From assembly GCA_004524535.1 (NCBI GenBank), contig SDNY01000026.1:1-37170 (forward strand): a stretch of 37,170 nt of DNA, given 5' to 3'. The notes below the pieces were generated by a model that ran no database searches, was not told the DNA's origin, and worked only from the letters and a program-made list of their open reading frames with translations. A program made the position numbers and the translations under genes. This DNA comes from Promethearchaeota archaeon (GTDB lineage: Archaea > Asgardarchaeota > Lokiarchaeia > Sigyniarchaeales > SOKP01). Position 1 is the stretch's first letter, and each line of letters begins with the position of its first letter. Below, piece after piece: positions 1 through 37,170 of the stretch.

Positions 1-418
1 AATAGATTTACGTATACTATTTAGTATGCTTATAAATTTAATATTAACCTCATTAAGATCTTTAATATAATAATTGCTTATTAAATATAATATCTTATCC
101 TTTAGGTTTATTAGCTTATGATAAAGAGCAATAAAAAGGATTAACTCCTGCGTCCATATTATATTTTGATATTTAAAGTAATTCTAATTTAATAATTAAA
201 TGTTCTTAATAATAAATAATCAAAGAAACAGTGAAATAAATATATAATAAGGGAAATTGGCTGTATTTTTTTATTCTATAAGCCCAATTTGTTGAGAAGC
301 CTTTTAATTAACAAAGTTATTTTCTTTTGTTTTAAATTTTTAATAAAAATTTGAAAAAAATTTTAAAGAATTTAATAACTCAAGAATTTAAGATTTTCAT
401 TATTTTATATTTTTTAAA
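1..418. other. AT-rich non-coding left flank with possible broken reading frame
   Basis: No complete gene is visible in these 418 bases. The minus strand from about 183 down to base 1 reads about 61 codons without a stop and contains a plausible protein-like stretch (WTQELILFIALYHKLINLKD). A TAG lies immediately upstream and there is no ATG, GTG or TTG between that stop and the coding-like part. It could therefore be a decayed fragment of a gene that continues beyond the left edge, or chance. The rest is A/T-rich spacer that presumably holds the promoter of the glycosyltransferase-like gene starting at 419. No tRNA, hairpin or long repeat was seen. Confidence 0.25.
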
Positions 419-1450
419 ATGAAGGAAATTAATTTCATAACTATAGGTGATAAGAATTTCTTTCCTCTCATTCATTTTTCTATAAAGCAAGTGTTAAAAT
501 TTTATCCCACCTCAAAATTATTTATCTATGATTGGGGCTTTACACCCTCTCAAAAAAAAAAGATTAATACCTATCCAAATACGGTCTTAATCGATTGGAC
601 TGACAAATTAGATAGAGAATATGGCTATAAAACGATAAGAAAACCTTATGCAGGGAAAGTTTCCCGAAGAGTTTATAAAATAAAAAGAGATTATCTCCTT
701 AATCAAAAACCTTTCTGTATGTTGGATTGTGCGAAAAGAATTAAGGAAAATTTAATTTTTTTTGATGGAGATGCTATATTAATAAATCCTATTGATGAAA
801 TATTTGAAAATAATTACGACATAGGTTTAACTATTTCAGCAAAACTTCTTATTGAACGTCAAAATTATAGATGGATATGGAGCGTTAATTCAGGAGTCAT
901 TTTTTTTAAATTAAATTCTAAACCAATGCAAATATTTATTCAAGAATGGATAAATGAAATTAAAACATATAAAGGAGTTTTTATAATGGAACAAACCGCT
1001 TTATTTAATTTGATAACAAAGAGAAATAGAAAAATATTATATAAAGAATATAATATTGGAATAATAAAATTAGCTAATTTAGAATATAGAATTAAAACTT
1101 TTCCTACTAGTATATACAACTACATACAGATTGGGAAATGGTATAATGATAAAGAAGTTAAATTTTTGCATTTTATATTAATGAAACATTATAATCCAAA
1201 AAATCCAAGTAAATCCATCAAAATTAGATATTTTATTCGAGAAATGAAAATACGTTATGCTATTCATCATATTTTAAAATTAATATTGCCAATTCTATCA
1301 TCAAAAATAAAAAATAAAATTAGAGAGAATCTTAAATCTATTTTTAAGTTTAAACTATTAGTAAGACCATTTAATTTTAAATTGATCATATTGATTTTTT
1401 ACTCTATTATTCTAAATATTAAAAAAAAAAAAGCCAAAAAAGTTAATTGA
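419..1450 (+). CDS. Glycosyltransferase-like protein, paralog 1 of 4
   Basis: Probable nucleotide-sugar-dependent glycosyltransferase of GT-A fold (GT8/nucleotide-diphospho-sugar-transferase-like) acting in surface glycan synthesis; donor and acceptor are unknown. Seen: an N-terminal strand FITIGDKNFF (residues 6-15), a DxD metal/nucleotide motif FFDGD (114-118) followed by INPIDEIF, a conserved NSGVIFFKLNSKPMQIF block (157-173), an EQ pair (191-192) and a KFLHF motif. These match the order of motifs in GT-A retaining enzymes. The ATG at 419 aligns with the starts of the three paralogs at 2507, 7456 and 8608. The C-terminus ends in a hydrophobic stretch (LIILIFYSIILN) and a Lys-rich tail that could attach it to the membrane. 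A run of 10 A lies at codons 45-48. Fold assignment is by motif only. Confidence 0.7.
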   Translation: MKEINFITIGDKNFFPLIHFSIKQVLKFYPTSKLFIYDWGFTPSQKKKINTYPNTVLIDWTDKLDREYGYKTIRKPYAGKVSRRVYKIKRDYLLNQKPFCMLDCAKRIKENLIFFDGDAILINPIDEIFENNYDIGLTISAKLLIERQNYRWIWSVNSGVIFFKLNSKPMQIFIQEWINEIKTYKGVFIMEQTALFNLITKRNRKILYKEYNIGIIKLANLEYRIKTFPTSIYNYIQIGKWYNDKEVKFLHFILMKHYNPKNPSKSIKIRYFIREMKIRYAIHHILKLILPILSSKIKNKIRENLKSIFKFKLLVRPFNFKLIILIFYSIILNIKKKKAKKVN

Positions 1451-1503
1451 ATGCAATCTATTTGTAGAATTGTTATTAATTATTTTAATAAAAGTATAAA
1501 ACT

Positions 1504-2376
1504 TTAAGAGTTGGGTGATTTAGTCTCTCTTATTGCTTTTTTATAAAGATAAAGATCACTATCTAATCCACACGGACAAAACTCAAAAGGACATCGGCTT
1601 ATATTATCATTGAATCTAATTTTTTCATATACATTTCCTATTTTTTTTTTTAAATAAGCACAACCAAATAAATCTCCTTTAGGATCAGCAAAAACAACGT
1701 CATATCCACCATGACAAAAATTACCTTTTTGGTAATACATAGCAATCTGTTTTTTATTTATACCAAAAACCTTAAGTTCTTTCTCAGTGTAGGAAGCAGG
1801 ATAGATTTTACCTTTGTATTTTCCAACGAAGGGCATAAATTCTAATGAAATTCCTTTTTTTTTAAAAAATTTCTTGTATTTTTTAACTTCATTAATAATA
1901 TGAGGATCTGCTACTTCAACTGCTTTTATATTGAATCCATTTTTTTTAAGTTTATGAAAATTACTTATATATTTATCCAACAATTTATGTTTTTCTAATT
2001 CTTTTATATGCAACGATGCATTAATCAGAGATACTCTTTCAGGATTTATCTTCTCGACAAATTCCTTAACTTTTTCAGAGGTTAAATTAGTAAAAATAGA
2101 AACAAAGTGATTTTTTGTTAGTTCACTACACGCTTCAATAATATTTGGAATTAAAAATGGTTCCCCTCCCCCTAAATCTATTTTGAAAATTTTATTTGTT
2201 TCACTAAGAGTTTTTTGGAGAGCAGAAATATCTATTTTTGAGATTTTTTTAGAGATAAGACCTTTATTTATAAGAAAATCCTGAAAACAATAGGAGCAAT
2301 TTAAATTACAATTATATGAAAGAATCCAAACTAATCCAGCATCATAATTTTGATTTTCCTTCGGTAGATCATTCAT
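1504..2376 (-). CDS. Radical SAM protein with SPASM-like cysteine-rich C-terminus
   Basis: Binds a [4Fe-4S] cluster and S-adenosylmethionine to start radical chemistry; the substrate is unknown. Seen: the radical SAM motif CxxxCxxC (Cys23, Cys27, Cys30), a GGGEP-type segment (residues 69-73) that contacts SAM in this family, and a C-terminal group of cysteines (221, 239, 262, 267, 269) resembling a SPASM or twitch domain holding auxiliary clusters. At 290 residues it is short for a full SPASM enzyme. It sits on the opposite strand between two glycosyltransferase-like paralogs, diverging from the one at 2507. Context suggests modification of a sugar, a small peptide or a surface polymer. A sulfatase-maturing role was considered, but the neighbouring sulfatase-fold proteins lack the usual target motif. 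Confidence 0.8.
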   Translation of the reverse strand: MNDLPKENQNYDAGLVWILSYNCNLNCSYCFQDFLINKGLISKKISKIDISALQKTLSETNKIFKIDLGGGEPFLIPNIIEACSELTKNHFVSIFTNLTSEKVKEFVEKINPERVSLINASLHIKELEKHKLLDKYISNFHKLKKNGFNIKAVEVADPHIINEVKKYKKFFKKKGISLEFMPFVGKYKGKIYPASYTEKELKVFGINKKQIAMYYQKGNFCHGGYDVVFADPKGDLFGCAYLKKKIGNVYEKIRFNDNISRCPFEFCPCGLDSDLYLYKKAIRETKSPNS

Positions 2377-2506
2377 ATAAACATTTGGTAAAATTTAATT
2401 GATAAAATAGCTTATGCTTTAATAGATTGTAGAAATTTTTAAAGTAATACTTAATAAATTTATTATTAATAATATTTAATAACTTACCAATTTGATCTTT
2501 TCTTTA

Positions 2507-3460
2507 ATGAGAGAAATAAATTTCATAACAATCGGAGATAAGAATTTCTTTCCTTTCATTAATGTTTCAATAAAACAAGTATTAAAAATTTATCCAACCT
2601 CAAAATTTTTTATCTATGATTGGGGCTTTACACCCTCTCAAAAAAAAAAAATTAATACTTATTCTAATACGATCTTAATCGACTGGGCTGATAAATTAGA
2701 TAGAGAACATGGGTATAAAAAAATAAAAAAAACGTACTATAGGGATACGCTTATAAAGATTCAAAGAAAAATGGAATATCTCTATAATCAAAAACCGTTT
2801 TGTATATTGGATTGTGCTAAGAGAATTAGAGAAAATTTAATCTTTTTTGATGGTGATGTAATATTAATAAATCCTATTGATGAAATATTTGAAGATAATT
2901 ACGATATAGGTTTAACTGTTCGCTTTCGTAAAAATATTTTGAAAGGGCTTTCCAATTTGAAATGGGGAATTAATTCAGGTGTAATTTTTTTTAAATTAAA
3001 TTCTAAACCAATGCAGATATTTATTCAAGAATGGATAAATGAAATTAATACAAGTGATCTACTTTTAATGGAACAAACTTCTTTGGTTACACTAATAAAA
3101 GATAGAAATAAGGAGATATTTAATAATAATTCTAATTCAGGGATCATAAAAATATCTGATACAGAATTTAAAATTAAAGCTTTTCCTATTCCGATTTACA
3201 ATTTTTATAGAATTATTGAGGGATATAATGATAAAAAAGTAAAAATTTTGCATTTTAACACAATAAAATATTATAATCCAAATTTAAGTAAATCCCTCAT
3301 AATTAGGGACTATATTCGACAAATTAAAATAAGTTATCCTTTTTTTCAAATTTTAAAATTAGTTTCACCAATTCTATCACCAAAAATTTATAGTAAAATT
3401 AGGAGAAGTTTTAAATCTTTTTTAATATATAGGAAAAAAAAAAGGATTTACTCCTTTTAA
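2507..3460 (+). CDS. Glycosyltransferase-like protein, paralog 2 of 4
   Basis: Same family and presumed role as the gene at 419. Conserved blocks seen: FITIGDKNFF at the N-terminus, FFDGD motif, INPIDEIFEDNYDIGLTV, NSGVIFFKLNSKPMQIF, a MEQT segment and a KILHF motif. I place the start at the ATG at 2507 (protein MREINF...), which aligns with the other paralogs; an in-frame TTG at 2492 would add five residues and is less likely. The segment after DIGLTV (RFRKNILKGLSNLK) is unlike the other copies. The protein ends RKKKRIYSF, and A-runs occur both here and at codons 45-48 (12 A, 2640-2651). A decayed piece of a further copy follows about 30 bp downstream. Confidence 0.7.
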   Translation: MREINFITIGDKNFFPFINVSIKQVLKIYPTSKFFIYDWGFTPSQKKKINTYSNTILIDWADKLDREHGYKKIKKTYYRDTLIKIQRKMEYLYNQKPFCILDCAKRIRENLIFFDGDVILINPIDEIFEDNYDIGLTVRFRKNILKGLSNLKWGINSGVIFFKLNSKPMQIFIQEWINEINTSDLLLMEQTSLVTLIKDRNKEIFNNNSNSGIIKISDTEFKIKAFPIPIYNFYRIIEGYNDKKVKILHFNTIKYYNPNLSKSLIIRDYIRQIKISYPFFQILKLVSPILSPKIYSKIRRSFKSFLIYRKKKRIYSF

Positions 3461-3491
3461 AATAAAAACAATATGTTCTCATTCAAACATA

Positions 3492-3602
3492 AGCTTAATC
3501 GATTGGACTGGCAAACTAGATAAAGAAATTGGGTACAAATCGATAAGATATACACATGATACGGATAACTGCGTAAGGTTTCTATGAAAAATGCAATATC
3601 CA
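3492..3602 (+). pseudogene. Remnant of a fifth glycosyltransferase-like paralog
   Basis: Reading from 3492, the DNA translates to SLIDWTGKLDKEIGYKSIRY..., then THDTDNCV, then a stop codon TGA at about 3585, then KMQYP. This lines up with residues 56-95 of the intact paralogs, LIDWTDKLDREHGYKTIRYTHDMENRV, and is closest to the copies at 7456 and 8608, not to the adjacent copy at 2507. No catalytic DxD part follows. It is therefore a truncated, stop-containing remnant left by an earlier duplication or recombination. Its end is marked by two perfect tandem copies of a 10-bp unit (CCAATCTTCA, 3600-3619). Confidence 0.85.
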
Positions 3603-3793
3603 ATCTTCACCAATCTTCAAAAATGTTTATATATTTAATCTTTTTATTCCAAATGATTGGTTTTTCTTTTTGATATATTTTCAAATAATTACCATTCGAT
3701 ATATTTGATTAGAATTTAATTAAACTTAAAATCTAAAATAAATGTAATCCATTATAATAATATGTATTTTACTAAGGATTATTTTTCAAGATC
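3603..3793. other. AT-rich spacer upstream of sulfatase-fold gene
   Basis: Together with the remnant before it this makes a 333-bp stretch without an intact gene. It contains a two-copy 10-bp tandem repeat (3600-3619), two similar GATATATTT words, and A/T-rich DNA expected to hold the promoter of the gene at 3794. No RNA gene or hairpin terminator was recognised. Confidence 0.4.
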
Positions 3794-4747
3794 ATGGATT
3801 TAATAAATGCCATTAAAGAACATAACACATTATTTGATTTATATTACCTATTAGTAAGAAAATTCGCTAAAACATTTTTGTTCAGAAAAAATTATGGTTT
3901 TTATATCCTTGATGAAGATTGGGATAATTTAATTATTTTAGATGCTTGTAGATACGATATTTTTAGAAAACTCTACTTAAAAAGAAAAATTAAAGGACAA
4001 CTTTTTAAAAAGATATCGAGAGGGGCACATACCATTGAATATCTATTAGAAAATTTTAAGAATAAGAAATATGATGATATCGTATATCTTACGTCCACAC
4101 CGTACGTAAATATGTACTGTAAAAATAATTTTCACAAAATAATCTCAGTTTGGAAATATGGTTGGGACCCACATTTTCTTACTGTTACTCCTGAATCGAT
4201 GTTCGATTATGCTCTGGAAGCCCTTATTAACTATCCTAACAAAAGGTTAATTATCCATTTCATGCAACCCCATTTTCCCTATATAGGTTATTCTATAAAA
4301 GATCTAAGGAGCAATATTAGAGAAAAAATGAAAAAAAAAGTTAATAAGAATGATGGAATATATTTTTTAGACAAAAAATTTAAAAAATCTCTATTTTCAT
4401 TATATACACTAAGGATCTTTGCTTTATTGAAAGATGTGTTTCAAATTAAAGCATATATAAAGAATCTAACATTAGTTCTACCTTTTGTTGAAAAACTTAT
4501 AGAAATCTTACCTGGTAAGACAGCAGTTTCTACAGATCATGGAGAATCTTTTGGAGAAAAAATGCATAATTTATTCCCAATTAAATTTTATGGTCATGAT
4601 ATGAATATTAGAATACCCTCATTAGTTGAAATTCCTTGGCTTTTAGTCAAACCTGAAGAAAAAGATGTTAACTTTAAGAAAGAATTTTTTAAAATTGCGA
4701 TTGAAAGAGAAAAGTTGAAAAAACTAATATCAAAAGTAAAAATATAA
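3794..4747 (+). CDS. Alkaline-phosphatase/sulfatase-fold protein, paralog A
   Basis: Metal-dependent hydrolase or phosphotransferase of the alkaline phosphatase superfamily, of the kind common in archaeal surface-polysaccharide clusters; substrate unknown. Seen: WDNLIILDACRYD (residues 43-55) giving the first metal Asp50, a conserved GAHTIEYLL with Thr80 at the position expected for the nucleophile, MQPHFPYIG with His160, a DHGESFG block with Asp248 and His249, and YGHD with His268. This is the normal order of metal ligands in the superfamily. The CxPxR motif used by formylglycine sulfatases is absent, so a Thr-based phospho- or sulfo-transfer reaction is more likely. The last codon is one base from the sulfotransferase-like gene, so the two are probably co-transcribed. 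Its paralog follows at 5492. Confidence 0.75.
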   Translation: MDLINAIKEHNTLFDLYYLLVRKFAKTFLFRKNYGFYILDEDWDNLIILDACRYDIFRKLYLKRKIKGQLFKKISRGAHTIEYLLENFKNKKYDDIVYLTSTPYVNMYCKNNFHKIISVWKYGWDPHFLTVTPESMFDYALEALINYPNKRLIIHFMQPHFPYIGYSIKDLRSNIREKMKKKVNKNDGIYFLDKKFKKSLFSLYTLRIFALLKDVFQIKAYIKNLTLVLPFVEKLIEILPGKTAVSTDHGESFGEKMHNLFPIKFYGHDMNIRIPSLVEIPWLLVKPEEKDVNFKKEFFKIAIEREKLKKLISKVKI

Positions 4748-4748
4748 G

Positions 4749-5450
4749 GTGAATTTAATAAATTCTAAGGAAAAAAATCCATATTTCTTTATGGTAAGTT
4801 TACCAAGTTCCGGTTCAACACTTATGGCTTACATTTTAAATTCAAATTCCAAAGTTTATGTTAAGCATGAAGATAATGCTAGGCCAAAATATCTTTCCAA
4901 TTTATATAATCTTCAGTGGAAAATTTCACAAGGATTTCAAAAATATTTAAATTCGTTTTTAATTCAAAAAGAATATTTAGTAACAAGCAGATACAACCAT
5001 AAAAAGCAAATTTTTTTAATTAATAGCGCTTTAGATAAAAAGGCAAAATACATCATTCTGACAAGAAGGTTTATGTGGAGACTTTTTTATAGAATGAAAG
5101 GTTTGCCTTTTATACTCCCTATTAAAAATTTAGTAAGATTCTTTATATGTAAGCATTACGTAATAAATAATTTTGATTATATAAAAGTAAGTTATAATGA
5201 TATGGTCTCAAAACCATTAAAGACTTTTTCAAATATTTGTAAATTCATTGGTGTAGATTTTGAGCCTGAAATGTTAAATTATCAAAAATTTGGGGATAAG
5301 ACGCGAGGTAATCCTAAAGTTTGGAAATATCAAGGAATTATTGATAAATCTGCTAATGAGAGATTAAATATGAAAATGGTTCTTTCCACAATAAAATTTA
5401 GATTATATATTTTTAAAAAAAAAATTTTAGAACATCTAGGTAATGATTGA
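4749..5450 (+). CDS. Sulfotransferase-like protein
   Basis: Likely transfers a sulfuryl group from PAPS to a glycan or lipid. Seen: the 5'-phosphosulfate loop-like sequence VSLPSSGSTLMAYIL (residues 16-30), which matches the PxSGST pattern of P-loop sulfotransferases. An ILTRR segment near residue 103 fits the 3'-phosphate-binding strand, and the C-terminal FxKFGDKTRGNPKVW-type region resembles the domain end in this family. At 233 residues it is slightly short. The start is a GTG one base after the stop of the gene at 3794. It lies between two paralogous sulfatase-fold proteins, which suggests that the three act on the same sulfated or phosphorylated surface polymer. Donor specificity cannot be judged from the sequence. 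Confidence 0.7.
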   Translation: MNLINSKEKNPYFFMVSLPSSGSTLMAYILNSNSKVYVKHEDNARPKYLSNLYNLQWKISQGFQKYLNSFLIQKEYLVTSRYNHKKQIFLINSALDKKAKYIILTRRFMWRLFYRMKGLPFILPIKNLVRFFICKHYVINNFDYIKVSYNDMVSKPLKTFSNICKFIGVDFEPEMLNYQKFGDKTRGNPKVWKYQGIIDKSANERLNMKMVLSTIKFRLYIFKKKILEHLGND

Positions 5451-5491
5451 TTAATTAATTTTAAATAGAGTTGGGGAAATATCACTAAAAA

Positions 5492-6490
5492 ATGATTTCC
5501 AAGATCATTCATATTATAAAAAAAATTAAAGCCGCTGACAATCCATTTGATTCATATTATATATTTTTAAGAAAAATAATTAATTTGATCCTCTATAGAA
5601 ATAATAAAGGCTCTAATTTTCTGGATAAAGAGTGGGATAATTTAATTATCTTAGATGGTTGTAGATACGATTTTTTTAAAATCCTACATTTAAAAAGAAA
5701 AGTTAAAGGTACACTTCATAAAATGTTATCTATAGGGACTCATACCATTGAATTCCTTTTAAAAAGTTTTAGAAAAAAAAAATATGATGATATAGTATAT
5801 CTCACTTCCACTCCATATGTCGACATGTATTGTAAAACTAAATTTCATAAGATAATTTCAGTATGGAAGAATGGATGGGATCCTCAATATTTTACCGTTT
5901 TACCAGAAACTATGTATTATTACGCAATTGAATCGCTAATTAATTACCCTAATAAAAGATTGATTATCCACTTTATGCAACCTCATTTTCCCTATATAGG
6001 ATATTCCAGAGATGATTTAAAGGAGAATTTTAAAGAAAATATTAAAAAAAAGATTCAAATAAATAATCCAATAGATTTTTACAATACAAATTTCAAAAAA
6101 AGTCCATTTTCAATATATGCAATTAGGCTATTTCGTTTATTGAAAAATGATTTTCAAATAAAAGGTTATATTAAAAATTTAAAATTAGTAATGCCTTTTG
6201 TAGAAAGACTTATTGAAATATTACCAGGCACCACGATTGTCACTGCAGATCATGGAGAAGCCTTTGGTGATAAAATACATACTCTGCTCCCAATTAAATT
6301 TTACGGACATGATTTTAATATTAGAATTCCTCCATTGGTAAATATCCCTTGGCTTTTAATTAAATCTGAAGAAAAAGATGTTAAAGCTAAAAATGAATTG
6401 ATAAAAATTAAAGTTGAAAGAGGAAAGTTAAATAAAGCTATCAATAAACTATTGATAAAGGATAAATCCCAAAAAAGATCAAAAAATTAA
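5492..6490 (+). CDS. Alkaline-phosphatase/sulfatase-fold protein, paralog B
   Basis: Paralog of the gene at 3794, with the same motif order: WDNLIILDGCRYD (metal Asp55), IGTHTIEFLL (candidate nucleophile Thr85), MQPHFPYIGYS, TADHGEAFGDK and YGHDFNIRIPPLVNIPWLL. Most of the length aligns without large gaps, and differences gather in the middle (after IGYS) and at the ends. The C-terminus adds a Lys-rich tail. The ATG at 5492 lies 41 bp after the sulfotransferase-like gene, so the three genes probably form one unit. The duplication with a sulfotransferase between the copies points to two related substrates or two steps on one polymer. As with the first copy, a formylglycine sulfatase motif is missing. 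Confidence 0.75.
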   Translation: MISKIIHIIKKIKAADNPFDSYYIFLRKIINLILYRNNKGSNFLDKEWDNLIILDGCRYDFFKILHLKRKVKGTLHKMLSIGTHTIEFLLKSFRKKKYDDIVYLTSTPYVDMYCKTKFHKIISVWKNGWDPQYFTVLPETMYYYAIESLINYPNKRLIIHFMQPHFPYIGYSRDDLKENFKENIKKKIQINNPIDFYNTNFKKSPFSIYAIRLFRLLKNDFQIKGYIKNLKLVMPFVERLIEILPGTTIVTADHGEAFGDKIHTLLPIKFYGHDFNIRIPPLVNIPWLLIKSEEKDVKAKNELIKIKVERGKLNKAINKLLIKDKSQKRSKN

Positions 6491-6555
6491 CAATAATGCC
6501 AAAGAATTCAATTAATGGCTTTTCTTATCCAGTTTCTACTTATGTTTAAAAAAAT

Positions 6556-7368
6556 CTAAGGTTTTATTAAAAATTCATAAGCCCTTTCAAGAGTTATAGC
6601 ATTTAAGGGAAAAAAATTTTGATAATTCAACTTTTTTAATAAATTAAAGCATTTATGTTTTAATTCCTTTGAATGAGTTGATAAAAGAATTATTGGTTTG
6701 TATTTTAGAAGAAAATTTTTTCCTCCTTTAAGCACCAAATATTCTGCACCCTCAACATCTATTTTAATAATTCTTGGAGATACATTGGATTTTTCAATAA
6801 ATTCATCTAAAGAAATAGTTAAGGTAAGATAATTTCCTTTGTCTACTAGTTTAAAGCTTGCTTCTTTTTTTGGTGTATCCATCCATTTAATTTCTTTTGA
6901 ATTTGAAATAGCACATGGTACGATTAAAACATTTTTTATCTTATTTAATTGAATAGTCTCGTATAAATATTTAATATTGCGAGGTATTGGTTCAAATGCA
7001 TATACAAACTTTGAATATTTAGCAAAAAGAAGGGTATATAAACCAACATTCGCACCAATATCAAAACATATTATCTTTTTATTCATAAATTTTAATGCTG
7101 CATTCACAATTTCTGGTTCACATGAGTTAAATATAACAGATAATCCTTTACCAGATCCAGGATAAGCACCTGCAATCCATTTAAACTTCCGTAATGGACC
7201 TTTTAAGACAGGAACCGGAGTACCAGACGGTATAAATCTAATAACTAACAATACCAATTTAGATAAAAAATATTTTACCCCCATTATAAGATAATTTAAT
7301 CTCAAATTTTTATATTTTTTAGAACTTTTACGTTTTAACCATGTTTTTCTAAAATCTATATCAGTCAA
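6556..7368 (-). CDS. FkbM-family SAM-dependent methyltransferase (copy 1)
   Basis: Predicted O-methyltransferase, probably acting on sugars of surface glycans. Seen: SAM-binding motif I FDIGANVGLY (residues 102-111), the acidic end of strand 2 in AFEPIPRN (Glu126), and the FkbM signature KIDVEGAEYLVLKGG (202-216). A hydrophobic stretch near residues 33-47 (YFLSKLVLLVIRFIP) precedes the catalytic domain and may associate with the membrane. It diverges from the glycosyltransferase-like gene at 7456 across an 87-bp spacer. The first ~20 codons and this spacer are copied again at 8474-8607, so the gene marks one breakpoint of a tandem duplication. Confidence 0.85.
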   Translation of the reverse strand: MTDIDFRKTWLKRKSSKKYKNLRLNYLIMGVKYFLSKLVLLVIRFIPSGTPVPVLKGPLRKFKWIAGAYPGSGKGLSVIFNSCEPEIVNAALKFMNKKIICFDIGANVGLYTLLFAKYSKFVYAFEPIPRNIKYLYETIQLNKIKNVLIVPCAISNSKEIKWMDTPKKEASFKLVDKGNYLTLTISLDEFIEKSNVSPRIIKIDVEGAEYLVLKGGKNFLLKYKPIILLSTHSKELKHKCFNLLKKLNYQNFFPLNAITLERAYEFLIKP

Positions 7369-8473
7369 ATTGAAACATAAAATTTTTATTTCGATTAATT
7401 TAATATTTTAATAACATTGAAAATAAAAGATTTTTGATTATTTTACGCATCTTAAATGAATGAAATCAATTTTATAACAATTGGAGATAAAGATTTTTTT
7501 CCTCTCATTCATTTTTCCATAAAGCAAGTGTTAAAATTTTACCCAACATCAAAATTATTTATCTATGATTGGGGCTTTACACTATATCAAAAAAAAAAAA
7601 TTAGTACTTTTCCTAATACAATCTTAATCGATTGGACTGACAAACTAGATAAAGAAAATGGTTACAAAACGATAAGATATACTAATGATATGGAAAACCG
7701 CGTAGGGATTTCAAGAAAAAGGGAATATTTCCTTAATCAAAAACCGTTTTGTATGTTGGATTGTGCTAAGAGAATTAAAGAAAATTTAATCTTTTTTGAT
7801 GGAGACGCTATATTAATAAATCCTATTGATGAAATATTGGAAGATAATTACGACATTGGTTTAACTGTTAATGTAGAATTTGCAGCTAAACATAAACATA
7901 ATTCTATAGGGCCTCGTAGTTGGATAAAGGGAATTAATTCAGGTATTATTTTTTTTAAATTAAATTCTAAACCAATGCAAATATTTATTCAAGAATGGAT
8001 AAATGAAATTAAAACGTATAAAGGAGTTATTATGATAGAACAAAACTCTTTATTTAATATAATAGTCAAGAGAAATAGAGAAATATTATATAAGGAGTAC
8101 AATATTGGAATAATAAAATTAGCTAATTTAGAATATAGGATCAAGATTTTTCCTACCAGACTTTACAACTATCTGCAGATTGGAGTACGCTATAATGATA
8201 AAAAAGTTAAATTTTTACATCTTGTATCAATGAGACGTCATTATCCAAAAAATCTAAGTAAATCCCTCATAATTAGAGACTATATTCGAGAAATGAAAAT
8301 ACGTATGGCTTTTAATCACTTTTTAAGAGCATTTTCATTAATTCTATTACCAAAAATTAAGAAAAAAATTATAGTAAGCTTTAATAAATTTTTGATATAT
8401 AGGAAAAAAAAGAAAAAAAAAAGGAATTACTCCTTCTCAAAGAAAATTTAATCCAAAATTATTAGATTTTTTT
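7322..8473 (+). repeat. Tandem segmental duplication, unit 1 (1,152 bp)
   Basis: Unit 1 starts inside the 5' end of the FkbM gene, includes the divergent spacer and the whole glycosyltransferase-like gene 7456-8451. The next unit starts 1,152 bp later with the same content. Over the 134 bp from 7322 to 7455 the two units align without gaps and differ at 6 positions by my count (about 95% identity). Confidence 0.9.
7456..8451 (+). CDS. Glycosyltransferase-like protein, paralog 3 of 4
   Basis: Same family as the gene at 419. Seen: FITIGDKDFF (6-15), FFDGD (113-117) then INPIDEIL, NSGIIFFKLNSKPMQIF (161-177), IEQNS and KFLHL. Residues 141-155 form a variable window, EFAAKHKHNSIGPRS, that differs at 12 of 15 positions from the tandem neighbour at 8608, although the first 60 residues of the two differ at only 4. 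The DNA has a 12-A run at 7589-7600 (codons 45-48) and two A-runs near the 3' end (8 A at 8404-8411, 10 A at 8413-8422) that encode a Lys-rich tail ending RNYSFSKKI. Divergent to the FkbM gene. Likely acceptor or donor preference differs between copies. Confidence 0.7.
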   Translation: MNEINFITIGDKDFFPLIHFSIKQVLKFYPTSKLFIYDWGFTLYQKKKISTFPNTILIDWTDKLDKENGYKTIRYTNDMENRVGISRKREYFLNQKPFCMLDCAKRIKENLIFFDGDAILINPIDEILEDNYDIGLTVNVEFAAKHKHNSIGPRSWIKGINSGIIFFKLNSKPMQIFIQEWINEIKTYKGVIMIEQNSLFNIIVKRNREILYKEYNIGIIKLANLEYRIKIFPTRLYNYLQIGVRYNDKKVKFLHLVSMRRHYPKNLSKSLIIRDYIREMKIRMAFNHFLRAFSLILLPKIKKKIIVSFNKFLIYRKKKKKKRNYSFSKKI

Positions 8474-8607
8474 GAACTTTTACTTTTTAACCATTTTTTT
8501 CTAAAATCTATAGCAGTCAAATTGAAACATAAAATTTTTATTTCGATTAAGTTAATATTTTAATAACCTTGAAAATATAAGATTTTTGATTATTTTACGC
8601 ATCTTAA
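8474..8607 (-). pseudogene. Duplicated 5' fragment of the FkbM gene plus its divergent spacer
   Basis: This stretch is a second copy of 7322-7455. On the minus strand it reads LTAIDFRKKWLKSKSSKK, matching the FkbM N-terminus MTDIDFRKTWLKRKSSKK, and then continues into unrelated sequence at the duplication junction (about 8470). The start codon has become TTG and the catalytic domain is absent, so it is a non-functional leftover. It likely still serves as the promoter region of the glycosyltransferase-like gene at 8608. Confidence 0.85.
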
Positions 8608-9606
8608 ATGAATGAAATAAATTTTATAACAATTGGAGATAAAGATTTTTTTCCTCTCATTCATTTTTCCATAAAGCAAGTGTTAAAATTTTATCCAACC
8701 TCAAAATTATTTATCTATGATTGGGGCTTTACACCCTCTCAAAAAAAAAAAATTAATACCTATCCAAATACGATCTTAATCGATTGGACTGACAAATTAG
8801 ATAGAGAACATGGTTACAAAACGATAAGATATACACACGATATGGAAAACCGCGTAGGACTTCCGAGAAAAAGGGAATATATCCTTAACCAAAAACCTAT
8901 CTGTATTTTGGATTGTGCTAAGAGAATTAAAGAAAATTTAATCTTTTTTGATGGAGATGCTATATTAATAAATCCTATTGATGAAATATTTGAAGATAAT
9001 TACGATATAGGTTTAACTGTTAATGTAAATTTTTTAATTCTATATAAATATATTCCCAAGGGGACTTTTGGTTGGATGAAGGGAGTTAATTCAGCTATAA
9101 TTTTTTTTAAATTAAATTCTAAACCAATGCAAATATTTATTCAAGAATGGATAAAAGAAATGAACCAACAAAACGTAATATTAATGGAACAAACCTCTTT
9201 ATTTAATTTGATAAGAAAAAGAAATAAAGAACTATTATATAAGGAATATAATATTGGAATAATAAAATTAGCTAATTTAAAATATAGGATCAAGATTTTC
9301 CCTAGCAGTATATACAATTATACATTTTTTGGGCGACGATATAATGATAAAAAAGTTAAATTTTTGCATTTTATATCAATGAAACGTCATTATCCAAAAA
9401 ATCTAAGAACCTCTCTTATAATTAGAGCCTATATTCGAGAAATTAAAATACGTTATGCTTTTTCTCACATTTTAAAATTAGTCTCACCACTTCTATCACC
9501 AAAAATTAATAAAAATATTAGAAGAAGCTTCAATAAATTTTTAATATATAGGAAAAAAAAAAAAAAAGAAAAAAAAGATTTACTTCTTCTCAAAGAAAAA
9601 CAATAG
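8608..9606 (+). CDS. Glycosyltransferase-like protein, paralog 4 of 4
   Basis: Tandem copy of the gene at 7456, same motif order: FITIGDKDFF, FFDGD, INPIDEIFEDNYDIGLTV, FFKLNSKPMQIF, MEQTS and KFLHF. The usual NSG before the FFK block is NSA here, a change in an otherwise constant position. The variable window reads NFLILYKYIPKGTFG. A 12-A run lies at 8741-8752. Near the 3' end a 14-A run (9553-9566) and an 8-A run (9568-9575) precede a tail DLLLLKEKQ. That tail is a different reading frame from the RxYSF tails of copies 2 and 3, so the poly(A) tract appears to have changed length and switched frame. The stop lies 5 bp from the convergent gene at 9612. Confidence 0.7.
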   Translation: MNEINFITIGDKDFFPLIHFSIKQVLKFYPTSKLFIYDWGFTPSQKKKINTYPNTILIDWTDKLDREHGYKTIRYTHDMENRVGLPRKREYILNQKPICILDCAKRIKENLIFFDGDAILINPIDEIFEDNYDIGLTVNVNFLILYKYIPKGTFGWMKGVNSAIIFFKLNSKPMQIFIQEWIKEMNQQNVILMEQTSLFNLIRKRNKELLYKEYNIGIIKLANLKYRIKIFPSSIYNYTFFGRRYNDKKVKFLHFISMKRHYPKNLRTSLIIRAYIREIKIRYAFSHILKLVSPLLSPKINKNIRRSFNKFLIYRKKKKKEKKDLLLLKEKQ

Positions 9607-9611
9607 GTTCT

Positions 9612-11126
9612 TTATGGAAATTTGATTTCTCCATAATTTTGAGTAAATAATAATTTAAAAATTTGAAATAAGTTCAATTTAAAAAAAATAGAAAAATGAT
9701 AATAATCATAAAATAATTTTAAAATATTTTTAATTTTAGCCTTTAAACCTTTTGAGTAAAAAATAATTTTAAAATACTTCCCTAATACGATATCTAAATA
9801 ATAATTTTTGAAGAAAATTCTGGATTTAATTAATCGCTCTAAGGATATCTTTAATTGTAACAATTTTTTATCAGAAAGCTCACTAAAATTCACTGTTAGT
9901 GATTGATGACGATCAAAATTCTCATTTTTAAATGATTTAATCAGTTTTAACTCATTTTTTATTAGTCCATTTTTCTTAGCATATTCATAAATTTCAGTTT
10001 TTGGAAATGGTATTGGCAAAAAAAAGAAGAAGCTCTTTAAAAAACTTATAGGTTGATAAAATTCTTTAATAAACCTATAGGTTTCCATTGCAGTCCGGTA
10101 ATTTTCTCCTTGATTTCCAATGATAAAAGAACACATTGGTAACATTCTATATTTTTTACATAGGAGTAGAGCATTTTTTGCCTGTTCTACTGTCGTTTGT
10201 TTTTTTATATTATTTAAAATAGTTTGGTTCCCCGATTCTATGCCAAATTGTAAAGCAAAACAACCACATTCTTTCATTCTTTTAATCAATTCTTCATCAA
10301 TAACGGAAACTCTGGAAGACGCAGTCCATTTAACTTTTAAATTTTCTTTCTCAAGAGCATCACAAAAATCTAATACAAACTTCTTATTCAATGTAAAATT
10401 ATCATCAACAATATAAATTGAACTATTTTTATATTTTTGCTGTATTAATTTTATTTCTTTTATAATTCTTTCAGTAGAATGTCTTCTCACCTTATATCCT
10501 TTGTAATAGTGGTAGCAAAACGTGCAATGGAATGGACATCCTCTTGTTGTGCATAAGGGATAATATCTTAGCTTCATATATGCTTTCATATTATATAAAT
10601 GTATAGCGGGTATTGGGATCGAATCAAGATTTTCAATGGGATTTCTATCTTTAGTTTTAATAATTTGGCCATTTTTCTTAAAATAAATACCATCAATAGA
10701 AGAATAATCTGTATCATTTTCAATTTTTTTTTTAGTTATGTCTTTAATTGTAAACTCTCCTTCTCCTAAAACTGCAATATCCACCTTAGAGGTGCTTAAT
10801 AATATTTCAGGGATACTAGAGGCAACGCTACCCCCCGCTACTATTAACGAATTTGGATGATATTTTTTTATTATTTTACTTAAGAATACAGTATAATCGT
10901 AAGCAACAATCATACATCCTATTCCATACACATCGTATTTTGTTCTTTTTAATATTTTTTTAACTTTCCTTTTTTTATATCTATTTAAATTTAGATCTAA
11001 AATTTTAACCTTATGGCCTTCCTCTAATAAACTAGCTCCGATATATGCTAATCCTAAATTTAGCAACACCACTGATGTAGGTGGATTTATTAATAAGATT
11101 TTCAATTTTGTGAGATCTGAATTCAT
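9612..11126 (-). CDS. B12-binding-domain radical SAM protein
   Basis: Class B-type radical SAM enzyme with an N-terminal cobalamin-binding domain, able in principle to methylate or rearrange an unactivated carbon; the substrate is unknown. Seen: the N-terminal KILLINPPTSVVLLNLGLAYIGA typical of this class (residues 9-31), a Rossmann-like region with VAGGSVASSIPEILL and VLGEGEFT (97-126), then the radical SAM motif CTTRGCPFHCTFC with cluster cysteines 197, 201 and 204, and a TIM-barrel part with FGIESGN and CSFIIGNQGE. The DxHxxG motif of methionine-synthase-type domains is absent, as is normal here. 504 residues is a usual length. The C-terminal 100 residues are Lys/Phe/Tyr-rich and unassigned. 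It diverges from the flavoprotein gene at 11274. Confidence 0.85.
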   Translation of the reverse strand: MNSDLTKLKILLINPPTSVVLLNLGLAYIGASLLEEGHKVKILDLNLNRYKKRKVKKILKRTKYDVYGIGCMIVAYDYTVFLSKIIKKYHPNSLIVAGGSVASSIPEILLSTSKVDIAVLGEGEFTIKDITKKKIENDTDYSSIDGIYFKKNGQIIKTKDRNPIENLDSIPIPAIHLYNMKAYMKLRYYPLCTTRGCPFHCTFCYHYYKGYKVRRHSTERIIKEIKLIQQKYKNSSIYIVDDNFTLNKKFVLDFCDALEKENLKVKWTASSRVSVIDEELIKRMKECGCFALQFGIESGNQTILNNIKKQTTVEQAKNALLLCKKYRMLPMCSFIIGNQGENYRTAMETYRFIKEFYQPISFLKSFFFFLPIPFPKTEIYEYAKKNGLIKNELKLIKSFKNENFDRHQSLTVNFSELSDKKLLQLKISLERLIKSRIFFKNYYLDIVLGKYFKIIFYSKGLKAKIKNILKLFYDYYHFSIFFKLNLFQIFKLLFTQNYGEIKFP

Positions 11127-11273
11127 ATTAAAATCTAATTCTAGATTATTATTTTTTTTTCAAATACTTTATTATGACCCAAAATTTTGTAGAAAGTAAA
11201 ATTTTTATCTATAATTAATATCTTGTTTGATTTTGCAAATAATCTTTTTATTTTTTAAGTATTAAGTTTTTTT

Positions 11274-12767
11274 ATGAAAGAAAATGTTATTATTATCGGA
11301 GCAGGGATTGGGGGATTAACTGCTGGAGCTCTACTTGCTCATGGAGGCCATAAAGTAACAGTTTTAGAGAAGAACTCTTACATAGGTGGGGCTTGTAGTT
11401 CGTATGAAAAAAACGGTTATACTTTCGATCGAGCAGTTCATATGTTTTCAATGGGACTAAATGGTCCATTTGGAAGGATTTTTGACAGATGTGGTTTAGA
11501 ATACCTTAAATTTATAAAACACATTAATGAAAAAACAGCAATGAAAATATACAAGCAAGAGGGCTATTTTCCTTTAGATATCAATATAAATTCATTATTT
11601 AAGACATTGCAGCCAAGAGGTAGCAAGAAAGAAGCTAGTAGTAGTTCAAGAAGTATTATGGGTAGCTTAAAAAACATGGGCTTCACTAAAAATACAATGA
11701 AAGATTTGATGGCAGTAATGACATCTATTTTAACAATGACTAAGAAGAAACTGAATAAATTATATGAGGACGAGTTAACAGTTACACAATGGCTAAATAT
11801 GTTTACACAAGATACTTTTATTCACGGAATTTTTGCCTTTTTACTTGCTGGCATGTTTGCCATAGGTAATGCGAAGGCGAGCGTTGCCGAGTTTATTCAT
11901 TGTTTTAAAACAGAGCTGATGTCTCAAGAAGGTTATCAATATCCTATTGGTGGTGGTGCGCAAGCCATTCCCGATGCAATTGCTAAAGTGATTAGACATT
12001 TTGGTGGTGAGATACTTACAAATTCTCCGGTAAAAAGTATTGTAATTAAGGGAAATAAGGCTCAAGGTGTAATGGTTGGTGAGGAATTGATAGAAGCTCC
12101 GATCGTAGTGTCCAATCTTTCAATTAAATGGACAATTCTTAGCTTAGTTGGAAAAGATTATTTTGAAAGAAAATATATTGAAAAAATAGAAAATTTAACT
12201 CCATCTTTATCTTCGATGACTTTCAAACTTGCGTTAAAAAAACCTATGATTAAGAAATGGAGTTTTATTAATTGTTATCATCCAACTTTACACGATTGGG
12301 GAGATAAATACGGTCCTGGAGCTCCACTGTCCAACGGATTTTTTGGACCTGTTTTAAGCAATATAAATCCGAAACTTGCTCCAAAAGGGCATCAAACCGC
12401 AATATTTGGTACACTTGTGCCTTCAAAAGGTCCAGATTGGGAAAGGTGGACAGAAATTTATTGGGAAGACCTACAATCGTTCTTTCCAGACTTAGATGAA
12501 ATACTTGATTTTGTAGATGTTTCTTATCCAAAAGATATTGTAGCTGCAACAGGAAAGCCAGAAGGACCTGTTGAAGGTCTAGGTTTAACGCCGAAACAAA
12601 CTGGTAAGTACAAACCTTCTTCATTAGTTCATCAAATTGAAGGATTATACGCAGTCGGAGATACAGCAGGAAAAACAGCCCATGGTATAGGGACTCAGCA
12701 TGCTTGTGATAGCGGATTTAAATGCGCAGAGGCAATTTTAGGTAATATTGAAATAAGATTAATTTGA
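11274..12767 (+). CDS. CrtI/phytoene-desaturase-like FAD oxidoreductase
   Basis: FAD-dependent oxidoreductase of the phytoene desaturase/carotenoid isomerase-retinol saturase group, acting on double bonds of isoprenoid or other hydrophobic chains. Seen: the N-terminal dinucleotide-binding motif IIGAGIGGLTAG (residues 7-18), the second FAD contact LEKNSYIGGACSSY with an arginine further on (FDRAVHMFS), a mid-protein GGGAQAIPDAI segment (around 225), and a C-terminal GLYAVGDTAGKTAHGIGTQHA motif (about 460-480) that closes the FAD site. Length of 497 is normal. The start ATG at 11274 follows an AT-rich spacer. It ends only 8 bp from the convergent methyltransferase gene. An isoprenoid substrate (membrane lipid saturation or carotenoid) is inferred from the family only. 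Confidence 0.8.
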   Translation: MKENVIIIGAGIGGLTAGALLAHGGHKVTVLEKNSYIGGACSSYEKNGYTFDRAVHMFSMGLNGPFGRIFDRCGLEYLKFIKHINEKTAMKIYKQEGYFPLDININSLFKTLQPRGSKKEASSSSRSIMGSLKNMGFTKNTMKDLMAVMTSILTMTKKKLNKLYEDELTVTQWLNMFTQDTFIHGIFAFLLAGMFAIGNAKASVAEFIHCFKTELMSQEGYQYPIGGGAQAIPDAIAKVIRHFGGEILTNSPVKSIVIKGNKAQGVMVGEELIEAPIVVSNLSIKWTILSLVGKDYFERKYIEKIENLTPSLSSMTFKLALKKPMIKKWSFINCYHPTLHDWGDKYGPGAPLSNGFFGPVLSNINPKLAPKGHQTAIFGTLVPSKGPDWERWTEIYWEDLQSFFPDLDEILDFVDVSYPKDIVAATGKPEGPVEGLGLTPKQTGKYKPSSLVHQIEGLYAVGDTAGKTAHGIGTQHACDSGFKCAEAILGNIEIRLI

Positions 12768-12775
12768 ACTACGTC

Positions 12776-13861
12776 CTATTGAGCCCCTTTTATTGGATAT
12801 TGACCATATTTTTCTATAGCTTTTGGAATTGCTAACACATTTGGAATTGGAACTCCCCAAGGCAAACAACAGATTGGACTTACTATATATCTTCCTCCTG
12901 GAGCTAAATTTATTATATTTTCTCTAACTTTTTCCTCTACATCTTGAGGGGTACCCGTAAATAATTCACGACTAACATCAATATTTGCTCCCATTATGGT
13001 AACCTTTGGAAAATCCTTCTTAAAATCAATCCAATACTTAATATTTAAAGGATGGGAACCATTTACAGCTATAAAATCTATCTCATTACAAACTTCCCTA
13101 AAATATGGTCTGGTTCCACAATTATGGAGAAAAAATGGTGAATTAATTTTTTTTTGAAATCTTTTGATAAATTGCCCCTCATATTTCATGGCATCCTTAA
13201 AAGACATCATATGCTTATTGAAAGCATAGCCTGTATACATTATAATAGCACTCTCTCCTACTTTTTCAATCCAATCATTATATGAATCTAATTGGCTTTC
13301 ATAAATTTTTTCGCATAATTTCAATAATAGATCAGGATTCTTTCGAATATCTTTAAATGCATTTATTCCTCTTAATTCTTGAACAACGGACCAAATTCCT
13401 AGACCCATAGCTTGGGGAAATTTCGTTTTTTCTCGAATAATATTTGCAGTTTTGTATGTTGTATCCCATAAATCTATTTTTGAGTGTTCTGGAATTTCTA
13501 ACTTTTCAATATCTTCTTCAGTTTTGCACACTTCGCCCTGTTTAATTGCTAAAGGTTTATAATCATACCACTGGATGGAATTCATTTTATTGTTTGCTTC
13601 AGCAAACGCATATGCTTCTGCTGGTCCAGCATAGGCAGAAGGGATTTGAATGGTATCTGCTTTAATAAACTCAGCTGTCTTAATAAGACAATTAGCATAA
13701 GTTTCTGGAGAACTCAAAATTTCTCTTGTTGTGATTCCTATAATCCGAGAAATAAATTGTTCATCAATGATAGCAAAAAATGGGACTCTATCAACACCTC
13801 TAATTCGACCAGTTAAAGTTTTCATAAATCTAAAAACCGATTTTGTCCAATCATAGGGCAT
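12776..13861 (-). CDS. UroD-fold methyltransferase, MtaA/MtbA-like
   Basis: Probable methylcobamide-dependent methyltransferase of the uroporphyrinogen-decarboxylase fold, moving a methyl group between a corrinoid protein and a thiol or pterin acceptor. Seen: a zinc-type HxC pair FLHNCG (His246, Cys248) and a late cysteine in SPICCLPWGVP (Cys331/332), which together fit the His-x-Cys-x(n)-Cys zinc site of MtaA/MtbA. It is the third gene of a minus-strand operon after two corrinoid proteins, with a 6-bp gap and its Shine-Dalgarno AGAGGT inside the upstream gene's last codons. This gene order supports a direct partnership. Acceptor (coenzyme M or tetrahydropterin) cannot be told from the sequence. 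Confidence 0.8.
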   Translation of the reverse strand: MPYDWTKSVFRFMKTLTGRIRGVDRVPFFAIIDEQFISRIIGITTREILSSPETYANCLIKTAEFIKADTIQIPSAYAGPAEAYAFAEANNKMNSIQWYDYKPLAIKQGEVCKTEEDIEKLEIPEHSKIDLWDTTYKTANIIREKTKFPQAMGLGIWSVVQELRGINAFKDIRKNPDLLLKLCEKIYESQLDSYNDWIEKVGESAIIMYTGYAFNKHMMSFKDAMKYEGQFIKRFQKKINSPFFLHNCGTRPYFREVCNEIDFIAVNGSHPLNIKYWIDFKKDFPKVTIMGANIDVSRELFTGTPQDVEEKVRENIINLAPGGRYIVSPICCLPWGVPIPNVLAIPKAIEKYGQYPIKGAQ

Positions 13862-13867
13862 TTTATA

Positions 13868-14521
13868 TCAACCTCTTTTAGTATCTGATATTATTTTATT
13901 TATTTTTTTAATACCTACCCATCCATCTTTCGCACAATCATCTGCTCCAATCATAGCGCAAGAATTTTTAGAGACTACTCCCCCTCCTATGATAATTTTA
14001 GAAGGAATTTCCTCTTTTCTGAGTAATAGGATGGTTTCATGCATTTTTGAAATACTCATTGTGAGTAAACCACTTAGTCCTATAACATCAGGTTTAAACT
14101 CTTTCGCTTTTTCAACAAAAATTTCAGGAGGAACATCTGATCCTAAATCAATGACATCAAATGCTTGACCATTTAAAAGTGACACTATTAATGATTTCCC
14201 AATATCGTGTATATCTCCTTCTACTGTTCCAATTAATATACTCCCTTTAGAAGCCCCCTCCGATATCTCTATAAATGAATCCTTTAATATATTCATAGCA
14301 GCATTAAGAGCATCTCCAGCCATTAACATATCCGCAAGGAAATATTCCTCTTGTTCATATAATTCTCCAACTTTTATAGCCCCTTTTATTATTGCTCCGT
14401 TCAAAATATCTTTATAATCCACTCCTTTTTTTAATGCTTCATTTACGGCATCGATTGTTTTTTCTGATTCTCCTTCTACAATCGAATTTTTTATCCTCGT
14501 TAGTATTTCTTCGTTTTTCAT
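13868..14521 (-). CDS. Corrinoid (B12-binding) methyltransferase protein, copy 2
   Basis: Small corrinoid carrier of the MtaC/MtbC/MtmC type: it holds a cobamide whose cobalt is methylated and demethylated by partner methyltransferases. Seen: an N-terminal helical cap domain (residues 1-90, with GELYEQEEYFLADMLMAGDA), then the B12 domain with the lower-ligand motif DIHDIG (Asp103, His105, Gly108), followed by VIDLGSDVPPE and GLSGLLTMS segments. Its 217 residues are typical. It lies between the copy at 14608 and the MtaA-like gene, on one strand with an 86-bp gap upstream. The conserved His105 indicates base-off/His-on binding. Differences from copy 1 suggest a different partner or substrate. 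Confidence 0.9.
   Translation of the reverse strand: MKNEEILTRIKNSIVEGESEKTIDAVNEALKKGVDYKDILNGAIIKGAIKVGELYEQEEYFLADMLMAGDALNAAMNILKDSFIEISEGASKGSILIGTVEGDIHDIGKSLIVSLLNGQAFDVIDLGSDVPPEIFVEKAKEFKPDVIGLSGLLTMSISKMHETILLLRKEEIPSKIIIGGGVVSKNSCAMIGADDCAKDGWVGIKKINKIISDTKRG
13871..13876 (-). promoter_or_regulatory. Shine-Dalgarno of the MtaA-like gene
   Basis: On the minus strand AGAGGT lies 9 nt before the ATG at 13861 and overlaps the last Arg-Gly codons of the corrinoid gene. This supports the start and translational coupling of the two genes. Confidence 0.6.
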
Positions 14522-14607
14522 AGTTTACTCATTTTTTACATCTTAATAATAATCATTTTATAAAAAGATAATAATTAATGCACATAGTTTTAATATGGAT
14601 AAATCAG

Positions 14608-15243
14608 TTAGATTCCGGTTAAATTTTTTATATGAGTGATACCTTTTATTGTGTCTTCGGCAAAATCATCCGCTCCAAACCGCTTTGCTAAATCCATGCT
14701 TAAAGGAGCCCCACCAACAATTAACTTAACCTTATCTCTTAATCCTGCAGTTTTTAGAGCTTCATGAACAACCTCAATTTGCGACACAGTCATACTTAAG
14801 AGCGAACTTAACCCAACAATAGATGCACCTGTTTCTTTTACTTTAGCGACAATCGTTTCAGCATCCACATCCTTACCTAAATCATATACTTCAAAACCTT
14901 CACTCATTAATAATATTCCGAGTAAGTTTTTCCCTATATCATGATTATCTCCTTTAACAGTTGCGATAACCACCTTAACCTTGTCTTTCACTTTTTCTGA
15001 TGAAGCTAATTCTGGCTTTAAAACTTCTAAGGCAACCTTCATAGTCTCTGCTGCTAGCATTAAGTCTGCTAAATAATAAATCTCTTCGGCATAACGGTGG
15101 CCAACTTCATCCATCCCGGCCGTAAGTGCAGATAAGATATCAAAGGGATCTTTTTTATCAGCTTCAAGAGCCTCTTTTACCGCATCAGCAATATCATCTA
15201 GTTCTAATTCAACAATAAGTTCAGTCAATTGTTCATAATCCAT
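14608..15243 (-). CDS. Corrinoid (B12-binding) methyltransferase protein, copy 1
   Basis: Corrinoid carrier protein, first gene of the minus-strand operon. Seen: acidic N-terminal cap domain (residues 1-80, with AEEIYYLADLMLAAETM), B12 lower-ligand motif DNHDIG (Asp99, His101, Gly104), and the GLSSLLSMTVSQ and GGAPLSMDLAKRFGADDFAED segments that line the cobamide site. Unlike copy 2 it has Asp-Asn-His and an intact C-terminal GADD-AED region. The ATG at 15243 is followed by codons matching the family start. The 131-bp spacer to 15375 is a divergent promoter region between this operon and the two UroD-fold genes, which are likely its functional partners. Confidence 0.9.
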   Translation of the reverse strand: MDYEQLTELIVELELDDIADAVKEALEADKKDPFDILSALTAGMDEVGHRYAEEIYYLADLMLAAETMKVALEVLKPELASSEKVKDKVKVVIATVKGDNHDIGKNLLGILLMSEGFEVYDLGKDVDAETIVAKVKETGASIVGLSSLLSMTVSQIEVVHEALKTAGLRDKVKLIVGGAPLSMDLAKRFGADDFAEDTIKGITHIKNLTGI

Positions 15244-15374
15244 AATATAAAACCAAAATTTTTGATAATATTATATATTAGATGTAAATGTATTTTTAAT
15301 TATTTTTTTTTCGAATTTAAGAAAAATGATGATATTTTAAAAATTTTTTTAAATTAATTAAACCGATCTTTATT

Positions 15375-16559
15375 ATGGTATTATCAAAGCGGGAAAGAGT
15401 TATTAGAACCTTAGAGCTTGAAGAGCCTGACATAGTACCTATTCATTATTTGGGATTTGAAAGGACGGGAATTTCAAATCAATATTTTGAAAAATCTGAT
15501 GAATATAAGAAAACTAAAGCTTCTATAGAAGAAGAAGTTTTAAAAATAAAATTCAGTGTATTACAGGGAACAACAGGAAGTATAACCGAATTAAGGTTTT
15601 GGAAGTCAGACATTCATGGGATAGATCCCTGGGGACTTAATAAATTCAAATTAAAAACAATCAAAGCTCCCCCTGAATATCCTGATTGTCTAATCTTAAC
15701 CTATGATGGAAGAATATGGAAACTTGCCCCCCAAGTTGATACTGGTTTAACATATTTATGGTATGAAGATGGTTATTTTAGGACTCCTGAAATTGTTCAT
15801 GAATATTGGGATAAATATGGTAAACCTATTGATCTTGTTAATAATAGAATTAATTATTCTCCTCAAATTTGGGAAAACTTTGTAAATACACTTTCCAAGT
15901 ATTTATATCCAATGGCTACTTTACCTATTACTTTACATGAATCGCTATTTGAGGGAATGACCATAACGAGAGTAGCTTATTATATGCGAAAAAATCCCCA
16001 ATTTATACATGAGGTTATGACTGAGTTTAATAAAGTTAACTTGGAAATAATTAAGAGGTTAGCAGAGGCAGGAGTCGATATAGTGTTTTATATGGATGAT
16101 TTAGGCATGAAACAACGATCCATTCTTTCCATCGAACAATTTAAGGAATTTATACTTCCTTATTATAAAAAGATCTATCAGGCGTGTAAGAAAAACAGTA
16201 TGTTTGTAGTTCAGCATTCTTGTGGGTATATTGACAAGCTTTTACCATATATGGTTGATGCGGGATTAAATGGAATTCAAGCTCTCGAACCGGCAGCAGG
16301 TGTCGATCTGGCGCATTTAAAAGAAAAATTGGGGGATCGAGTTGCTTTTCTTGGTGGTATAGATGGTTCAAATATACTCAACTTCGGAACCCCCAAAGAT
16401 GTTGAGGAAGAAGTGAAAAGATGCATTAAAGTAGCAGCCCATAGTGGAGGATATTTCGCTGGTCCAAGCCACAATATTCTCAATGCACCATGGGAAAATA
16501 TTTTAGCATTAAGAGCTGCTATTGAAAAATATCGTAAATATCCCTTAAATCTAAATTGA
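15375..16559 (+). CDS. UroD-fold methyltransferase paralog A (no late Zn cysteine)
   Basis: Member of the uroporphyrinogen-decarboxylase/methyltransferase superfamily, likely a corrinoid-dependent methyltransferase and not a haem-pathway enzyme given its context. Seen: N-terminal SKRERVIRTLE (4-14), a middle FEGMTITRVAYYMRKNPQFIHEVM region, HSCG with His281 and Cys283, QALEPAAGVDLAHLKEKLGD (302-321), and FAGPSHNIL (361-369). The HxC pair is present but the late cysteine of MtaA/MtbA is replaced by a Ser-His-Asn. The zinc site is therefore different or absent. It diverges from the corrinoid operon and is followed after 82 bp by its paralog. No MtaB, MttB or MtmB is nearby, so these two may be the substrate-facing methyltransferases. 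Confidence 0.8.
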   Translation: MVLSKRERVIRTLELEEPDIVPIHYLGFERTGISNQYFEKSDEYKKTKASIEEEVLKIKFSVLQGTTGSITELRFWKSDIHGIDPWGLNKFKLKTIKAPPEYPDCLILTYDGRIWKLAPQVDTGLTYLWYEDGYFRTPEIVHEYWDKYGKPIDLVNNRINYSPQIWENFVNTLSKYLYPMATLPITLHESLFEGMTITRVAYYMRKNPQFIHEVMTEFNKVNLEIIKRLAEAGVDIVFYMDDLGMKQRSILSIEQFKEFILPYYKKIYQACKKNSMFVVQHSCGYIDKLLPYMVDAGLNGIQALEPAAGVDLAHLKEKLGDRVAFLGGIDGSNILNFGTPKDVEEEVKRCIKVAAHSGGYFAGPSHNILNAPWENILALRAAIEKYRKYPLNLN

Positions 16560-16641
16560 GGGTAAAAAATACTAACAGTAATGTAATTTCTTGAATAATT
16601 ATAGTGAAAACTTTTTTAATCAATAAATTCACTCTTTTATT

Positions 16642-17805
16642 ATGAGCCTATCAAAAAGAGAACGGGTATTTCGGACAGTTGAGCTCGATGGAGAACCTGA
16701 TGTAGTTCCTATTTTTACTTTGGGTTTTGAACGTACTGCAAAATCCTTTTTGGCATATCAAGACTCTGAAGAGAAAAAGGAGTGCGATACTTGGGTTCAA
16801 TCGAAGGCTACAAATATTAAATATTTAATAACAGAACAGCGATTTTGGAATGTAGATGCTAATCCTATGGATCCTTGGGGTTATAACAAAATAAAACAAA
16901 AACTTAGAAAGGCTCCTCCAGAATATCCTGATTGCCGATTAGAAATTATTAGTGGAAGATTATTTAAGAATGTAAAACAAGTTGAAACTGGCTTAGATTA
17001 TTCCTGGTATATTGATGGTTTTTTTACTTCCCCTGAAATTCTGCATTTCTACTGGGATAAATATGGAAGGCCTTCTGAATTAATTAATGACAGATATAAT
17101 TATTCTCCACGAATTTGGGAGGCTTATGTCGAAGCACTTTCACCCTATCTTTATCCTTTGGCACCGCTTGCCATAGCACCTCTCGAAGCTCTTTTTGAAG
17201 GGATGACTATTACAAGGGTTGCCTATCATATGCGAAAAAATCCACACTTTATTCATGAAGTGATGTCGGAATATGCAAAAACTAATGTTGAAATTATTAA
17301 GCGCTTTACCGAAGCGGGAGTAGAAATTGTATGGATGTTTGATGATTTAGGGTATAAAGGTCAGACTATTTTTTCGCTCAAACATTTAAGAGAATTTATT
17401 CTCCCCTATTATAAACAGATATATCAAGCATGTAGAAAACGTGGAATGTTAGTTATACAGCATTCATGTGGAAAAATAGATGAGTTTTTGCCTGATATGG
17501 TTGATGCGGGATTAAATGGCATTCAAGCTCTTGAACCCGCAGCGGGCGTCGATTTAGCACATATAAAAGAAACTTTAGGAGATCGTTTATGCTTACTAGG
17601 GGGATTAGATTCCTCTAGGGTTCTTAATTTTGGAACAGCTAAAGAAGTTGAAGAAGAAGTTAAAAGAGGAATTAAAACAGCCGCTCCAGGCGGGGGATAT
17701 TTTGTTGGTCCAAGTCATAACATTTTAAATATGCCCTGGGAAAATGTTCTTGCAATGAGATCTGCTATTGAAAAGTACCGTAAATATCCTCTAAATTTTG
17801 CTTGA
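16642..17805 (+). CDS. UroD-fold methyltransferase paralog B (no late Zn cysteine)
   Basis: Tandem paralog of the gene at 15375 with the same motifs: SKRERVFRTVEL, LFEGMTITRVAYHMRKNP, QHSCGKID (His274, Cys276), QALEPAAGVDLAHIKETLGD and VGPSHNILNMPWENV (Ser-His-Asn at 358-360). Differences are concentrated in the first third (residues 30-70) and around WMFDDLGYKG versus YMDDLGMKQ, which face the active site in this fold. It is probably in one transcript with the first copy. The pair looks like two versions of one enzyme tuned to related methylated substrates. That reading is inference; the fold and the pair's relatedness are directly visible. Confidence 0.8.
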   Translation: MSLSKRERVFRTVELDGEPDVVPIFTLGFERTAKSFLAYQDSEEKKECDTWVQSKATNIKYLITEQRFWNVDANPMDPWGYNKIKQKLRKAPPEYPDCRLEIISGRLFKNVKQVETGLDYSWYIDGFFTSPEILHFYWDKYGRPSELINDRYNYSPRIWEAYVEALSPYLYPLAPLAIAPLEALFEGMTITRVAYHMRKNPHFIHEVMSEYAKTNVEIIKRFTEAGVEIVWMFDDLGYKGQTIFSLKHLREFILPYYKQIYQACRKRGMLVIQHSCGKIDEFLPDMVDAGLNGIQALEPAAGVDLAHIKETLGDRLCLLGGLDSSRVLNFGTAKEVEEEVKRGIKTAAPGGGYFVGPSHNILNMPWENVLAMRSAIEKYRKYPLNFA

Positions 17806-17924
17806 AGTTATATAAGTTTAAACAGTTATTAATAAGTATTTCAAGTTTTAATGAAAATTTAAAAGTATAGTAAATATATTTTCATTGTTTAATATATCAT
17901 ATAAAATATTAAATTATGAGATAA

Positions 17925-19544
17925 ATGCAATTAGATTATATTGTTAGGAAGGGCGCAAGAAAGATACCAGATAAAGTTGCTCTTGTTGATGTAATGACAG
18001 GTGAAAAAAGCATTAATTACGGTGAATATGATCAAAGATGTAATAATTTCGCAAATTATGTTATAAACGATTTTAATATTAATCCTGGAGATAGAATCGC
18101 ACTATTATTAGAAAATAGTATAGAAATTTGTGTAGCATATTATTCAATCCCCAGAACTTCTGCAATTATTGTACCCTTAAATTTTTTTATGGCTAAAAAG
18201 GAGTTAGAATATTGCATAAATGATTCTAAACCCGTTATGTTAATTTATGGAGATAAATTTAAAGATGATATAAGTTATTATAAGAAAAGATGTCCTTCCA
18301 TCAGAGAATTTATTTCTGAGCAACAATTTGATAAACTTTGTCAAATCCCATTCGAAGGAAAAAGAATTAAGCCTCCTAAAAAAGTATATGAAACAGACAC
18401 TGTTTTTATTGCATATACAGGAGGTACTACGGGATTTCCAAAAGGAGTTATGCTAACCCATGAAGGACTTTTTAACAATATAATGAGTTCTGGTCGAGTT
18501 GTAATTGATTCTTTACACAAAGCCGATAATATAGAAAATGGGTTAGAAATGCTTGAACATAGTATTCTTATTCCTATTCCCATATTTCATTTGGCAGCTA
18601 TGCTCGTTTTTCTAATGAGCAGCTTCATGGGTTATACATTATATTTACATAAAGGATTTAAGGCCGATAAAATAGTACAATCGATAGATAAATATAAAAT
18701 TAATCATATTGTATGTGTCCCAACGAATATTATTAGTTTTGTAGAATATTTAGAGTCTGAAGAAGCTAAAAAGTATGATATTAATAGCCTTAAACAATTG
18801 ACTTATGGAGCTGCACCGATATCTCCTACTGTTTTATCAAGAGCAATGGAACTTTTACCTACTACAAAATTTCGTCAAGCATATGGGCAAACAGAATATT
18901 CGCCTGTTATTACTCAATTAACTTCTGAAGATCATGAATTAGCAAAAAAGTTTCCTGAGATTTTAAAAAGTGGTGGGTGCCCTCAATTTGGTACTGAAGT
19001 TAAAATTTGGAAAAATGGAACATTCCTTCCTAAAGGTAAAATTGGTGAAGTTATTGCATCGGGAAATTCTATTATGAGAGGATATTGGAATAAAAAAGAT
19101 TTAACGCAAAAAACTATTCAAGAAATTGACGGGAAGAATTGGTTATTTACGGGGGATGTTGGATATTTAAAAGAAATTAACGGCAAAGATTACCTATTCT
19201 TAACAGATAGGGCAAAAGATATGATTGTAAGCGGTGGAGAAAATATATACCCTAAAGAAATTGAAAATGTTATTTATCAAATTGATGGTGTTAAAATGTG
19301 TGCGGTGATAGGCGTGCCAGATGAAAAATGGGGTGAGGCAGTAGTGGCTTTAATAGTCCCAAAAGAGGGAGCTAATTTAAAAGGAGAAAAAATAATACAT
19401 TATTGTGGGGAACATCTTGCTGGTTATAAAAAACCAAAAAAAGTAATATTTAGAGAAGATTTGCCCGTCAGTGCACAGGGAAAAATTTTAAAAAGAAAGT
19501 TAAAAGATGAATTTTGGAAAGAAGAAAAACGACTAATCCATTAA
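17925..19544 (+). CDS. Acyl-CoA ligase (AMP-forming)
   Basis: ANL-superfamily enzyme that activates a carboxylic acid with ATP and CoA through an acyl-adenylate. Seen: the P-loop-like A3 motif AYTGGTTGFPKG (residues 163-174), the aromatic/binding segment YGQTEYSP, the ATP-binding TGDVGYL, the hinge region LTDRAKDMIVSGGENIYPKEIE, and the C-terminal catalytic lysine in GKILKRKLK (Lys519). Length 539 is normal for medium/long-chain or aromatic acyl-CoA ligases; the sequence does not settle the chain type. Its last 4 bp overlap the convergent acyl-CoA dehydrogenase gene. Together they supply and oxidise an acyl-CoA. Confidence 0.9.
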   Translation: MQLDYIVRKGARKIPDKVALVDVMTGEKSINYGEYDQRCNNFANYVINDFNINPGDRIALLLENSIEICVAYYSIPRTSAIIVPLNFFMAKKELEYCINDSKPVMLIYGDKFKDDISYYKKRCPSIREFISEQQFDKLCQIPFEGKRIKPPKKVYETDTVFIAYTGGTTGFPKGVMLTHEGLFNNIMSSGRVVIDSLHKADNIENGLEMLEHSILIPIPIFHLAAMLVFLMSSFMGYTLYLHKGFKADKIVQSIDKYKINHIVCVPTNIISFVEYLESEEAKKYDINSLKQLTYGAAPISPTVLSRAMELLPTTKFRQAYGQTEYSPVITQLTSEDHELAKKFPEILKSGGCPQFGTEVKIWKNGTFLPKGKIGEVIASGNSIMRGYWNKKDLTQKTIQEIDGKNWLFTGDVGYLKEINGKDYLFLTDRAKDMIVSGGENIYPKEIENVIYQIDGVKMCAVIGVPDEKWGEAVVALIVPKEGANLKGEKIIHYCGEHLAGYKKPKKVIFREDLPVSAQGKILKRKLKDEFWKEEKRLIH

Positions 19545-20749
19545 AACATCTTTCTTTTTTCTAAAGGTTCTAAAGATTCAGTTTTTCTATAAATTCCTTT
19601 TTGAATAATATATTTCATTACTTCGTCAGTACCTGCCCCTATTCTCATAAGTCTCACATCTCGTGCACATCTTTCAACTGGATATTTATTTGTATATCCA
19701 ATTCCACCTAAAACCTGAATTGCATCATCACATATTTTAAATGCATTCGTACATACAAAAAGTTTAGCCATAGCAGCTAAATTTCCATCTTCCATATGAT
19801 TTACCGATTTCTCTAATAAAGCTTTCCCGGCTTCAAAATTTGTAACCATTTCAGCAATTTTGAAACTAATACCTTCAAATTCGCATATAGGTCTTTTAAA
19901 TTGAACTCTCTCTTGAGAATATTGGATAGCTACATCTATTGCTCTTTTAGCAACGCCCATTACTTGTACAGACACTGCTACCCTCTCGGGGGCCAACATA
20001 ACTTGCATGCTCGAAATTGCAGAAGTTTTACCCATTCTTTTTGTACCATCTGATGTGGGTTTGATTTCCTTGTAAAAAAGAAGGTTTTCTTTAGGGACTC
20101 TAACATTATTGAATTTCATATGCCCTAAATGTAATCCGTGAAGGCCCATCATTTGATACTCTTCAATAACTTCAAATCCTTCCCAATCAGATTCTATTAT
20201 AAACGCTCCGTTTCGGCCATAGACTACAAGAGTATCAGCTATACTTCCATTAGTAATAAACCTTTTTTCACCAGTCAAAATGAATTCATCGTTCAAATCG
20301 TCTTTTTTATATATTGTTTTCATTCTAGATAAGTCGCTTCCAGCATCAGGTTCAGTAAAACAAAAACATCCTATTTTCTCACCTTTTAATAGGGGATCCA
20401 TATATTTACGTAATATTTTTGTTTTACCAAACATACGAATTAAAAGCGCTGGATATGATGATGATAATCGGCTCATGTCAATCGGTAAACTATGATAAGA
20501 AATAGCTTCAGACACTAATAACTCTTGTAAAAATGAACCCGAACGACCCCCGAACCTCTTTGGAAATGTAACTCCGATTAAACCCTTTTTGCCTAATGGT
20601 CTAATTACGTCCCATATCTCCTTTTTTCCTTGATCAATATCATTAACGTATGGCGCAATTTCATTTAATGCATACTCCTCAGCTTCGGCCTTTATCGCTA
20701 AATCCGCTTCACTTAAATTTGAAAACATACTTTCCATTCTAACACTCAA
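19541..20749 (-). CDS. Acyl-CoA dehydrogenase
   Basis: FAD-dependent dehydrogenase that introduces an alpha,beta double bond in an acyl-CoA. Seen: the FAD/substrate segment CFTEPDAGSDLSRMKT (residues 130-145), TGEKRFITNG, the helix FKRPICEFEGISFKIAEM, QVLGGIGYTNKYPVERCARDVRL near the C-terminus, and IGAGTDEV. The usual catalytic Glu in YEGT is replaced by GAGT. A glutamate at residue 255 in LAPERVAVS sits at the alternative position used by isovaleryl- and long-chain acyl-CoA dehydrogenases, so the enzyme is probably active and of that subtype. 402 residues is slightly long. No EtfAB is in the window; the adjacent FixC/FixX genes are candidate electron acceptors. Confidence 0.9.
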   Translation of the reverse strand: MSVRMESMFSNLSEADLAIKAEAEEYALNEIAPYVNDIDQGKKEIWDVIRPLGKKGLIGVTFPKRFGGRSGSFLQELLVSEAISYHSLPIDMSRLSSSYPALLIRMFGKTKILRKYMDPLLKGEKIGCFCFTEPDAGSDLSRMKTIYKKDDLNDEFILTGEKRFITNGSIADTLVVYGRNGAFIIESDWEGFEVIEEYQMMGLHGLHLGHMKFNNVRVPKENLLFYKEIKPTSDGTKRMGKTSAISSMQVMLAPERVAVSVQVMGVAKRAIDVAIQYSQERVQFKRPICEFEGISFKIAEMVTNFEAGKALLEKSVNHMEDGNLAAMAKLFVCTNAFKICDDAIQVLGGIGYTNKYPVERCARDVRLMRIGAGTDEVMKYIIQKGIYRKTESLEPLEKRKMF

Positions 20750-20833
20750 CTCTATTTCTATTTTTAATAATGATTTAATTAAATAATGAATTCTAAAAAA
20801 GAATTTTTAAAAAAAAGATTAAATATCTTAATT

Positions 20834-21112
20834 TTATCCTTGCTCAAAAACTACGCCGGTTCCTCCAGCAGGATATTGAAAACTAATTGCACCTGGTTCA
20901 CAAACTTGATAACATGCTGCACATTCTACACATTTTTGCTTATAATCCTCAGCTAAGACAATTTTTCCTTCTCGTTTCTTCCAAAGATTCATGATACAAA
21001 TGACTAAGCATCGATTGCAAAGGTTACATTTATCATTATCAATAGAAATGAAATCTCCTGTACCCTCTATATGTGTTGAGATACTTTTTAGATCGAAATC
21101 ATTAATATTCAT
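20834..21112 (-). CDS. fixX: FixX-like ferredoxin
   Basis: Small ferredoxin that partners a FixC/ETF-quinone-oxidoreductase-type flavoprotein. Seen: two CxxCxxCxxxC motifs, Cys29-32-35-39 and Cys61-64-67-71, and a C-terminal FQYPAGGTGVVFEQG that matches the FixX family ending. In many FixX proteins only one cluster motif is complete; here both are, so two [4Fe-4S] clusters are predicted. Its ATG overlaps the stop of the FixC-like gene by 4 bp (ATGA), so the two are translationally coupled and are probably a complex. Electrons from the nearby acyl-CoA dehydrogenase may enter here. Confidence 0.85.
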   Translation of the reverse strand: MNINDFDLKSISTHIEGTGDFISIDNDKCNLCNRCLVICIMNLWKKREGKIVLAEDYKQKCVECAACYQVCEPGAISFQYPAGGTGVVFEQG

Positions 21113-22527
21113 TTTCTTCTCCTCCTTTTTTTCTTTTTATCTGGCATTAATGACATTAGTTTTGGAAGTAAATTTATTAAGGTAGGCATTATTGAAGGGT
21201 CCATTAACTTACCCATATCATCCTCTAATGCTTTTGTAAATAAGGGAACAAATTCACTCATCAATGTTGGCATTGCTTGGGGCAAATATTTCTTAACGTG
21301 AGCTACTATTTGTCTTATGCGTACTTTATGTGGTTCTGACCAGTCAAAAATTCCTGTCAATGCTTCACTCACCATAGGAATAAACCAGTCCATATTCTTA
21401 GCATTGAATGGAAGAGCCTTCCACACACTCCATAATTGAGGACCAGCGTCAAATTCTGTCCCGATGCTGGATTCTTCCTGCCATCGCCTCTCATATTCTT
21501 TTAATTTATTTTCAGAATAGTCTCCTTCTGCGATTGCTTCTGCAGCAACTTCTACTGCAATCTCTGCGCTTTCCATAGCTGGAAATATTCCTTCTGCTTC
21601 AAGAGGACATGGAAAGCCTGCAGCATCACCTATTAGCATCACACCATTCGCATAGGTTTTTTCTGGGTAAGGCATCCAAGGTAATAAATGTGCTTGAACC
21701 TCCCTTGGCTTTGCACCTAGCATTTTAATGAGGCGCTGGAAATGTTTAAGATTAACTACGTAATTTAGATAATATAGAGGATTCTTCTCCCAGGATTGCA
21801 TCCAATTACCTAAGCCAACATGAAAACCGTCTCCAAAAAAGACTTGATAAGCGCTTGGAATCCCACCTGCCATCCACCATACAGCTAATGCCTCTTCATG
21901 CATGATTAGGTCGATTTTCTCTCTAGGAGCATAAAAGTCATACTGAGGAACTAATGTGATATGATCATGATACCATTTATCACGTAGTCCAGATTGCTTT
22001 GCAACCATAGAAACGGCGCCATCTGCTCCGATAACAATCGGTGCCATATATTTTTCTCCCTTTTCATCAACTACTCCTTTTACAGTTCCATTTTCCTTAA
22101 TAAGTCCTTTTATAAGTAAAGAACATTTGAGTTCTGCACCAGCATTAGTAGCTAAGTCTGCCATCCACGGATCAAATTCACTACGATAACAATTCATAGT
22201 GATGAAGCTTTTTGCAGGTTCGTAAGTAACTGATTCAGTAGGTCTTGCTAATATCATTGCAGAAACTTCGCCTTTTTTATCTACTAAATAATTACGAGCA
22301 AACCTACCCGCTCGTAATGAAGGACATTTATCTTCTGTTAGATTTTTCATCATATCAGGCCATGATCTCCACATTCTCGGACCCAACCCACATCCAGAAG
22401 AATTTTTTTCTCCTGGTTTCCGACCTCTTTCGAAAAAAATAGTTTTTAAACCTTTTTCAGCAGCAACTTTTGCAGCCATTGACCCTCCTGGACCACCACC
22501 TACAATAACAATATCATACTCTTTCAA
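21109..22527 (-). CDS. fixC: FixC / ETF-quinone-oxidoreductase-like flavoprotein
   Basis: FAD-dependent oxidoreductase of the FixC/geranylgeranyl-reductase/ETF-QO group. Seen: N-terminal dinucleotide motif IVGGGPGGSMAAK (8-20), a middle IGADGAVSMVAKQSG that contacts FAD, and the GVMLIGDAAGFPCPLEAEGIFPAMESAE motif (about 294-321) that closes the isoalloxazine pocket. The usual ETF-QO C-terminal Fe-S part is missing and is supplied by the separate FixX-like gene downstream. The last ~30 residues are hydrophobic then Lys/Arg-rich (DKKKKRRRRK), a possible membrane contact. It diverges from the GlcD-like gene at 22711. A geranylgeranyl-reductase role on archaeal lipids is a real alternative, since the two families look alike. 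Confidence 0.8.
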   Translation of the reverse strand: MKEYDIVIVGGGPGGSMAAKVAAEKGLKTIFFERGRKPGEKNSSGCGLGPRMWRSWPDMMKNLTEDKCPSLRAGRFARNYLVDKKGEVSAMILARPTESVTYEPAKSFITMNCYRSEFDPWMADLATNAGAELKCSLLIKGLIKENGTVKGVVDEKGEKYMAPIVIGADGAVSMVAKQSGLRDKWYHDHITLVPQYDFYAPREKIDLIMHEEALAVWWMAGGIPSAYQVFFGDGFHVGLGNWMQSWEKNPLYYLNYVVNLKHFQRLIKMLGAKPREVQAHLLPWMPYPEKTYANGVMLIGDAAGFPCPLEAEGIFPAMESAEIAVEVAAEAIAEGDYSENKLKEYERRWQEESSIGTEFDAGPQLWSVWKALPFNAKNMDWFIPMVSEALTGIFDWSEPHKVRIRQIVAHVKKYLPQAMPTLMSEFVPLFTKALEDDMGKLMDPSIMPTLINLLPKLMSLMPDKKKKRRRRK

Positions 22528-22710
22528 CTTTTCTTTCTCCCTTTGTGATTTTTTAATTTTTTATTGATAATACTTGCTTTTTAATAATACATAATTTATG
22601 CTGGAATTACTTTAGATTTTAGTAAAATTATTTATTAATTGAATGAAATAATAATAATCATCATACTAAACTATTTAAATTTTATAAATAAATAGAGGTA
22701 TTATCGTCAA

Positions 22711-24168
22711 ATGAATGAAATTTATCAGAAGTTAGTTAAGATTTGCGGTAAAAAAAATCTTTCAAATAATCCAGATCTCTTAAAAACTTATTCAGAAGAT
22801 TGTAGTTATGTTTCGGGAAAAACACCAATCTCCATCGTGTGGCCAAAAAATAGTAAGCAAATTGAAGAAATATTAAAATTAGCTAATTCGATGGGATTCT
22901 CGGTTATCTCTATAAGTTCTAGTTCTAATGTACGTTATCATGGTGATACACTCCCTAAGAAGGATAATAGTGTTATATTAAACCTTTCTAAAATGAAGAA
23001 TATTGTAAGTATAGATAGAAAAAATAGAGTTGTAATGGTAGAACCTGGTGTTACTTTCGCAGAATTGATACCAAAACTTAAGGAAAAAGGACTAAGATTA
23101 TTATTACCCTTACATCCTGAATCAGATAAATCTGTATTAACTTCAGCGCTTAAAAGGGAACCTATTACAATACCCCGATATCACTGGGATAGTTCTGATC
23201 CTCTCCTATGTACAGAAGTTGTTTTCGGTACGGGAGATTTATTCAGAACTGGAACGGCAGCAGGACCGGGAACGATTAAGCAACAACAAAAGAGGGGGGC
23301 AGCTCAAGTCAACCCAATGGGTCCGACTCATTTTAGTCCGTACAGAGTGATCCAAGGTGCACAAGGTAGCATAGGAGTTGTGACATGGGCAACCGTGAAA
23401 TTAGAACTGCTACCCACAGTTCAGAAAGTTATTCATCTTCAATCAGAAAATCTTCAAGATTTATTGGATGTACAACAAATATTATTAAAATATCGTTATG
23501 CTGATGAAATTGTTATTTTACAGAATCTAAATCTTGCCTGTTTAGTAAAGATAGAGTCTTCACAGATCGTAGAGTTAAGTAATTCCTTAGCAAAATGGAA
23601 TTTAATTTATGTATTGTCAGGTCGGGGAAAATTTGCCAACGATAAGATCTCCTATCAAGAAAATGATATTAACGATCTTGTTCAAGAATTAAAGAAAGAA
23701 AAATTAAATAATAATAGCCCTATTAACGAGAAAGATATTCTAACTGCCCTAAAGGAACCAACAGCCTTTCCATGGAGAAGTAGATTAAAAGGGGCATATC
23801 AAGATATATTCTTTATAACAAATTTTGAACGAATACCTGAATTTGTGTCAATCGTGGAAAAAATGGCTCAGAAAAATCTTGGGACTTATATTCAAGCTCT
23901 TAATCAAGGTACTTCATATTATTGCGAATTTGATCTATTTTACGATCCAGGGGATGAAAGTGCAATTCCTGGCATAAAACAAAACTTTATGGATATAAGT
24001 TCAAAACTAATAGAAGCAGGAGCTTTCTTTAATCGACCGTATAGTTTATGGGCAAAGGAAGTTTTTGCAAATCATAGCGAAGAAACTATAACTGCCTTCA
24101 AGAAAGTAAAGAAGATTTTTGATCCTAATAACATATTAAATCCGGGGGTGCTATGTTTTGACGACTGA
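22711..24168 (+). CDS. GlcD-like FAD-binding oxidoreductase
   Basis: VAO/PCMH-type flavoprotein that oxidises a 2-hydroxy acid or similar substrate and passes electrons to the HdrD-like partner encoded next. Seen: an FAD-binding half with ISIVWPKNSKQIEEIL (40-55), ISSSSNVRYHGD and IVSIDRKNRVVMVEPGVTFAEL, and a C-terminal oxidase part ending KKIFDPNNILNPGVL (about 467-481). The SSSSNVRYHGD loop replaces the usual GGGT/S stretch of GlcD. Length 485 is typical. The ATG at 22711 follows AGAGGT 13 bp upstream. It overlaps the following gene by 11 bp. The substrate is not identifiable from the sequence. Confidence 0.8.
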   Translation: MNEIYQKLVKICGKKNLSNNPDLLKTYSEDCSYVSGKTPISIVWPKNSKQIEEILKLANSMGFSVISISSSSNVRYHGDTLPKKDNSVILNLSKMKNIVSIDRKNRVVMVEPGVTFAELIPKLKEKGLRLLLPLHPESDKSVLTSALKREPITIPRYHWDSSDPLLCTEVVFGTGDLFRTGTAAGPGTIKQQQKRGAAQVNPMGPTHFSPYRVIQGAQGSIGVVTWATVKLELLPTVQKVIHLQSENLQDLLDVQQILLKYRYADEIVILQNLNLACLVKIESSQIVELSNSLAKWNLIYVLSGRGKFANDKISYQENDINDLVQELKKEKLNNNSPINEKDILTALKEPTAFPWRSRLKGAYQDIFFITNFERIPEFVSIVEKMAQKNLGTYIQALNQGTSYYCEFDLFYDPGDESAIPGIKQNFMDISSKLIEAGAFFNRPYSLWAKEVFANHSEETITAFKKVKKIFDPNNILNPGVLCFDD

Positions 24169-25477
24169 ACACTTTCCTGAACAGGAATACCGACGGATGA
24201 TTAAGATGTGTTTACGTTGCTCCGTATGTAAGTGGATACCGCAAGTCCAGATCAAAAGTCAGAAGTACGCTTCATGTTGTCCTGCTATGGATATATATGA
24301 TTATCATGCTTATAGTGGTGGGGGGAGAATTATCCTTGCTTTAGCTTATGAAATGGGTAGAGTAAAACCATCAGATGATCTCCTAAATATTGTATATAGA
24401 TGTACTGAATGTGGGAACTGTGCGATTGCTTGTAAATACATGAATACATTAGAACCTTTAGAAATCATCATGAAATTTCGCGAAAAATTAGTAAAGGACG
24501 GATATGGTCCTATGCCTCAACAAAAAGCTTATACTGAAGCAATGAAAAAAGTGAATAATCCTTATAATGAACCACATGAAAAAAGAGTAGATTGGTTACC
24601 TTCAGATATTAAAGTTGATCCTGATGCAAAGTTATTATATTATGTGGGATGTACTTCTTCTTATAGGAGGAAAGAAATGGCCATAGCTGCAGCACGTATA
24701 ATGAATGCAGCAGGAGTTCCATTTAATATTTTAAAAGATGATGAGTTTTGTTGTGGGAGTCCTGTATACCGAACTGGAGATGTTGAATCTTTTAAAGTGC
24801 AACTAAATAAAAATTTAGATGTCATGGAATCAAAGGGAATTGAAACCATTATTTTTAGCTGTGCTGGGTGCTATGATACTTTCAAAGTAGATTATCCCTT
24901 ATATAGAGAATATAACTTTGAAGTTTTACATACTGTGGAGTTTTTTGAACAATTAATTGAGGAAGGGAAATTAAAATTTACAACTGAAGTACCTATTATG
25001 GTTACCTATCATGATCCCTGTCATTTAGGTAGGACCGCTGAACGATATGAAGAATGGGCGGGAGATGAGCTTAAATTAATGCCATTAGTATCAATAAATA
25101 TACCACCAAAACCGAAAAATATTGGAGCAAAGGGAGTTTATGATGCACCCAGGAACATTTTAAATAAAATTCCAGGATTAAAATTAGTTGAAATGGAGCG
25201 TATAATGGAATATTCATATTGTTGTGGAGCGGGAGCCGGTGTAAAATCTGCCTTTCCAGATATGGCTATTAGATCTTCTAAAAATAGAATTGAAGAAGCA
25301 GAGGATTCGGGAGCTAATATTCTTGTATCTGCTTGTCCATTCTGCTCCACAAATTTGCAAGATGGAATTAAAGAAAGTGGTTCAAAATTGAAATATTACG
25401 ATATAAGCGAATTAATATTGATGGCTTTAGGTTTAGACCCTGAAAAATTAATACAAGCAACAGCAGGGGGGGCCTAA
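24158..25477 (+). CDS. HdrD-like iron-sulfur protein with two CCG domains
   Basis: Electron-transfer subunit related to HdrD/GlpC/LutA. Seen: an N-terminal cysteine group (18, 21, 24, 40, 41), a CxxCxxCxxxC motif (82, 85, 88, 92), and two CCG domains: CCG at 198-200 with CAGC at 235-238, and CCG at 355-357 with CPFC at 393-396, plus YHDPCH at 284-289. These hold [4Fe-4S] clusters and, in HdrD, the heterodisulfide-active site. The start is a TTG inside the end of the FAD gene, with GGGGGTG about 8 nt upstream. It is the electron acceptor of the flavoprotein at 22711. A second relative of this gene lies at 35881, also next to a GlcD-like gene. Confidence 0.85.
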   Translation: MTTEHFPEQEYRRMIKMCLRCSVCKWIPQVQIKSQKYASCCPAMDIYDYHAYSGGGRIILALAYEMGRVKPSDDLLNIVYRCTECGNCAIACKYMNTLEPLEIIMKFREKLVKDGYGPMPQQKAYTEAMKKVNNPYNEPHEKRVDWLPSDIKVDPDAKLLYYVGCTSSYRRKEMAIAAARIMNAAGVPFNILKDDEFCCGSPVYRTGDVESFKVQLNKNLDVMESKGIETIIFSCAGCYDTFKVDYPLYREYNFEVLHTVEFFEQLIEEGKLKFTTEVPIMVTYHDPCHLGRTAERYEEWAGDELKLMPLVSINIPPKPKNIGAKGVYDAPRNILNKIPGLKLVEMERIMEYSYCCGAGAGVKSAFPDMAIRSSKNRIEEAEDSGANILVSACPFCSTNLQDGIKESGSKLKYYDISELILMALGLDPEKLIQATAGGA

Positions 25478-25479
25478 GA

Positions 25480-27057
25480 ATGTTAGAGAAAGATATTTTA
25501 AAAGAATTTCAAGATGTTGTAGGTCCAGAATTTATCGATGATGGGGATGTAATGACAAATGTTTATGCCTATAATTGGTGTACTGAGTTTGTTAATTATA
25601 TGGAGGGAAAAGAACCAATCCCATTTTCTCCTGTGCCTAAAGCTGTAATACTTCCTTCTACTACAGAAGAAGTCCAAAAAATCATTAAATTATGCAATAA
25701 ATATAAGATTAAATTTAAAGCTCAATCAACTGGCCTTGGTCCATGGAATCAACCAAGCACAGATAACTCTATAATATTAGATCTCCGTAGAATGAATAAG
25801 ATCGTTAAAATTGATGAAAAAAACTTGTATGCCGTAGTAGAATCATATGTTAGTGGAGCACAGCTTCAAGCAGAAGCCATGAAATACGGTTTGACAGTCC
25901 ACATGCCTGGGGCAGGCCCAATGGCATCACCTCTGGCGAGTCACACCTCAATGGCGGGTCCTGGCTTTACATCACCCCAAACGGGCCATAGTGCAAGGAA
26001 TGTTTTAGGGGTTGAGTGGGTACTTCCTGATGGAAAAATAATGAGATTAGGTTCATTAGGACAGAAAAATAATCCTGATTGGTTTATTGGTGATGGTCCC
26101 GGTCCAAGTTTGAGAGGTATCATGAGGGGATGGGTTGGTGCAAAATCGGGAATCGGTGTTTTTACTAAAGTTGGTATAAAATTATTTCCCTATCCAACTG
26201 ACACAAAATTTGTCATGACTGGTCACGCACCTCTCTATAATTTTGAAAAACCAGATTATATAAGAGCCTATGTTTTTGATTGTAAAAGCTGGAAAGGATT
26301 AGAGAAGATAATGCTGCGGGTAGAAGAAGAGGAAGTCGGTTTTATAGTTAGTCATATATCTGGTTTAGCTGTCATGGCTATTTTTTCATACAGTATAGAA
26401 GGTTTGATGGATAAAATGGCTCTTGGTGTATTGAAAAATCCGTTATTGGTGGTTATGGGAGCAAGAACAAAACGAGAATTTGATTATAAACAAATGGTCA
26501 TGGAGGATATACTCACTGAATATGATCTCGAAAATATTATAGATACAAAATATGTTCCTGAGAAAGTCTTCTATGCAGAATGTTTGCGTGCAAATCTGGG
26601 ATATCATGGTTTTATAGCAACTGGAGGGTTCCAGTCAGCTAAGGGTCAAGCAGATGCTGCTGCTTTATGTCTTCGTGCTGAGAAAACAAATATTCCTTTA
26701 AAGCAGAAATATATTAAAAAGGAGGCTATCGCAAATGATTTTGGTGAAGGCGCTTGGATGACTAGCTATGAGGGTGGACATTTTTTCCATATGGAGTCAC
26801 CTACAATGTTTAATCAATCAGATTTGAAAAGCGTGAAAGGAATGGCTAATTATATGGATGAAAGTAATAAACAAGATTTAATTAAACACTTAGGTGCGCC
26901 ATTTTTTATAGAGGGTGATAAATTACATGACGAATGGGGTCCTCATATGATGAATTATCATAATTGGCTTCGTAAAATTAAGGCAGCTTTTGACCCTAAC
27001 GGAGTTGCTGATTCAGGCTTTTACATAACCGCAAAAAAGGAGTGTGAAAATAAATGA
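25480..27057 (+). CDS. Second FAD-dependent (VAO-type) oxidoreductase
   Basis: VAO-family flavoprotein, distinct from the GlcD-like gene at 22711. Seen: the FAD domain PKAVILPSTTEEVQKIIKLC (53-72), a STGLGPWNQPS loop (83-93), IVKIDEKNLYAVVESYVSGAQLQ (108-130) and a C-terminal FDPNGVADSGFYI. Some features (NWCTEF near residue 32, GPGFTSPQTGHSARNVLGVEWVLPDG) are shared with aryl/hydroxy-acid oxidases of this superfamily. Length 525 is long but normal. It starts two bases after the HdrD-like stop and overlaps the small SCP2-like gene by 4 bp, so it is part of the same operon. With two flavoproteins and one Fe-S carrier, a two-step oxidation or a complex with two FAD subunits is possible. Confidence 0.8.
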   Translation: MLEKDILKEFQDVVGPEFIDDGDVMTNVYAYNWCTEFVNYMEGKEPIPFSPVPKAVILPSTTEEVQKIIKLCNKYKIKFKAQSTGLGPWNQPSTDNSIILDLRRMNKIVKIDEKNLYAVVESYVSGAQLQAEAMKYGLTVHMPGAGPMASPLASHTSMAGPGFTSPQTGHSARNVLGVEWVLPDGKIMRLGSLGQKNNPDWFIGDGPGPSLRGIMRGWVGAKSGIGVFTKVGIKLFPYPTDTKFVMTGHAPLYNFEKPDYIRAYVFDCKSWKGLEKIMLRVEEEEVGFIVSHISGLAVMAIFSYSIEGLMDKMALGVLKNPLLVVMGARTKREFDYKQMVMEDILTEYDLENIIDTKYVPEKVFYAECLRANLGYHGFIATGGFQSAKGQADAAALCLRAEKTNIPLKQKYIKKEAIANDFGEGAWMTSYEGGHFFHMESPTMFNQSDLKSVKGMANYMDESNKQDLIKHLGAPFFIEGDKLHDEWGPHMMNYHNWLRKIKAAFDPNGVADSGFYITAKKECENK

Positions 27058-27461
27058 GCGAATCAAATCTTATTTTAGATTACGCTAGAGAATTTGCGGG
27101 ACTATTAGAAAATATAGTGAATCCTTTAAACGAAAAATCTAGCTTCAAAGAAAAGTTTAAGAATACTCAGCGTAAGTTCCTAATAAACGCTACAAACTTA
27201 AACTATGCTGCTCTAATTATTATAAATAAAGGCCAATTGAGTGTTAAAAGCGTACCAAATAAACCAAAATCAAATTTAAAGAAAAAATCAATTGGTTGGG
27301 ATGGATTAGTTTCCATGGATACGCAGACATTCCTAGCATTTGCGATGAAAAGAATATCTATCATAAAACTCGGACTAAAATGGATATTTGGACCAGTTCA
27401 AATAAAGGGGATTTTTAAACTATTTCCTATGATGAAGCTGTTTGCTCTTCTACAAGAATAA
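27054..27461 (+). CDS. SCP2-like small lipid-binding protein (tentative)
   Basis: 135-residue protein with no clear enzyme motif. The middle and C-terminal part, WDGLVSMDTQTFLAFAMKR followed by FGPVQIKGIFKLFPMMKLFALL, resembles the pattern of SCP2 sterol-carrier domains (a Trp-Asp-Gly turn, an amphipathic helix, then an IKGxxxxLFPMMKLF ending). It would carry a hydrophobic ligand such as a lipid or fatty acyl chain. The gene overlaps the FAD gene by 4 bp and precedes the lipocalin-like gene, consistent with a carrier for a hydrophobic substrate of this operon. Family assignment is by eye and moderate. Confidence 0.5.
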   Translation: MSESNLILDYAREFAGLLENIVNPLNEKSSFKEKFKNTQRKFLINATNLNYAALIIINKGQLSVKSVPNKPKSNLKKKSIGWDGLVSMDTQTFLAFAMKRISIIKLGLKWIFGPVQIKGIFKLFPMMKLFALLQE

Positions 27462-27517
27462 TTCAGTAAATTTTTTATTTAATTTATATTATCTTTTATA
27501 TATTTAATGTGGTGTTA

Positions 27518-28564
27518 ATGACAGATAAAATTAAAGAAGCTTGGTCAGGACCAGGAAGAAAAGATGAGAAAATTACTGTATTCGACCCTAAATTTGATGC
27601 TCTACATATTGATATAAATAAGAAAGGAAATTCTGAATGGTGGTATTTTGATGCTCGTCTTGACAATGGTTATACTGTGGTTGGATTTTTTTGGGCAAAA
27701 CACCAGCGAACTGGAAAAGTTGCCGTAGAAATCGATATATATAAACCCAATGGAGAGAAAATCCAAAATACATACAATTATCTCCAATCAGATATGAAAG
27801 TTTCACGAGAAATTGCTGATGTTAGGATAGGCAAGAATTACTTAAAAGTGGATTCTTCAAATCAGAAATTACTTCAATATGAAATTTTTTTAGATGAAGG
27901 AGAATATGGAATGCACCTGAACTATACTGCTCAAGTTCATGGATGGATGCCTGGAAGAGGTTATACTGAGTTTAGAAATAAAGGACAGTTTGGTTGGGTT
28001 GTACCTCTCCCAAGAGCTCATGTAGAAGGAACTATAAAAGTAAATAATGAGACTATTGAAGTTAAAGGAGTTGGATATCATGATCATAATTGGATAAATT
28101 TCAATCTTGCTAGAATTGTAGATTATTGGTATTGGGGACGCCTTTACTCAGAAAATTTTACCCTTATTTATGCTTATATTCAATGCAGTAAAAAGATGGA
28201 TAACCATGCTATTAAAGTGCTTATGCTTGCGAAGAATGAAAATATTATTCTTAGTACTGGAGAATATGATTTGATACAAGAAAATTTTCAATATAATGAT
28301 AAAGTAGAAAATAGATATCCAAAAACTATAGTATTCAAACTTCCAAACGGGAATCAAATCAATTTAAATGTTCAGGAAATCATTGATGCTGATAGTTTGC
28401 TTTTAGAATTAAGTCCAGTTTTACGATTTATCGCTAAAAACCTCTTAAAACTCAGATCTGGTTATTTTAGGTTTAGTTCTAATTTCGATATCACTTTTAA
28501 TTATGAAGGAACTGCATATAAAGAAACGGGAACTACGCTCCATGAAATGGTAATAATTAAATAG
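27518..28564 (+). CDS. CrtC/AttH lipocalin-like protein
   Basis: Two-lipocalin-domain protein of the CrtC (hydroxyneurosporene synthase)/AttH group, whose members bind or hydrate hydrophobic molecules. Seen: EWWYFDARLDNGYTVVGFFW in the first domain, then HGWMPGRGY, and EVKGVGYHDHNWIN with the following DYWYWGRL (about 185-212), the signature of this family; several Trp and His line the pocket in known members. I start at the ATG 27518, after a GGTG-like site; an upstream GTG at 27509 would add three residues. It is the last gene of the operon 22711-28564, 56 bp after the SCP2-like gene. A hydratase role on an isoprenoid substrate is family knowledge, not shown here. Confidence 0.75.
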   Translation: MTDKIKEAWSGPGRKDEKITVFDPKFDALHIDINKKGNSEWWYFDARLDNGYTVVGFFWAKHQRTGKVAVEIDIYKPNGEKIQNTYNYLQSDMKVSREIADVRIGKNYLKVDSSNQKLLQYEIFLDEGEYGMHLNYTAQVHGWMPGRGYTEFRNKGQFGWVVPLPRAHVEGTIKVNNETIEVKGVGYHDHNWINFNLARIVDYWYWGRLYSENFTLIYAYIQCSKKMDNHAIKVLMLAKNENIILSTGEYDLIQENFQYNDKVENRYPKTIVFKLPNGNQINLNVQEIIDADSLLLELSPVLRFIAKNLLKLRSGYFRFSSNFDITFNYEGTAYKETGTTLHEMVIIK

Positions 28565-28591
28565 TATAAAATAAGTATAATGGAATAAAGC

Positions 28592-29011
28592 TTAGGATTT
28601 TAACAAATTTATTTTTTTAATTAGTTCCTCTGTGGAGAAAACAATAACTTTTTTCTGTCCTTCTTTTAACTTTTTATCATTCGACCAAACGTTAGAATTG
28701 AGTGCTAATGCAAGGGCTAAATAGATGGTATCTTTCGGATCAGGAGATATCTTTTCTGCTTTCTCGATTAAAGGAGTTATTTCTTTTTTAGGAACGATTG
28801 TAATTTGTTCTTTTAATAAATCCAAAAATTGGTTAAATTCTTTATTAGAACGATGAGTTTTTTTAAGAATTAGATCTTTATATTTAGAGAATTCCTCAAA
28901 TAAAAATTCGGGAGCAAATAATTGTAGTTTGTCACTAATTAAGAGTTCTGCGGTTGATCCTTCTTTAATTAATGCGGCAAAAAGGATATTAGCGTCAACC
29001 ACTAATTTCAT
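28592..29011 (-). CDS. vapC: PIN-domain ribonuclease toxin (VapC-like)
   Basis: Predicted ribonuclease toxin. Seen: the N-terminal MKLVVDANILF with Asp6 and an acidic set completing the PIN site at Glu40, Asp94 (PKDTIYLALAL) and Asp112 (WSNDKKL). 139 residues is normal for VapC. The ATG overlaps the upstream antitoxin stop by 4 bp, so the pair is co-translated. Its metal-dependent activity would be blocked by the small antitoxin. Convergent with the lipocalin-like gene (27 bp apart). Confidence 0.85.
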   Translation of the reverse strand: MKLVVDANILFAALIKEGSTAELLISDKLQLFAPEFLFEEFSKYKDLILKKTHRSNKEFNQFLDLLKEQITIVPKKEITPLIEKAEKISPDPKDTIYLALALALNSNVWSNDKKLKEGQKKVIVFSTEELIKKINLLKS

Positions 29012-29238
29012 TTTTGTTCACTTTTATAACGCTTAATTAAGTGCTCACTTATTTCTTTTCCAAGTTTTAGGGCATCTTCAGGTGTAATATCGCTATCTAT
29101 ATTAAACCCCTTCAAAAAATTTAGTTGAGTAATTTTTCTCTTTATTGAATCTCTTGCGACTTCAGACCAGTTTATTTCTGGAAATTTTTCCATTGCTTCC
29201 TTTAGTTCTTTAGGAATAGATAAAGTTAAATTTGCCAT
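29008..29238 (-). CDS. vapB: Antitoxin of the VapBC pair (ribbon-helix-helix-like)
   Basis: Short antitoxin. Seen: MANLTLSIPKELKEAMEKF, then NWSEVARDSIKRKI, the pattern of a ribbon-helix-helix DNA-binding protein, followed by a C-terminal tail (EISEHLIKRYKSEQK) that would embrace the toxin. It lies directly upstream of the toxin, overlapping by 4 bp. A perfect palindrome 29-46 bp upstream of the start is a likely autoregulatory operator. Confidence 0.85.
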   Translation of the reverse strand: MANLTLSIPKELKEAMEKFPEINWSEVARDSIKRKITQLNFLKGFNIDSDITPEDALKLGKEISEHLIKRYKSEQK

Positions 29239-29257
29239 GATAATTTCAGTTTGTTTT

Positions 29258-29284
29258 TATGTGAATATATGTGAATTCACATAT
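29258..29284 (-). promoter_or_regulatory. Perfect 18-bp palindromic operator plus half-site
   Basis: ATATGTGAATTCACATAT at 29267-29284 equals its own reverse complement. A further half-site TATGTGAA lies at 29258-29265, on the antitoxin side. The palindrome is 29-46 bp upstream of the antitoxin ATG (29238), where an autorepressing ribbon-helix-helix protein would bind. Confidence 0.75.
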
Positions 29285-29305
29285 TAAAAATTATTTATTT
29301 TTAAT

Positions 29306-29315
29306 AAAAAAAAAA
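29306..29315 (-). terminator. Oligo-T terminator candidate
   Basis: Ten consecutive A on the plus strand give T10 on the minus strand, about 63-72 nt after the stop of the FkbM gene at 29378-30208. Runs of T of this length are the typical archaeal termination signal; no hairpin is required. Confidence 0.35.
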
Positions 29316-29330
29316 TAATTAATATCATAT

Positions 29331-29372
29331 GATGAAGGCGACCGCAACGAAGAGCCATTAGAGTAGTCCGAA
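29331..29372. other. GC-rich islet, function unknown
   Basis: 42 bases with 22 G/C by my count, in DNA that is otherwise mostly A/T. It begins just after a 10-bp palindrome ATCATATGAT (29324-29333). I do not recognise it. It could be a small structured RNA, a foreign remnant or part of the 3' untranslated region of the minus-strand FkbM gene. Confidence 0.3.
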
Positions 29373-29377
29373 ATATA

Positions 29378-30208
29378 TTATTTTTTGGTAAATAACACGT
29401 TTTTTTGAATATTACATTTCCTATCGAATTTTAACCAATTGATATCATCATTAAAAGCCATAGAATCTACCCTATGCATATATCCATCGTATCCGTAATT
29501 ATTCAAAAATAAATCGATAATCTGCTTCGATTTTTTGGGTTTAAACTCAATAATAAAATCAATAGAACAATCAGGATTTAACCATGTACTCATGCCATTT
29601 AGTATCTGAGGTTCGTATCTCTCGGCATCTATTTTAATCAATTTTATTTTATCTAAAGGTTCATGTATTAACGTATCTAATCTTCTCTGTTTCACCTTAA
29701 TCGAACTAACCATACCGGGAATCAAAGACAGCATAGATATTATTCTATTATTACATCCTCCAACCATATTGCCGTATTTTACATCCTTAAATATGACTTC
29801 TTTGTTTTCATCCCCGGCGGCGACATCGAGTACAATGATATTATCTAACCCGTTTTCAGTAATATTTCTTTTTAATAGTGACACATTTATTGGCAATGGC
29901 TCAATTGCATAAACTTTACCTTGCGGTCCCACGAGTTTCCCCGCAAGTATACTAAATATACCTTCGTTTGCTCCGACATCAATGAATATATCCCCCTCCT
30001 TTAACGTGTTTTTCAAATACATCATTATAGAAGGTTCGTATCTTTTGTTTAAATACAAAAGCCTGCATAGAGTACTATTGACAGTATCACCGCAAAATAT
30101 TAGACCCTCCTCAGTTATAATTTTTAGGTCTCGCCTTTTTCCAAAAATCATCATCGCATATTTCAATCCGAATTTAATTACATTTATCACATTTGATAAA
30201 GTCGTCAT
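29378..30208 (-). CDS. FkbM-family methyltransferase (copy 2)
   Basis: SAM-dependent methyltransferase. Seen: DIFIDVGANEGIFSILAG (motif I, about 73-90), AIEPLPINVSLL with the acidic strand-2 residue (Glu103), and LIKIDAERYEPQILNGM, in which the usual KIDVEGAE is KIDAERYE. It is not a close copy of the gene at 6556. Its codons look less AT-biased than those of its neighbours: GGCGGCGACATC and CTTGCGGTCCC-type stretches occur. It lies between a toxin-antitoxin pair and a GC-rich islet on one side and a coiled-coil gene on the other. This suggests an acquired gene, likely for surface sugar methylation. Confidence 0.85.
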   Translation of the reverse strand: MTTLSNVINVIKFGLKYAMMIFGKRRDLKIITEEGLIFCGDTVNSTLCRLLYLNKRYEPSIMMYLKNTLKEGDIFIDVGANEGIFSILAGKLVGPQGKVYAIEPLPINVSLLKRNITENGLDNIIVLDVAAGDENKEVIFKDVKYGNMVGGCNNRIISMLSLIPGMVSSIKVKQRRLDTLIHEPLDKIKLIKIDAERYEPQILNGMSTWLNPDCSIDFIIEFKPKKSKQIIDLFLNNYGYDGYMHRVDSMAFNDDINWLKFDRKCNIQKNVLFTKK

Positions 30209-30257
30209 CGAAACACCTAAATCATTTTTTAAATATTTTCAAATGCAAAAGTTTTGT

Positions 30258-30884
30258 CTATGCTTTTTCTGCAGGTTTTGGAAATAATCGTTTTTTTAAT
30301 TTTGCTGTACTAGTATCAATATTGTATTCTACAAGATCAACTCTATCTAATTCTTGGACGGCCCTTAAAACCATGGCTCCTTGAATTCCGGTCGTGTTTT
30401 TTATATCATCTCTTGTCATTTCTTCCTTTTGACCGTGGAGGACGTGTAGGATCCGAAAATGCGGTTGACCCTGGAAAATTTTCTCTAATAATACAGAATA
30501 GATGGAAAGTAACGCTTGAATTCTTTCAAAACTTAATTCATGTTCTTCCATTTCCGCAGCAATTTTAGCAAATTTTCCTAATTCTTCTTTTACTTTTGCA
30601 TATTCTTCTAACAATCGCATCTGTTCTTCGGTCATTTGTCCTATCTTCTGATCTCGTTCTTGTTTATCTTTTTCTAATTGTTTAGTTTCGGCTTCTAATT
30701 TTTTTTTATCCAGCTCTAATTGAGTTTTCTCTCTTTCTAGTTGACTTTTTTCATCTTCTAATTGAGCTTTTACATTTCTAATATTAACTAATTCCTCTTT
30801 TGCTGTTTCTAATATATTTGGAATTCCTTGAATAGATTTAATCGTCTCATCAATAATTTTTAAAGTATCTTTTTCTCCTGACAT
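30258..30884 (-). CDS. Coiled-coil protein with C-terminal winged-helix-like domain
   Basis: Unassigned. Residues about 40-120 (from the ATG at 30884) form a long heptad-type Lys/Glu/Gln coiled coil (LEREKTQLELDKKKLEAE, then LEKDKQERDQKIGQM), followed by HELSFERIQALLSIYSVLLEKI and a compact C-terminal module HFRILHVLHGQKEEMTRDDIKNTTGIQGAMVLRAVQELDRVDLVEYN that looks like a winged helix. The chosen start is the ATG at 30884 (MSGEKDT); a TTG at 30893 would add three residues. It is divergent to the MFS gene across a 78-87-bp gap. A dimeric DNA-binding or scaffold role is possible. No named family was recognised. Confidence 0.6.
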   Translation of the reverse strand: MSGEKDTLKIIDETIKSIQGIPNILETAKEELVNIRNVKAQLEDEKSQLEREKTQLELDKKKLEAETKQLEKDKQERDQKIGQMTEEQMRLLEEYAKVKEELGKFAKIAAEMEEHELSFERIQALLSIYSVLLEKIFQGQPHFRILHVLHGQKEEMTRDDIKNTTGIQGAMVLRAVQELDRVDLVEYNIDTSTAKLKKRLFPKPAEKA

Positions 30885-30971
30885 TGAAATCAATTTATAT
30901 TTTGATATTAAATAATTTAAATTTCCTAATAAATTAATAAGTCTAAGTAAACTTAAGTTATTTTATTTATT

Positions 30972-32198
30972 TTGACAGAGGAAGAAAAACCTAAAGATCC
31001 ACGACTAATATTTGGAGTCTCTATACCCGTTTTTATTATGGGATTAGTCTCTTTTTTTACGGATGTCTCTAGTGAGATGATTCAAAGCATTTTGCCACTT
31101 TTTATTCTTTCAATTGGCGGGACTGTTTTAATTTTAGGACTAATTTCGGGTATAACAACAGCAGCTTCGAACATTTTAAAAGGTGCTTCTGGGTGGACAA
31201 GCGATAAAATAAACAAAAGAAAACCTTTTGTGGTTGCGGGCTATACAATTTCGAACCTTTCTAAACCCTTTATCGGTTTTAGTCCATCTTGGGAATATGT
31301 GTTAGGATTAAAGACTATTGATCGTTTAGGTAAAGGTCTTAGAACCTCTTCCAGAGATACTCTTATTTCTTATTACGCGATTGAAAAAGGAAAAGCATTC
31401 GGAATGCATAGAGCAATGGATACATTGGGCGCAGTATTAGGTTCTCTTCTAGCATTCTTTTTTCTATTTATCGCATGGTCGTATTCTCAAATAATATTTT
31501 TTTCCATAATTCCTGGTATATGTGCTGTAATTTTAATATTAACCGTAAAAGATGTTGATCCTACTAAAATGGATAATACAATGTTAAGATATTATGGAAA
31601 ACAAAGGGTTGACAAAGTTGATAGAAACTTTATAAAATTAATTATAATTCTTGGAGTTATCGAATTTGCCAGTTTAGATATTGCATTCCTTATAATCCGA
31701 TCTGCTGATTATGTATCAATTGAATATATTTTCTTAATCCCTCTTTTTTATCTAATCTCTAATATCGTTTATGTTATTTTTTCTCCAATGACTGGATCGC
31801 TTTCTGATAAAATCGGACGCAAACCAGTAATTATTACAGGATTATCAATGTTACTAATTTCATGTATTTTACTTGCTTTTCCCGTAGTTGTTTCAACATA
31901 TTCTATTATCTTGATAATTTTAATTTTTATAATGTTTGGATTCTACATGGCATCAGTAGATCCTATATCAAGAGCCTATGTTGCTGACTTGGCAGGTAGA
32001 AATAAAAGAGGGCGTGCCTATGGATATTACTACTTATCAGTCGGGCTTATATCATTAGTTGAGTCCTTGATTTTCGGTTTAATCTATTATTTCTTTTCGT
32101 TTACGTGGGCGTTTATATATATTTCAATAATGTTATTTGTATGTATGATTGTGTTTATAGCTACAGATTTCTCTAAAATCATTCAAAAAAAGAATTAA
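30972..32198 (+). CDS. MFS transporter
   Basis: Major facilitator superfamily permease in the cell membrane; substrate unknown. Seen: about 12 hydrophobic segments and two copies of the cytoplasmic loop motif A, SDKINKRKPFVVAGY after segment 2 and GSLSDKIGRKPVIITG in the second half, plus DRLGKGLRTSSRDTLISYY in the first half, found in a subgroup of MFS exporters/uptake proteins. The start is a TTG at 30972 (TEEEKPKDPR...); the first later ATG is at residue 23, inside the first membrane segment, so the TTG is preferred. Convergent with peptidase T (11 bp apart). Confidence 0.85.
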   Translation: MTEEEKPKDPRLIFGVSIPVFIMGLVSFFTDVSSEMIQSILPLFILSIGGTVLILGLISGITTAASNILKGASGWTSDKINKRKPFVVAGYTISNLSKPFIGFSPSWEYVLGLKTIDRLGKGLRTSSRDTLISYYAIEKGKAFGMHRAMDTLGAVLGSLLAFFFLFIAWSYSQIIFFSIIPGICAVILILTVKDVDPTKMDNTMLRYYGKQRVDKVDRNFIKLIIILGVIEFASLDIAFLIIRSADYVSIEYIFLIPLFYLISNIVYVIFSPMTGSLSDKIGRKPVIITGLSMLLISCILLAFPVVVSTYSIILIILIFIMFGFYMASVDPISRAYVADLAGRNKRGRAYGYYYLSVGLISLVESLIFGLIYYFFSFTWAFIYISIMLFVCMIVFIATDFSKIIQKKN

Positions 32199-32209
32199 AA
32201 TTTATTGAT

Positions 32210-33469
32210 TTATTCTTTAGTCCATAAATTTGCTAAATGAATTAAAACTTCTGAGGCTTTTTGTAAGGCAAGTGTAGGGATATATTCTTTTCTTGAATGA
32301 AACAATAGACCCCCTGCAAATATATTTGGAGTTGGAATTCCTTTTGAAGATAATTTAGCACCATCAGTTCCACCTCTGATTGAGTGAATTTTAACCTCTA
32401 TTTCGGCTAATTTGATTGCTTTTTTCGCTAAATCAACAATTTTTTCTTTCTTTTTCAAATATGTAAACATGTTTTCATATTGGTGTTTAAAAGCTAGTTC
32501 TATTTTAAGACCAGGATAAAGAGCTTCATACTTAGATTTTAAACTTCTTAAATATTCCATTCTTTTTTTATTATTCTCCAATTCAAAATCTCTAACAATT
32601 AGAGCTGCTGATGCTTCTTCTTCATTACCTTTGAGATATGAAAGATGATAAAAACCCTCCCTTTCTTCAGTTTTTTCAGGGGATTCTGCTTCTGGAAGGT
32701 CGCTTAAAAATCGACTGGCGATGTGAATAGCATTTATCATTAATCCTTTAGCGTATCCTGGATGAACATTGAGCCCTTTAAATTTAATTACCACACCCCA
32801 AGCGTCAAAACATTCGATTTCTAATTGTCCCATTTCTGATCCATCCATAGTATAGCACACTTCGGGGAGCTTTTTTTTATTGATCTTTGTTGTACCCCGA
32901 CCAATTTCTTCGTCAGGTGTAAAACATATCACTATTGGACCATGTTTTAATTCAGGAAACTTCTGCCATGTAGCACAAGCCGTCATGATCTCAGCAATGC
33001 CTGCTTTATTATCTGCTCCAAGTAATGTATCTCCTTGAGATGTAATTATATCAAGACCTATATATTCTTTTAATTGAGGAGAATCTACAGTTGTCAAGGT
33101 TAAGTCAGTGTTTTGAGCGAACTTAATATCACCTCCATCGTAATTTTTATGAATAACCGGTTTTACATCTTTACCATTTACGGCTGGTGAAGTATCTAGA
33201 TGGGCTATTAGACCAATTGTTTGTACTTTTTCAAATCCTTTACTTGATGGTAAAAAAGCGTAAACGAAACCAAATTTATCGTGAACCACATCTTCTAGAT
33301 TAAGGCTTTTTAACTCCTCAGCTAATAACTTTCCTAATTCAAATTGATTTTTGGTAGATGGAAATGTTTTTGAAATCTCATCTGAAGTAGTCCATATTTT
33401 GACATATCTCAAGAACCGGTCAATGGAATTATTTAATAAAAATGCTTGAATTTCTTTTGAAATGCTCAT
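32210..33469 (-). CDS. pepT: Peptidase T (tripeptide aminopeptidase)
   Basis: Zn-dependent M20-family exopeptidase that removes the N-terminal residue from tripeptides in the cytoplasm. Seen: GLIAHLDTSP with the first metal His/Asp, LLGADNKAGIAEI (bridging Asp), CFTPDEEIGRG (catalytic and metal Glu), YTMDGSEMG, and HSIRGGTDGAKLSSKGIPTPNIFAGG plus FHSRKEYIP (last metal His). This is the full PepT motif set. A TTG at 33478 would add three residues; the ATG at 33469 (MSISKEIQAF) fits the family better. Length about 419 is normal. Confidence 0.95.
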   Translation of the reverse strand: MSISKEIQAFLLNNSIDRFLRYVKIWTTSDEISKTFPSTKNQFELGKLLAEELKSLNLEDVVHDKFGFVYAFLPSSKGFEKVQTIGLIAHLDTSPAVNGKDVKPVIHKNYDGGDIKFAQNTDLTLTTVDSPQLKEYIGLDIITSQGDTLLGADNKAGIAEIMTACATWQKFPELKHGPIVICFTPDEEIGRGTTKINKKKLPEVCYTMDGSEMGQLEIECFDAWGVVIKFKGLNVHPGYAKGLMINAIHIASRFLSDLPEAESPEKTEEREGFYHLSYLKGNEEEASAALIVRDFELENNKKRMEYLRSLKSKYEALYPGLKIELAFKHQYENMFTYLKKKEKIVDLAKKAIKLAEIEVKIHSIRGGTDGAKLSSKGIPTPNIFAGGLLFHSRKEYIPTLALQKASEVLIHLANLWTKE

Positions 33470-33569
33470 TTTAATCAAAAAATAATCATCTATTTTTGCA
33501 ATTTAATTGATATGCAATTGTTTTTAAACATAAAAAATTATAGTAAAAGTATTAATTTTGGTGAAACAA

Positions 33570-34145
33570 ATGGATATAGAAGATGCTATCTATAAAAGAA
33601 GAACAATACGTAGATTTAAACAAAAACCAATAACTTATGAAATCTTAGAAAAAATCATTGATTTTGCTCGCGTTGCTCCTGCTGCAAGTAATATTCAAGG
33701 CCTTGAATATGTTATTGTTCATACACCAGAAATGAGGGAAAAATTATTCCCATTGGTAAGATGGGCTGCCTCACTTCCCCAAAATGAAAGGGTTCCAGAG
33801 GTCAACAGGCGTCCTACAGCTTACATTATTACCCTTGTAAATACTAATATAAAGAAAAGCTATTTTGATTATGATATAGGAGCTGCTGTTGAGAATATGC
33901 TCTTAGGTGCGGTAAAATATGGAATAGGAGGGTGTTGGATGGGAGCAATTGATGCAAAAGGAATTAGAGCGCTATTTGAAATTCCTGATTATTATGAAAT
34001 TACACATGTAATAAGTTTGGGCTTTCCCGATGAGGAATCAGTCGTAGAACAATATAAAGAATCTTTTAAATATTGGAAAGACGATAAAGGTGTAATGCAT
34101 ATTCCTAAAAGGGCTTTAAAAGATATTATTTTTAAGATTTATTGA
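33570..34145 (+). CDS. Nitroreductase-family protein
   Basis: FMN-dependent NAD(P)H oxidoreductase of the nitroreductase fold; physiological substrate unknown. Seen: the start MDIEDAIYKRRTIRRFKQKPI with the Arg-Arg pair that binds FMN phosphate, a PAASNIQGLEYVIV segment (about 36-49) and GIGGCWMGAIDAKGIRALFEIP in the middle. The ATG at 33570 follows a GGTG site; a TTG at 33558 would add four residues and is less likely. 191 residues is typical for this group. Confidence 0.85.
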   Translation: MDIEDAIYKRRTIRRFKQKPITYEILEKIIDFARVAPAASNIQGLEYVIVHTPEMREKLFPLVRWAASLPQNERVPEVNRRPTAYIITLVNTNIKKSYFDYDIGAAVENMLLGAVKYGIGGCWMGAIDAKGIRALFEIPDYYEITHVISLGFPDEESVVEQYKESFKYWKDDKGVMHIPKRALKDIIFKIY

Positions 34146-34311
34146 AGTATTATTTGTTAAATAATATATTATAATCAAAATAAATATATAAATAAGAATA
34201 AATAGAATAGTTAATATAGAAATTAAATTAAAATTTAATAACTAGGGTTGGATATACTTAATTTGAAGTTAAGAATCTAAAATTTGATATTGTTTTTGAA
34301 CATATATTCTT

Positions 34312-34319
34312 AAGGAGGT
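34312..34319 (+). promoter_or_regulatory. Strong Shine-Dalgarno of the small GTPase gene
   Basis: AAGGAGGT lies 7 nt before the ATG at 34327. It is the clearest Shine-Dalgarno I found in the window and decides the start. An AT-rich 181-bp spacer upstream holds several TATA-like words. Confidence 0.7.
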
Positions 34320-34326
34320 CAGCGGA

Positions 34327-34896
34327 ATGATAGATAAAATGGAGGAAATTGACCATTGGATTTTTAAGTTCGTTTTGCTTGGAGATAACGCTGTAGGAAA
34401 AACATCCTTAATTAATCAATATGTGGAAAAGAGGTTCGAGGAGGACTATAAACCTACGATAGGTGTAAGTATTGTAAAGACAAGCGTAATTCTCGAACAA
34501 ATTAAATCAAAAGTTTCCTTAATTTTGTGGGATATAGCTGGGCAGGAAAAATATCAAAAATATCGAAAATTTTATTTCGAAGGATGTGTGGGAGCATTAT
34601 TTATATATGATATAACCCGACCAACTACGTTTAATAATATCAAATCAAAGTGGTATGAAGATTTTAAAAATTACTTTGGGTTAAAAAATAATGTTTATCT
34701 TTTAATTGGTAATAAGAGCGATTTAGTAGATGAACGAAATGTCAATAAAGAAGATGGAAAAAATTTGGCAAATGAAATTAACGCTGCTGATTTCATCGAA
34801 ACGAGTGCTAAAAATGGTGACAATGTTGAAAAAGCGTTCTTAAGATTAATTCAAAAAGTTTTAGGGAATTACGAGGTAGTTTTTCAAATAGAATAA
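34327..34896 (+). CDS. Ras/Rab-like small GTPase
   Basis: GTP-binding switch protein resembling eukaryotic Rab/Ras. Seen: P-loop GDNAVGKT (residues 19-26), switch I Thr44 in YKPTIG, G3 motif WDIAGQE (68-74) with the Gln needed for hydrolysis, NKSD (129-132), and TSAK (159-162). All five G-motifs are intact. The C-terminus ends ...EVVFQIE and has no cysteine, so it lacks the prenylation site of eukaryotic Rab/Ras and must act without a lipid anchor or through partners. 189 residues. It appears to be transcribed alone. Such genes are typical of Asgard archaea; its partner proteins are unknown. Confidence 0.95.
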   Translation: MIDKMEEIDHWIFKFVLLGDNAVGKTSLINQYVEKRFEEDYKPTIGVSIVKTSVILEQIKSKVSLILWDIAGQEKYQKYRKFYFEGCVGALFIYDITRPTTFNNIKSKWYEDFKNYFGLKNNVYLLIGNKSDLVDERNVNKEDGKNLANEINAADFIETSAKNGDNVEKAFLRLIQKVLGNYEVVFQIE

Positions 34897-34942
34897 CTTT
34901 TCTTATTTTATTAAAAAAATATTAAGAACCGGGAATTTGGAG

Positions 34943-34964
34943 TTAAACTATATCTTCAGTTTAA
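34943..34964 (+). terminator. Hairpin after the GTPase gene
   Basis: Perfect 7-bp inverted repeat TTAAACT and AGTTTAA with an 8-nt loop, followed by a T-rich stretch. It lies 46 nt after the GTPase stop, and could be a terminator for the plus strand and for the convergent ECF gene. Confidence 0.35.
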
Positions 34965-35004
34965 TTTCTTGATTTAAAAAAAGGAAAAAAAATGGATTTA
35001 TCTA

Positions 35005-35604
35005 TTACCAAATCTCGAATTTTTCGTCTATTTTTGCTCCGTAAACAATCAAGTATGGAATTACGAGATCCCAAACGCTTTGAAGGATATTAATTAAAAC
35101 TACTACAATAAGATAAGCTCCTAAAAACGCAGGAGGATATCCAAGCGCGAGATATACTACAATGTTAATAGGTACCATTACTACAATTCTAAGAATTATT
35201 CCGATTACACCGTAAGTCGCATAAGTTTTTGGTTCTTTCAAAGTTCCGCTACTAACATCTTTTTTAATATATCTCATTAGCAAATAGCTTGGAAGTATTA
35301 AAGCGAAAGTCGCAATAAATTTCATTAATGGACCAATGGGTGCAAAGGGATCAAAAGGCATAAGTAAAAGCATACCAATTACAGCACTAATTAATCCTGC
35401 TAAAGGACCGAATATTAGATAACATATAACCCATATAATAGAAATTGGATCAAAAAAGGCAAATCCTTCTGGCGTCCTCGGTAAAAATGCGGCTGGAAAT
35501 GCAAGAAGAAGTGATAATGCTCCAAATATGGCTCCTCCAACAATTTGTAATGTCAATTGAGATTTTTTTGACATAACACTTTCTTTTTCTTCAGTTTCTG
35601 ACAT
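35005..35604 (-). CDS. ECF transporter S component
   Basis: Substrate-binding membrane subunit of an energy-coupling-factor vitamin transporter. Seen: a short N-terminal cytoplasmic tail, then five or six hydrophobic segments (IVGGAIFGALSLLLAFPAA, PISIIWVICYLIFGPLAGLI, FIATFALILPSYLLM, and so on) with an AISAVIGML-type small-residue helix region typical of S components. 199 residues is right for this class. No ATPase (EcfA) or EcfT gene is in the window, so it would share a module encoded elsewhere. The substrate cannot be told from the sequence. Confidence 0.75.
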   Translation of the reverse strand: MSETEEKESVMSKKSQLTLQIVGGAIFGALSLLLAFPAAFLPRTPEGFAFFDPISIIWVICYLIFGPLAGLISAVIGMLLLMPFDPFAPIGPLMKFIATFALILPSYLLMRYIKKDVSSGTLKEPKTYATYGVIGIILRIVVMVPINIVVYLALGYPPAFLGAYLIVVVLINILQSVWDLVIPYLIVYGAKIDEKFEIW

Positions 35605-35880
35605 TTTAAAATCATTTTCTAATTTTTTATAGTTTAAAACTAATTGAAAATTTGTTTCACCCTATTTAACAATTTTGGAACTTACAAAAACTTCATTAAT
35701 AGCGTTAATTTATTGTATAATTCATTAATATTAGCCCTTAAATTAATATTAATTCTGAGATTAATGATATTCATCATGAATAAAGCATTTTGTGAAGGAT
35801 TCAATTTGGCAAGATGCTAAAATCTAAGATCTTATCTACTCATTTTTGGATCATTTATAAAAATTTAGGAATAGACAATA

Positions 35881-37038
35881 TTATTCTAACTTTTTTAATA
35901 TCAATTGGCATAAGTCTATTATTTCTAATGAAGAATTTAACGCATCTCGTGCATCTCTCAGATTTCTCTCGCAGAAAGGACACGTACTCACTAAATATTT
36001 TGCTCCTGTTTCCTCGGCTTCTTTAATTCTATCCTCTGATATTTCAATAGCCCAATCTTTTAAGCCAATCTTCACTCCTGCGCCTGCTCCACAACACCAT
36101 GCATTTTCCCTATTTCGACCCATCTCAACAAATTCTATTCCAGGAATAGAATTCAACACTTTTCTTGGTTCTTCGTATATTCCGACATGTCGTCCTATAT
36201 GACAAGGATCATGATAAGTAGCAATTTCAATTGGCTTTTTCTTTCCTTTATATAATTTTTTAAGTGCCCTCAGCTTTCTTGCTAAAAATTCGCTTAGATG
36301 TAAGACTTCTTTATCAATTTTTAAACCATACTTCGTTTCATATTGAGCTTTTAAAGTCCGTAAACAACCTGCACATGAAGCAATCACTGTTTTTCCTTTA
36401 TGTTCATTAATGATCTTTACATTATGCTCAGCTAATCTTCTTGCCGCTTTATATTGACCTGTGGTTATTAATGGGCTACCGCAGCAGACTTCCTCCTTTA
36501 ATAATGTGAAACTTACACCTAATTTCTGCAAAATGGGTATGACAGCTTCAAACAATTGCGTTTCTCGAAAAGCTGATGTACAGCCAACAAAATAAATAAC
36601 ATCTGCGTCATCACTAAAATATTCGTCTGGCACAGATTTAAATCGATCTTCATTAGAGTCGCCGTAAGGATTGTTAACTTTATTGATATTTTCTAAAATT
36701 TTTTGTTGCGCTTCTAAAGGACCTAACCCTCTCTCCACAGCTTCTTCTCTTAACGCTTCAAATATCTCTAACGCATGTTTTCCTGCCTCTTGTTGGCATT
36801 GAACCGTACAATTACCACATAAAGTACAACTAAAAATCTTATCTATTATTGATGGACTCCAATCATATCTTCCTTGGTATAGATCAAGTGCCATCCACAT
36901 TTTACCACCACTCGTATATGGTTCAAAAAAGAATTTTGTAAAGGAGGGACATGAGTTCCTGTAATCACGATAAATATAATTGCAAGAATTACACCTTCCA
37001 CAGTAATGAAGCCATTCTTTTACCTCTTCTAAGCCCAT
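35881..37038 (-). CDS. HdrD-like iron-sulfur protein, second copy
   Basis: Relative of the gene at 24158. Seen: Cys13, 16, 19 and 30 at the N-terminus, a CxxCxxCxxxC set (71, 74, 77, 81), CCG at 185-187 with CAGC at 222-225, YHDPCHIGR, WCCGAGAGVK and CPFC near the end, that is, two CCG domains. At 385 residues it is shorter than the other copy, mainly after the HDPCH region. It starts immediately after the stop codon of a GlcD-like gene that continues off the right edge. The pair repeats the FAD/HdrD arrangement of 22711-25477 and suggests a second substrate-specific oxidase feeding the same kind of Fe-S carrier. Confidence 0.85.
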   Translation of the reverse strand: MGLEEVKEWLHYCGRCNSCNYIYRDYRNSCPSFTKFFFEPYTSGGKMWMALDLYQGRYDWSPSIIDKIFSCTLCGNCTVQCQQEAGKHALEIFEALREEAVERGLGPLEAQQKILENINKVNNPYGDSNEDRFKSVPDEYFSDDADVIYFVGCTSAFRETQLFEAVIPILQKLGVSFTLLKEEVCCGSPLITTGQYKAARRLAEHNVKIINEHKGKTVIASCAGCLRTLKAQYETKYGLKIDKEVLHLSEFLARKLRALKKLYKGKKKPIEIATYHDPCHIGRHVGIYEEPRKVLNSIPGIEFVEMGRNRENAWCCGAGAGVKIGLKDWAIEISEDRIKEAEETGAKYLVSTCPFCERNLRDARDALNSSLEIIDLCQLILKKLE

Positions 37039-37170
37039 TTATTGCGTCTCCTCCGCTTCTTTTCTTTTTATGTCGTCTTCATTTAGAACAAACAGTTTAC
37101 CAGGATTCATTATATTATTTGGATCCATCATATCTTTTACTTTTTTGAGTAATTTATAAAAAGAAATATC
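37039..37170 (-). CDS. GlcD-like FAD oxidase, C-terminal end only
   Basis: The last 43 codons and the stop of a minus-strand gene that runs off the right edge. It reads DISFYKLLKKVKDMMDPNN followed by IMNPGKLFVLNEDDIK and ends in KRKEAEETQ. The DPNNIMNPGKLF motif is the usual C-terminus of GlcD/VAO-type FAD oxidases and matches DPNNILNPG of the gene at 22711. The stop TAA is directly followed by the ATG of the HdrD-like gene, so the two are translationally coupled. Confidence 0.8.
   Translation of the reverse strand, partial: DISFYKLLKKVKDMMDPNNIMNPGKLFVLNEDDIKRKEAEETQ

Follow-up and report, generated by a model that had tools for sequence, protein, structure and literature searches.

The window analysed here is one entire contig (C77; 37,170 nucleotides) of the genome of an uncultured Lokiarchaeon, which is assembled to 3.66 Mb in 198 contigs and is 99% complete. 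Positions 1–9.6 kb have a GC content of 24%, compared with 32% in the rest of the window, and hold four open reading frames of one glycosyltransferase-like (GT-like) family, all on the plus strand. Copy 1 (W1; 419–1450) encodes 343 aa, including a C-terminal hydrophobic extension shared with S5, a copy in the sister genome LW60_4 (G004; same genus, about 92–98% DNA identity at the locus, copies prefixed S). Copy 2 (W2; 2507–3460) is the most divergent and encodes 317 aa from its ATG, the mechanically defined reading frame beginning at 2492. Copy 3 (W3; 7456–8451, 331 aa) is followed by copy 4 (W4; 8608–9606, 332 aa). Protein identity of the other three copies to copy 3 is about 63–78%, one comparison giving 78, 72 and 64%. 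A preliminary description of this DNA had listed these four frames as intact paralogs, and all were found intact; beyond them and one remnant, no further family copy was found elsewhere in the host genome.

The remnant, which had been described as decayed, is real: it lies at 3444–3599 (plus strand) directly behind a copy-type 3′ tail, corresponds to about residues 41–94, contains a TGA and matches copies 3 and 4 with 76–78% DNA identity. The proposed unequal tandem duplication was likewise recovered. The spacer upstream of copy 3 (7265–7455), which overlaps the start region of an FkbM gene, is near-identical to that upstream of copy 4 (8417–8607), and spacer plus gene start (7265–7564 against 8417–8716) match at 92% with a spacing of 1152. 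A run of 10–12 A residues at a QKKKI motif is present at about 552–567 and at the same place, in the 5′ third, in every array copy; slippage there would abolish the enzyme. Phase variation by these poly-A tracts was considered and rejected, since tract lengths match the expectation from AAA codon usage.

Pfam agrees with the names previously given to the neighbours of the GT-like genes. A radical SAM protein whose role is unassigned by family (1504–2376, minus strand; PF04055, 1.9e-10) separates copies 1 and 2. Between the remnant and copy 3 lie sulfatase-fold protein A of the alkaline-phosphatase superfamily (3794–4747, plus; PF00884 at 1.8e-4, just under the family cut-off), a sulfotransferase-like protein (4749–5450, plus; PF13469, 5e-10; PF00685, 2e-5), sulfatase-fold protein B (5492–6490, plus; PF00884 at 5.5e-6, over that cut-off), a paralog of A with about 74% DNA identity, and an FkbM-family methyltransferase (6556–7368, minus; PF05050, 1e-15) with a TTG start, for which a later ATG may be the true start. 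The right edge of the island is a B12-binding radical SAM protein (9612–11126, minus; PF02310 and PF04055), whose BchE/HpnJ-like matches are all below cut-offs. Further right, at 12776–17805, the translations read as a row of uroporphyrinogen-decarboxylase-like methyltransferases and corrinoid proteins, likely a methyl-transfer cluster adjoining the island. An FAD-linked oxidase, a CCG-domain protein and a second FAD-linked oxidase follow one another at 22711–27057 and, as read from their translations, resemble a lactate/glycolate-dehydrogenase-like set; another CCG-type protein lies at 35881–37038.

The GT-like family is an orphan, unnamed in Pfam and NCBIfam. D115 and D117, forming a DxD motif, are invariant in 10 of 10 sequences, haloarchaeal homologs of about 30% identity included; N161, Q196 and H255 likewise do not vary even in these homologs. 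The order of DxD, a downstream N, a Q and a C-terminal H is the one found in GT-A/GT8-type transferases. GT8 enzymes (GT-A fold; Escherichia coli WaaO/WaaJ) share this order of DxD, N(S)G strand, Q and H, but neither PF01501 nor the WaaO/WaaJ profiles matched the copies significantly. Profile comparison with GT8 (hhalign) was weak (E 0.015, probability 3%), although it placed DxD and NSG in register. Sequence searches of Pfam, NCBIfam and PDB (the last with two profiles) returned nothing above threshold, and two AlphaFold predictions from shallow alignments reached a mean pLDDT of 38–39. The assignment thus rests on motifs and genomic context, which make a glycosyltransferase the likely identity of the family.

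Clear family matches occur in 3 of 228 Asgard genomes (Loki profile). A broader profile added only marginal short matches across the Asgard genomes, and scanning GTDB with one genome for each species recovered only the same two relatives. Three other members of the genus (G001–G003) gave no GT match, and in G001 different genes occupy the flanking loci. Viral contigs contained no relative by tblastn, phage records gave no match and PHROGs gave only chance-level matches. A genome of another Loki genus, G022, has a single copy within a polysaccharide cluster, surrounded by GT1/GT4, GT2, DegT aminotransferase, FdtA, UDP-GlcNAc 2-epimerase and ABC-2 genes. Haloarchaeal homologs adjoin AglB/STT3, O-antigen ligase, LTA-synthase-type, FkbM and dTDP-rhamnose genes. 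On a Haloarcula halobia plasmid (L066) two places match the family, one of them beside dTDP-rhamnose and nucleotide-sugar genes.

Archaeal agl/AglB-linked N-glycan and O-antigen-like clusters house distant homologs in Salinigranum and on Haloarcula plasmids, and those clusters resemble the island in having FkbM and sulfatase/LTA-synthase-type neighbours. In contrast to them, the window has no recognised oligosaccharyltransferase, flippase or nucleotide-sugar synthesis gene, and its GT gene is tandemly amplified. Because the distant homologs lie in such haloarchaeal glycan clusters, a surface-glycan role is likely. The glycan-gene company of the family, with sulfotransferase, FkbM and sulfatase-fold genes here and full polysaccharide or AglB clusters around its homologs, agrees with the surface-glycan association proposed earlier, and the function of the island is likely to be cell-surface glycan decoration. 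An FkbM gene directly adjoins a family member in three distant lineages, those of the window, G022 and Salinigranum, which suggests that the transferred sugar is O-methylated; the FkbM sites beside family members are at 6556–7368 of the window, L017:10805–11770 and L065:13046–13663.

The AT-richness of the island relative to its surroundings, the patchy distribution of the family and the occurrence of distant homologs on haloarchaeal plasmids could also reflect a glycan island that was imported recently and remains mobile, each copy having come in by its own horizontal transfer instead of arising through duplication in place. We regard this as very improbable. The copies have spacers and tandem register in common and resemble one another much more closely than they do any outside homolog; neither a tRNA nor a recognisable integrase was found in the window, and in the GTDB species scan no single copy had a close relative in an unrelated archaeon.

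Conserved blocks of the copies had been called nearly identical even in DNA. This holds for exact shared runs of up to 74 nt and for windows of up to 98% identity, but not for the blocks as a whole: mean paralog dS is already about 0.4–0.5 in the two larger conserved blocks (0.16 in the third), indicating that the contrast between conserved and variable regions is mostly one of protein-level constraint. Homogenisation of the conserved blocks by gene conversion was rejected as the main cause on the same dS values. For the first two variable segments the corresponding mean dS is 0.5–0.9. The dN/dS ratio between paralogs is about 0.13–0.14 in conserved blocks A and B and, over few sites, about 1–1.5 in variable segment 2 and the tail, which is suggestive of relaxed or diversifying selection.

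In the sister genome the order is identical: copy 1 (L014:10722–11750), radical SAM, copy 2, remnant, sulfatase A, sulfotransferase, sulfatase B, copy 3, copy 4, B12-radical SAM. The remnant is common to both genomes (95%) and so predates the species split. Copies 1–4 have 96.3, 98.1, 92.2 and 96.8% DNA identity to their sister orthologs and the neighbours 92.3–98.9%, the highest value being that of the radical SAM gene at 1504–2376; copies 1, 2 and 4 therefore diverge at a rate no higher than that of the metabolic genes beside them. The variable segments of these three copies are nearly unchanged between the species (ortholog dN 0.01–0.04). Fast turnover of variable segments between relatives was not found; only copy 3, whose variable segment 2 in the window is unique, differs, possibly through assembly collapse.

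Gene content does differ: the four copies, the remnant and their order are shared, while FkbM is absent at this site in the sister and extra copies are present there. At 8407–8520 on the minus strand, the spacer upstream of copy 4 codes for a broken stretch that matches the N-terminal 38 residues of the FkbM frame at 55% and is interrupted by one TGA. This FkbM-start remnant is present in both genomes, from which we infer that the ancestral state had FkbM; it may be the trace of a lost second divergent FkbM–GT pair, or the N-terminus of the FkbM frame may itself be spacer. The sister also carries an additional copy and a partial copy at the start of its contig C28, and a methyltransferase–GT module is duplicated (81% DNA identity) between the ends of its contigs C22 and C28 (L014:11650–12816 and L016:1–2400). 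Contamination was considered as a source of C28 and rejected, since the middle of this contig is 88–93% identical to the host genome; C28 belongs to the same organism group. The array probably extends across the sister's C22/C28 assembly gap. The window, too, starts in the spacer behind the methyltransferase of this module. Gain or loss of FkbM and the duplicated module show that the array turns over.

The earlier claim that the copies recombine was borne out by several signals. The PHI test gave P = 0.0005 for all copies, 0.0035 without S3, the most mosaic copy, and 0.001 for W1–W4 with S5 and the G022 copy. Six genome-specific states are common to copies 1 and 4, where 0.35 were expected, and GG at 93–94 is restricted to S1 and S4; the control pair, sulfatase paralogs A and B, has zero genome-specific shared sites. 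The 5′ end of W3 is closer to W4 (98%) than to its own ortholog (94%). This end and the spacer before it resemble those of W4 more than those of S3 yet are not identical to W4's, so they were homogenised and not collapsed in assembly. In a GENECONV-like permutation test S3 and S4 are identical across 63 polymorphic sites (global P < 0.0005): at about 273120–273332 of C22, S3 carries variable segment 2 of S4 within an exact tract of 212 nt that has diverged sequence on both sides. S3 is also identical to S5 over a 105-nt tract.

The S3/S4 tract is confounded by the assembly. The sister contigs have SPAdes-style names, the overlap between the end of C28 and S3 is exactly 55 nt, and on the two sides of the stretch in which W3 differs the tract would leave identical anchors of 59 and 56 nt. 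An assembly graph with k = 55, which these anchors just reach, could merge such a bulge. The tract was accordingly downgraded as proof of recent conversion.

It is possible that recombination has played no meaningful part, and that after old duplication purifying selection simply maintained the core while constraint was relaxed in other parts, the conversion signal being assembly artefact and homoplasy. Besides the confounded S3 tract, this would fit the similar paralog dS of conserved and variable segments and the PHI result when the test is confined to the four window copies (P = 0.54, 37 informative sites), where the absence of signal is probably due to low power. However, it leaves unexplained the PHI signals obtained without S3, the genome-specific states common to copies 1 and 4, and the homogenised W3/W4 spacer and 5′ end, and we consider it unlikely. 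Ectopic recombination between the array copies is likely from the pattern of shared sequence. Efficient gene conversion is known in archaea from Haloferax, where it acts between genome copies (PMC11276520); a literature search turned up no account of recombination among paralogs in GT arrays of archaea.

The preliminary description went further and saw in the locus a surface-diversity generator. An active generator of this kind, in which frequent conversion between copies moves variable cassettes and alters the surface glycan within populations, would account for the S3 tracts shared with S4 and S5 and for the differences in sister gene content, and both assemblies break inside the array. Against it, the sister has the same array, with copies 1, 2 and 4 keeping their variable segments, and such near-stasis of three of four copies argues against a fast surface-variation device at species scale. 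The copies are all intact, each with a separate spacer upstream, and thus do not form a layout of silent cassettes and an expression site; homopolymer runs match the codon-usage expectation, with no excess of slippage tracts. The S3/S4 tract, moreover, could be assembly collapse. We judge an active generator to be improbable, and likewise improbable the more specific proposal that segmental conversion in the tandem GT genes reshuffles acceptor-specificity cassettes and so generates surface-glycan diversity in populations of this Asgard archaeon, for instance as a defence against viruses.

Known variation systems differ from the array in corresponding ways. At the Neisseria lgt locus (lgtA–E, LOS), combinations of adjacent GT genes yield alternative surface glycans (PMC5910500). 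The array likewise has several adjacent GT genes, but lgt switches by repeat-tract phase variation, whereas tract lengths in the array match codon usage, and the likeness is one of gene layout. Recombination between related lgt genes is known in Neisseria. Segmental gene conversion has also been defined in antigenic variation (PMC11276520). As in pilin/VSG-type variation, variable segments of the array lie between conserved blocks, and short tracts may pass from one copy to another; unlike in it, all copies of the array are intact frames rather than silent donors to one expression site, and the product is a putative enzyme instead of the surface antigen itself.

The explanation we favour, and think probable, is a birth-and-death array of acceptor-diversified surface-glycan glycosyltransferases that occasionally recombine ectopically, rather than a device for rapid switching. 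A putative transferase, DxD-bearing and GT-A-like, whose archaeal family is narrowly distributed, underwent repeated tandem duplication, and neighbouring decoration genes (methyltransferases, sulfotransferase and sulfatase-fold proteins) were duplicated along with it. All copies have retained the putative sugar-nucleotide/metal core, while selection would have diversified the tails and short, presumably acceptor-side segments (alignment codons ~73–93, 140–159 and 189–198). With such segments and tails diversified, the copies, if active as transferases, most likely differ in the acceptor, within one glycan, to which they attach sugars; this glycan would lie at the cell surface. Duplication, deletion and occasional ectopic recombination would then slowly reshuffle the array.

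To our knowledge, the ways in which Asgard archaea construct and vary the cell surface, on which virus entry and partner contact depend, are little understood. This locus offers a concrete, testable family whose members, probably surface-glycan transferases, combine conserved cores with divergent segments. We know of no recombinational glycan-variation system in Asgard archaea; if cassettes move within populations, this array would be the first.
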